Below are positions 1 to 64,000 of a DNA stretch of 64,000 bases, piece after piece; within the stretch, counting starts at the first letter, position 1, and each line of letters starts with the position of its first letter. Below the pieces are notes generated by a model. The model was not told the DNA's origin, ran no database searches, and saw only the letters and a program-made list of their open reading frames with translations. The position numbers and the translations under genes are program-made. The DNA lies in NCBI RefSeq assembly GCF_026212465.1, contig NC_080049.1, positions 1,867,460 through 1,931,459 of the forward strand, in the 5' to 3' direction. Source of the stretch: Amaranthus tricolor (lineage: Eukaryota > Streptophyta > Magnoliopsida > Caryophyllales > Amaranthaceae).

Positions 1-1150
1 CAAGAAATTAAGTTATCACCTAGAAAAACACAGTAACCAGAAGTTGAGCGGCGAGTGTTAGGACAGCCACCCCAATCAGCATCGGTATAGGACAAAAGAG
101 TTGAAATATTAGAACGATGTAACTGCAGACCATAGGGAAGAGTACCCTTGACATAGCGAAGAATGCGATGAATAGTAGCCATATGTTCAATGCGAGGATC
201 ATGCATATAGAGGCAAACTTGCTTAACAGCATATGAAATATCTGGACGAGTAAAAGTAAGATACTGTAAAGCACCAGCTAGGCTACGATACAAGGTAGGA
301 TCGTCACAAGGAAAACCAGCACTAGCACAAAGTTTGCCGGAGGTAGCAACAGGAGTAGCAATAGAATTACATTGGGACATGCCAGCCTTTTCAAGAATTT
401 CAGAGGCATACCTTTGTTGAGAGAGAAAGAGGCCCGTAGAAGTGCGAGTAACAGCAATACACGAGAAATAATTAAGAGGACCCAAATCTTTCATGGCAAA
501 TTCAGAGCTAAGTTTGGACATAATGGACTCACGAAGTGAATCTGAGGAAGCGGTGAGAATAATATCGTCCACATATAATAGCAGATAAGCAATATCAGAG
601 CCATGACAGTAAACAAACAAGGAATTATCAGAAATGTTGTTAGAAAAGCCAATAGTAGTTGCAAACGTAGCAAACCGTTGATACCAGACACGTGGAGCCT
701 GTTTGAGACCATAAAGAGATTTACGAAGAAGACAAACATGATTAGGACGAGTAGGATCACGAAAACCCATAGGCTTATGCATGTAAACAGTCTCAGTTAA
801 ATGTCCATGTAAAAAAGCATTCTTAACATCAAGCTGATGAATAGACCAAGACCTGGAAAGAGCAATACTTAAAACAATGCGAATAGAAGCAGGTTTCACA
901 ACCGGACTAAATGTCTCATCACAATCAATGCCTTCCCGTTGAGATTTACCATCACCAACAAGACGCGCTTTATAGCGCTCAAAAGAACCATCGGACTTGG
1001 TTTTGAAACGAAACACCCATAAAGACCGAATGATATTAGCATTAGGAGGACGAGGTACCAAATCCCAAGTATGATTCTCAATCAAAGCATCAAATTCCTC
1101 TTGCATAGCTAACTTCCAGTTCGGGTCACGAAGGGCATGAAGGGGAGATT
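1..1150 (-). pseudogene. copia pol 3' part: reverse transcriptase and RNase H (open, partial)
   Basis: Reverse reading gives one uninterrupted frame from a stop at about 1163 to the window edge. The reverse transcriptase has the W-x-F-R-x-K start region, the YKARLV and DVKNAFLHG blocks and the catalytic LYVDDIILT box. RNase H begins with SYTDADWGG and is cut by the edge. An in-frame TAA at about 1161-1163 separates it from the upstream integrase part, where the plus-strand copy reads through, so the polyprotein is broken here. Role in an active element: copying element RNA into cDNA in virus-like particles. Judged a non-functional fragment because the upstream frame is broken and gag is absent. 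Confidence 0.88.
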
Positions 1151-1160
1151 TGGGTAAAGG

Positions 1161-3098
1161 TTAAAAAGAATTAGTTAAAGCTTGGGAGTAGTATTTGGGA
1201 TTGGGTTTAAAAATACCATATTTACTACGTGTAACCATACCGATTGGTGAGGATGAAGAATTGGAAGAGGAGGAATAAAGAGGTTGGATGAGTGGGCTGC
1301 ATGAGGCAGGCCCAATAGAGAAGGGGGAGAAAGGAGGAGATTGGATTGAGACTGGGCTGCGTGAGGCAGGCCCAGTAGAGGAGGGAGAGGAAGGAGTTTG
1401 CTGGATGGGAGCTGGGCTGCGTGAGGCAGGCCCAGTAGAGGAGGGGGATTGCTGGAACGATACTGAGCCAGACGTAGAGAGAGGCCCAAGAGCTGAAGGA
1501 GGCTGGCAAGGGGAGGGAGAAGCAGATGTTGGGCTTAGAGATAGATTAGGCCTAGTAAAGGGAAAAGAATGTGTATGGGCTGTTTTGAGCAAATGAAGAG
1601 GAATATTATCATCTAAGAATTGGTAGGTGTGGGAAATCGGGGAAGAAGATCGAGAAAAAGGAAAGGTAGCCTCATCAAATAGAACATGTCGAGAGATAAT
1701 GATTTTACGGGATGAGAGATCATAGCACTTGTAACCCCTATGAGACGAGGGATATCCTAAAAAGACACATGGAGTAGAGCGTGGGTAGAGTTTTTGGATA
1801 GTAGTAGAGGGAAAAAGAGGAAAACATAAACACCCAAAAATCCGGAGATGAGTATATGTAGGAGACTTACGATATAGCAAATGAGTGGGAGTGAGATTAT
1901 CAAGAAGTTTAGAAGGAAGGATATTAAGGAGATAAGTAGCTATGTTTAAGGCGTGAGGCCAAAAAGACGGAGGAAGGGAAGCATGACATAATAGAGTACG
2001 AAATGTTATTGATGGAGCGGATTTTGCGTTCGGATTTGCCATTTTGAGAAGATGTATAAGGACAATAAAAACGAAGAGTAATACCCCGACTAGTACAAAT
2101 TGATGAAACATATTATTGTTAAATTCACCCCTATTATCACATTGGAAAGATTTTATGTTAAGCTCAAATTGGGTATTAACAAAAGGATTGAAATTTACAA
2201 ACACATCATAAACTTGAGATTTGCGAAATAAAGAAAAAGTCCATAAAAAATTGGTATAATTACCAAGAAAAAGAACATAGTATTTATATCCTGATGGACT
2301 AGAAATAGGAGATGTCCACAAATCATTATGAATAATATCAAAAGATTTAGTACTCATAGACATAGAATTAACAAAAGATAATTGAAAGTGTTTCCCCAAA
2401 GGACAAGAAAGATAAACAAAATGAGGATCTTTGTTACATTGAATTAAACGAGAAGAATACAAGGAATTTAAAATCGCATTGCCCGGATGTCCTAAACGGG
2501 AATGCCAAAGATTAGAAGAAAAAGCGGTAAAAGCCGATGATGTGGATGAAGGAGAAGCTCCATGTGTAGATGGAAAAGGATAAAGATCACCTGTGCTATT
2601 AGATCTTAGAATGATGCTCCCTGTGGCTAAATCCTTCACAGAGAAGCCAAAAGGATCGAACTCAACAGACACCATATTATCATAAGTGAATTTACGAACA
2701 GAAATAAGGTTTTTAATAAGTTTAGGTGCATGTAAAACATTTTTAAGAGTAAGGGATTTTTGGGAGGAAGGAAAAGAAATATGCCTGTGACCATGAACTG
2801 GAATTAAATTACCATTACCGACAACAATAGCATTATTGAATTGATGCTGTAAAGGAAAATAAGGAAGTAAAGTACCTTGAGAACGAGTCATGTGGGATGT
2901 AGCACCGGTATCCATATAAAATTGCTCATCCGGAGTAGACAAAGAGAGAGTATTCATAGCTTGATTGATGGCCGTAGGAATATAATTCATAGAAGCATTA
3001 GTCTCGGTGTGATAATTTTGTGCCGGTCGTGGACCATTATTTGAAGAACAAGGAGGAGCCCAAGAGGTAGTAGGATGAATTTTTGTGGGAGAGGCCAT
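1161..3098 (-). pseudogene. copia pol 5' part: gag remnant, protease, integrase
   Basis: A 645-codon frame starting MASPTKIHP. About 22 leader residues jump directly to the C-terminal tail of gag, so most of gag including any zinc knuckle is missing. The protease active-site motif is intact (MDTGATSHM). The GAG-pre-integrase block (LWHSRLGHPG) follows. Its second cysteine pair is damaged: an expected H-x-C is not seen before CPLGKH. Integrase core motifs are partly present (HNDLWTSPIS, CDNRGEF) but the region around 2010-2090 reads out of frame relative to the family, so the third acidic residue lies in another frame. The C-terminal third (about 1280-1560) is Pro/Ser-rich, made of imperfect repeats of roughly 60 bp encoding GPASRSP. 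Confidence 0.87.
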
Positions 3099-3211
3099 AG
3101 AGAAGAGAGACTAAAGAAATAAAGAAAGAAAAGAAAAGAGAGAAAAATGGTGGCAGCTTTTGGAGTAAGGGAAGAAAGAGTAAGGATCAAAAACCAAAGC
3201 TTCTGATACCA

Positions 3212-3377
3212 TGTAAGAATGACTCGGGTTGCCTTTCTCATTAATGTTAATGTCAATATATACAAGATTGTTACTATACTTTAGGAAACTAAATATTTTC
3301 TAATATTTCTACATAATCATAAAGATTATACAAAAATTTTATTCTGAGATAGTCTAAGATATTGTAATATTCTAATA
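3212..3377 (-). repeat. 5' LTR of the minus-strand copia element
   Basis: About 166 bp matching the 187-bp LTRs of the plus-strand copy (9638-9822 and 13478-13664). It ends TACA next to the PBS at 3211. The outer end is slightly short: the expected TGTA terminus is not seen where it meets TTTCCAAATTG, so a few terminal bases may be lost or overlap the target duplication. It also carries several small deletions relative to the other LTRs. Confidence 0.85.
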
Positions 3378-3500
3378 TTTCCAAATTGAATGATGAAACA
3401 AGATCTCATGTAAGTTAGCAAAACAATATTGAATGGTGAACTAATATTAATTATTACTCGCCATTACTTTAATAAATTTTATAATATATGTATATATAAA
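3378..3500 (-). pseudogene. relic D of the secreted-peptide gene family
   Basis: The stretch beginning CCAAATTGAATGATGAAAC is near-identical to the intron and 3' splice region of peptide-gene copies A (21663 on), B (42871 on), C (47025 on) and relic G (44567 on). The coding exon 2 that should sit to its left is displaced by the copia insertion, so only intron-like sequence remains in view. No signal-peptide exon follows before the homology fades in AT-rich DNA near 3540. Confidence 0.7.
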
Positions 3501-6500
3501 AATATGTATTTTTTTATTCCTAATAAATTCATATTAAAATTCTACAATCTAAGATTTTCTTCCTAATAGACTTTTTTTAAGAGAGGGTGGGGTGGAGAAA
3601 GGCAATCATAGTGATAGCCAGGACAAAAGTATTATTTTCAATATTGTATCATCTTATGATCATAATTTTAGCTTGTATGTATACCTTCTTGAGTAGGATT
3701 GTGTAGAATCTACATTTACTTATTTTATATGTATTATAATCATAATAATATGTATGCAAGTAATATAAAATTTATAAATATATGTTTTAATAATCTTTTA
3801 ATTTTATAATTCCAAATAAGCCTTGATCAATATATAATTTTGAATTAGTTTAATTTAAGTATAATTTTTTGGCTACATTGCATTGCCACATTAAGTAGGC
3901 AAATGTAGCAAACCAAGTTAGATAGATGATCATAGATGTAAGGTTTGCTTTTAGGTATGTGTTATATGTTCGATTGTAAAAGGTTCATATTGTGAATAAT
4001 AATGATCAAAGTAAGGATCAAAAGCAAGACAAAACCCGTGTTGAATAATATGACTTGAAGGTGAGGGCTAGGAAATTAAAGGAACAGTGAGAATCAAATC
4101 CTGAAAAAATTAGTACATAAGGGTCAACATAAAGCGTCAAGAAGGAAAGTCTGTCTATCTGAAACCAAGTGTCATAAGGATTAAGTTTCAAATTTTATCG
4201 ACTCCTCATTTCAAGTAGAATATATAGCACCATGTATGAAGATTGTATGTATTGCATCCACACTTCTAACTCAAATGATTCTCGTATGAGAGAGTGTAAT
4301 AGAGAGCATATCTTAAGAATTTAAACCATCAACAAAAACTTTTAGCTGAGTTAATTTTTTAATTGCTTTAACTGAGACAATACATAATTATAAAATTAGT
4401 TATTCTTCTATTACCATTATTTTAACGCAGGTCATCTCCCCCTATGTCCAACGTTTTTTGAAAAAATCAAGTGGAGGTGTCTTTTGAGTTTTGAATTATC
4501 GGATTATTTTTGGGTTATGTGTTTTAAATCGATTTAAAATTAATTTAAAGTCGACATTAGTTTTTACATAATTATAAATTTATTTTAAGTAAAATTAAAG
4601 TCAAATTCAATTATAAGGTCGAATAAATATCAATCGTCGGGTATATTTTATATGCCTCCAAACAATATTCTAATTATTACCTGAACAATAATATAATGTG
4701 TCTGCCTTTTAAATTACAAATCAAAATTTTAAATTTGTATCTCCGTAATAATATGTACAAAAAGAATAGCATGACAATTGTGGGCAAATTGAGAACACCT
4801 CAACATGAACTGTGGGCAAAGTTTTATTATCAGCTGTAAGCCTCTAATGGGACTGTCTTTCTTCCCCACTTCAATTTGGTGGGTCCAAATTTCAATGAAA
4901 TAGTGTATGGAATAACTTATAAGTTGGCAAAGGATTCCATTTTGACTTAACTATCTTTATCTATATCTATGGAGACTTAATACAAATTATCATCATTTTA
5001 TTCAGTGTATTTAGCTCATAGAATTTATGATTAGGATTTAGAGAGAGAGAAAAAAAATAACAACTCATATTCATAAAGGAAAGTTCAACAAAAGAGATTT
5101 AATAGAAAATATTTTTAATTAAATAGTCTTATAAAGCTTTAATCACGAGGAATAGTTTTGATGAGCAATTAGGTGCTTGGGCGAGCATATCCATGTGGAC
5201 ATGCATGGCTAGTCACGAGAAATGCAAAAAACGCCCTCGGATAAACTGCTCACCTAAAATAATATTGATGACTCAAAGTAAGATTACATGCATGCACCAA
5301 CAAGCTAGAAAATGAAAACATATTTAATTATTTATTAAACTAATCATTAATTATATCATTTCAAATAGGTAAACTATCTGGTAAAAACTAATCATTAATT
5401 ATATCATTGCACTAATTATAATGTACTAGGAGTACTAAATATTAAAATAAATATACAAATTGTCTATCTAAATGTAGAATGTTATAATTTTTAAGTAAGC
5501 ATCTTTTATAAGATATATAATTGTATGTTATTGATACTTCACTTATTGAATTATTCAATAATGAAAATATCATCTATAAAACTACTAATGTAGAAACGAG
5601 ACTGACACATGTTAGACTCTCATTTAATGTTTTTCCACTCAATTATGTTGACGTGGCAGCTTATTATTTACTGAAAATTATTTCCTAAAATACTAGAATT
5701 TATTTAAGGTGCAGAATAAGAATTAGATAGCTTTTTTATTTTTTTTTCCAATATGATTCCTCTATTATTTCCAAACTTAAATGTGACTAAAATGTTAATC
5801 AGTATCATTTTTCAATATGATTTCCAAAATAAAAGAAAATAATATTTTAATGTAACAAAATTATTTTCTAAATTTGTTTAATAGGTGTAGAATAATATTG
5901 TTCCTAAATTTATAGACCAGTGTAAATTTTTGAATAATATTGTGAAATCTGTAGAATAACATGTCGATTTTATAATGAAAAATTTTATATTATTTTTTAT
6001 ATTATTTTTTATGTGTAGAAATTTTCTATTATTTTATGTAATTACTTATAAACTATACTCTCTCAGTCTCTCTTATTCATCATAAATGTCTCATTTTCTT
6101 ATTTGGTCAAGTCACCCTAAATGTCTCATTTCTATTTTGTGTATGTTATCTTTACTAATTTATCCCTACTAAACTTAGCCTTTTGACACCTTTATACATA
6201 CTTACTCTACTTTACCCCTATAAAAATTTAAAAAACACTATACTTCTTTCTTTCACATGTGGTCCCATTTGACCACCTAAAAAATAGTGAAAAGTCAAAT
6301 TTAAAAAACACTATACTTTAGTGCATAGTTTTATGATTATGTTTTACATAATAATATATTAATAATATAAATCTCAGTTTAATAGTAATACTTTTACACT
6401 TTTTAAAATAAATAAATTTGTAGTTTAAATATACTTAAGAAATTAGAAGATATATAATAACTTAATTACACATATAAGATTACTAATTTTGTGTTCAAAT

Positions 6501-7739
6501 GATTCATAAACCGTGCTTGGTATGGGAATCTATCTAGTAATAATGAAAATGAGCTGGAATTGAAATTATTAGCTCAATTTATTCTTAATCAAAATATTAA
6601 AATCTAGTTAAATTAATTTTTATTTGATTCATAAGAATGAAAATTTTATCAATATCAAATTATCAATTTTTTATAATAAGCTTTCTAGTCACCAAAAAAT
6701 TGCATGATCTTGCATCCCTTCAAAAAGACTACACGCCACAAATTGGGGGACATCTTGTGACTAACTTTTACTCGAGCCTTTATCATAAGCTCACTACTCA
6801 TAAAAATTGGAATGTTATTTAATTAATAAATTTAATGAGAAATAAATATTATCCACATATATATCACTCTTTCAAGAAGCAACAAGTTTTCGAGCATTGA
6901 ATTATGGTTACCTTATTGTTAGGCTTTGACTTCTTGTTTAATTTGTGATATATAATCAAATTGTATTGTACAAGTATCATGTAAAATTTGTTCTTTGGTT
7001 TTTTTAGTTGATATATTTTTGTTTTTTTATGTTATTTAATGCATAATTTTAATCTCTAATATTTTTTATTTTGTATGATTTAAAATTCAAAAAAGTTAAT
7101 ATTATGAAAATATGCATTAAGACGAATCAAATAAGATCTCATTTAACTGTATTTTACATCATATATAGAAAAGTATATGTCAAATAAGATCAGTTAATGA
7201 ATAATAATTGCTACAGAAACTGTAACAACTATAAAAATTAAAAGAAAAAATATATATTTATGTTATACACTTATATTACTAGTATGTGCTAATATAAAAT
7301 AAGTTTGTTACTAGGAAATGTGGAATTTTTTATTTTTTATTTTTTTTGGGTTGTGATAGTAATGAGCATAACTATACTTAACAAAGACGACACCAATGAA
7401 AAGATATGTCACAACTCACAAGTAACTTATGGAGTTATGGTTTATCACGGCTTTATAAGTATATGGATTACTTGTTATGATTAATGTGTAAACGTTCTTA
7501 ATTAAGCCTAAATTTTTCCAAGACTCAATGAAGTGTCACCAAATTCATTTTATTTTGTTATTTAAAGATTGATTAATGTTATATCCAGAATCATGAATTG
7601 GTTTAATGGATGAATTGATTTAGCCTTCTGATAGAGGTTTGATTCTCACTAGCCTAAAGAAATTAAAATCAGTTCTCACTAAAAATTAGACATTTGGTTT
7701 TATATGACTTATTTGATTTTATATAAATTTATCATCACT
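3501..7739. other. AT-rich intergenic DNA, no gene recognised
   Basis: No reading frame here looks like a protein. Two decayed mobile pieces are visible. Around 4188-4375 the order 'CTCATTT..AAGT.GAATAT..AGC', 'CATCCACACTTCTAACTCAAA', 'AACCATCAAC' matches a weathered TRIM unit like those at 48288-49078. Around 6055-6330 a run starting CTCTCTCAGTCTCTCTTATTC resembles one end of a Stowaway-type MITE without a clear partner end. A short purine tract (GAGAGAGA) lies near 5041. The rest is featureless. Confidence 0.5.
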
Positions 7740-8205
7740 TATATATCAGTTTAAATTTGTAATTGAATTGGTATCTTAACATGGTATTAGAAGTTAACAT
7801 GACAAAAAATTACGATATCAAATCTCATTTGACTCTCATTTTAAGTGGAATATTTAGCGTCAGATTTTAGGCGTATATACGCGTTACATCCACACGTATA
7901 CATCAAAAGTCTCTCGTGTAGCGAAGAGGCATAATACAGCTAGTATATAACTTATCATATAATTTCATTCATTAATTTAAATTTTTGATTAAGTTAATTT
8001 CACCATCTGAAACCCCATCTTTTAATTGGTTTGACAAATTGTGTTTACACTAAAAAGGGTCTTATCTTTAAAACAAAATTTAAAACTAAATAGGACCTCC
8101 GCAAATTTTGATCCAGCCTTGGAGTTGATTCCTTGATATGATAGAGTATATAACATATTATGGGACTTCAACCATCAATTTAAGCTTTTGGTTATAACTT
8201 CCAAG
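7740..8205. repeat. decayed TRIM-like unit
   Basis: Contains in order ACATGGTATTAGAAG (a worn primer-binding site), a stretch matching 'CTCATTT..AAGTGGAATATTTAGCG', 'CATCCACAC', 'CTCTCGTGTAG', and near 8149 'GAGTATATAACATATTATGGG' plus 'CAACCATCAATTTAAGC'. The order matches a unit of the 48288-49078 array but with many substitutions. It has no coding capacity. Confidence 0.6.
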
Positions 8206-8219
8206 ATATATTAGAGTTA

Positions 8220-8384
8220 GATCCTCTCTATTACATAAAATGTAATGGAGAGTCCATTACTCAATTTAATGGCTAAAATTGCTAGATGGAATTTAATAGG
8301 AGTGATTTTGACAATTTATTTTTTATTTTAAAATAGATATAAAAATCCTAAAATGAGTAATAGATAAAAGTAATGGAGAGGATC
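8220..8384. mobile_element. Tourist/PIF-Harbinger-like MITE, 165 bp
   Basis: Terminal inverted repeats GATCCTCTCTATTAC (left) and GTAATGGAGAGGATC (right) are perfect over 15 bp. They are flanked by the trinucleotide TTA on both sides (8217-8219 and 8385-8387), the target duplication typical of PIF/Harbinger MITEs. The interior is AT-rich and non-coding. Confidence 0.8.
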
Positions 8385-8387
8385 TTA

Positions 8388-9062
8388 ATATCAATATATT
8401 ATTTACTCTATCATTCGTGTGATTTCTCTAGCTTAATTAAGCTCCATTGATGGATAATCAATATGCATTTGTCCTCCTCACTCATGATTGAAGATGCTTG
8501 AGAATTTCCTAAGCTAGTTTTTGACAATGTAAACTTCATTTGAAAATAGAAAATTTAATTTTGGAGTTTAAATTCATGAATTGTAAATGATACTTACTCT
8601 ATAATCCGTATACATAAAATTTTCAAATTTTGATATTTGACCTATTTTAATCCAATGAAATTAACCCAATTTGGCACTTTCAACTTTAAGTTCTGCCAAA
8701 TATAATTATGCCAATTCGGCATTTGAAAATGAATTTCAAGTTGTCAAATATATCATAAATAAATAAAACCACAGTATAGAATAAAAAATTACTAACGTCA
8801 AAATCGGACTCTCCATCAAATCATTAACATAGTTGATTTCAACAACTTGACGTCCATAATCCCTACATCAATCACCTACCTACCAAGTAACAAAGTACAA
8901 AGTACCAAGCTACCACAATTATCCTGTTTACATATTAGACTATCACTAGGTCACAAGCTAGAATCTAAAATCATAGTATCATACTATAAAATGAATCAAA
9001 TTCTCTATCATCTCTCTCTATATATATAATCAATTAACTTGTTAGTGTGATATATATTTCAC
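8388..9062. other. intergenic, nothing recognised
   Basis: AT-rich DNA with no convincing reading frame. The 60-codon frame near 8847 has low-complexity composition and no partner elsewhere in the window. Confidence 0.4.
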
Positions 9063-9104
9063 AATTCAATATCGCTCTTAACATCGTAACGGTTTTAAGA
9101 AATA

Positions 9105-9182
<78 letters not shown>

Positions 9183-9637
9183 TAAAAAGAAGAATGAGAA
9201 TGATTTTTCTCTGTGACCATATATAAATAAAAAAAAGATAAAATATATAATATTATAAATTATACGGAATAAATTTCTTCAGTTTCAATTTAACATATAT
9301 TATATTCCAATTATATTGATTATTTGATCCATTACTGCTTGAAGTAATTATAATTAATTTATATGTTATTTGAAATTAAATATTATGATTTCCATTTTAG
9401 ATGATAGACTTATTAATTTGCAATTTTGATAGATGAATTTGTAATTTTGCCAATTAAAGCAAATTAAATCAACCAATTAAATATTGATGCTACATTAGTT
9501 ATGCTTTTATATTAAATATTTTAAATTAAAAACAAATAAAAATTTGGCCATTACTTTTTTGATTGATTATTAAAAATTTATTAAGAAAAGAGAAAACAGC
9601 GATGGAGATTATATAAGGGTGAGAGTGAGATTGTGTA
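9063..9637. repeat. duplicated block (copy F), interrupted at 9638 by copia
   Basis: The order 'CTTAACATCGTAACGGTTTTAAG', (AT)n, 'CTTAAAAAGAAGAATGAG', 'AAATTTGGCCATTACTTTTTTGAT', 'GATGGAGATTATATAAGGGTGAGAGTGAGATTGTGTA' is shared with 20180-20830 and 22040-22450, and partly with 15720-15830. It includes a GGCCATTAC segment, the complement of the ATGGCC start of the peptide genes, so part of it is probably an old peptide-gene 5' region. Sequence after the copia element (13670-13700) rejoins the same block. Confidence 0.8.
9111..9180. repeat. (AT)n microsatellite, about 70 bp
   Basis: Uninterrupted AT dinucleotides inside duplicated block F. The equivalent position of the other copy (20216-20403) holds a longer, interrupted tract. 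Confidence 0.97.
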
Positions 9638-9822
9638 TATTAGAATATTACAATATCTTAGAATATCTCAGATTAATATCTCTTTGATTTTTTGCATATT
9701 TTTGTATAATCTTTATGATCATGTAAAATATTAGGAAATATTTAGTTTCCTGAAATATAGTAACAAACTTGTATATATTGACATTAACATTAATGAGAAA
9801 GGCAACCCGAGTCATTCTTATA
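9638..9822 (+). repeat. 5' LTR of plus-strand copia
   Basis: 185 bp. It begins TATTAGAATA where the 3' LTR begins TGTATTAGAATA, so two terminal bases are missing. It ends TTCTTATA, where the canonical end is TTACA. The iMet-type primer-binding site follows directly. Confidence 0.92.
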
Positions 9823-9936
9823 TGGTATCAGAAGCTTCGGTTTTTTGATCCTTACTCTTTCTTCCCTTACTCCAAAAGCTGCCACCATTTTTCTTTCTTT
9901 TCTTTTCTTTCTTTATTTCTTTAGTCTCTCTTCTCC

Positions 9937-11863
9937 ATGGCCTCTCCCACAAAAATTCATCCTACTACCTCTTGGGCTCCTCCTTGTTCTTCAAATAATG
10001 GGTATTGTGATGGTCTTCTTGGTCCACGACCGGCACAAAATTATCACACCGGGACTAATGCTTCTATGAATTATATTCCAACGGCCATCAATCAAGCTAT
10101 GAATACTCTTTCTTTGTGTACTTCGGATGAGCAATTTTATATGGATATCGTTGCTACATCCCACATGACTCGTTCTCAAGGTACTTTACTTCCTTATTTT
10201 CCTTTACAGCATCAATTTAATAATGCTAATGTTGTCGGTAATGGTAATTTAATTCCAGTTCATTGTCACGGGCATATTTCTTTTCCTTCCTCCCAAAAAT
10301 CCCTTACTCTTAAAAATGTTTTACATGCACCTAAACTTATTAAAAACCTTAATTCTGTTCGTAAATTCACTCATGATAATATGGTGTCTATTGAGTTCGA
10401 TCCTTTTGGCTTCTCTGTGAAAGATTTAGCCACAGGGAGCATCATTCTGAGATCTAATAGCACGGGTGATCTTTATCCTTTTCCATCTACACATGGAGCT
10501 TCTCCTTCATCCACATCATCGGCTTTTACTGCTTTTTCTTCTAATCTTTGGCATTCCCGTTTAGGACATCCGGGCAATGCGGTTTTAAATTCCTTGTATT
10601 CTTCTCGTTTAATTCAATGTAATAAAAATTCTCATTTTGTTTGTCATTCTTGTCCTTTAGGAAAACATATTCAATTACCTTTTGTTAAATTTATGACTAA
10701 GAGTTCTAAACCCTTTGATATTATTCATAGTGATTTATGGACGTCTCCCATTTCTAGTCCATCGGGATATAAATATTATGCTCTTTTTCTTGATAATTAT
10801 ACTAATTTTTTGTGGACTTTTCCTTTATATCGCAAATCTCAAGTTTATGATGTGTTTGTGAATTTTCATACTTTTATTAGAACCCAATTTGAGCTTAATA
10901 TAAAATCTTTCCAATGTGATAACGGGGTGAATTTGACAATAATATGCTTCGTCAATTTTGCATTAATCAAGGCAATTTACTTTGTTTTTCATGTCCTTAC
11001 ACATCATCCCAAAATGGCAAATCCGAACGAAAAATTCGATCCATAAATAATATCATTCGCACTCTTTTGTGTCATGCATCACTTCCTCCGTCTTTTTGGC
11101 CTCACGCCTTAAACACGGCCACTTATCTCTTCAATATTCTTCCTTTTAAACTTCTTGATAATCTTACTCCCACTCATTTACTATATCGTAAGTCTCCTAC
11201 ATATAATCATCTCCGGGTTTTTGGGTGTTTATGTTTTCCTCTTTTTCCCTCTACAACTATTCACAAACTCCAACCCCGCTCTACTCCATGTGTCTTTTTA
11301 GGATATCCCTCTTCTCATAGAGGTTACAAGTGCTATGATCTCACATCCCGCAAAATCATTATATCTCGACATGTTCTCTTTGATGAAGCCACCTTTCCTT
11401 TTTCCCAATCACCTTCCTCATCCCCTCAAACTACCCATTCTTGGATGATAATATTCCTCTTCATTTGCTCAAAACAGCCCAAACACCATCTTTTGGGCCT
11501 AATCAATCACTGAGCCCAACACCTACTCCCCCCTCCCACTGCCAAACTTCTTCACCAATTGGGCCTATTCTCCTGACCGACTCACATATACTCCCTTACT
11601 CTCCACCTTCCTCCTCCCCTACTAGGCCTGCCTCACGCAGCCCAGTACCACTTCTTTCTTCCTCTCCCACTGGGCCTACCCCAGTAAGCCCAGCCCCATC
11701 CGGTCCAGCAGCCCCCCAGCTCTCTTCAACTTCCCCTCTCTCAACTGGGCCTGCTGGACGCAGCCCAATACCCCAACCCCCTTCTTCCTCCCCTTTCTCT
11801 ATATTGGGCCTGGCTCACGCAGCCCAATCCACCCTTCTCCTTCTTCCTCACCCACCGGTATAA
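9937..11863 (+). pseudogene. copia pol 5' part: protease, integrase (frameshifted)
   Basis: Begins MASPTKIHP as in the minus-strand copy and likewise lacks most of gag. The protease motif is damaged: MDIVATSHM where the sister copy has MDTGATSHM. The GAG-pre-integrase zinc region (LWHSRLGHPG, then HFVCHSCPLGKH) is better preserved here. The integrase core starts HSDLWTSPIS. Near 10922 a G run is one base short, so the frame ends at 11046 while the integrase C-terminal part continues in another frame from 10944 (SSQNGKSERKIR). A further shift near 11440 leads into the Pro/Ser-rich linker up to 11863. At least three lesions make it non-functional. Confidence 0.9.
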
Positions 11864-11991
11864 CTACGCGGAGTAAACATGGTATTTTCAAACCCAATCC
11901 CAAATACTACTCTCAAGCTTTATCTGTTTCTTTTTCACCTTTACCCAAATCTCCCCTTCATGCCCTTCGTGACCCGAACTGAAAGTTAGCT

Positions 11992-13485
11992 ATGAAAGAA
12001 GAATTTGATGCTTTAATTGAGAATCATACTTGGGATTTGGTACCGCGTCCTCCAAATGCTAATATCATTCGGTCTTTGTGGGTATTTCGTGTCAAGACCA
12101 AGTCCGATGGCTCTTTTGAGCGCTATAAAGCGCGTCTTGTTGGTGATGGTAAATCTCAAAGGGAAGGCATTGATTGTGATGAGACTTTTAGTCCGGTTGT
12201 GAAACCTGCTTCTATTCGCATTGTTTTAAGTATTGCTCTTTCCAGGTCTTGGTCTATTCATCAACTTGAAGTTAAGAATGCTTTTTTACATGGTCACTTA
12301 ACTGAGACTGTTTATATGCATCAGCCTATGGGTTTTCGTGATCTTAGTCGTCCTGATCATGTTTGTCTTCTTCGTAAATCTCTTTATGGTCTCAAACAGG
12401 CTCCTCGTGCTTGGTACCACCGGTTTGCCACTTTTGCGACTACCATTGGGTTTACTAACAGCATTTCTGATAATTCCCTATTTGTTTATTGTCATGGCTC
12501 TGATATTGCTTATTTGCTATTATATGTGGACGATATTATTCTTACAGCTTCTTCTGATTCACTTCGTGAGTCTCTTATGTCCAAACTTAGTTCTGAGTTT
12601 GCCATGAAGGATTTGGGTCCACTTAATTATTTCTTGGGTATTGCTGTTACTCGTACTTCTACGGGTCTCTTTCTATCTCAACAACGGTATGCCTCTGAAA
12701 TTCTTGAAAAAGTTGGCATGTCTCAATGTAATCCTGTTGCTACTCCTGTTGCTACCTCCGGCAAACTTTGTGCTAATGCTGGTTCTTCTTGTGACGATCC
12801 TACCTTGTATCGTAGTCTAGCTGGAGCTTTACAGTATCTTACTTCATATGCTGTTTCATATGCTGTTCAGCAAGTTTGCCTTTATATGCATGATCCTCGC
12901 ATTGAACATATGGCTGCTATTCACCGCATTCTTCGCTATGTCAAGGGCACTCTTCACTATGGTCTGCAGTTATATCGGTCTAATATTTCGACTCTTTTGT
13001 CCTATACCGATGCTGATTGGGGTGGTTGTCCTGACACTCGCCGCTCCACTTTTGATTACTGTGTTTTTCTGGGTGATAATTTAATTTTCTGGTCAGCTAA
13101 ACGCAAACCTACTGTTTCCAAGTCTAGTGCTGAAGCTGAATATCGTGGTGTTGCTAATGTTGTTTCTGAAACTTGCTGGATTCGCAATTTCCTTCTTGAG
13201 CTACACTGTCCTATTTCCACTGCTACTCTTGTCTATTGTGACAATGTTAGTGTTGTTTATTTAGCTGGTAATCCGGTCCATCATCAGCGCACTAAGCACA
13301 TTGAGATCGACATTCACTTTGTTCGTGAAAAAGTCAAACGTGGTGATGTTCGAGTACTTCATGTCCCATCTCGTTATCAGATTGCTGACATTTTCACCAA
13401 AGGCCTTCCTCAAGTATTATTTGATGATTTTCGTTCCAGTCTCAACGTCTCCAAACCGCCCGATTCGACTGCGGGGGTGTATTAG
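11992..13485 (+). pseudogene. copia pol 3' part: reverse transcriptase and RNase H
   Basis: A 497-codon frame covers the RT (YKARLV, AFLHGHLTE, LLYVDDIILT) and RNase H (SYTDADWGG, SSAEAEYRG, YCDNVSVVYLAGNP, RTKHIEID) and ends in the 3' LTR. A TGA just upstream (11981-11983) replaces a Trp codon kept in the minus copy, cutting it from the integrase part. A short segment around 12842-12866 reads SYAVSYAV where the sister copy has a TRPDI-type motif, a local deletion/duplication in the RT thumb region. RNase H keeps its acidic residues. Confidence 0.9.
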
Positions 13486-13664
13486 AATATTACAATATCT
13501 TACAATATCTCAGAATAATATCTCTTTGATTTCTTGTATATTTTTGTATAATCTTTATGATTATGTAGAATATTAGGAAATATTTAGTTTCCTAAAGTAT
13601 AGTAACAAACTTGTATATATTGACATTAACATTAATGAGAAAGGCAACCCGAGTCATTCTTACA
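13478..13664 (+). repeat. 3' LTR of plus-strand copia
   Basis: 187 bp, TGTA...TACA ends, preceded by the polypurine tract GCGGGGG and followed by the target duplicate GTGTA. Confidence 0.93.
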
Positions 13665-13889
13665 GTGTAAAGTTGATTTTGTGATTCAAGATTATATAGG
13701 AAAGTCTTGAAGGAGGTTGAGTAATTCAAGTTTAAACGAACACCAGATAGTCATTGATCCAAATTCTTCGCAGTAGGAAGAAAATTGATGATTGAAGACA
13801 AACACAAAATACTATGACTTAAAAAAAGAACTCTTTATGTTGAGTTATATAAAAAATTAAAATCCCAGCCTATATGAACTTGTTATGTC

Positions 13890-14788
13890 CTCTGATACAC
13901 GGACACGCCATTTGACAGACGTGTCCCGTGTCGGACACGGACACGCGAAAATCCGTGTCCGACACGCCAAATGAAGTGTCCAATATTTTAATATTTTTCC
14001 GGACACGCGGACACGGTTAGGACTCGCAAGGGACACGGCAAGGGTGAAGGACACGTTTTAAAAAAAAATTGCAAAAAAAGTTAGCAGAAATTGCTCCGGT
14101 AGAAAATACAAGTATTTGGAACAGGGTCCAAGAAATTTAAAAAACACCAGATCGAGGTCCCAAAGAAATGCGAGCATGAGATTGGAAAAAGGAAGATGGA
14201 TAATAAAATTGACCTTCAACAAGAAAAATGGAGGGCACCCAGGTTGAAAGAAGCGGCCTTGTGAAACAATTAAAGGTTACGCGTACATTCAAAGGAAGAA
14301 ATTACCAATTGCAAATTAGCAGGAATAAACCTGACAATTGACATACATGTAGATTGTAGACCAATTTTATATACACAAGCAAATACAATGAATTTACTAC
14401 TAATTAATTAACAATTAATTTAATTAATTAATAGAGGAGATAAAGGATGAAATTGAATGAGAAAAAAGAAGAGAGAGAAATGAAAATGAAAAGAAGGGAG
14501 CAGCCGGAGCACGTTGTTTTGATGTGAAGTGACAGTTATTAAGTGAAAGTCACGATTTGGTTTTTATGACTTATTTTAAATACTTGTTTATTCGGTACTT
14601 ATTTGTATTTTACGTGATTTTTATGTTTTTAAAGTGTTTATTTACAAATATCAAATGAAAGATTGTAAAATTATTTTTAATTTGATATATTTATTATATT
14701 ACCATTTTCGTGTCCCCGTGTCCGCCATTTTTAAGTTGGCGTTTTCCCGTACCCGTGTCGTGTCCGTATCCGTTTTAGTGCAACATAG
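13890..14788. mobile_element. non-autonomous hAT-like element with GGACACG-rich ends
   Basis: The left end CTCTGATACACGGACACG and the complement of the right end (CTATGTTGCAC..GGA..CGGACACG) are imperfect inverted repeats. Both subterminal regions are dense in GGACACG/CGTGTCC words. An 8-bp direct repeat GTTATGTC flanks it (13882-13889 and 14789-14796), the hAT hallmark. The interior has no transposase; short frames there are incidental. Confidence 0.78.
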
Positions 14789-14796
14789 GTTATGTC

Positions 14797-15910
14797 TCCA
14801 ATATACAAACCAAAAAAAAAAAAAGAATAATATCTCAGATATCATCATTAAAATAGTGCAATTCACTCCACTGTAAAACAATTAACACCATTTTTTTTGT
14901 TTCGTCTTATTAAATTCGTGTCAATTCTATTTTTAATTATAACTCATATTCTATCAACGTATTAAAATTAATTTTTTATGTTATTTATATTTGTTTACAA
15001 TTTTTATTCACTTATATTCATTATCACCCCTTTTGAACAAAGGGAGTGTTAAACAATAAACAATAATACGCTCTAGTTTATAAATAGTCGCTACACTTGA
15101 ATAGATAGTAAGATTTAAAAATGTTCATTTGGTTCATCGACTTGACATCCAATCAGGTGTTTCAAGTTGATTGAGAATCAAGTATAATGTCTACTATCCA
15201 CATTGATTTTTACATTTATAAATCTATTTTAATGTCAGATTAAAGTCGAGTTTAATTACATACCAAATAAATTTTAGATTTTCTGAGTGTAATTTCTACA
15301 CTTTAATAACAATTCATTAATTAATATCATTTTACATGCTCATTTTATTATATATAAGAAAAACAATTAGTATAACAAATATTTGGAACCACATAAATTA
15401 AAAAAATTAGAATTTGATAATATGGAAAGGTAAAAGACAAAATCACAAAAGGTATCACGCGATAGAAAACGGAAAAATAGTAATGTTAATGAAATCAGAA
15501 CCCACTAACTGACTTCCAAATCAATGGTAGTCCGAGGATTGTTAAGAACAGAACCAGAAAACAACAAAAAGATAAGACTGGGTATTTTCATCAATTATCA
15601 AATAAAAGTATAAAACTATCATTTTCTTATCTTTTCTCTTCACCTCCACCTTCTCTTTCGTAGATCCCACATCATAAAAATCCCTCTCACCTTTGTTTTT
15701 TTAGTAATTTATATTTAGACTTTTTGCCAATTAAAGCAAATTAAATTGACCAACTAAATATTGATGCTACATTAGTTATGCTTTTAGATTAAAAATTTTA
15801 AATTAAAAACAAATAAAATTGTCCAAATAAATATTCCCACGTTACTATAACAAAAAAAAAGTTTCGGCGCAACTATTCAAATTTAAAGATGTAACAAAAA
15901 ATGATTGATT
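14797..15910. other. AT-rich intergenic DNA with repeat fragments
   Basis: Near 15028-15055 'CCCTTTTGAACAAAGGGAGT' resembles one end of a Stowaway MITE. At 15722-15830 there is a partial copy of the duplicated block (CCAATTAAAGCAAATTAAA..TTAGTTATGCTTTTAGATTAAA) also seen at 9440, 20690 and 22225. No gene seen. Confidence 0.5.
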
Positions 15911-16579
15911 TGTAGGAAAGTATGGAACAAAATAAACTCTGATATTATATTATTTTTTTATTTTAGGAAATATTGTGTTAGAATATTATCCATCTATTTT
16001 AGAAATTTAAGATATTGTGCTATTTTAAATTCTATGTTTAAGTTCTTGAGCTTTTGTATATATAGGAGTAGAGCTGTTCAAAACAAACCCGGCTCGAAAA
16101 TCCGATCCAAAATCGAAAATTATCCGACCCGAAAAATGTAAGGTTTTCAGGTTTACCGAACCGCAATTACCCGAACCGATACTTCACTCGAACCGTTTGA
16201 TAACCGAAAAGGGCAAAATCGAACTCGAACTGCAACCGAATTTTATAACCGACATATAAACCTTAACCGATGTTACCCGAACTGAATAGTGATCGACCCG
16301 AGTCAAATCAAACCCGAATTATGCACGTAATCGAATGTAACCTGACTAAAACCGATTAAGATCGATCTGTTTTTAACCCGAATTGATACAAACCCGAATC
16401 GATTATTAATCGAACTGTTTTTAACCCGAACTGATACAAACCCGAACAGATTGTAAATCAAAATGTTATAAATCCTAATCAAATTTTCACCTAATTTTAG
16501 AAAATTAAGTCCGATTTCAGTTTTCTAATAATACGGAAAAAGGAAGAACACAAGTTCTATACAGAAGAGATTGCATACA

Positions 16580-16719
<140 letters not shown>

Positions 16720-16997
16720 ATTGAAATAAATTGATCTGCCTATTAGGGCTGGCAAAAGCTGACCCGACCTGCTAACCTGATCTGAAACCGATCCGAAATT
16801 AGCGGGTTTGGTTTAGAATTTTGACCCAATTAATTAAATGGGTCAACCCAACCTGATCTTTTTATTAAATCGGTTAGGTTCAGGTATAATATTTAAACCC
16901 GAAAAAAACCTGTTTAACCCATTTATTAAATTTTAGACGGATCAACATTTGCCAAATATTTCGTAAAACTAAGATAATACCAATTACCATGTATTGA

Positions 16998-17115
16998 GGG
17001 ATTTGTGAGCTGAAGATGACTTTCAATAAAAAAGAAAGTTGTCCCACATCGGCTAAGGGATTTGTCAGCTGAAGATGACTTTCAATAACAAAAGAAGTTG
17101 TCCCACATCGGCTAT
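16998..17115 (+). promoter_or_regulatory. tandem 59-bp duplication containing snRNA upstream sequence elements (USE)
   Basis: Two copies of a 59-bp unit (16998-17056 and 17057-17115), each ending in GTCCCACATCGGCTA. RTCCCACATCG is the plant snRNA upstream sequence element. The proximal copy (17100-17110) is followed about 30 bp on by TTTAAAT (17142-17148), a plausible TATA box at a spacing near that known for RNA polymerase II-type plant snRNA genes, and then by the U5 RNA. A second AT-rich candidate, TAATAAA near 17125, would be too close. Confidence 0.78.
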
Positions 17116-17174
17116 GAAAGATACTAATAAAAGAAAAATCCTTTAAATCACTTCCACAGATCTCATATCAACTT

Positions 17175-17295
17175 ACGCAGCCACGACGTGAACACAAACT
17201 GAACTATTCTTTCGCCTTTTACTAAAGAATACCGTGTGCTCGCTGCATTAAGTGGCATACGTTTATTTTTGGAGGAAGCCTTTAATTAAGGTTAA
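17175..17295 (+). ncRNA. U5: U5 spliceosomal snRNA gene
   Basis: U5 snRNA holds exon ends together in the spliceosome through its invariant loop 1. Here loop 1 is exact (CGCCTTTTACT, 17213-17223) on a perfect 7-bp stem (ATTCTTT 17206-17212 with AAAGAAT 17224-17230). A second stem pairs ACAC (17192-17195) with GTGT (17234-17237), and GCAG (17177-17180) can pair with CTGC (17243-17246). A canonical Sm site ATTTTTGG (17265-17272) follows, then a 3' hairpin AGCCTT/AAGGTT (17277-17293). A USE motif and TATA-like box lie upstream. The exact 5' end is uncertain by about 10 bases, and no clear plant 3' box is seen. With all structural elements intact it may be functional; its position inside a transposon means it could also be a transposed copy. 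Confidence 0.87.
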
Positions 17296-17963
17296 ATGGG
17301 TCAAATGACCTGAAATATATGAATTTAATGACCTAAAAAAAAAATAGGTCAGATTGGGGTTTCAATTTTTGACCCATTTAATTAAATGGGTCAGGTTCAG
17401 GTCAAGGGTTTATTGACCCATTTATATATGACCCGAACCTGAAATGACCCAATCCGACCTGTTTGACACCCCTATCTGCTATATCTGATAAAACAATCGG
17501 TAATTATTTTTTGTAAGTAAATGAGCGTACATCAATTAAAAACCTGACTATTAACTTATTTTGATATTGACCCGATCAATAGTTATCCGTAACCGATAAC
17601 TACTCGAAAAATAAAGTTCGAACCCGATCTGTACCCGAAAAAACCGAACCAATTAGTAATCGATGACAACCCGAGACCGATTGACACTCGACACGAACTT
17701 CAACCGACACCGAACTGATGCTAAACCGATAGCTTGAATAACCGATCTCCAACCGAACCGTGACTAACCGACTCGACCCGAGTGTGACCCGTTGTAACAC
17801 ACAGCCGAAAAATAACCGAATCGAATAACACCCGTTCGAAACCGACCCGATCAACCGAATGAACACCTCTATATAGGAGGGTTTTTTTCCTCAAATTATA
17901 AATAATACATATCAAGTATTTAAAACTCAAATCATTCTTATTTTCGCATTATGATTTTTTACA

Positions 17964-19047
17964 TGATATAAGCGCCGTAAGGTTTTCTTGCATGGAAAAA
18001 CTCTATCGGTGATTTATCATTGAACATAATCGACCAAAATCGATCCAAACAAAAACCAAATCAAAACAAAACCAATCAAACCAAACCACATCTAAAACAA
18101 AACCAAACCAGGACTATGATTTTCATGGCACAAATGGAACAATAAATGTTCTAACTTTTTCAAAAAAAATGACCCAAAACTTGAACAACCAATCCAAATT
18201 GAAAAATCAAACTACCAAAATTACACTACGTGGTGTAAACAAATAAAAACATAAATCAGTGATCAGGGCAGGCTCAATCATATCATCGCCATCTCTCTAT
18301 CCACCACAAATCCACACTAGGTTCAAAATGATTGTATGGTGAACTCATGAATCATCAACAATATCGACTGCAACCTTGTAGAATATTTTCTTGACTGTAC
18401 TACCTCCGCTCGAGATTTATGGACAAGAATCTACTTCATTCTCGAACCCGTTCTGCTACCTCCCATTGATGAGACCATTCAACGTGAGGTCGCGAGGGAG
18501 AGAATTATGGTAGAAAAGACATCATCGCAGTTTAATCTCTCAGAAAATCAAAACTCGGTTTTAAAAACAAACCTAGAAAATTCGAGATAAGCAAACCTAG
18601 AAAATCCATATTCAAAATTGAACTCAAGTGATAACGGCCCTCATCGGAATTTAGAATACAATAGTAAAGGGGAAAAAATGATGTTAGAAGAAGATGAAGA
18701 AAACCAACTCAAAGTTGTAGAGAGAGAAATGAGGTTAGGAATAATTGGGGCAAGTAAAAAATTTTAATTATGAAAATCCAAATTGACGTGAAGGACAAAT
18801 CCAAAGTCCAAATTTTAGACCCAAATAATAAAATAAATCAACTCATTTTGTTTGTTGACCTTTTATCTAAACTCGAAAAATAGAAAATCAATTTTGAAGA
18901 ATTTGCCGAAAATATTATCAAAATATTTTTTGCAAAATCAAAAGATCAACTAGCTGACCTTCTATTAAATGCAATTGGCTCAAAAGCATTGAAGAATATT
19001 TTGGCAAGGTTGGTTTCGGTTATCCCGAGACCAAACATGAGGGGGAG
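17964..19047 (+). other. internal region of the old copia-type element
   Basis: Largely non-coding. 18030-18110 is rich in ACCAAA/AATCAAA words. The only protein trace is the decayed pol C-terminus at about 18935-19046. Confidence 0.6.
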
Positions 19048-19247
19048 TGTAGGAAAATAAGGAACAAAATAAACTCTAATATTATATTATCTCTTTATTT
19101 TAGGAAATATTGTGTTAGAATATTATTTATCTATTTTAGGAATTTAAGATATTGTGTTATTTTAATTTCTATGTTTAATTTCTTGAACTTTTATATAATT
19201 TAGGGTGTTTTCTTCTAATCATGAATAATACAAATCAAGTGAGAAGT

Positions 19248-20830
<1,583 letters not shown>

Positions 20831-21531
20831 TGCATTTGTGATGACTATGGGTTATTGGTTGTTCTACTTGCCACATTATACGAACTATGTTGATACTTTG
20901 GGGATGTTAAAGCATTTGTCAAGAATTTGAAAGAGGTTATTGCGTTGCGCCGGTGGGCCTACTTTTGTTATGAATTTCCTTTTAATCAAAAATTATTTTG
21001 TAATGTTGATATGAGTAGCAATCTACGTCAAAACATTATTAGCAACGTGACTCTCCATCTTTTAATATCATTCAGATCTGACGTCTTTTTTTTTAAACAC
21101 TATTCATCTTTTACTCTTAATTGGTATTTTATTATTAATCTACAAGTTAAAACATAGTGATGTGAGATTTTGTTTGATTCGTCTCTATGTAAAAATTATT
21201 TATATCAACTTTTCATAATTTTTAATAATGCACAATTAGAGATATTAAAAATTGAATAAACATAAAATAACTTTAGTTTAACAAATATAGCTTTCATTTC
21301 TAATATAAGTAAATTTGTTTACTTGCTGAATGGATCCGACCATAAAAATTATAGGTGTGATTAATTTTAAGCTATCTGAATCATAAACATGCAAACAATG
21401 AATGATTGAGGAGCAATCACAACAAATTTATTATCTTCAAACTTTAGAGAGCTCACACAGATAAGCTTACATTAATATTATAAAGCAAACTTTAGAGAAC
21501 TCACACAGATAGTAAACCGTAACATAAAAAT
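20831..21531. other. relic of Transposase_32-type repeat and its 3' flank
   Basis: At about 20890-20950 'GTTGATACT..GATGTTAAAGCATTTGTCAAGAATTTGAAA' is shared with 45698-45752, and 21045-21360 matches the DNA that follows the Transposase_32 ORF at 40500-40820 (CATCTTTTAATATCAT..ATCTACAAGTTAAAACATAGT..GAATGGATCCGACCAT). No open frame is preserved. It is a truncated member of the same duplicated segment. Confidence 0.65.
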
Positions 21532-22536
21532 TTAATATTTAATTTTTTTTGGAGGGATATAAGTATGAGCATTTGGTGCTGACGATGAAGGCGATTTGGA
21601 TGTCTTCGTCTCCAATGGCAGATGAGCATGCTTAACAGTAGCTTCAGTCAGATGACCATGCTATTTTCAAATTGAATGATGAAACAAGATCTCATGTAAG
21701 TTAGCAAAACAATATTGAATGATGAACTACAAATATTAATTATTACTCGCCATTAATTTAATATGACTTTGGCGCTGAAATCAAAATTGTTTGTGTGGGA
21801 CCTACCAAGCAACAATATAGTGTCTAATAGGAGACCCGCCCTATCCCCGCCCCATCGGGGCGGGGATGGGTCCCGATTTGATGGGTCATGGGGCGGGTAC
21901 GGGTATAAAATTCATACCCACCGCGGCGATGGGGATGGGGATGGGTTTTAGGTGATCCCCGCCCCATCTCCGCCCCGCCCCGCCTCGCCTCACGAAATCT
22001 AAGATGTGTCTTTGACCGCCACCGTTTCTTCGCTAGATACCAAATACCATTCAGTTTCTATTTAACATTATATTATATTTCAATTATATTGATTATTTGA
22101 TCCATTACTGCTTGAAGTAATTATAATTAATTTAGATGTTATTTGAAATTAAATATTATGATTTCCATTTCAGATGATAGACTTATTAATTTGCAATTTT
22201 AATAGATGAATTTGCATTTTTGCCAATTAAAGCAAATTAAATTGATAAATTTAATATTGATGCTACATTAGTTATGCTTTTAGATTAAATATTTTAAATT
22301 AAAAACAAATAAAAATTTGGCCATTACTTTTTTGATAGATTATTAAAAATTTATTAAGAAAAGAGAAAAGAGCGATGGAGATTATATAAGGGTGAGAGTG
22401 AGATTGTGTAAAGTTGATTTTGTGATTCAAGATTATAATGTATGTATGTATGTGTAGGGACAGAGCGAATTGCTGAAGTAAGAATGGTAGTGCAAACAAG
22501 GAGAAACACGACTAAAAATTTATAGAATTTGGCCAT
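21532..22536 (-). pseudogene. secreted-peptide gene family copy A (probably broken)
   Basis: Minus strand. The exon-1-like start at 22536 encodes a signal peptide (MAKFYKFLVVFLLVCTTIL, then AIRSVP), but the splice donor present in copies B and C is replaced by a GTATGTAT-type repeat. The exon-2-like part (21660-21532) encodes LPLETKTSKSPSSSAPNAHT followed by YIPPKK and stops at TAA 21532-21534. It has A in place of the G of the SGPN core. The 800 bp between the exons also hold a GC-rich island and a further copy of the duplicated block. Family role unknown; see copy E. Confidence 0.62.
21829..22005. repeat. GC-rich island of CCCCGCCC/GGGGCGGG words
   Basis: A strikingly G+C-rich stretch in AT-rich DNA, with CCCCGCCCCATCGGGGCGGGG palindromes and GATGGG repeats. 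Such words mark subterminal regions of some plant hAT-like MITEs, but I could not define both TIRs or a TSD. It interrupts sequence that is continuous in relic G at about 44710. Confidence 0.5.
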
Positions 22537-22870
22537 TACTTTCTTTCTTTATCAAAAATTTATATTGTGAGAGAATGTTTAAGAAAACAGAAAAAATGAG
22601 AGAATGATGATTTGTCAAATATGATTTGTAGTGTAAAATGATGGAAAATTATATGGGCATTATTATTTGTCGCCACCCTTTTCATTTTATCGCCACCCCC
22701 TCTCCTAATGAAATTACGAATTTGCCCCTGATTTTTAAAAATTTACAAATTTGCCATTGAGTTAATAAATTTTCATTTTCATTTTTTTTTAATTTTTTTT
22801 AATTATTTTTATTTATATTATTATTGTTATTATTATTATCATAGTTATTATTATTATTATTATTATTACG

Positions 22871-22911
<41 letters not shown>

Positions 22912-22981
22912 GGTTATTATTATTATTATTATTATTATTACGGTTATTATTATTATTATAACGGTTATTATTATTACGGTT

Positions 22982-23015
<34 letters not shown>

Positions 23016-23056
23016 TTAATAATAAAAATAATAATAATAAAAAAAATATATATATC

Positions 23057-23119
23057 AATCGCACAAAACGTGCGACTGACAGTCGCACAAAGCAGTCGCA
23101 CGTTTTGTGCGACTGATAT
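23057..23119. repeat. AGTCGCAC palindrome cluster 1
   Basis: The unit AGTCGCAC-AAAAC-GTGCGACT is a perfect inverted repeat and occurs as back-to-back copies. Equivalent clusters lie at about 24047-24143, 24652-24709 and 25603-25687, one at each (TTA)n junction of the composite element. Confidence 0.9.
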
Positions 23120-23164
23120 TTTTTTTTTTTTATTATTATTAATTTTATTATTATTATTATTACG

Positions 23165-23199
<35 letters not shown>

Positions 23200-23327
23200 A
23201 TTATTTTTTTTGTTTTAATTATTATTATTATAACTGATGTAAGAAAGAAAGCATAAAAATTGACAAACACAAAACAAACACAATTTACGTGGTTCACCGA
23301 CAATGTGTCGACTAAGTCCACATGCAG

Positions 23328-23918
23328 AGGAGAGAAAACTTTTATTACTAGAAGAAACCCAAAATACAAATATTGGCTAGATTATAGAAAATAAGAGTTT
23401 ATAAATTACTCCAATACATAAAACCTTAGCCAAAATAGATTTTTTTGGGATGATGCAAAACTAATGCCCAAAACTCCTTTTATAAGGAGAAGAATAACAA
23501 GCCTTTGTTATTCTTCCGATGTGGGATAATGATAAACATTAATCTTCCAATGTGGGATAATGAAAAACATTAATCTTCCAATGTGGGATAATGACAAACA
23601 TCAATCTTCCAATGTAAGGTTATGTCGTGAATCCCACATTGGAAGATTGATGTTTGTCATTATCCCACATTGAAATATTAATGTTTTTTATTATCCCACA
23701 TTGGAAGATTAATGTTTATCATTATCCCACATCGGAAGAATAACAAAGGCTTGTTATTCTTCTCCTTATAAAAGAAGTCTTGGGCATTAGTTTGCATCAT
23801 CCCAAAAAAATTTGTTTTGGCTAAGGTTTTCTGTATTGGAGTAATTTATAAACTCTTAATTTCTATAATCTAGCCAATTTTTATATTTTGGGTTTCCTCT
23901 AATAATAAAATTTTACGC
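23328..23918. repeat. 600-bp hairpin 1, arms resemble an LTR
   Basis: The left arm (23328-23625) and right arm (23627-23918) are near-perfect inverted repeats around about 23626. Each arm, read outward, has three copies of a 31-bp repeat (TCCCACATTGGAAGATTAAT-type), then TCCCACATCGG, then CTTATAAAAG about 31 bp on, then AATAAA. Left of the arm (23238-23330) the complement of a plant LTR U5 end is visible (ACGTGGTTCACCGACAATG, CCACATGCAGAGGAG). I read the arms as two head-to-head LTR copies. Confidence 0.8.
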
Positions 23919-23995
23919 TTTCTTTTTTTCATCAATTATAACAATAATAATTAAAACAAAAATAATAATTTAATAATAATAATAATAACAACCAC

Positions 23996-24029
<34 letters not shown>

Positions 24030-24186
24030 TTAAAAAAAAAAATATAAGTCGCACAAAACGTGCGACTGTTTTGTGCGACTGTCAGTCGCACGTTTTGTGC
24101 GACTGGTTTGTGCGACTGTCAGTCGCACGTTTTGTGCGACTGGTATTTTTTTTTTTAATTTTTTTTTATTATTATTATTTTTATTA

Positions 24187-24231
<45 letters not shown>

Positions 24232-24271
24232 AACCGTAATAATAATAACCGTTATAATAATAATAATAACC

Positions 24272-24308
<37 letters not shown>

Positions 24309-24439
24309 TAATAATATAAATAAGAATAATTAAAAAAATTAAAAAAAATGAAAATGAAAAGTTATTAACTCAATGGCAAATTTGTATTATTATTATTGTT
24401 ATTTTTATTTATATTATTATTGTTATTATTATTATCATA

Positions 24440-24489
<50 letters not shown>

Positions 24490-24561
24490 GGTTATTATTA
24501 TTATTATTATTATTACAGTTATTATTATTATTATAACGGTTATTATTATTACGGTTATTAA

Positions 24562-24603
<42 letters not shown>

Positions 24604-24877
24604 CATTAATAATAAAAAAAAAATTAAAAAAAATTAAAAAAAAAAATATCAGTCGCACAAAACGTGCGACTGACAGTCGCACAAAGCAGTCGCACGTTTT
24701 GTGCGACTGATATATATTTTTTTATTATTATTAATTTTATTATTATTATTATTATCATTACAGTTATTATTATTAATTTTATTATTATTATTATTATTAT
24801 TATAAATATTGTTGTTGTTATTATTATTATTATTAAATTATTATTTTTGTTTTAATTATTATTATTATAAGTCCAAA

Positions 24878-25485
24878 TGCAGTGGAGAGAAAAACTTTAT
24901 TACTAAAAGAAACCCAAAATACAAATATTGGCTAGATTATAGAAAATAAGAGTTTATAAATTACTCCAATACATAAAACCTTAGCTAAAATAGATTTTTT
25001 TGGGATGATGCAAAACTAATGCCCAAGACTCCTTTTATAAGGTGAAGAATAACAAGCCTTTGTTATTCTTCCGATGTGGGATAATGATAAACATTAATCT
25101 TCCAATGTGGGATAATGAAAAACATTAATCTTCCAATGTGGGATAATGACAAACATCAATCTTCCAATGTAAGGTTATGTCTTGAATCCCACATTGGAAG
25201 ATTGATGTTTGTCATTATCCCACATTGAAAGATTAATGTTTTTCATTATCCCACATTGGAAGATTAATGTTTATCATTATCCCACATCGGAAGAATAACA
25301 AAGGCTTATTATTCTTCTCCTTATAAAAGGAGTCTTGGGCATTAGTTTTGCATCATTCCAAAAAAATTTGTTTTAGCTAAGGTTTTCTCTATTGGAGTAA
25401 TTTATAAACTCCTAATTTCTATAATCTAGCCAATATTTGTATTTTGGGTTTTCTCTAATAATAAAATTTTACACTTTTTTTCTTA
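24878..25485. repeat. 600-bp hairpin 2, near-copy of hairpin 1
   Basis: Same structure as the hairpin at 23328-23918, centred near 25182, with a few substitutions. It lacks the extra U5-like flank found left of hairpin 1. Confidence 0.82.
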
Positions 25486-25551
25486 CATCAATTATAAGAA
25501 TAATAATTAAAACAAAAATAATAATTTAATAATAATAATAATAACAACCAC

Positions 25552-25598
<47 letters not shown>

Positions 25599-25732
25599 TA
25601 CAAGTCGCACAAAACGTGCGACTGTCAGTCGCACGTTTTGTGCGACTGGTTTGTGCGACTGTCAGTCGCACGTTTTGTGCGACTGGTATTTTTTTTTTTA
25701 ATTTTTTTTATTATTATTATTTTTATTATTAA

Positions 25733-25778
<46 letters not shown>

Positions 25779-25815
25779 AACCGTAATAATAATAACCGTT
25801 ATAATAATAATAATC

Positions 25816-25857
<42 letters not shown>

Positions 25858-26164
25858 TAAATAAGAATAATTAAAAAAAATTAAAAAAAAAATGAAAATG
25901 AAAAGTTATTAACTCAATGGCAAATTTGTAAATTTTTAAAGATCAGGGGCAAATTCGTAATTTTATTAGGAGGGGGGTGGCGATAAAATGAAAAGGGTGG
26001 CGACAAATAAGAATCGGGAAATTATAAGGGTGAGGGGTTTGTTATCATTTCTGGTTGTGAATTGTGATTGTCAGATCCCAAAGACTTTGGGGGGGGGGGG
26101 GTGTTGGACATTCTGAAGACCCCAAAACTTAAGTAGTGTTTCTTTTTTATTTTCCAGCTATATA

Positions 26165-26366
26165 TATATATAGACCCTTAGGGTTCAGATTCGGGTCTGG
26201 ATCTAAAAAATTAAAAGGGTCCAGGTCCGGGTCTGGCCAGACCCGTCCCATGGCCATCCCTAGTAATAAATATGAACTTTCCCTCTATTTTTGTGCCTTT
26301 AGTAGGCCTAGTATTTTCGGCAATTGCAATGGCGTCTTTATATATTTATGTTCAAAAAAATAAGAT
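26165..26366. repeat. GACCCTTAGGG repeat, copy 1
   Basis: Shared nearly base for base with 44833-45033: 'TTCGGGTCTGGATCTAAAAAATTAAAAGGGTCCAGG', 'GGCCATCCCTAGTAATAA', 'TTTAGTAGGCCTAGTATTTT'. The TAGGGATGGCCA complement looks like a hAT-MITE end followed by shared flanking DNA. No gene seen between 26015 and 26846. A run of eleven G lies at about 26090. Confidence 0.7.
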
Positions 26367-26846
26367 TGTTTAGATTTTCGGGTTCAAATATAATTTTTTA
26401 AGACTTAGACTTTAATCATAACATAGATGTCTCTTTAGTGGAATGGTATACCGCGCGATTTCTTATGAACATAAACGAAAGAACCCTTACTTTAAATGCA
26501 TGTGGAAACATGACGACATAGGAGTACGTGTTACTTTTTTGATCTAACTAAATAGAAAAATATAAATAAATATTTACATCGGATATTTAAATATGTATAT
26601 TTGATCTAACTAATCAGAATTAGTTACCAAAATCATTAAATATCAAATCGTCAAATCTATTTTAATGACTTTTAGCTCTAGTCCCTAAGTCTCACCTAAC
26701 TAACAATTAATTTTGTGTACCATTAAAATTACTACGATCTAATTTTACCCAAAATGCGCAAAATCCCCACAGCCGCAGGTTCGTTCCATTTTATCTATGC
26801 TTCAAAATATAAGACCACCAATCACAAAACAAACCGTTCAAATACA

Positions 26847-27887
26847 ATGGAAGAAGAAGCCAAATCATTCCTCAAAACATACTCGCTCATATTTACATCT
26901 CTTTCTTATTCTTATTTCATCGTCTCCAAAATCCCACCTGGAAAATTCAGATTATTTTCTCTCTTACCAATCTTCACTCTATTTACCATTTTACCCTTTT
27001 CTTTCTCCTCTGTTCTTCTTGCAGGAATCACTGCTCTTTTCATCACTTGGCTTGGAAACTTCAAGCTTCTTCTATATGCTTTCAATCATGGCCCTTTATC
27101 AAATCATCAGCCCATCAAAAATCTATCATTTCTTCAATTTTTACTAATTTCAGCTTTTCCCATCAAAATTAAAGACCCATTTACCCGAATCCGAAAACCC
27201 ACTTCCAAATTTTTGCCCTTAAATTTCTGGTCTGAAACCCTAATTTTCTCCATTTTTGTGGGTATTTGTGATTTTTATAAACAAAATTTAAATCATGGGT
27301 TGATTTTTGTGATTTATTGTTGTATGTTGTATTTATTCATTGACATTATTATGAGTGTTAGTAATACAATTGTGGGGTCCATTATGGGTTTTGAGCTATT
27401 TCCACCGTCAGATGAGCCTTATTTATCATCATCTATCAGTGATTTTTGGGGAAGAAGATGGAACCTCATGGTAACAGATATACTGCGTCACACTGTGTAT
27501 AAACCCACAAGGGTATTTTTATCCAATTATATAGGCCGAGATTGGGCTTCTGTTATTTCTGTGATAGCGGCGTTTGTGGTATCTGGGCTAATGCATGAGC
27601 TGATTTTTTATTATATGGCACGTGTGAGTCCCTCGTGGGAAGTTACTTGGTTTTTTGTGTTACATGGGCTTTGTGTGGTTTTGGAGTTTTGTTTGAAAAA
27701 GGTTTTGGGCCGGAAATTGGGCCTACATTGGGTTATTACTGGCCCGTTGACTGTTGGGTTTGTGATGGGCACTGGATATTTGTGGTTCTTTCCACCACTT
27801 GTTATGAACAAAGTCGATGTAAGAGCTATTGAGGAGGCTATGACTTTGTATGAGTTTATTAAGGGGAAATTAAAAAAAATGTTATAA
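26847..27887 (+). CDS. MBOAT acyltransferase, wax synthase / acyl-CoA:sterol acyltransferase-like
   Basis: Single-exon gene, 346 aa. The family moves a fatty acyl group from acyl-CoA to a long-chain alcohol (wax ester) or sterol in the ER membrane. I chose the ATG at 26847 (MEEEAKSFLK), as family members start with a short acidic N-terminus before the first membrane helix; an ATG at 26754 would add 31 residues with no family character. Several hydrophobic helices are evident (about 10-30, 40-75, 130-175, 235-260, 265-280, 295-320). The MBOAT motif FWGRRWN lies at 200-206 and the putative catalytic His at 250 in SGLMHE. Length and motif order are normal for the plant wax synthase domain. The nearest genes are transposon-derived, so there is no functional neighbourhood. 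Substrate (alcohol or sterol) cannot be told from sequence. Confidence 0.9.
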   Translation: MEEEAKSFLKTYSLIFTSLSYSYFIVSKIPPGKFRLFSLLPIFTLFTILPFSFSSVLLAGITALFITWLGNFKLLLYAFNHGPLSNHQPIKNLSFLQFLLISAFPIKIKDPFTRIRKPTSKFLPLNFWSETLIFSIFVGICDFYKQNLNHGLIFVIYCCMLYLFIDIIMSVSNTIVGSIMGFELFPPSDEPYLSSSISDFWGRRWNLMVTDILRHTVYKPTRVFLSNYIGRDWASVISVIAAFVVSGLMHELIFYYMARVSPSWEVTWFFVLHGLCVVLEFCLKKVLGRKLGLHWVITGPLTVGFVMGTGYLWFFPPLVMNKVDVRAIEEAMTLYEFIKGKLKKML

Positions 27888-29555
27888 TATGAAATTGTAA
27901 TTCTTTTGATATTTATTAAAATTTTGTAATCAATTTCGATTATATTTTACTTTAAAAATATTGTTTAAAATTTTAACCTACCTTTTAAAATTTTATTTGG
28001 TTTTATATTTGGTTACTCAGTGAAAAACTTTTAAGATTTACTGATCTTCACTAAATCGATGCTTCTTGATTCTGATATATCAATCATCAAAGAATTGATT
28101 TAAGATAATTGTTAATATTGTAAACAAGAAAAATATACTCTAGTTTATCAAAGATCATAAAATTATGGGAAAATAATAACATTGACTTTAAGGGAAAATA
28201 AAAATGATAATTGTTAATATGTTAATTGTAATATTGAAGAATAAATTATGGTATAAAAATATATTAATGTGTAATTTGATAATAAATTTTTAATTTAATA
28301 CTATGGTAGGTGATAAAATTTTAAAAAATTATCGTGAATAATACAATATTTTGTTAATTTTTCTATAATATTACCAACTATTGATTAACCATGAATAATA
28401 CCAACTTAGAGGGGTATTGTTCTAAAATAATACCAACTTTAGTTTATTAGCTAATATACTAATTTTTTTTGTCTTATAATCACCTATAGTTTGATTTTTA
28501 ACATGGTAGAAATTTTCTAGGAAAACACCCCTTTAAGTTGGTATTATTCATGGTTAATCAATACTTGGTATTATTATAGAGAAATTAACACAAAATTATA
28601 TTATTCACCAGAATTTTTCCATAAAATTTGCTAAATATGATAGGTAATAAAATTAATACTTAATTAAAAATTGAAATTAAACTTTTAACGAAATTTTCCA
28701 TTTTAATTGATTTATATTTTCATTAACAAAATGCAATGATTTTTCAAGATCCGGTAATTATAATTTTAATATATCAATTAGAAATAGTTTTAATATATCA
28801 ATTAGAAATAGTATCTTAAAGAGACCGTTTCTATTCATCAATATTACGTACTACTTATAATGATATACTACTAGTATAGAGTTCTTGCATGCCATACATT
28901 TGGTAATTTTACTATTTTAGATAAATTTCCAATTTGGTGTGCATTTGCTACATTTGGGCTAAGGGAGAAGAAAACAGTACAGTAGGTGTATGTGTATTTT
29001 TAGAAATTGACTTCTAGAAAGACAAATATTAGTAGATAACATTTAATTACTATTTGAATTTAATTTTATCGTTCTTAAATAACACTCAACGGGCGTCCAA
29101 ATTTTTGTTAGAAAAATCAACAAAAATTGAAAAGTATACAAATATAATCATTTTTGTTTGAGGATATGATATAGGTAGGGATTTATTTATTTATTTCTAT
29201 TGATGTCAAAAATTGAACTTCTGTGCTAAAGGTAAAACAAAAAGCATTAAACACCTATAATAATAATAATAATAATAATAGTAATAATAGTAATACTTAG
29301 TCACATGTGTTTTAATACTACCTTTCAAGTATCTTGGTGTTCCCCAATCCTCTAAACATTTATCATGGCATGACTGTGTTTAGTTAGTGGATAGAATGAC
29401 AAGTAGAATCCGATCCGTTCATGCCGGGCCACATATCTATCATATATATATTTCAGTCCTCCTGAGTATTTCTTCTTATTTGGTGCCAAATTTTTATTCA
29501 CCCTGAGAGATTAATTTTTTAACCAAATTATTTCAGTTTGTAGATTTTTTTAGTT
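27888..29555. other. AT-rich intergenic DNA downstream of the acyltransferase
   Basis: No gene seen. It holds the foldback element described separately and a (TAA)n run near 29258-29290 with TAG interruptions. Confidence 0.5.
28309..28634. mobile_element. foldback MITE with about 100-bp arms
   Basis: The left arm near 28320-28422 and right arm near 28528-28634 are inverted repeats. TATTGATTAACCATGAATAA at 28379-28398 has its complement at 28544-28565, and homology continues outward through TTAATTT.TCTATAATA. Only about 100 bp separates the arms. The superfamily and target duplication could not be fixed. Confidence 0.65.
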
Positions 29556-29559
29556 TGGC

Positions 29560-30060
29560 ATCAGTGAGAGTGATAGGCCTGAAAATGTTGAATGGTCAAG
29601 GATTTGCAAACCAAAATAGTTTGGTGAATTGGGTATTAGAGGTCTTGGGCTTTGGAATACCGTGGCTATTGGTAAACAGGTGTGGCATATTGGTGTTATG
29701 CATGAATCGCTTTGAATCAAATGGATCCATAGAGTCTATACTAAAGACATGCTTGTGTAAGATTGGCGTTCTGCTGAAGATTTGTTCTATCTGTGACCTG
29801 GAACCGGAAATAACAGAGCACTTATTTTTTCTTTGCCACTTTAGTAGTAGTTGCATTCAGAGGGTCGTGACTTGAAATTTGTGTCCAAATCAGATCTTTA
29901 AGGACCATGAACCATCAGAAATGGAAGATATCCAAGCAGAAGAAGCAACTGATCTTCTCTACCATTGCATATATGATTTGGAAAGTTCGTAATGAAGCCA
30001 TTTGGCTTGAGTCTGTCTCTTCAGTAGATAGTCATTGCTAAAGTCCAACAGGACATTAGC
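29560..30060 (+). pseudogene. LINE / non-LTR retrotransposon fragment (RT zinc-binding region)
   Basis: Across shifting plus-strand frames it reads EWSRICKPK..GIRGLGLWNTVAIGKQVW, then IKWIHRVYTK, CSICDLEPEITEHLFFLC, and further on IWKVRNEAIW. This is the order of the zf-RVT zinc-binding domain downstream of plant LINE reverse transcriptases, with its C-x2-C...H-x4-C pattern. Stops and at least two frameshifts break it. No upstream RT palm or endonuclease is present, so it is a 5'-truncated, dead copy. Confidence 0.75.
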
Positions 30061-30168
30061 CATAGGAGTAATATATATAGGCTTGCTAATGCTTTTTAAT
30101 CTTTTCTGCATTTTTGAGATATATTTACCATTGGTAAGTTTCTGGAAGCGTTTGTTCAGTTGTATAGG

Positions 30169-30236
30169 AAAAGTGAGGTGAGGATACCCTTCTTCGAAGG
30201 TAAAAAGTGAGGTGAGGATACCCTTCTTCGAAGGTA
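30169..30236. repeat. 34-bp tandem duplication
   Basis: Two perfect copies of a 34-bp unit (AAAAGTGAGGTGAGGATACC plus CTTCTTCGAAGGTA) at 30169-30202 and 30203-30236, just left of the hAT element. Confidence 0.95.
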
Positions 30237-30281
30237 AGCCTCATTTTTAGAGTGATGTATATATAGGGACTTAGGTGCCAT

Positions 30282-33200
30282 TAGACCTGTCAAATATGAA
30301 CCCGACCCGCTAAACCCAAAAAACCCGACCCGCAAAAAGCGGGTTTTGAACAAATATTTTTAAAAAGTGACCCGTTTAACCCGCTTTTTTAAACCCGCAA
30401 AAAATGGGTCAAAAACGGGTCGGGTCGGGTCTGACCCGTCGGGTTTAACCCTTAAAATTTAAAAATTAAAAGAGGAAAGAAAGGCGCTTCATTCATTTCA
30501 TCCAGCCGGCCCTAATCTGCGTTGTTCTTCATCCTCACAAGTCACACCTCACTCCTCAGGCGATCGTTCCTTCTTCAGAGTTCTTCTTCATCCTCAGTCA
30601 TCATCTCCGTTCCCAGTCATCATCAGCCCTAAATCTATGGGACGTCGAGCTTCAAGTAGTAGCCGCCGCCGCCCTCCGTTCCCACGAAAAGGGTGTTCAG
30701 ACTGTTCACCATCACCTCTTGGACAATTCTTTTCTTCTTCATCATCTCCCACTCCTCAAGAAGGTAATTTGAAGTACCAATTTCATTTGTTTACTTGTTG
30801 ATTTGTAGTTAATTTTAGTTTGCGTATTCGGATTCTGGCAATTTCAGTATGAATCGCTGTTTTCTTCGAATTCCTCGCGAATTTCTGGGCGTGTAGGTTC
30901 CAATTTCTTCGAGGTTTTAACAATGTCGAAGAAATTGTTTAAATTTAATTATATTTTGGTGCTTGGTTTTTGTTGTTTGATAATAGTCTCTGTATTTTCT
31001 GGATTGTTGTTTGTTGTTTGCTTAAATTTAATTGTTGTTTGTTTAAATTTCATTGTCTGCTTTTTAAGTTGTTCTGGATTGTTCTGGAATCTGGATTGTT
31101 CTTGATTATTGCTCTGCTTTTCAAGTTTAAAGTTTGGAATTTGGATTGTTCTTGGATTGTCCATTGTCTCCCTAGAGTGCTTTTCCGAAATGGCCCTAGC
31201 AAGATCAAGCATTTTCCAAGCTAAGTCCAAGTCAGACTCCTCCTCTTCCTCTGCTTCAGCAAGTTCCTCTGTATCGCTTTCCTCGTTTCCATCTCCCTCA
31301 TCCTTGTTGTTAGCTATCATTAAAGAGAAAATTCCATCAGGAAAATACTGCCAAAATAATAGTGAGAAAATTTGCAGTTAATGATATGTCTTCACATAAC
31401 TTTTGTTCAAAAATGTTGTTAAAGCCTCCTAATAATAGAAACATGAACATGTGTTGATAAAATTAATGGGATATATTATAAGATCGATTATAGAAAAACA
31501 ATAATGGAGTTTATATTATCAATGAGGACAAGTTGAAAGGAAGTTCAATAAATGTTGAAAACTTCTGCTAAACAATTAAAATTGATCAACATCTGCATAA
31601 ATCAAACTTCAAAGGCAAATGATGACACTTTTAGACCCAAATGCTAATATAATGAACCTGTAATCTACATTGTTTTGTAGGAGTTGAGCCAAATGATGAT
31701 AGTAACAATCCTGGAACAGATGGAAGTTATGGAACAGATGTTGAGACTCCTAACATTGGGCAAGAAGCTACTCCAACATTCGGAACTCGCAAGAGAAAAT
31801 GGACATCAGATTGTTGGGACCATTACAATACTTTCGATGGTGATGAATTCGCTGATAAGAGGCCAAGAGCTTACTGTAAGTATTGTAATAAAGGACCTAT
31901 CTTTGCCGACTCAATGTATGGTACTACTAATTTTAGACGTCACACTGAATCTTGTCAAGCTCGTGATAATTGTGATATTCGTCAAATGCTCTTAGATAAA
32001 AAAGCTAAGCCTGTTTTGAAATACAATCCTATTGAGTACAAACAAAAGGTTGCTTTGGCTATCATTAGGCATGGATATAGTTACACTTTTGCTGAGCATG
32101 AAGGGAATAGGGATATCCATACATATTTAAATGAAAATTGTAAACCAATATGTCGAAATACAGCTAGGAATTGGACTATTAAAATTCATCAAAGGGAGAG
32201 AAAACAATTAAAAAAGGCATTACATGTTATCCCTGGAAAGATTTGCTTGACATCGGATATGTGGTCCTCAATTGTTGGTCAAGGATACCTTTCTTTAACT
32301 GCTCATTACATAGATGAGAATTGGAAGTTGCACAACAAGATACTTAATTTCTGTCATGTTCCTCCTCCTCATAATGCTCAAGTGTTACATGATACTATTC
32401 TTGATAATCTGAAAAAATGGGGAATACATAAGAAAATATTTTCCATTACTTTAGATAATGCTAGATGCAATGATAATATGCAAGACTTGTTGGCAGATAG
32501 TCTTTCTGTTTTTGGTAGCTTGCCATGTGATGGTGAATATTTTCATGTTCGTTGTGGTGCTCATGTGTTGAACTTGATTGTTCAAGATGGATTGAAATGT
32601 GTTAGTGATTCTTTGAGTAAAATTAGGCAATTGGTTAGACATTGGACTTCTTCGGAAGCTAGGAAAATGAAATTTGCTGAATGTGTTTCTGGAGTTGGTT
32701 TGGATTGTTCTACAGGTCTTTTGTTGGATTGTCCAACGAGGTGGAATTCTACATTCATGATGATTCAAAGGGCTTTGGTATACAAAGTTGTTTTCTCTAG
32801 GTTAGGAAGATCGGATACATCAACTTCTACTTTAACTGAGGAAGAATGGTCTAGACTTGCAAAAATTTGTGATCTACTTAGGCCATTTGACCTTATTACC
32901 AAGCAATTTTCGGGAAGGAATTATCCAACAGCAAACTTGTATTTGATGAATGTCTGGTCAATTGAGTCTCTCATATTGAGTTATTGTAATATTGAGGATG
33001 AGTCGATAAGCAATATGGCGAAGGGCATGAAGGCTAAATTTGATAAGTATTGGGAAAACTATAGCATGATTCTTTCCATGGCTGCCATTTTAGATCCTCG
33101 CTTAAAACTTCAATATGTGAAGTTTTGTTTTGTGCAATTAGATGGTAGAAGTGCTGAATATAAGACTGAGAAAGTGAAAGAAAGTCTCTTCAAGCTATTT

Positions 33201-34246
33201 GAAGAGTATTCACAAGTTGATAATTCTCCCCTTGATTGTACTAGAGTTGGAAGCGGGAATGCAAGTCTTACTGTAAGTTTTCATTCTTAACCTTTTGATA
33301 TTATGTTGTACTTAAATTTGTTATTCAATAATTATTAATAGAAGTTCTCTTGTTTTGTAGGCGTTTTCATCTTATGAGAATTCTTCTTCTCAAGGTAGAA
33401 CACAACTAGATGACTACTTAGGTGAGCATAAATTGGATCCTTTGTCGGATTTGGATGTTCTTGGTTGGTGGAAGGATAATGCTAAAAGGTTTCCACAAGT
33501 TGCAAGTATGGCAAGAGATTTGTTAAGTATTCCAATTACTACTGTTGCTTCCGAGTCGAGTTTTAGCTTGGGAAGTAGGATACTAACAAAATGGAGAGCT
33601 TCCTTACTACCGGAGAGTGCCGAGACTTTGGTCACAACCCGAAGTTGGCTATATGGATATGATGTTGAAAATGGTAAATTGTCTTTCTTTTTTTGCATTT
33701 TGAGAAATAAAGAGATTCATAGCTAATTAAATAGTTCGTTTTTTATTTGTGTGAAGATAACAATTCTCTTGAAGACGGTGTTGAAATTCCGATTTTGCGG
33801 GATCCAAACAAAGAACCTCAAGTTATCGGCGTAGAAGAGAGCGGAATTGAAATTCTTGAAGATGATGATTTTTAGTAAATGTTGTCTTAGATTATCAAAT
33901 AGTAGACTATGACCAAGTTTATTAAATTGTAATTGTCATACTTTGTTGAACTAATTTTATTTTCTGTTTCATGCAACTTTTGATATGTACTCTATATAAG
34001 TTACAATTTTATCGTAATAGGTACATACTAAAATATTATCGTAATAGGTACATATTAATATATTATCATTGACGTAAATTATTTTTTCAAAAAAGTGCAA
34101 AACCAGTTGGGTCAACCCGAACCCGACAACTTAGGGTCTTAAACGAGGTAGTCTAAACCCGAAACCGTAATTTTTTAAACCCGTTCAACCCGAACCCGAA
34201 AATATTTTTATACGACCCGACCCGTCCGACCTGTTTGACAGGTCTA
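30282..34246 (+). mobile_element. autonomous-looking hAT transposon, 3965 bp
   Basis: Ends are TAGACCTGTCAAA and its exact inverted complement. Both subterminal regions are dense in GACCCGACCCG/GGGTCGGG words. A perfect 8-bp target duplication GGTGCCAT flanks it (30274-30281 and 34247-34254). It encodes a full four-exon transposase without any stop or frameshift that I can see. Intact TIRs, TSD and gene suggest a young, possibly active element. Confidence 0.93.
30637..33875 (+). CDS. hAT transposase (BED zinc finger, RICESLEEPER-like), 4 exons, 716 aa
   Basis: Cuts and rejoins the element ends. Exons by GT-AG rule and frame: 30637-30763, 31681-33272, 33361-33673, 33757-33875. Exon 1 encodes an Arg/Ser-rich start (MGRRASSSSRRRR). 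A BED-type zinc finger lies at about residues 85-135 (C108, C111, H130, C134). The RNase H-like core has candidate catalytic acids D235 (LTSDMW), D301 (TLDNA) and E638 (ASESSFS), with the hAT C-x2-H motif at 334-337 (RCGAHVLNL). The C-terminal dimerisation region follows (PITTVASESSFSLGSRIL). The tail is acidic (EDDDF). Intron 1 is 917 bp and holds a minus-strand frame that I reject as a gene. No lesion found. Exon 1 and its start are inferred only from frame continuity. Confidence 0.9.
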
Positions 34247-34307
34247 GGTGCCATTGATTGTTTGTAGTGTGTTTGTGAGTGAATGAAATCTTTTTATTGT
34301 TCTAACA

Positions 34308-34337
34308 TAATAATAATAATAATAATAATAATATCAA

Positions 34338-34410
<73 letters not shown>

Positions 34411-34411
34411 T
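34308..34411. repeat. (TAA)n microsatellite
   Basis: About 100 bp of AAT trinucleotides with one ATC interruption, 55 bp right of the hAT element. Confidence 0.95.
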
Positions 34412-35229
34412 TATAATTATTTATTTTTATAAAATGAGATTCTATTTTGTAGGATAAGACTTATAAAATTTTGGTAGGTTTTCGAGCAACAAGTTAAGTA
34501 ACTACACAATTTTGAATACAAAAAACTAGTTTGTGAAATTAGAGTAATTTAAATATTATATACAAGGGCAAAGATCAGAGATACAAAATGTATTTGCTAT
34601 ATAGTATTTTCTTAAATGTAGCTATACTTTTTTCATTGTGTATATTTATATTTTAAAGAATTTACAAAAATTAATTTTTAATTATAAAATAAAAGTTATT
34701 ATTATTAATTTAAACTTATTAATAATATTAATTAAATAAAATAAATATGAATTAAAAAGAAAAATAAAAATAATATTAAAAAAATAGAAAATAGACTGAG
34801 TCAAAATTTATTTTATGTTGCCGTTTTTTTAACTTATACTTTTTTTTTCAAATGAAATTTTAATTCATACATTGAATCAAAAAAAAAATTTATGCCCTTT
34901 TTTTTGTCCGCATCATTAGCAAAAAATTTATTTTATGTTGCCGTTATAAAATTACTACTACAAAAATCTAATTCCCTCTTTTCTCATCATCCTCTTCATT
35001 CTGTACTTTCTCTCTATAAGCAACCTAACCTAAAACTGTGAGACTCCATTTTTATTATTATATTAATATTAATATAATATAATATTAACATTAATAAATC
35101 TCCTTAGAAAAAGCGATTCTTAATTCCTTTTCTTTTGTTTAATTATCTCCACCAAAAAATGACTAATTGATGTTTTACAACATTCAGATTTACCATTAAA
35201 CCTAGCAGGATTGGTTTCAATCAGTCAAT
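34412..35229. other. AT-rich DNA upstream of the topoisomerase I fragment
   Basis: No gene seen. A segment AAAAATTTATTTTATGTTGCCGTT occurs twice (about 34804 and 34920). CTCTCTATAAGCAACC near 35009 could be the TATA region of the TOP1 promoter, with the 5' UTR after it. Confidence 0.4.
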
Positions 35230-35680
35230 CTACCGTTTATTCTTCTCGAAACTAAGGTATACATCTCTTTGTTCTCACCCTTTACCTGGATTATGTTCTA
35301 GGGTTTTTTTTTTTTATCCTGTTTTATGTTCAACGAATTTGATGGATTTGTTGTCTTGATGATGAAATTGGGGTAATGGGTTTGTAATAAAACCGAATTA
35401 ATTTTTTTGGGTAATTGTTATTTGTTGATTCAGCGGTAGTTTTGTGGTTTATGTTTCATATGTACCTCTTTTTGCTATCATTGTTTCATGGTTTTGAATT
35501 CTAGGGTTTGTTTAGGAAGATTGGAAGTTAGTGAGTAATTTGAATTCTGAATTGTGTTGCTTTTTTTTTTGTTGCATTTTTTTTTGTCTGGATTTGTATG
35601 TTTTTATTTGAATGAAAGAAGATTATTTCAAGACTTGAATTGATGTTATTGGATATGGTGGTTTGCCTACATAGCTGGAA

Positions 35681-38600
35681 ATGTCTGTTGAGGCTTGTAT
35701 AAACCCAAAAATGGTTGCCGAGGATAGTGATGATGATGACACACCCTTGATTTTTAGTAGAAGAAAGCCAACTCAATTAAGCTCGGTATTGAAGAATTCA
35801 TCACCGTCTGTGAGACATGAAAAGCAGCCATTGAAGCCAAGTTCAGATATTAGAAACAATAATGATCGAACTTCTAGTGCATTGAAGGGGAAGACGGCTT
35901 CTTTGTCGAAGCCGTCATCTTCTAAACCCAATCTTGGAGCTCAAAAATCCCCACCCCCATCGTCGAAGCCCTTAAAGCCTTTACCTTCATCGACTAGACC
36001 TTCTCCGTCTCCACCAACATCAGCTAGACCTTCTCCATCTCCGCCTTCTTCAGCTAGAGCTGCTCCTTCTCAGCCGCCTTTGTCAAGTAGACCTTCTCCA
36101 TCTCCGCCTCCTTCATCGAGACCTTCTCCATCTCCGCCTCCTTCATCGAGACCTTCTCCATCTCCGCCTCCTTCGACAAGTAGACCTTCTCCATCTGTTC
36201 CACAATCCAGAGCCCCACCTGTTAAGTCCCCTTCCACCAATGGAGCTTCTTTGGGAAATCACCAGTCAAGAAAGGATAATCATGCCAAAGAGCAGAAGCG
36301 TGCACCCATTGCAGTTAAAGAGGAAAAGGTCGTTAAGCATACTAGTGATGAGTCTGATGATTCCGATGATAAGCTACTTAGTGCAAGGTGTTCTGTTGGG
36401 TTACAGAAGGGAAATGCGGAAATTAAGCCCACTAAAAGTGATTATGTGGATTCTGATGATGAAAAGCCACTTAGTTCGAGGATGGATAAGGGAAGGGCTG
36501 TTGCTGGAGCATCTCAAACTCAGAAATCAAAGACGGGGAGTGTGAAATCACCAGATGATTCGGATGATGACAAGCCATTGTCGTCTAACATGAGGAAAAA
36601 CAACAGCGGGACACATTGCAAGTATGATGATTCAAATGAACATAAGCCTTTGGTTTCTAGGCTACAATAAAATGGATCGATCAAGAGGGAAAACCAAAGT
36701 AAGGTACCCAGTAATTCAATTAAAAGGCCTTCAGAGGCCTCTGTTGGTCAACCTTCTATGAAAAAAGCAAAACTTACTGCTTCATCCACCTCCGGTAATG
36801 TTAGGCAAATACCATTGAAATCCGATGTCAAAGATGATGATGACCACGTTCCAATAGGTCAGCGTATGAATAAAGCTGGATCAACCAGTAAATCAGTGCC
36901 TGTGAAAAAGGCTGCTAAATTTGATTCTTCGAAGTTGAAAGTAAACAAGAATTCAAAAAAAATAATGAAGCAATCAAAATACTCAAAGTCTTCAAAAGAG
37001 TTACCTAGTTCAGGTGATGGGCAGAAATGGACAACCTTAGTTCATCATGGTGTTATATTTCCTCCTCCATATAAGCCTCATGGGGTTAAGATGCTGTATG
37101 ATGGTAAACCGGTTGACCTCACACCCGAGCAAGAGGAGGTTTGCCCTGTTCCCTTTTTTATTTTCAGCTAATTTAACTCTAAGCTGTGTCTTTTTTTGCT
37201 TAAAAGCTTTTATCTTGCTAGCCACTTATTTTATACTACACTTCACTTTTCCGCTTTGTAGGTTGCGACTATGTATGCAGTGATGCTTGAGACTGATTAT
37301 GTAAAGAAGAAAAAATTTAATGAAAACTTTTTTGGTGACTGGAAGAAAATTCTTGGGAAGAACCATGTAATTCAGGATTTTAGCAAATGTGATTTTCAGC
37401 CCATATACGAATGGCATCTGGGGGAGAAGGAGAAAATGAAGCAAATGAGTACTGATGTAAGCATACCCCATTATAGAATATTGGCATCTTTAGGGATATA
37501 CATCCTTGTTTTCTTTTGCCCAATTATGGTGACTGTTGCATATTTTCATAACAGCTGCTCAAAGTTTAATGTATTGCTTTTGTAGCTGCTATGTTGATTA
37601 ATGGCACATGATATGAAATTATTGAATTTTTTTTGGTATCCCTAAGGATTTGGTACCATTGGTAACTAGTGAATCCTTCTTTTACTGTTCAGAGACTTCC
37701 TTTGACTATATTTTCTTTCCCGGTCCCCTTGCAAGTTCTGATTTACATTGAACCTCTGTTTGTGACCTACATTCCAGAGGCTAACGCGCTCAAGCCAACT
37801 AGCAAGCACTAAGTCAACCCTGTCGCTATCGGGCCCAAGAGGCGAAGTCAATACATTCGAGAGGACAACTCTTGGGTCTAGAGATTAAGATTACTGAAGT
37901 ACTCTATTTATTTATTTATTTTTTGATGAGGAACTACTCTTTTTAATGGGGTGTCATAAATCTGTGAGTCTCCATCGTTTGATAAGGAACTACTATATTT
38001 TCGATGATGTTCATCGATCCTACAGCTTTTACCCTCTACTGTGTACAATAACTATTTTAGCTGATATATCCAGTCAAGTGGCACTGATTACAATATTTGC
38101 GTTTTGTAGAGTTGGCCATTTTTCTTGATGGTTTTGGTTAAGTGCGAAATTGACTGCTATGTTGAATTCTTTGGTCATTCTTATTGCAGGAGAAAAAGGC
38201 AATAAAAGAAGAGAAATTGAAACTAGAAGAGAAGTATATGTGGGCTATTCTTGATGGCGCCAAAGAAAAGGTTCTCTTTCCTCTTATGGTTTATGTGATT
38301 GTGTCCATATTTATTCGTGTGTTTATAAAGAAAAGGTTTTTGTGTTTTTGTTTTTCAATACTAAAAAATCCACCGTTATTGTTTTTTCGTATATTTTTGG
38401 GATCTCTGTTTGGTAACAAGATTCATGTAGTAATGTAGTCTTATACATGAAGCAGTTTGTTGTTAATCAAGTCCATAAAAACATTAATACCAAATATCTT
38501 CAATGTCTGATGCTACTGATTTAAGGCTAACAATAGGATATTGGAAGATAATTGAGTAATATTTTTACTCTATATATTTTACTTTGTTTTTGGTATTCAT

Positions 38601-39345
38601 CTCTTTTTCTTTACTGCCCACAAACTTGCTTCACTCAAATATCTTCTATGTCATTGCAGGTTGGCAACTTTAGAGTTGAACCCCCTGGTTTATTTAGGGG
38701 CCGTGGCGAGCACCCAAAGGTCAGTTTCCACTTTTTATTTTAGAATTCATGGACTAACTTCGCTAATGCTTCTAAGTCATAGTTTTGATTGTCACGGTGT
38801 AGATGGGAAAACTTAAAAAGCGTATTTATCCAAGTGACATTACAATAAATATAGGAAAGGATGCTCCAATTCCAGAATGTCCTATCCCTGGTCAGAGGTA
38901 GGGATTTAGTTTTTTTATCTATTTGTCACAAAATAAAAGAATGCTTTACTTCCATGTTGTTTCAGAAAATCAACTTAACCTTTCAAAATAGTTTCTTGAT
39001 TCAAGATGTGTCATGTTTGTTGCTAGATGGAAAGAAATAAGGCATGACAACACTGTGACATGGTTAGCTTATTGGAACGATCCCATAAACCCGAAAATGT
39101 TCAAGTATGTATTTTTGGCGGCTAGCAGTTCACTGAAAGGGCAAAGTGACAAGGAGAAATATGAGAAAGCAAGGAAGTTAAAGGTTGTTTTACAGGGATT
39201 TTACTTTCTTGTTCATAGCTGTCTTGTGTTATATTGTTTTAATGCTTGATTTTGTTGATTGCAGGACTACATTCAAGGTATTAGATCAGCTTACACGAAG
39301 GATTTTACGAGCAAAGACATGACCAAAAAACTGAGCCATCATTAG
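35681..39345 (+). pseudogene. TOP1: DNA topoisomerase I (type IB), 5' part only, broken
   Basis: TOP1 relaxes supercoiled nuclear DNA by transient nicking. Exons by frame and GT-AG: 35681-37138, 37262-37456, 38190-38270, 38660-38719, 38803-38897, 39027-39183, 39265-39345. A likely 5'-UTR intron runs from about 35260 to 35674. The N-terminus has acidic and Pro/Ser-rich low complexity, with 30-bp repeats encoding SRPSPSPPP (about 36080-36190). The DNA-binding core follows in family order: [75 protein letters not shown]. The gene then stops at DMTKKLSHH. The catalytic Arg/Lys/Arg/His set and C-terminal Tyr are absent. An in-frame TAA at 36668-36670 (probably from CAA) also interrupts exon 1. It is a non-functional 709-codon fragment. 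Confidence 0.9.
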
Positions 39346-40397
39346 AACAGCCAGGAACACTTGTTGCTACTAAAATGCATGCGGGTGACAAAAGATCGAG
39401 TGTCTCTGCCATAAACAAATCGTTGTCAACATCATCCAAGAAGGCAAAGCTCACTGTTCCTACCAGCGCAGAAGAATTATCTAAAGAAATGAGCGTCGGT
39501 TTTGGGCTGGACAAACTCTGGTATGAATCCATCTTCTTTCCTCAATTACACGCGATTTTACAAAATCAATTCTGGGAATCATTAATGGCAGAATATTGTT
39601 GCAATCCTATTTACCCTGAATTGATGCGTGAGTTCATTACAAATTTTTCTATAGATAATGATGTTTGTTCCAGTAATGTTAAGGAGGTCAAAATTGAATT
39701 CAACAGTCTGATGTTGGGAGAATGGTTAGGGGTGCCAGTCACTGGGTTTGATGTGTATTATGTTGGATCAAAAATAGTGTTTTCGGGCATTGATGAGAAA
39801 ACTGTATGGAAATTTTTGGGCATAAGTGAAAAAAAAGGAAAGGTTAGCCTTAACATATTGTGTCCTATGCATAAGTTGTTATATAACATAGCACGTAGAT
39901 TCATTTTACCGCGTAATTCCAAACGTAGTGAAGTTAGTCTACGAGATGCTACTTTGATTTATTGTATGGCTAATAACATTAAAATAAATTTTCCTTCGTT
40001 GATGATTTCTCACTTAAGTGATTGTATTTCTAAGAGATGTATGGTAGGATATGGAGGATTGTTGTCCTGGATTTTTGCAAAATTTAGTGTTCCCCTTTTA
40101 GGTCTAAACTTCCCAATGGATCCCAACAATAAGATAGGTGCTAAATGTGTGAATAACTTGCATATGGGATCCTTAAGAATATTGCCGAACAAATTAATGT
40201 CCTTTCTGATAACAAGGAGGAAACAAATAAACAATATCTATCATAAAGATTATGTCATATTGGGGTCCACCTTCTCTTCTTTTTTCTTTACATTAGTTGC
40301 GGTTTGCCTGATAGAGAAAGTAGCTAAAAGTGGACCGGCCTACTTTTGTGATGATTGGTATTCATGTTATACTCAACTATATTTCGAAGGTTTCTGA
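39346..40397 (+). CDS. Transposase_32-type plant transposon protein, about 340 aa
   Basis: One open frame; first ATG at 39375 (340 aa), but the frame is open further upstream into the TOP1 exon on another phase. Residues 1-40 are basic and low complexity. The rest follows the pattern of the plant 'putative plant transposon protein' domain: a YPELMREFITNF block, then VGSKIVF with a following leucine-rich helix (WKFLGI), then NIARRFILPRN, LIYCMANNIKINFPSLMISH and GGLLSWIFAKFSVPL. The biochemical role of this family is not established. The C-terminus WYSCYTQLYFEGF recurs in a relic at 45860-45900. It is uninterrupted, unlike most repeats here. It begins 13 bp after the TOP1 break, so it or its carrier caused the truncation. 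Confidence 0.72.
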
Positions 40398-41122
40398 TCA
40401 ATACTTACACCTGTTTCGATCTTCCAACGTTTGTTTTTTATACTAATTTAATTCTTAATATTTTTAATATTTTTATTCCTCTTATTTAAATTTTTAGCAA
40501 CATCACTCTTCATCTTTTAATATCATCCAGCTCTAACGTCCCTTGCTTTTTAGACACTATTTATTTTTTACTCTTAATTTGTATTTTAGTATTAATCTAC
40601 AAGTTAAAACATAGTCATGTGAGATCTTGTTTGATTCGTTTCTATGTAAAAATTATTTATATCAACTTTCCATAATTTTTAATACTGCACAATTAGAGAT
40701 AATAAGGATTGAATAAACATAAACTAACTTTAGTTTAACAAATATAGCTTCAGTTCTAATGTAAGTAAATTTGTTTACTTGCTGAATGGATCCGACCATA
40801 TAGATTATAGGTGTCATTAATTTTAAGCTAATACCTGAGTCAATATACTTACTGAATTATACTACTATTTTAAGCTAAAAGTAAGACAATTTTGTCTCAT
40901 ATATGTAAAAGGAATATTAAATATAACCAAAAAATCTAGGATGAAAAATTAAATGATTGTTTATGGAATAACAAATAAAATTGCTTAAATTACATAATGA
41001 AATATCATTTAGAAGAACAGAGAAAGTATTGTGCGACAACGGAAGCAAAGATAAAAAAACAATAACGAAAAACAATAAAAATTCAAACACACAATAAAGA
41101 AAATCACATCGTAAAATTAACG
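40398..41122. repeat. 3' flank shared with 21040-21360 and 46720-46860
   Basis: Non-coding. 40500-40820 matches 21045-21360 closely, and 40830-41130 matches 43500-43620 plus 43900-44010. This shows a multi-part duplicated segment. 41040-41122 ends in a plant LTR U5-like run (CAAACACACAATAAAGAAAATCACATC) read on the opposite strand. Confidence 0.7.
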
Positions 41123-41130
41123 TGGTTTAC

Positions 41131-42724
41131 CGGTGGCGGACCCAGGAATTTCAAACTGGGGGTACAAAATACGAACGTCATGTCGTTCGGATATCGAATA
41201 AATTTTTTTTAAAAAATAAAAAAAATTACAACACATAATAGAATCAATAGTTAAAGTCTTACAATCCAAAATAACAATAAAAGTCTTACAATACTTAAAA
41301 GTCTTACTTCAAAATTACAAATCAAGTATTCAACTAATCAACTATATATTTAAGTAATCAAGTAATAATCAAATTAAGTATCTAAATTTAACCAACAAAC
41401 AATGAAACAAATCAGTAAATCAACAAATTATAATTAGGGATTTAGGGAATTAGGGTTCATAATCATAAATGAAGAATTGATATCAATGGCAACATTTTAA
41501 ATCTACTCCCACAACAGTTTGACTAATTGCTTACAAAGTTCATTTACACTTTCTATTCAAAGCATAAGTAAGACAATTGCAAAAATCTCTAAAAAACCAG
41601 AAAGTATAATCATCTTTTCCTTAAAAAAAAAAACTTCCAAAACCCCAAAAGAAAGGCAATTAACTATCAATATCTACACTAATGTGGGTCACTTCGGCCC
41701 CAATCTCCCACAAAATTTACATTTAATTGAGCCAAATCAACCTAAAGCAAAATAAACAAGTATATTCTGATTGATTTGTTTCAAATTATTCCCAAAATGC
41801 GCTCAAAAATCAGCAATCAACAGCATAGAAAACCAAACCAAAAACAGATCTAGCACTTAAGATCAAAAAACAAGTAGAAAATATACAAAATTCAGCAACT
41901 TCACCTCAAATATTTCAAATTCTGGCTAAAATGCGCAACAATTAGAAATGGATTTTCTTCAAATAAAATCAACTTTAAACCTTCTAAATCTTAACAATGT
42001 GGTTTGAATCATAGCAAAACAAGATCAAAAACTGAAACAAACAAAATGGGTAAATGGGGTTATGATTGATAATCAACAGATAAATCCCAAAAAGTCAAGA
42101 ACTTGATGGAGAACAGCCGCCTCCCGCCTTAGCTTTCTTCTTCAACCTCAAGCACCTCCACCTCCACAGCGTTCTTATTAATGGCAGCTTCACCCTCACC
42201 CAAGTTCTAAAACTGAAAAAAAAATTCCCTAATTTCCCAAAATTTAGCCTGCTCTGATTTTAACTCGAAGCAAATCGTATTTTAGGGTTTACGTTTGATG
42301 ATTTTGAACAGATGAAGAGGTGTAAAGAGAGAAAACACACCTGAAAAATTAGGGTTGATTTTAACTCGAGGTGTAAGGAGATCGAGCTTCTCTTTCTTTC
42401 TTTTCTGTTCCTTCTCTTTCCCGATTAAACGATTAAACGTACGGCGGTGGCTTGAAGCAGGGTGCAGGGAGGAGGCTTGAAGCCGGAGGTAGGACGTCGA
42501 CGTGGGGAGGGCGGAGGCGAGGCAAGCAGGCATGAGGCTTGAAGCGGGGAGGAGGCGATTTCCTTTCGCGTGAGGCTTGGCTTTCTGAATTCTCAAGGAA
42601 GCCTTCTCTCTCTTTCTCCAATTACCCGTGTTTTTGGTTTTCAAAATTTTTTTTTTTTTCTTTTTTATTTTTCAAAGTGGGGGTACAGCTGTACCCCCTT
42701 GTCACTTCATTAGGTCCGCCACTG
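41131..42724. mobile_element. non-autonomous hAT-like element, 1594 bp
   Basis: The left end CGGTGGCGGACCCAG and the complement of the right end (CAGTGGCGGACCTAA) are TIRs. TGGTTTAC flanks both sides (41123-41130 and 42725-42732), a perfect 8-bp TSD. An uninserted relative, CGTGGTTCACTATGAACGTG, lies at 44013-44032. Inside, GGGGGTACA near both ends forms further inverted pairing. A minus-strand frame at 42282-42644 has no recognisable domain. The element sits at the 3' end of peptide-gene copy B. Confidence 0.87.
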
Positions 42725-43143
42725 TGGTTTACTATTAACGTGATATTTAATTTTTCTAGGAGGGATATAAGTATGAGTATTTGGTCCTGATGAAGGCGAT
42801 CTGGATGACTTCGTCTCCAATGGCAGATGAGCATGCTTAACATTAGCTTCAGTCAGATGACCATGCTATTTCCAAATTGAAGGATGAAACAAGAGCTCAT
42901 GTAAGTTAGCAAAACAATATTGAATGATGAACTACAAATATTAATTATTACTCGCCATTAATTTAATATGACTTTAATAAATTTTATAATATATGTGTAT
43001 ATAAAAATATATAAGAAAATTAAAATATCAAATACCTCTTGATGAAAATAAGCTGCAGGAACAGAGCGAGCTACTGATGTAAGAATGGCAGTGCAAACAA
43101 GAAGAAGCATGACTAAAACAATAACATTGAAGAATTTGGCCAT
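42710..43143 (-). CDS. secreted-peptide gene family copy B, two exons, stop inside a transposon
   Basis: Minus strand. Exon 1 (43143-43036) encodes a signal peptide (MAKFFNVIVLVMLLLVCTAI, then LTSVARSVPAAYFHQE) and ends at a good donor GAG|GTATTT. Exon 2 (42865-42710, acceptor GAAATAG|CAT) continues in phase: HGHLTEANVKHAHLPLETK, then SSRSPSSGPNTHTYIPP. Predicted 87 aa. Because the 3' end was replaced by LTR-like DNA and then a hAT element, the frame runs on through KYHVNSKP into the transposon (QWRT) before stopping. Lys/Arg before the SGPN core would suit peptide processing. In copy E the DNA matching the intron end is coding, so the splice model is inferred; exon 2 would otherwise be out of frame. 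Confidence 0.55.
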
Positions 43144-43449
43144 TACTTTCTTTCTTTATTAAGCAAAGAGAAAAATGATAGAATGATGAGTTTGGTAGTG
43201 CAAACAAAAAGAAAAAACAGAATTTATAGAATCTGAATTTATAGAAAAAACAAAAAGAAAGTCAGCTTGATCCGGCTAACCCCTCGCACATATAAAAACA
43301 AAAAGAAAGTCAACTTTCTTTCTTTACGTTATTTATATTGTTGTTTCGTCTCTTCTCCTCCACCTTCTGTCCTGAGATCCCACACATATAAAAACCCCTC
43401 GCACCTTTGTTTTTGAGTAATTTATATTTAGACTTTTTTAGTTTTTGCA

Positions 43450-43452
<3 letters not shown>

Positions 43453-43504
<52 letters not shown>
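43453..43504. repeat. (AT)n microsatellite, about 50 bp
   Basis: Uninterrupted AT dinucleotides between peptide-gene copy B and the Stowaway element. Confidence 0.95.
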
Positions 43505-43508
<4 letters not shown>

Positions 43509-43623
43509 TTTGTCTCATATATGTAAAAAAAATATTAAATATAACCAAAGAATCTAGGATGAAAAATTAAATGATTGTTTGTGGGAATAACAAATAAAAT
43601 TGCTTAAATTACATAATGAAATA

Positions 43624-43898
43624 CTCCCTCCGATCTTTCAATATAGTCCCATATAGGTTGGGCACGGATATTAAGGGTTGTGTGGGGTCCATTAAAAAGG
43701 GTAAATAGTAAAGGGTAAGTAGTGAAGGATAAGTAGTGAAGGGTAGTTGGGTAAGTAAGGTATATGGGGGTATATTCGTAATTACTTGTGTGAACTAAGG
43801 GTATTTAAGTAAAAAAGGATTGCCAAAAATAGAAATGGGACTAATTCAAAGGTTTTGCCAAATAAGGAAATGGGACTAAATTAAAAGATCGGAGGGAG
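43624..43898. mobile_element. Stowaway (Tc1/mariner) MITE, 275 bp
   Basis: Ends CTCCCTCCGATCTTT and AAAGATCGGAGGGAG are perfect inverted repeats flanked by TA on each side. The interior repeats 'TGGGACTA' words near the ends. The paralogous segment at 40997-41016 reads GAAATATCATTTAG without the element, an internal empty site that proves the TA duplication. Confidence 0.93.
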
Positions 43899-43900
43899 TA

Positions 43901-44751
43901 TCATTTAGAGAAACAGAGGAAGTGCTGTGCGACAGTGAAAGCAAAGATCAAAAAACAATAACGAAAAACAATAAAGTTTCAAACACACAATAAAGAAAAT
44001 CACATTGTGAAATCGTGGTTCACTATGAACGTGATAGTTACATCCACCGGCACCGAAAATAAAATTTTCACTATAAATCGGGATATTACAAGATGAACGA
44101 GAAGCCACAAAATCGGGATATTACAACATTGGCTCTCCAAGGTGATTCATCTTTGACCCATACTTGATTCATCTTGTTCATGATCTTGGACTTGGTTCGA
44201 GTCACAAAATCCCAACAGAAAGTATAAAGGTGAGATATAATTTATATATAAAATAAAAGGTGATATTATATTTATATATAAAATCAAAGGTGATATTATA
44301 TTTTTATCATCCGAAAGGATAAAAGTGAGATTTTAAAATTTGTAATTTTTGTAATTGTTGTGTATCAGAATAATAAAGTTGGTAAATATCTTAAAATGTT
44401 GAAAAAAAAGTTTCCCCTTACTTAAAACCTGTTTAATTATATCATTCTAAAATTTGTACTTGGTCAGTAATAGTCCAAAACCAGGATTAGATTATTATAC
44501 AAATCAGTGTCGTTACCGATCCGATTATTTTTTGTGAAACTTAAAAAAAGTTTTGGTGAAAATGAATGATGAAACAAGACCTCATGTAAGTTAGCAAAAC
44601 AATATTGAATGATGAACTACAAATATTAATTATTACTCGCCATTAATTTAATATGACTTTGGCTCTGAAATCAAAATTGTTTGTGTGGGACCTACCAGGC
44701 AACAATATAGTGCCTAGTAAATCAATATGCACCGTACCATCTATCGCTAAC

Positions 44752-44756
<5 letters not shown>
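43901..44756. other. LTR-like remnant and peptide-family relic G
   Basis: 43915-44220 contains a plant LTR U5-like end on the opposite strand (CACACAATAAAGAAAATCAC, CGTGGTTCAC). 44567-44730 matches the intron region of peptide-gene copy A (AATGATGAAACAAGACCTCATG, GACTTTGGCTCTGAAATC, GTGTGGGACCTACCAGG) without any coding exon. No gene seen. Confidence 0.6.

Positions 44757-44828
<72 letters not shown>
44757..44828. repeat. (AT)n microsatellite, about 72 bp
   Basis: AT dinucleotides directly followed by the GACCCTTAGGG repeat; the same pairing occurs at 26160 with only a short AT run. Confidence 0.95.
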
Positions 44829-44832
<4 letters not shown>

Positions 44833-44833
<1 letters not shown>

Positions 44834-45033
44834 CTGGACCCTTAGGGTCCATATTCGGGTCTGGATCTAAAAAATTAAAAGGGTCCAGGTTCGGGTCTGG
44901 CCAGACCCGCTCCAGACCCGTCCCATGACCATCCCTAGTAATAACTATGAAGTTTCCCTCTATTTTTGTGCCTTTAGTAGGCCTAGTATTTTAGGCAATT
45001 GGAATGGCGTCTTTATTTATTTATGTTCAAAAA
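44833..45033. repeat. GACCCTTAGGG repeat, copy 2
   Basis: Near-identical to 26165-26366, including about 90 bp beyond the putative MITE end at CCATCCCTAGT. Confidence 0.72.
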
Positions 45034-45239
45034 AATATGACTTACAGAGTACCCATGTAAACTTATGATATGAGTTTGAAATTGATTTGGATTTATTGAG
45101 ATCTTATGATTTATGATGAAAAATGAGAATTTGAAATTAGTATAGAGCCATTGAACTTCATTTGAATCATAATATGATTTATCAAATGAAAAGGCATATT
45201 TCAAAATGAATTTACTCAAATAAAAAAAAAGAAAGATTT

Positions 45240-45661
45240 TAATAACTTGTTTGACGGACACCAGTGTGTTTATACTCAGCCTTTTTGCTGATACTATGCT
45301 TTGTATGTTTTTCCAATGGTTTTGTTTTTAGAGTAAACCCCTATGGCACCTCGACGGAGAATGGATATGCGAGCGGAAGTTGACATTGAGTTGGAGTATG
45401 ACTCCCCTTTTGTTTAGATCTTTTTATTGTATTTGAGAGACTATTAGTTTAGATTTAGACTATTTTAAGGATGTAATTTGAACTTTGGACTTATTTCGAT
45501 TTGGTTGTAATTTTTCTATATTTTGGACAGTTAAAACTTCCGTTATATTGCTTTGGTTTGGTTCAAGTATTATACTTGAATATTGGTTTGACCTTTAAGT
45601 AATCCCCTTAATTGTGTTGGCAAAAATAAGTTTCCGCTTGATTAATACTAAATTCTAGTTA
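45240..45661 (+). other. possible Ty3/gypsy-type leader and LTR fragment
   Basis: A short frame MAPRRRMDMRAEVDIELEYD starts at about 45342 and stops soon after. Downstream, 45600-45690 ends AATTCGAGGCGGTTACAA, which resembles the end of some plant gypsy LTRs. There is no RT or integrase. Weak call. Confidence 0.3.
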
Positions 45662-45900
45662 GTGTTTGCCTTCATAATTCGAGGCGGTTACAATACCAAC
45701 CATGTTGATACTATTGAGGATGTTAAAGCATTTGTCAAGAATTTGAAAAAGGTTTTATTTGAAGATCTGAAATCAAACTCCAGTAGGCGAAGGTTATTTC
45801 CATCTATCAATAGGCATGCATGTAATACTATTGCGGTCCACCTATATAGAAAGTGAATGGACTGGTATGCATGTTATACTCAACTCTATTTCGAAGGTGA
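45662..45900 (+). pseudogene. relic of the Transposase_32 family, C-terminal end
   Basis: 'GTTGATACTATTGAGGATGTTAAAGC' matches 20890, and 45857-45895 reads DWYACYTQLYFEG as at the end of the ORF at 39346-40397. A stop at 45854-45856 and the missing N-terminal two thirds make it a fragment. Confidence 0.6.
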
Positions 45901-46889
45901 ATAGTATAACAAAACTGATATAATGTAAATTCGACTATTTTTTAACCTATAAATTAAAAACTAATTACAAATTAAGAGTAATGAATGAATAGTATCATTT
46001 TTACAATATTGCGACTAATTAATTTGGAACGAAAGAAGTATTTATTTAAATAATTATTTATGTTTGATTTTAATTAATCCATTTAATTTTAACTTAACAT
46101 TTTTTTTTCTTATTTTTCACTATACCACACCTTAATTATTTAAATCTCTTTTTATTTTTATTCATTCAACTACTTAACAACAATATTATAATTGTGCTAA
46201 TGGGCGGAGCTATGCATCCATCAATCAAAATATAGTATGTAAGAAATATTTGGTTTACGAATATTTAACTATACATCATTTAAATCACAATATAACATGT
46301 TGATTTCGCTTTCAACATAAAATGTTTCTTAATTATTATGAATGTCTAGCAATTTTGATTTCCTTTAACTCAAAAATTATTTTGTAATGTTGATCATATG
46401 ATAAATTTCCTCCCCTTCACCTGAAGTCCATACTTAGCATCTAAATATATAGAAGTATTATTTGAAGCATATTACTTTATTAGAGTTTTTTAATTGTAAA
46501 CTATGAATTAAATCTATATGTTTTGTTTATATTTTAAAATTGTTTCATAAAAAAATTCTATGGTGATGAGAATATTTGATGTATTGTAGGAAAATACAAT
46601 TGAGGATTATAGGAAATTATAAAACTAGTTTATATATACATGTAAAGTGCTTAAATACATATTTTACAAATATTTAATACAAATATTTTACAAATATTTG
46701 ACATATTTTACAAATGGATCCCAGTTCAAACTTAATAAGAATGGATCCTGAGTCAATATACTTACTGAATTATAATACTATCTGGATCATAAACATGCAA
46801 ACAATGAATGATTGAGGAGCAATCAAAACAAATTTATTATCTTCAAACTTTAGATACCTCACACAGATAGTAAACCGTAACATAAAAAT
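45901..46889. other. AT-rich intergenic DNA
   Basis: No gene seen. ATATTTTACAAATATTTGACATATTTTACAAAT near 46682 is a short internal repeat. 46740-46889 matches 21370-21530, the 3' flank of the peptide genes (CATGCAAACAATGAATGATTGAGGAG). Confidence 0.5.
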
Positions 46890-47252
46890 TTAATATTTAA
46901 TTTTTCTTGGAGGGATATAAGTATGAGTATTTGGTCCTGACGATGAAGGCGATCTGGATGACTTCGTCTCCAATGGCAGATGAGCATCCTTAACAGTAGT
47001 TTCAGTCAGATGACCATACTATTTCCAAATTGAATGATGAAACAAGATCTCATGTAAGTTAGCAAAACAATATTGGATGATTATTACTCTAAATATGACT
47101 TTAAAAAATTCTATAAAAATATATAAGAAAATTAAAATATCAAATACCTGATCTTGATGATAAGCTGCAGGAACAGAGCGAGCTACTGAAGGAAGAATGG
47201 TAGTGCAAACAAGAAGGAGAAACATGACAGTCATATTGAAGAATTTGCCCAT
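46890..47252 (-). CDS. secreted-peptide gene family copy C, two exons, 77 aa
   Basis: Minus strand. Exon 1 (47252-47148, 35 codons) encodes a signal peptide (MGKFFNMTVMFLLLVCTTIL), then PSVARSVPAAYHQDQ, and ends at donor CAG|GTATTT. Exon 2 (47018-46890, acceptor AATAG|TAT) continues in phase 0: YGHLTETTVKDAHLPLETK, then SSRSPSSSGPNTHTYIPP, then RKIKY and TAA. The intron is 129 bp. Both splice sites and the frame agree, so this is the cleanest two-exon copy. The core SGPNTHTYIP with preceding basic residues looks like a processed peptide; function unknown. It is one residue longer than copy B in the SSS run. If the acceptor is wrong, exon 2 is out of frame and it is a pseudogene. Confidence 0.6.
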
Positions 47253-48287
47253 TACATTCTTTCTTTATTAAAAATTCATAGAATTTCTTGTGAGAGAAAA
47301 TTTAATAAAAGAGAAATGTGAGCTTAAGATTGTGTTGGAGCCGAGTGTTATGAAATTGTGAGAATTAAAGAGGCCTTCATTAAGATGTGTTTTTATTAAG
47401 ATTCTCGCTTTGACACATCATCGTGACGTAGATTATTCAAATTGTTTGTGTAAAACTTAAACATCACAACTTTAGTTCAAAATTGTGCATCTTAGATTAT
47501 GCATATAGATTGGATCCATCATTGACAAATTGTTTTGCATTATATATTTGAGTTTTATTAAGTTCAATTATTCTAATTTGTTTATCGAATTTATTTTACC
47601 TCATTACCTAAATTGAATCTGAGTTTTAATTGATTCAACTTTTAAAAATACATTTAAATAAAGTTTAATTTTTTTGTTTGAAATAAGTTTGATCAACATA
47701 AACTATCTTTAATTTAACAAATATAACTTCAGTTCTAATATAAGTAAATTTGTTTGTACTTAAATGTAGTCCAATTTTATAATATATTTAAAAAATCAAA
47801 AAACAAAAAAATAAAATAGAAACTATAAATTTTATTATTCAATAAAAGCATAATTAGTTCCATAAAAATCTGTTTAATTTAGTTGAAAGAGTTTCAATTA
47901 TCATGAAAATGAATATCTTTCATTTTATTAAAGAAGTAGGGTTCAACAACGATAAAACTAGTCCTTCCTCCGTTTTCTAATGTTTTTCCCATTTGGAATA
48001 TTCCATATAAAAGAGAGAGAAATTTTATTAATGTGTTTGAGACATATTTAGAAGATAAAACATATCCCTGTGAGATCTCGTTAGATTCGTCTTAATGTAA
48101 ATATTTTTATCATATATTTTTTATAATCTTTTATTGTACGTATTAAGAGATATTAAGATTCGAAATTTTCTTTAAAAATTGTGCAAAAAGTAAATGAGAA
48201 GAACAAAAAAGAACAAAGGGAGTATCATATCATAGATACTAATAAAAAAATTGAAAAATGACAAATTTTATTTTTAGGGAGCCTTGA
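47253..48287. other. intergenic DNA with a Stowaway-like remnant
   Basis: 47964-48226 begins CTTCCTCCGTTTTCTAATG and ends AGAACAAAGGGAGTA, resembling a worn Stowaway MITE. 47690-47880 matches 62650-62800 (TTTACTTGCTTATTAAATGTAGT..TATTATT.AATAAAAG). No gene seen. Confidence 0.5.
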
Positions 48288-49078
48288 TGTTAGAGTATAT
48301 AGCATATCCTAGGGTCTCAACCATCAGCTTAAGTTTTTGGTTGAGATGGTTCTTTGACATGGTATCTGAAGCCAGTGTGATATAAGAGGTCAAAGCGCCT
48401 GTGTCACATCTACACTTCTAGCCCAAAGACTCTCGAGTGAGGGAACATGTTAGAGTATAACATATCTTGGGGCCTCAACCATCAACTTAAGCTTTTAGTT
48501 CAGATGGTTCCTTGACATGGTATCAGAATCTCAATCACCCCTCATTTAAAGTGGATATTTAGCGCTAGGTTTGAAGAATGCCTGTGTCACATCCACACTT
48601 CTGACCCAAAGGCTCTCGAGTAAGGTAACACGTTAGAGTATATAACATATTTTAAGGCCTCAATCATCAGCTTAAGCTTTTGGTTGAGTTGGTTCCTTGA
48701 CATGGTATTAGAAGCTAGTGAAAAAAAAGGTCACAGGATCGAATCTCAACCACCCCTCATTTAAAGTGGAATATTCAGCGCTAAGTATGAGGAGGGCCTG
48801 TGTCACATCCACACTTCAAGCCCAAAGGGCTCTCGTGTGAGGGGGCTTGTTAGAGTATATAACTTATCCTAGGGTCTCAACCATCAGCTTAAGCTTTTGG
48901 TTGAGATGGTTCTTTGACATGGTATCAGAAGCCAGTGTGATAAGAGGTCATGGGTTCGAATCTCAATCACCCCTCATTTAAAGTGGATATTTAGCGCCAG
49001 GTTTGAAGAGCGCTTGTGTCACATCCACACTTCTAGCCCAAAGACTCTTGAGTAAGGGAACATGTTATAGTATATATG
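48288..49078 (+). repeat. tandem array of TRIM elements (5 LTR copies, last partial)
   Basis: Terminal repeats of about 70-72 bp (TGTTAGAGTATATAAC ... CTTTGACA) lie at 48288-48359, 48448-48517, 48631-48702, 48848-48919 and a partial at 49063-49078. After each full one comes an iMet primer-binding site (TGGTATCAGAAGCC type), a short non-coding interior with CCCCTCATTTAAAGTGGA and CACATCCACACTTC, and a purine tract (GTGAGGGGGCT type) before the next. This is the organisation of terminal-repeat retrotransposons in miniature, repeated head to tail with shared LTRs. Interiors differ in length because of deletions. No coding capacity. Confidence 0.87.
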
Positions 49079-49413
49079 TAATAGAGTTAGTTTCGTAATT
49101 TAATAGTCCGGGTTAAAGTGAACCGAATAAATTCATACAAATATGAATTCCGGTCCACAAATCGGACATTGAATTAAACCACTCCTAAGACCGACAACAT
49201 TCTAGTGATAAAGAAGTAAAATACTAATGACGAAATAATAAAACAGCGGAAGTCTAAAATTACAACTTGAGAACCTACTGGCCTCTTCAAACCAAATACG
49301 TTCCAATTCAAATTGTACTAACTGAAATGAAAATAATAAAGTTTGGATGGATAAAAATCTTAATAGTAATTTTGGATACGATAGTCAGCTCGACTACAGG
49401 TTCTAATAGAAGA
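49079..49413. other. non-coding, possible LTR fragment
   Basis: AAAACAGCGGAAGTCTAAAA near 49241 resembles GCTAAAGCGGAAGTCTATCG near 54975, hinting at a shared degraded LTR family through 49100-56400. No gene seen. Confidence 0.3.
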
Positions 49414-49421
49414 GTCCTCAC

Positions 49422-49674
49422 TAGGGGGTGAAAGTTTGGTTTTTGGTTTGGATTCAATACAAATCCAAATCAAACCGAATAAAATTCGGTTTTGATATTT
49501 TCAGTCCAAATTCAAATCATAATATTTATAATCCAAATTGAACCGAACCGAATTTTAAAATACCAATCCAAATTGAACCGAATAGAACAAATTGCACCGA
49601 TTTGTATATTTTGCACCAAAAATCAAATTTGCATGTATTTTTTCAAACTTATTCTTTCTAAAGCTCCTAAATAG

Positions 49675-49754
<80 letters not shown>

Positions 49755-50028
49755 TATAGGGTTTTTAATTTAAAAAAGTAAAAAAATTTTATCAAAAATC
49801 TAAAAATAAGGGCAAGTATTCAAGCAAATCAAATGCAAGATATAACATGCCTTTAACATTTTGGTTTTTCGGTTTTGTTGGACCCTAGACTGAGTCCAAA
49901 CCGAAAACCGAATTATAATTAAAATTCAGTCCAAACCAAACCAAATTTAAAATATAGTCAAACCAAATTACTTATTCGATTTGGTTTGGTTCGGTGTTCG
50001 GTTTTTCACCAAATTACTTACACCCCTA
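49422..50028. mobile_element. non-autonomous hAT-like element, 607 bp
   Basis: The left end TAGGGGGTGAAAGTTTGG and the complement of the right end (TAGGGGTGTAAGTAATTTGG) are imperfect TIRs. Flanks GTCCTCAC (49414-49421) and ATCCTCAC (50029-50036) agree at 7 of 8 positions. Subterminal regions are rich in TTTGGTTTGG/CCAAACCAAA words. It contains an (AAT)n microsatellite at 49676-49752. Confidence 0.83.
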
Positions 50029-50036
50029 ATCCTCAC

Positions 50037-51252
50037 ACACTAGTCCCCACCTGCAAGTTAACCTACTAGTCGTCGAATGAAAACATCATAGCAAGTTCCC
50101 AAGCACATAAAAATATACTTCAGAGACAACATACAATGCATTATATGAGTTACAGACAAGCAATGAGTTTTATCCTAGCATACGAAGACACTATTAGTTT
50201 AATGTCTCGTTTGACTTTACAAAACCCAAACTCATGTCATTGCCCGTCCAGTTCGGGTCGACAGAGTATTCTCAAAATTGTTTTGGAGGAATGCACAAGG
50301 GAGAGCTAATCCCAAAGCAACTGCCGACCTAAGACATTGCCCGTCCTGTTCGGGTCGTCAAAGGCAAAAGTATGCATACCCCCATGGTGACCGTAATGAT
50401 CCAAAACTGCCATGGGAACAATAACAATGGTATTCCAAATCCAATTAAGTAGCCCCATTTTAGGAACTACACAACTATCCTCAAATTCCAATTTAACTCT
50501 TTACAAATTATTTTGGGGGTCTAGATTCTACATGATATACAACATCACAATATAGACTGAATACAACATTAGTTTACATAACTAATTACAAATGTATGGT
50601 CTAAGCGTATACCTTAGCAGCATAATTAAAGCAACCCAAGCGCTTTGCGATTTGGATCTCAACCTCTTATGAATCAAGGTCCTAAACACAACACACACAT
50701 AAAAATCATGTATTAGAACGTGTTTACACATTTAATCCTCTACATACTATTAAGGCACTACAAAGACTTTATAATTTTAAATGATTTCACCCAAATCTCA
50801 ATAGTTCCAAATTTTAAAATCCAACCAGTAACCTAAACAGCCCTTTCAGACAGTTTAGAAAATTCGAATGGAAATTCGACTTCGCCACTGCGTTCGGAAG
50901 GCGTCAATTACCTTGGGTACCAAATTTCATAATTTCTAACATCCATTACTGTTTTTAAATAATTTTAGCGTTTAACGAGTTTTGAATACAACGAATAAGT
51001 GAAACGATAACAAAACACACTCAACATCTCGGATCAGGGCGCGACTGCCGAGACAGTAGTTGTTGTCCTGAAATTTTTTTTATATATATTTTATTATTTA
51101 AATCATTAAATCTTTTTTTTCTCATCCTTATAATTACATGACTAAACCACAATACATACAAAACCACGTTCACTACTACTAATTGAATCTAAATAGTGAA
51201 CCAACCAAAACTCTTAACACTTACACAACTCTCTCTCTCTCTCTCTCTCTCT

Positions 51253-51347
<95 letters not shown>

Positions 51348-52339
51348 CCTTCAGTTGGCTTGTGTAAGTGAAGATATAGTGAAATTATGATGTTTTCTTA
51401 GGGAAAGAGGGGGTTGGTTGTAGGGGCTGTTTGGAGCTGATTTTTAGCTTAAATTTATCCTATTTTGGTGCTAGTAGGGGTACATCAAAATAATGGTATG
51501 TTTGCTTAAGGTTTGGTATTGAAATTTAACTTAGTTTGTAGTCAAAATTAGCTAAAAATGCACTTTAAAGTTGATAATAATATTCAAAAATATAACTTGT
51601 GTCAAAAAATATAAATTAAAGTTATAAAGTTAAAAAAAAAATAATTTAACAAAGTTCGGTTAAGAAAAAGAACTTAAAACACAACGTTTTGACGAAATTG
51701 TAAAATAAAAAAATAAAAGAAAATTTTTGTAACATGAAATAATAAATAATTTCTTAGAAGTATAAAATAGATTTTTGACAAAAATTGAAGTTGTAAAGTT
51801 ATTAAATTAATCGTCACACAAATTATATCCCCTCTCCATGTCCTTTTGATTTTTGGTCATCCTTCCTCTTTAATTCACACTTAAACACATTCTTAACTTA
51901 TCTTTTTTTTTTTTCCTTATGTTCTTTATGATCTTAGTTGAAGAATCCCTTGAACAACAAGCTTAACATCATCCACTTCCAATTCAAGTTCATCAAAATT
52001 TTCTCTCTTAAGGTAAGATTTGTCCATTTTTAAAAAAAGGATGAATTTTTACCCATCACGTTACTAACTTGAGTTTTGTTTAAATAGGTTGAGAAGTATT
52101 TTTTTTCAAAGCTTGGATTATTATTTTTCAAGAACTATTTTGGGAGATTATCATTCTTGGAGCTTCTTGAAAAATATATTATTTTGGGAGCATTTTCTTA
52201 TTTTATTCCCTATTTTGGTCTTAGTACCACTTGATTGCTAAAATGGCACACACTTCTTAACTTTCTTACTATGTAACATATATATTATATCTACTTGAAT
52301 ATGTGAAAAATATGACAATATGTTAGATTGATTTATTGT
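50037..52339. other. non-coding region, possible degraded large retrotransposon derivative
   Basis: CATTGCCCGTCC.GTTCGGGTCG occurs twice (about 50238 and 50336) in a more GC-balanced stretch. A (CT)n run at 51229-51254 joins an (AT)n tract at 51257-51345. I see no gag, pol or cellular gene; the frames listed by length are simple sequence. A LARD-like origin is possible but unproven. Confidence 0.35.
51229..51345. repeat. compound (CT)n-(AT)n microsatellite
   Basis: About 26 bp of CT dinucleotides followed directly by about 89 bp of AT dinucleotides. Confidence 0.97.
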
Positions 52340-52347
52340 ATCTTGTA

Positions 52348-53065
52348 TAGAGGTGTTCATTGGGGTGATCAGGTCGGTTCCGAACGGGTGTCATTCGGTT
52401 CAGTTGTATTTCGGATCGGTTATTTTTCGGATGTGTGTTACGACGGGTCAAGTCGGTTAGTCACGGTTCGGTTGAAGATCAGTTATTTGAGCTATCGGGT
52501 TAGCATCGGTTCGGTGTCGTTTGAAGTTCGTGTCGAGTAGTCAATCGGTCTCAGACTGTAATCGGTTAATAATTGGTTCGGTTTTACCGGGTACAGATCG
52601 AATTTGGGTATTATTTTCCAGTAGAATTCGGCTACGAATCACTAATTACTATAGATCGAGTCAATATCAGATTAATTTGTTAGATATTTTTTAATTGATG
52701 ATAAGATCCCCTTATAACTAAGGCAAAAAAGTTAAAATACAAATCAGTTAGTTATTATTACTTTGTTACTTTTATTTGTTTGACTGTAAATTAAAATTAA
52801 AGTTTTATCATTTTTCATCTAATTTGATTAAAAATAGTTAAATAAACATTGACCATTGATTATTAACTCTAAATATGAAACCATGCATGTATAAAATTTA
52901 ATTTATTAAAATTTCTATTACTTTATCAGATTAACTAATAAGATGATTGAATATAAGTCAATCATACCTCTATGTTATAATGTCGGTTCGATAAACCTTA
53001 AAAAGAAACATATATTCAAGTCGGTTAACTTCGGTTTCGGGTCGGGTCACATTTGAACAGCTCTA
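52348..53065. mobile_element. non-autonomous hAT-like element, same family as 16069-17871
   Basis: The left end TAGAGGTGTTCATTGGGG and the complement of the right end (TAGAGCTGTTCAAATGTG) match the two ends of the element at 16069-17871 in reverse order. Flanks ATCTTGTA (52340-52347) and ATCTTGCG (53066-53073) agree at 6 of 8. Subterminal GGTTCGG/GTCGGTT words are dense. No coding capacity. Confidence 0.82.
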
Positions 53066-53073
53066 ATCTTGCG

Positions 53074-56759
<3,686 letters not shown>

Positions 56760-57051
56760 GACTAATTTGAATGTTTCAAACGTAATATTGAAAATGAGAG
56801 TAAAGAAGTAGGATTATTGACAAGATTAGTTCAATCCTGTAATTTGAATATCTGGTTGAATTGTAATATCGAGTACACTACACTTCTTTTTAACTTGGAA
56901 TACGCGGTGGTCATCAAAAAATAGAACTCGGCAAAAAAACTAAAATTGTGAAAATAAGTAATTAATTTTAGATTTAATTATGAAATTATAAGAAGAAAAA
57001 TTTGAGAATAGCAAAGTTATTCATAAGTTTAAACTTTGCATACTTTTAAAC

Positions 57052-57242
57052 TGTTTTCTGTTTAACCAGAAAGGTTTTTGTGTTTTTATATTTATTGCTT
57101 GTATCAAATTCAATAACAGATGATGGTTATTTATACAGAAACTAAAAAATAACTGTTCCTAAGAAGATCTAGTAACTGCAACATTACACACCACTAATAC
57201 AAGTAACTGCTCCTAGTAATAACCGTAATGCATAATCTAACA
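57052..57242 (-). repeat. 3' LTR of the young copia
   Basis: 191 bp, complement begins TGTTAGATTATG and ends GAAAACA. Identical to 61818-62008. The pol stop codon lies just inside it (57237-57239). Confidence 0.96.
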
Positions 57243-60200
57243 CTCCCCCTCAAGTTGGGTCGTAGGGTCACCAACACCCAACTTGCACAAAACTTCTTCA
57301 AAAAATTGAGTTCCAACTGCCTTTGTAAGAATGTCTGCTAGCTGATCCTTGGACTTCACATGCGGAAGCTTAATTACTTGGGCTTCTAATTTCTCCTTTA
57401 TAAAATGCCTGTCCACTTCTACATGTTTGGTGCGATCATGTTGAACCGGATTTTCTGAAATATTGATAGCCGCTTGATTATCGCAGTACAGCTCGCAACT
57501 CCTTTTAGGAGGGAATCCTAGTTCAGTAAGTAACTTTCTCAGCCATAAGACTTCCGTGATTCCCTTTGCTACACCTCTAAATTCAGATTCAGCACTAGAC
57601 ATGGCCACCACCTTTTGTTTCTTGCTCCTCCACGTGACTAGATTTCCTCCCAAAAGAGTAAAGTAGCCTGAAGTCGACTTTCTATCATCCCTATCACCTG
57701 CCCAATCTGCATCTGTATATGCTACAAGGTCAAGATGACCATTCTTCTGATAAAAGACTCCCTTACCAGGACATCCCTTGAGATATCTTAGAATCCTATA
57801 AACAGCATCCATATGTTGAACCTGAGGCTTGTGCATGAACCTGCTGACTATTCCTACTGCATATGCAATATCTGGCCTTGTATGAGCTAAGTAGATCAAC
57901 TTCCCTACCATGCGTTGATACTGCATGCGATCAGCTAACTCTCCTCCTTCGATCATCTGTAGTCCATGGTTCATCATCATTGGTGTCTCGATAGGCTTGC
58001 AATCCAGCATCCCTGTTTCAGCTAACAGATCTAAAACATACTTCCTTTGGGATATGAAAATTCCTCTATTCGATCTAAGAACTTCAATCCCTAGGAAGTA
58101 CTTCAGCCTACCTAGATCTTTCATCTCAAATTCTTGAAATAATTTCCCTTTCCGAATTGTAATCTCGTCTCTATCATCTCCGGTAATGATCATGTCATCG
58201 ACATAAATTATTAAGCACGTTGTTTTGCCTCCTCTTCGTTTAAGGAACAAGGTGTGATCTGAATTGCTTTGCCTGTAGCCAAATTTCTTCATTGCAGAGG
58301 TAAATCTTCCAAACCACGCTCTGGGAGATTGTTTTAGTCCATACAGAGCTTTTCTCAATTTGCATCCCTCATTCTCCGAAAACCCTGATGTAAACCCTGG
58401 TGGAGCTTCCATGTACACTTCTTCTTGTAGATCTCCATGTAGAAACGCGTTTTTAACATCAAATTGGTGTAGGGGCCAGTCTAAGTTTGCTGCAATGCTG
58501 AACAGAACTCGAACTGAATCAAGCTTAGCAACAGGAGAGAATGTTTCTGAGTAGTCAACTCCATTTGTCTGAGTGTATCCTTTCGCCACCAATCGAGCTT
58601 TGTACCTTTCAATCGTGCCATCTGACTTGTACTTGATCGTGAATACCCATCTGCACCCGAAAACTTTCTTTTCCTTTGGTAGGATGCATTTCTCCCATGT
58701 GCCATTCTTGTTAAGAGCATTAATCTCTTCCTCCATCGCCTTTCTCCAATGCACAGATACAAGGGCTTCTTCTACTGTTCTTGGGCTCTTGGTTGTATCT
58801 AAAGTTACCTTAAATGCTAAGGCGCTTTGTGACAAATTTGCTGATTTGGAAGACTTCTCAATAGGATATCTTGAACGTTGTGCTTCATACTCAGGATCAT
58901 ACCTTCTTGGAGGGACCCCTCGAGTGGAGCGAGGAGGTAACATTTCATTCATATGATCATCACTTATATTATCAGTATTAGTGTTGTCTGGAGCAATAGT
59001 ACTATCGAGATCTGTATGACTTACCTGATGGTCAGACAGGATTGGTAATGGTAGAGGAGTGGAGAAAAAGTCTTGGTGGGGTAACTCTGTAACATTGCCC
59101 ACTTGGTCTTTTGGGTCTAAGTTGGACAACCGTGGACTGATTAACCATCTGAGATCGTCACTATGATTCTCCCCCTGACATCGAAGAGGGTGGTAGTAAT
59201 ATTCGTTCTCAATGAACTCACAATCCATGGTGGTATAGATCTTTCTAGTCAGGGGGTCATAACACCGATAACCTTTTTGATTCCTCCCATACCCAATAAG
59301 GACACATTTGACTGCTCTCGGTTCAAATTTGTTTCTTACTCTCGCTGGACAGTGAACAAAAACTATGCACCCAAAAACACGAGGATGGAGAGTATGTGAG
59401 GAAGTTAAAGAGAAATAGGTTTGGAGGGTGGCTAGAGGTGTGTGGTATTGAAGGCTCTTTGAGGGAAGTCTATTGGTAAGGTAGTTAGAAGTGGCGATGG
59501 CTTCAGGCCAAAGATAAGTTGGAGCATGAGAGTCAAGAATAAGCGCACGAGTCATTTCAAGAAGTGTGCGATTTTTCCGTTCGGCCACTCCATTTTGTTG
59601 AGGTGTATTGGGACAAGTGGTCTGGTGTATAAGCCCTTTTTGTTTAAAGAACTGTTGCATGTTTGAATTAACATATTCTCCACCATTATCTGTTCTAAGC
59701 ATGCGGGGTTGAGTTTGAAATTGAGTACATATCATATTATAAAATTCAACAAACACATGAAATACTTCCGATTTGTGCTTGAGGAAGTAAATCCAACTCA
59801 TCCGGGTGCAATCATCAATAAATGTGACAAAATATGAAAACCCATGTAACCCTATGACGGGTGCAAGACCCCACACATCAGAATGAATCAGCATAAAAGG
59901 TAAATCAGCTCTATTCAAACTAGTAGAGTATGAGTGTTTATGACTCTTTGCACGAATACAAGTTTCACACTTGAAATCAGTTTTTAGTCCTATAAATTGA
60001 GGAAAAAGTTTTTCTAAATACCCTATCGATGGATGCCCCAAACGTCGATGCCATGTCCACAGTTGTCTTTCCTCTGACCCGCGAGCAAGAACAGCTTTGC
60101 CTTTTTGAGTCTCCCCTTCCAAGTAGTATAATCCACCTTTTTCAATACCACGCCCAATGACTTTCCCTGTCCGAACATCCTGCACAGTACAACATCCGGG

Positions 60201-60437
60201 CTCAATGAGAACAGAACAACCAAGATCTCTAGTAAGTTGGCTTACTGACAATAATTTATGCGACAAGTCGGGGACAAATAAACAATTCTTTAAAGTAAGA
60301 TTTTCTGTAAGAGAAATTGTTCCAGCTCCGCTCACTTTAATCCCTTCCCCATTGGCTGTTTTAATAATGGTTTTTATAGGGGTGTCACGAGTCAAAAAAT
60401 CGTTCGGGTCATACGACATGTATCGGTGGCACCACAA
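57237..60437 (-). CDS. copia pol: protease tail, integrase, reverse transcriptase, RNase H
   Basis: Open frame of about 1066 codons, in order: end of protease; GAG-pre-integrase zinc region (LWTWHRRLGHPS, KCETCIRAKSHKH); integrase core with the D-D-E set (HSDVWG, RTDNGGEY, NGVAERKN); a variable linker; reverse transcriptase (YKARLVAKGYTQ, DVKNAFLHGDL, LIIYVDDMIITGDD); RNase H (AYTDADWAGDRDDRKST, SSAESEFRG, YCDNQAAINISENP, DRTKHVEVD); C-terminus KSKDQLADILTKAVG. It encodes the enzymes for cDNA synthesis and integration. The frame is separated from gag by a one-base shift at the protease active site (about 60405-60420), so pol has no proper start of its own; the first Met is incidental. Whether this is a true lesion or a sequence error cannot be told. 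Confidence 0.93.
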   Translation of the reverse strand: MWCHRYMSYDPNDFLTRDTPIKTIIKTANGEGIKVSGAGTISLTENLTLKNCLFVPDLSHKLLSVSQLTRDLGCSVLIEPGCCTVQDVRTGKVIGRGIEKGGLYYLEGETQKGKAVLARGSEERQLWTWHRRLGHPSIGYLEKLFPQFIGLKTDFKCETCIRAKSHKHSYSTSLNRADLPFMLIHSDVWGLAPVIGLHGFSYFVTFIDDCTRMSWIYFLKHKSEVFHVFVEFYNMICTQFQTQPRMLRTDNGGEYVNSNMQQFFKQKGLIHQTTCPNTPQQNGVAERKNRTLLEMTRALILDSHAPTYLWPEAIATSNYLTNRLPSKSLQYHTPLATLQTYFSLTSSHTLHPRVFGCIVFVHCPARVRNKFEPRAVKCVLIGYGRNQKGYRCYDPLTRKIYTTMDCEFIENEYYYHPLRCQGENHSDDLRWLISPRLSNLDPKDQVGNVTELPHQDFFSTPLPLPILSDHQVSHTDLDSTIAPDNTNTDNISDDHMNEMLPPRSTRGVPPRRYDPEYEAQRSRYPIEKSSKSANLSQSALAFKVTLDTTKSPRTVEEALVSVHWRKAMEEEINALNKNGTWEKCILPKEKKVFGCRWVFTIKYKSDGTIERYKARLVAKGYTQTNGVDYSETFSPVAKLDSVRVLFSIAANLDWPLHQFDVKNAFLHGDLQEEVYMEAPPGFTSGFSENEGCKLRKALYGLKQSPRAWFGRFTSAMKKFGYRQSNSDHTLFLKRRGGKTTCLIIYVDDMIITGDDRDEITIRKGKLFQEFEMKDLGRLKYFLGIEVLRSNRGIFISQRKYVLDLLAETGMLDCKPIETPMMMNHGLQMIEGGELADRMQYQRMVGKLIYLAHTRPDIAYAVGIVSRFMHKPQVQHMDAVYRILRYLKGCPGKGVFYQKNGHLDLVAYTDADWAGDRDDRKSTSGYFTLLGGNLVTWRSKKQKVVAMSSAESEFRGVAKGITEVLWLRKLLTELGFPPKRSCELYCDNQAAINISENPVQHDRTKHVEVDRHFIKEKLEAQVIKLPHVKSKDQLADILTKAVGTQFFEEVLCKLGVGDPTTQLEGEC

Positions 60438-61738
60438 TCAATTATCCAACACTTATCAAAATAAGACGAAGTATTAAATGAGGACGAAAAAACAGAAAAA
60501 ATGTGGGATGAGGAAGATGATGAGCCACGTGACTCTTGGACTTGAAAAAACGAGCCACGTGACCCCCCCCCCCCCCCCCCCTCCTTTAGGGTTTCTGATA
60601 CATCTTCTTTAAAAGAAGGTGGGGGGTCTTCCCTTCCTTCACCCCTTTCTCTTCTTCTCACTGTTAGGGCGCCTCCTTTAGGGTTTCTGATACCTTCTTC
60701 CTTGCCTGTAACGTTCATGGCTTCACCTGGTTTTTCTTCTTCTTCCATGGTTGTGGATCTCTCTTGGCGCCATCCTACTGCTGCCTTTCCCAGACGAGTT
60801 TGATCTGAAAAACGCGCCGCCGGTCTTCTTTCTCCCCTCTTCTTAGAATCCGGCCACCACTCTGGGTACCCCACGAGTTTGAAACATTCGTTCCTTGTAT
60901 GCCTAGTACCACCACAATAGGTACACTTCAGGTGAGATCTTTCATCCTCCCTCCGGTAAGATTTCCCTTTGACTGAAAAAATTCCTCCGGTGTCTGGTGA
61001 CTCAAAATCAGATGAGGGATTTGTCTTCATGATTCCTCGTCTCAGAATCTCCCTTCTGATACTTGCATAGGCCTCCTCCACTGTGGGAAGAGGGTCTAAG
61101 AGGAGGAGATCTCTTCTATCCTTGTCGTATGTTTCATTGACGCCTCCTAAAAACTGGTATAATCTGTTTTGTTGAGTTATTTGATTATAAATGATGATGT
61201 CGCATGGATCCTTCATCGGATTTGGTTGTCTTCTGTCAATTTCTTTCCATAAAACAATCAATTTGCTGTAGTATGTTTCAATGGTGTCTGGCCCTTGTTG
61301 GATCTTGTTGGTTTTGACTGTTAAGTCGAAAATTTGCAGGCCATCCCTCCCTCTGCTATACAGTGTTTCAATCCCTTGCCACAATGTTTTGGCTGTCGGG
61401 AAATCGAGATATTGATTGACTAGATCAGACTCTATATTCTCCAGAATCCATGAGATAACTATTGAATCACTTCTGATCCATTGGTTGTACGCTGGGTCAT
61501 TTGTGGGTGGGGGATCGTCGATGATGTGATTGAGACGATCCCGTCCACTAATGGCTAAGTGCATCAGCCTGGACCATTTTGTGTAATTTTGATTAGTTAA
61601 TTTCTCTGAGATTAGGAGGGTATGTGTGTTGGTTTCAGTGGATGGTTTGTTGGGGTTTAACTGTTTAAAGAGTTGCAACAACTGCCCCATTGTGACCGGT
61701 TGGTCTGGTGCTATGACAGTTCTTGATTCATCTTCCAT
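60392..61738 (-). CDS. copia gag with start of protease
   Basis: 448 codons from ATG at 61738, about 80 bp inside the 5' LTR. The gag capsid-like domain includes LTNQNYTKWSRLMHLAISG and LWKEIDRR. A zinc knuckle C-x2-C-x4-H-x4-C (CTYCGGTRHTRNEC) follows, then a basic/Gly-rich linker. The linker contains an 18-base C run on the plus strand (about 60565-60582) encoding six glycines, a slippage-prone site. The protease start reads WIIDCGATD, with Cys where D-[ST]-G is usual. The frame then shifts by one base relative to pol and ends at 60392. Gag forms the particle that packages element RNA. Confidence 0.9.
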   Translation of the reverse strand: MEDESRTVIAPDQPVTMGQLLQLFKQLNPNKPSTETNTHTLLISEKLTNQNYTKWSRLMHLAISGRDRLNHIIDDPPPTNDPAYNQWIRSDSIVISWILENIESDLVNQYLDFPTAKTLWQGIETLYSRGRDGLQIFDLTVKTNKIQQGPDTIETYYSKLIVLWKEIDRRQPNPMKDPCDIIIYNQITQQNRLYQFLGGVNETYDKDRRDLLLLDPLPTVEEAYASIRREILRRGIMKTNPSSDFESPDTGGIFSVKGKSYRREDERSHLKCTYCGGTRHTRNECFKLVGYPEWWPDSKKRGERRPAARFSDQTRLGKAAVGWRQERSTTMEEEEKPGEAMNVTGKEEGIRNPKGGALTVRRRERGEGREDPPPSFKEDVSETLKEGGGGGGSRGSFFQVQESRGSSSSSSHIFSVFSSSFNTSSYFDKCWIIDCGATDTCRMTRTIF

Positions 61739-61817
61739 TGTTGGTTTTTAAGGTAGGTTAATTGGTATGTGATGAAGCTGCAAAGAACGATTCAGAATCG
61801 TTCTAGCTCTGATACCA

Positions 61818-62008
61818 TGTTTTCTGTTTAACCAGAAAGGTTTTTGTGTTTTTATATTTATTGCTTGTATCAAATTCAATAACAGATGATGGTTATTTAT
61901 ACAGAAACTAAAAAATAACTGTTCCTAAGAAGATCTAGTAACTGCAACATTACACACCACTAATACAAGTAACTGCTCCTAGTAATAACCGTAATGCATA
62001 ATCTAACA
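61818..62008 (-). repeat. 5' LTR of the young copia
   Basis: 191 bp, identical to the 3' LTR, adjoining the iMet primer-binding site. It supplies promoter and polyadenylation signals for the element. Confidence 0.96.
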
Positions 62009-62013
62009 TAAAC

Positions 62014-63383
62014 TACAATACTTAACACTGTTTAAATTACAATACTCCTCGGAAAAATAAAAAATTTAAAATCTTATATTTACTCTATTTGATAATAAAA
62101 ATCTCATTTTTGTATTACTTATGTATCTAAAGTACTTTTCAATTACTTTACTTGTTAATATTGGTTTTTGTGACACTCTTTTGAAACAAATATGTGGTGT
62201 AATAACAAGAAAGAATTTGAAGATGCAATAAAAAGTGATCGAGAAGTACTTTAAATGTATAAATGATACTCGCTCTGTTCCTAATGTTGTTACCATGAGA
62301 AATGTTCATGGAATTAAGAAAGCTTTTTAATTAATGTGAAAAGTCTTTACTAACTTAATGTGAAAAGGTAAAATGGAGTATATGGTACATTTTCATTCAC
62401 TGATCACTAGCCAGTAGCTATGAACTTATGTTGTATAAGTAAAAGTTTTTTTTTTAATTAATATTAATAATTCAATTTTTTTCCATTTTCTATAAATAAT
62501 TTCATAGAGTATTTTCTAGTAATGAAATATTTGTCTTAATTTACTGTTAATATATCCTGGTATGTTTTATTAATTCAATATTTGTGTTTTTTTTGTTGTC
62601 AACCTAACTTATTATTAGAAAAAAAAGAGGAAATATACATTTTGGCTAACAAATATTTAACACTGTTTAAATTTGTTTACTTGCTTATTAAATGTAGTAG
62701 AATTTTATAATTGTCAATAAATCAAAAAAGAAAAAAATAAAATAGTAAATATAAATTTTATTATTTAATAAAAGAATAATTAGTTCGATTAAACTAAGTT
62801 CAATTCAGTTGAAATAGTTTTGAGTATATATCTTTAATATTATTAAAGAAGTAGGTTCAACGAAGATAAAACCGCTGAATCTCTAATCAAGGTAGGTATA
62901 GAGCTTATTAAAAAATAAATTATAAGAATATATAACATATTCACAAGGTAGCGTGATATGTTATACTCTCGATGTTTGAATTCAATAACAACCAACCTAA
63001 TTATATTTTCTTTGTAGATTCGAGAAAACAGTTAAGCCCAATAAAATAATAAATAATATTACTACTTAAGTGTAGCTAATAAACAAAAATGGAGGGAATA
63101 CAAAATACAGATTTTTATTTATAGTATTTAATAAATAAGGAGTATAAATACATTATTAGTTATTGCATGCATATACATCTCAAATAACAAATTAATCACC
63201 ACTCGCTTAACCTAAAAATAACAAATAAATACAATAATAATTAATCCAAACTCAAATGAGTAAAAATAACATTATTATGCATTGACAAGTCCTTAGATAC
63301 TAAACCGTAACATAAAAATTTAACTTTAAATAAAAAATTTAAATTTTATTTTTTATTCGCTTTTATTCTTAGGGGATTAATAT
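62014..63383. other. AT-rich intergenic DNA left of peptide gene E
   Basis: No gene seen. 62270-62380 (CTCGCTCTGTTCCTAATG ... AAAATGGAGTA) may be a worn Stowaway MITE. 62650-62800 matches 47690-47880. 63300-63340 (ACCGTAACATAAAAATTTAA) matches the 3' flank of peptide-gene copies A and C. Confidence 0.5.
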
Positions 63384-63635
63384 TTAATTTTTTTTAGGAG
63401 GGCTAGGGATATAAGTCGAAGTATTTGGTCCCGATGGAGGCGATCTGGATGACTTCATCTCCAATGGGAGATGTCCATGCTTAACATTAGCTTCAGTCCC
63501 TTTTATATTCTTCACATCAACATCAAAATTTTGTTTTAACAGCCTCGTGCTATTTCCAAATTGAACAACGTCATTAAAACATAATTGTAATAAAACAACT
63601 AAGATTAATATTGTCTTGCACAAATTTTTTGACAT
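63384..63635 (-). CDS. secreted-peptide gene family copy E, single exon, 83 aa, intact
   Basis: Minus strand, ATG at 63635. Residues 1-24 form a signal peptide (MSKNLCKTILILVVLLQLCF), so the product should be secreted. The middle is charged (RLLKQNFDVDVKNIKG). The C-terminal block HLPLEMKSSRSPPSGPNTST, then YIPSPPKKN, is the family signature. RSPPSGPNTSTY matches the CLE 12-mer pattern at R1, P4, S5, G6, P7 and N8 but lacks the P9, H11 and N12 of classical CLEs. PPSGP also recalls IDA and PIP peptides. Size, signal peptide and position of the motif near the C-terminus fit a peptide-hormone precursor. A TATA box is seen upstream. Expression and processing are unproven; assignment to CLE is uncertain. 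Confidence 0.72.
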   Translation of the reverse strand: MSKNLCKTILILVVLLQLCFNDVVQFGNSTRLLKQNFDVDVKNIKGTEANVKHGHLPLEMKSSRSPPSGPNTSTYIPSPPKKN

Positions 63636-63731
63636 ATTTAGATGTATAACTAAAATAATTATATTGGCTTAATTAATTTTCTATGTAATTTTGAGAGGAA
63701 ATATTTTGTAATACATGCAAGGAGATGTGGG

Positions 63732-63739
63732 TATTTATA
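63732..63739 (-). promoter_or_regulatory. TATA box of peptide gene E
   Basis: TATAAATA on the minus strand, about 97-104 bp upstream of the ATG at 63635, leaving room for a 5' UTR of about 65-70 bp. Confidence 0.65.
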
Positions 63740-63741
63740 AG

Positions 63742-64000
63742 CATGAATTAAGGTTGATACTTGATGATGACTTTGAATATGGACTTCATTATTTCATATT
63801 TTTGTGAATAACGCATGGTAAGGGTCGTCTAAGACCAGCTTGATCGTATTAGAAGTAAAATATTGAACAATAAAGATTTCCTTGTGATTGCCATGACAAA
63901 TGACTTGATTGTAGTCCGTATGCAAAACACTTTAATTAGAGAGCATTTTGAAAGGATTATTTCAAGTAATGATTTTATGGCTTGGACCACATTTCCACTT
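63742..64000. other. upstream region of peptide gene E
   Basis: No further gene seen. CACATTTCC/TTCATTATTTCATATT and similar AT-rich words only. Confidence 0.4.

What the first reader, a model, noticed from the sequence alone, without database searches (positions are those of the whole stretch)
16744..17474. A structurally complete U5 snRNA gene carried inside a hAT-type transposon
Seen: U5 loop 1 with stem, Sm site ATTTTTGG, 3' hairpin and a USE motif with TATA-like box, all between hAT-type ends (TAGGG..TG.CAAA) and near-identical flanking octamers. Known: loop 1 and the Sm site define U5; RTCCCACATCG is the plant snRNA promoter element. Inference: a hAT element captured a whole snRNA transcription unit and moved it, which could spread snRNA genes and explain their dispersal. 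Capture of Pol II snRNA units by DNA transposons is not something I know to be widely described.
Basis: partly seen in the sequence, partly recalled or inferred. Interest (0 to 1): 0.87.

Follow-up and report, generated by a model that had tools for sequence, protein, structure and literature searches.

The report
U5 RNA gene inside hAT transposon
In this apparently plant DNA a jumping gene of the hAT type seems to have picked up a gene for a splicing RNA (U5) with its promoter, but without the signal needed to finish the RNA's end, so it shows one way such genes could be scattered while leaving doubt that this copy works.

Summary
Rfam's U5 model matches 17179-17295 (82.2 bits, gathering 40; only gathering-level Rfam hit in the window). 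Upstream lie two USE motifs, in a 59-bp tandem duplication, and a TATA-like box. The ends 16744 and 17474 are polarised 5' and 3' ends of hAT type: they match the left and right ends, respectively, of a hAT with transposase domains at 30282-34246; swapped pairings are weak. hAT subterminal motifs fill both arms and are absent in between. The flanks TCTGCCTAT/TCTGCTAT look like a target-site duplication with one indel. The whole sits inside another non-autonomous hAT-type element (16069-17871, perfect TSD TATAGGAG).

No plant 3' box lies in 17200-17600, and hAT-type motifs resume 3 nt after the RNA model's end. Mature U5 from this copy is doubtful.

Untested: other genomic copies (genome search did not complete), expression, donor gene, species. 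Best filed as a Pack-hAT-like element with an snRNA cargo: a new variant of a known kind, seen at a single locus.

The parts
16744..17474 (+). U5-carrying hAT-type element, 731 bp
   Evidence: Exact TAGGGNTGNCAAA at both ends facing inward; ends match the left and right ends of the hAT at 30282-34246 respectively
16744..16756 (+). left terminal inverted repeat TAGGGCTGGCAAA
17462..17474 (-). right terminal inverted repeat TAGGGGTGTCAAA
16735..16743 (.). left copy of the likely target-site duplication, TCTGCCTAT (one extra base)
17475..17482 (.). right copy of the likely target-site duplication, TCTGCTAT
16744..16930 (+). left hAT arm, 9 subterminal motifs (48 per kb), the last starting at 16898
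   Evidence: inner boundary set by eye
16931..17295 (+). cargo, 365 nt without any hAT subterminal motif
   Evidence: boundaries set by eye, the left one uncertain by tens of bases
16997..17114 (+). 59-bp tandem duplication (16997-17055, 17056-17114): 1 substitution and 2 single-base indels between copies
17041..17051 (+). distal USE GTCCCACATCG
17100..17110 (+). proximal USE GTCCCACATCG, starting 79 nt upstream of the U5 model start
17142..17149 (+). TATA-like box TTTAAATC, 31 nt after the proximal USE
17179..17295 (+). U5 snRNA (RF00020)
   Evidence: 82.2 bits
17296..17474 (+). right hAT arm, 16 subterminal motifs (89 per kb), the first starting at 17298, next to the U5 3' end; no 3' box
16069..17871 (+). 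non-autonomous hAT-type element (TAGAGCTGTTCA / TGAACACCTCTA) that hosts the U5 element; perfect TSD TATAGGAG at 16061-16068 and 17872-17879
30282..34246 (+). hAT with transposase domains (PF14372 in frame 31656-33287, PF05699 in frame 33364-33672), TIR TAGACCTGTCAAA, perfect TSD GGTGCCAT; candidate type of helper

Best explanation
A non-autonomous hAT element (Pack-hAT-like), in what is by its promoter motif and transposon types a plant genome, acquired roughly 365 nt of host DNA holding a U5 snRNA gene with its USE/TATA promoter, and later moved as one unit into another non-autonomous hAT-type element, making a target-site duplication of the TCTGCTAT type. Shown: U5 by covariance model, polarised hAT ends, motif-rich arms and motif-free cargo, near-TSD, nesting. 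Inferred: a transposase of the 30282-34246 type moved it in trans by binding the GACCC-rich arms and cutting at the TAGGG ends. Inferred: the donor U5 gene lost its 3' box because the hAT arm joins within about 3 nt of the RNA's 3' end, so Pol II may start at the USE/TATA promoter but 3'-end cleavage should be poor. I think transcription is about even odds and useful mature U5 unlikely (about 1 in 4). How the DNA was taken up (two neighbouring same-orientation insertions moved together, or filler copied during gap repair) is not settled.
For: U5 hit. Exact inward TIR pair, 0 of 200 shuffles. Left end vs left end of the 30282-34246 hAT 48 (0 of 500 dinucleotide shuffles reach it), vs its right end 24 (13 of 500); right end vs its right end 43 (0 of 500), vs its left 20 (90 of 500). 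In a gapped scan of 100-nt windows (every 10 nt, both strands) each is the best non-self match of the corresponding end. Motif density 48, 0 and 89 per kb in left arm, cargo and right arm; window 4.2. TSD-like flanks. Transposase domains. No 3' box in 17200-17600. 3' box necessary for plant snRNA processing (PMC5079582, passages). Pack-TYPE elements reported for hAT (PMC8903248, abstract and passages).
Against: The TSD is imperfect (9 against 8 bases). Left ends of the nested host element and of its 52-kb copy match the 30282 left end almost as well (39 and 46), and better in an ungapped count of the first 28 nt (20 and 20 against 19); an uncharacterised stretch at 49891-49990 scores 41 with its right end. 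So the end match shows hAT type, not the parent. The U5 element's own two ends agree at 11 of the first 28 positions, all within the 13-nt TIR. No second copy in the window (BLAST); the rest of the genome could not be searched, and no empty site was seen. Outside a shared 24-nt palindrome the two arms show no clear mutual similarity (z 0.7 to 2.0).
Confidence: 0.8

Rival explanations
1. An old resident U5 gene merely happens to lie between two independently inserted hAT-type elements.
For: Both arms contain nearly the same 24-nt palindrome (23 of 24 letters) near their middle, a 4-mismatch start-like motif lies at 17293, and the inner edge of the left arm matches the right end of the 30282 hAT weakly (z 2.8, 5 of 500 shuffles as good), the inner edge of the right arm its left end more weakly still (z 1.6, 39 of 500).
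Against: Only two exact TAGGGNTGNCAAA ends exist in the stretch, next best 3 mismatches. Flanks of each arm taken alone do not match (CTGCCTAT vs TTAAATTT; ATTAAGGT vs TCTGCTAT) whereas the outer pair matches but for one base (arm limits chosen by eye). The outer ends are one left and one right end in the right order. Neither arm is a significant fold-back on its own (z 1.8 and 0.9).
Confidence: 0.1
2. A rival about function only: the cargo is a decaying U5 pseudogene passenger with no useful transcription, of no consequence.
For: No 3' box; 5 of 30 consensus pairs not formed; unconstrained folding not exceptional.
Against: Loop 1, Sm site ATTTTTGG, both USE copies and the USE-TATA-start arrangement are intact; the 59-bp promoter duplication differs by only 1 substitution and 2 indels. 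No plant U5 sequences were available to calibrate 82 bits.
Confidence: 0.5
3. U5 arrived by reverse transcription of the RNA into a hAT element.
For: The cargo stops within about 3 nt of the RNA model's 3' end, as a retrocopy would.
Against: USE and TATA-like box, which are not in the RNA, precede U5 at gene-like distances; no poly(A) run at the junction in the sequence.
Confidence: 0.05

Closest known systems
Pack-TYPE transposons of the hAT superfamily (Pack-hAT; PMC8903248, abstract and passages)
   Same: Non-autonomous TIR element with hAT-type ends that has taken up host DNA and moves it
   Different: The described class is about captured coding DNA; here the cargo is a promoter plus a spliceosomal RNA gene. 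The word snRNA has 0 occurrences in that paper's main text.
Plant Pol II U5 snRNA genes (PMC545797, passages)
   Same: U5 fold, USE and TATA-like box; all 14 Arabidopsis U5 genes are said there to have USE and TATA box
   Different: Bounded by transposon ends, USE duplicated, termination signal CAN3-10AGTNNAA missing
LINE-made snRNA retropseudogenes such as mammalian U6 copies (PMC4476161, title and abstract start in the listing only)
   Same: snRNA sequence spread by a mobile element
   Different: RNA-mediated; here the upstream promoter came along, which points to DNA-mediated capture
Dada DNA transposons and R2-type retrotransposons that insert into snRNA genes (recalled, not looked up)
   Same: Transposon and snRNA gene joined
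   Different: Those insert into snRNA genes; here the transposon carries one

Membership tests
U5 snRNA (RF00020) | Covariance-model score above gathering | tested here: met
   82.2 vs 40 bits, full model length
U5 snRNA (RF00020) | Loop 1 and Sm site | tested here: met
   TTTCGCCTTTTACTAAAGA and ATTTTTGG in the alignment
Plant Pol II snRNA gene | USE and TATA-like box upstream | tested here: met
   USE at 17041 and 17100, TTTAAATC at 17142; the TATA box is only a 6-of-8 match
Plant Pol II snRNA gene | 3' box CA(N)3-10AGTNNAA just downstream | tested here: not met
   None in 17200-17600; best in the 60 nt from 17290 has 2 mismatches, while 982 of 2000 random 60-nt stretches do better
Plant Pol II snRNA gene | Transcribed and processed | not testable with these tools
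   No RNA data
hAT superfamily | Short TIRs of hAT type | tested here: met
   TAGGGCTGGCAAA / TAGGGGTGTCAAA; both ends match those of a hAT with transposase domains
hAT superfamily | 8-bp target-site duplication | tested here: inconclusive
   TCTGCCTAT vs TCTGCTAT, equal but for one inserted base
Pack-TYPE (Pack-hAT) | Non-autonomous: no transposase | tested here: met
   No open frame of 150 aa or more within 16744-17474
Pack-TYPE (Pack-hAT) | Cargo derives from a donor locus elsewhere in the genome | not tested
   Genome search unanswered in 14 of 14 attempts
Pack-TYPE (Pack-hAT) | Captured protein-coding DNA | tested here: not met
   Cargo is an RNA gene; no frame of 150 aa or more

The most novel reading that the evidence does not exclude
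A family of hAT elements carries and multiplies promoter-bearing U5 genes through the genome, some copies landing beside a 3' box or supplying one, so that DNA transposons renew and disperse the spliceosomal RNA gene set of this plant.
Probability: 0.12. Interest if true: 0.85.

Novelty: new variant of a known kind. Interest (0 to 1): 0.55.

Why it matters
snRNA genes are multicopy in plants (74 in Arabidopsis, 14 of them U5: PMC545797, abstract and passages), and how they move around genomes is, as far as I recall, not established. A DNA transposon holding a U5 gene with its promoter gives a concrete route and a testable limit: capture must also take the 3' box to make a working copy. It widens gene capture by TIR transposons from coding DNA to a Pol II RNA-gene promoter plus RNA, which could also place snRNA-type promoters at new sites.

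Tried and rejected
Other genomic copies: the genome search 'own' with the element was sent 14 times and never answered, so copy number, donor gene and empty site are unknown. BLAST of the element against the window found itself, repeats between its own arms, and otherwise pieces of at most 35 nt. The species is unknown; a taxonomy look-up of Amaranthaceae was a guess that I did not use.

Comparator U5 genes: exact U5 loop patterns gave 0 matches in viral contigs and genome contigs, so I could not calibrate the 82-bit score against working plant U5 genes.

Idea that the arms are two complete 182-nt MITEs whose inner ends decayed (the Pack-TYPE route of neighbouring insertions): the arms align (direct z 4.9, inverted z 5.9), and their inner edges weakly match the expected ends (z 2.8 and 1.6). 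But after removal of the shared 24-nt palindrome nothing clear remains between the arms (z 0.7 to 2.0), though one arm shows a within-arm match at z 3.8, and fold-back of each arm is not significant. The 182-nt boundaries were chosen by eye. Kept as possible only.

The 52-kb copy of the host element (52348-53065, minus strand) does not align over the DNA next to the U5 element, so it gives no empty site.

Chance controls for the TIR pattern and TSD are post hoc, since the patterns came from these sequences. The first comparison of ends used plain shuffles; one search repeated the pairs of U5-element ends against the 30282-34246 hAT ends with dinucleotide shuffles.

Literature: the paper search was answered 4 times; 8 calls timed out. 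The listings held 4, 4, 6 and 25 (of 59) papers; none of the listed titles or abstract starts describes snRNA capture by a DNA transposon. The library lacks most subscription journals.

Full report
What was checked. Rfam's U5 model matches 17179-17295 on the + strand with 82.2 bits (gathering 40), over its full length, and is the only gathering-level Rfam match in the 64-kb window. Loop 1 and the Sm site ATTTTTGG are intact in that alignment. Of 30 consensus pairs, 25 form; the five that do not are two at the base of the inner stem, one A-C inside it, and two in the 3' hairpin as the model draws it, although a 6-bp 3' hairpin is predicted there. Free folding of the RNA is not better than shuffles (z -1.35, 19 of 200 as good), so the case rests on the covariance model. 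No other plant U5 was available to compare with.

Promoter. GTCCCACATCG occurs at 17041 and 17100 because a 59-bp segment is duplicated in tandem with 1 substitution and 2 single-base indels. The proximal copy begins 79 nt before the U5 model start and ends 31 nt before TTTAAATC, a 6-of-8 match to TATAAATA. PMC545797 (passages) says all 14 Arabidopsis U5 genes have USE and TATA box; it prints the USE with one C fewer than the finding does. The USE alone is weak evidence here: 17 matches with up to one mismatch lie in the window, 14 of them in repeat arrays near 23.6 and 25.2 kb.

The 3' side. Plant Pol II snRNA genes carry CA(N)3-10AGTNNAA downstream, described as necessary for processing (PMC5079582, passages; also named as termination signal in PMC545797). 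None lies in 17200-17600. In the 60 nt from 17290 the best candidate has 2 mismatches, while 982 of 2000 random 60-nt stretches of the window contain a better one. hAT subterminal motifs begin at 17298, 3 nt after the model's end. The cargo therefore seems to end at the RNA's 3' end and the transcription unit is incomplete.

The element. TAGGGNTGNCAAA occurs exactly twice in the window, at 16744 + and 17474 -; shuffles give 0.04 on average and 0 of 200 with an inward pair within 3 kb. With up to two mismatches the pattern is no commoner than chance (23 against 18.8). A hAT with transposase domains (PF14372; PF05699), TIR TAGACCTGTCAAA and perfect TSD GGTGCCAT lies at 30282-34246. The U5 element's left 100 nt score 48 against that element's left end (0 of 500 dinucleotide shuffles reach it) and 24 against its right end (13 of 500); its right 100 nt score 43 against the right end (0 of 500) and 20 against the left (90 of 500). 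Scanning 100-nt windows every 10 nt on both strands, the U5 element's ends are the best non-self matches of the corresponding ends. The runners-up are close: 46 and 39 for the left ends of the two other hAT-type elements, which also do slightly better in an ungapped count of the first 28 nt (20 and 20 against 19), and 41 for an uncharacterised stretch at 49891-49990 against the right end. So the ends share hAT type and polarity; a direct parent is not shown.

Arms and cargo. Subterminal motifs (GACCY, CCYGA and complements) number 9 in 16744-16930, 0 in 16931-17295 and 16 in 17296-17474; the window average is 4.2 per kb. These limits were set by eye: the last motif of the left arm starts at 16898, so the left edge of the cargo is uncertain. 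Inside the element no further hAT end has fewer than 3 mismatches. Outer flanks read TCTGCCTAT and TCTGCTAT; the flanks of each arm taken alone do not match. Equal similarity at the same spacing occurs at 45 of 28,773 four-letter positions, or 328 of 63,220 of all positions.

Nesting. The U5 element sits in another non-autonomous hAT-type element, 16069-17871, with perfect TSD TATAGGAG. A second copy of that host, 52348-53065 on the minus strand, aligns with 17530-17873 and with about 105 nt of the left end; Rfam finds no U5 there. The U5 element is therefore not a constant part of the host family and most simply arrived after it.

How it probably works. A transposase in trans, of the type encoded at 30282-34246, would bind the GACCC-rich arms and move the unit (inference from hAT biology). 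Uptake of the gene fits either the Pack-TYPE model, in which two neighbouring insertions with deleted or mutated inner ends are moved together (PMC8903248, passages), or filler copying during gap repair (recalled). The arms share a 24-nt palindrome (23 of 24 letters), but little else once it is removed, and their inner edges match hAT ends only weakly, so the route stays open. With promoter present and 3' box absent, I expect weak or read-through transcription rather than a good source of U5.

Novelty. Pack-hAT elements are known for coding DNA (PMC8903248, abstract and passages). My four answered literature searches list no report of an snRNA gene with promoter captured by a hAT, judged from titles and abstract starts; the held library is partial and one search listed 25 of 59 papers. 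I rate it a new variant of a known kind, at a single locus, with copy number and expression untested.

Noticed in passing
window 23508-23743 and 25063-25298: Opposed 31-bp arrays of ATCCCACATTGG/ATCCCACATCGG (snRNA-USE-like); the last exact copy (23724, 25279) lies 32 nt before TATAAAAG, close to the 31-nt gap in the U5 element, here in a repeated element.
   Followed up: partly
window 16069-17871 and 52348-53065: Two copies of a non-autonomous hAT-type family with ends TAGAGCTGTTCA/TGAACACCTCTA; the first has perfect TSD TATAGGAG, the second imperfect flanks CGCAAGAT/TACAAGAT.
   Followed up: partly
window 30282-34246: hAT with both ends, transposase domains and perfect TSD GGTGCCAT; the transposase was not read through from end to end.
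   Followed up: partly
window 49891-49990, minus strand: Stretch scoring 41 against the right end of the hAT at 30282-34246; possibly another hAT end.
   Followed up: no
window 3-3110 and 9925-13485: Long open frames with the same translated start (SLFSMASPTKIHPTTSW) on opposite strands; they look like two copies of one Copia-type retrotransposon, not tested by Pfam. A further Copia-type polyprotein at 57240-60437 was.
   Followed up: no
window 26727-27887 and 36671-37171: Host-gene-like frames: MBOAT_2 acyltransferase and the beginning of the DNA-binding part of eukaryotic topoisomerase I.
   Followed up: no
window 24041-24142, 24646-24710, 25603-25690: Repeats of GTGCGACTG/CAGTCGCAC between (TTA)n runs, palindromic.
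   Followed up: no
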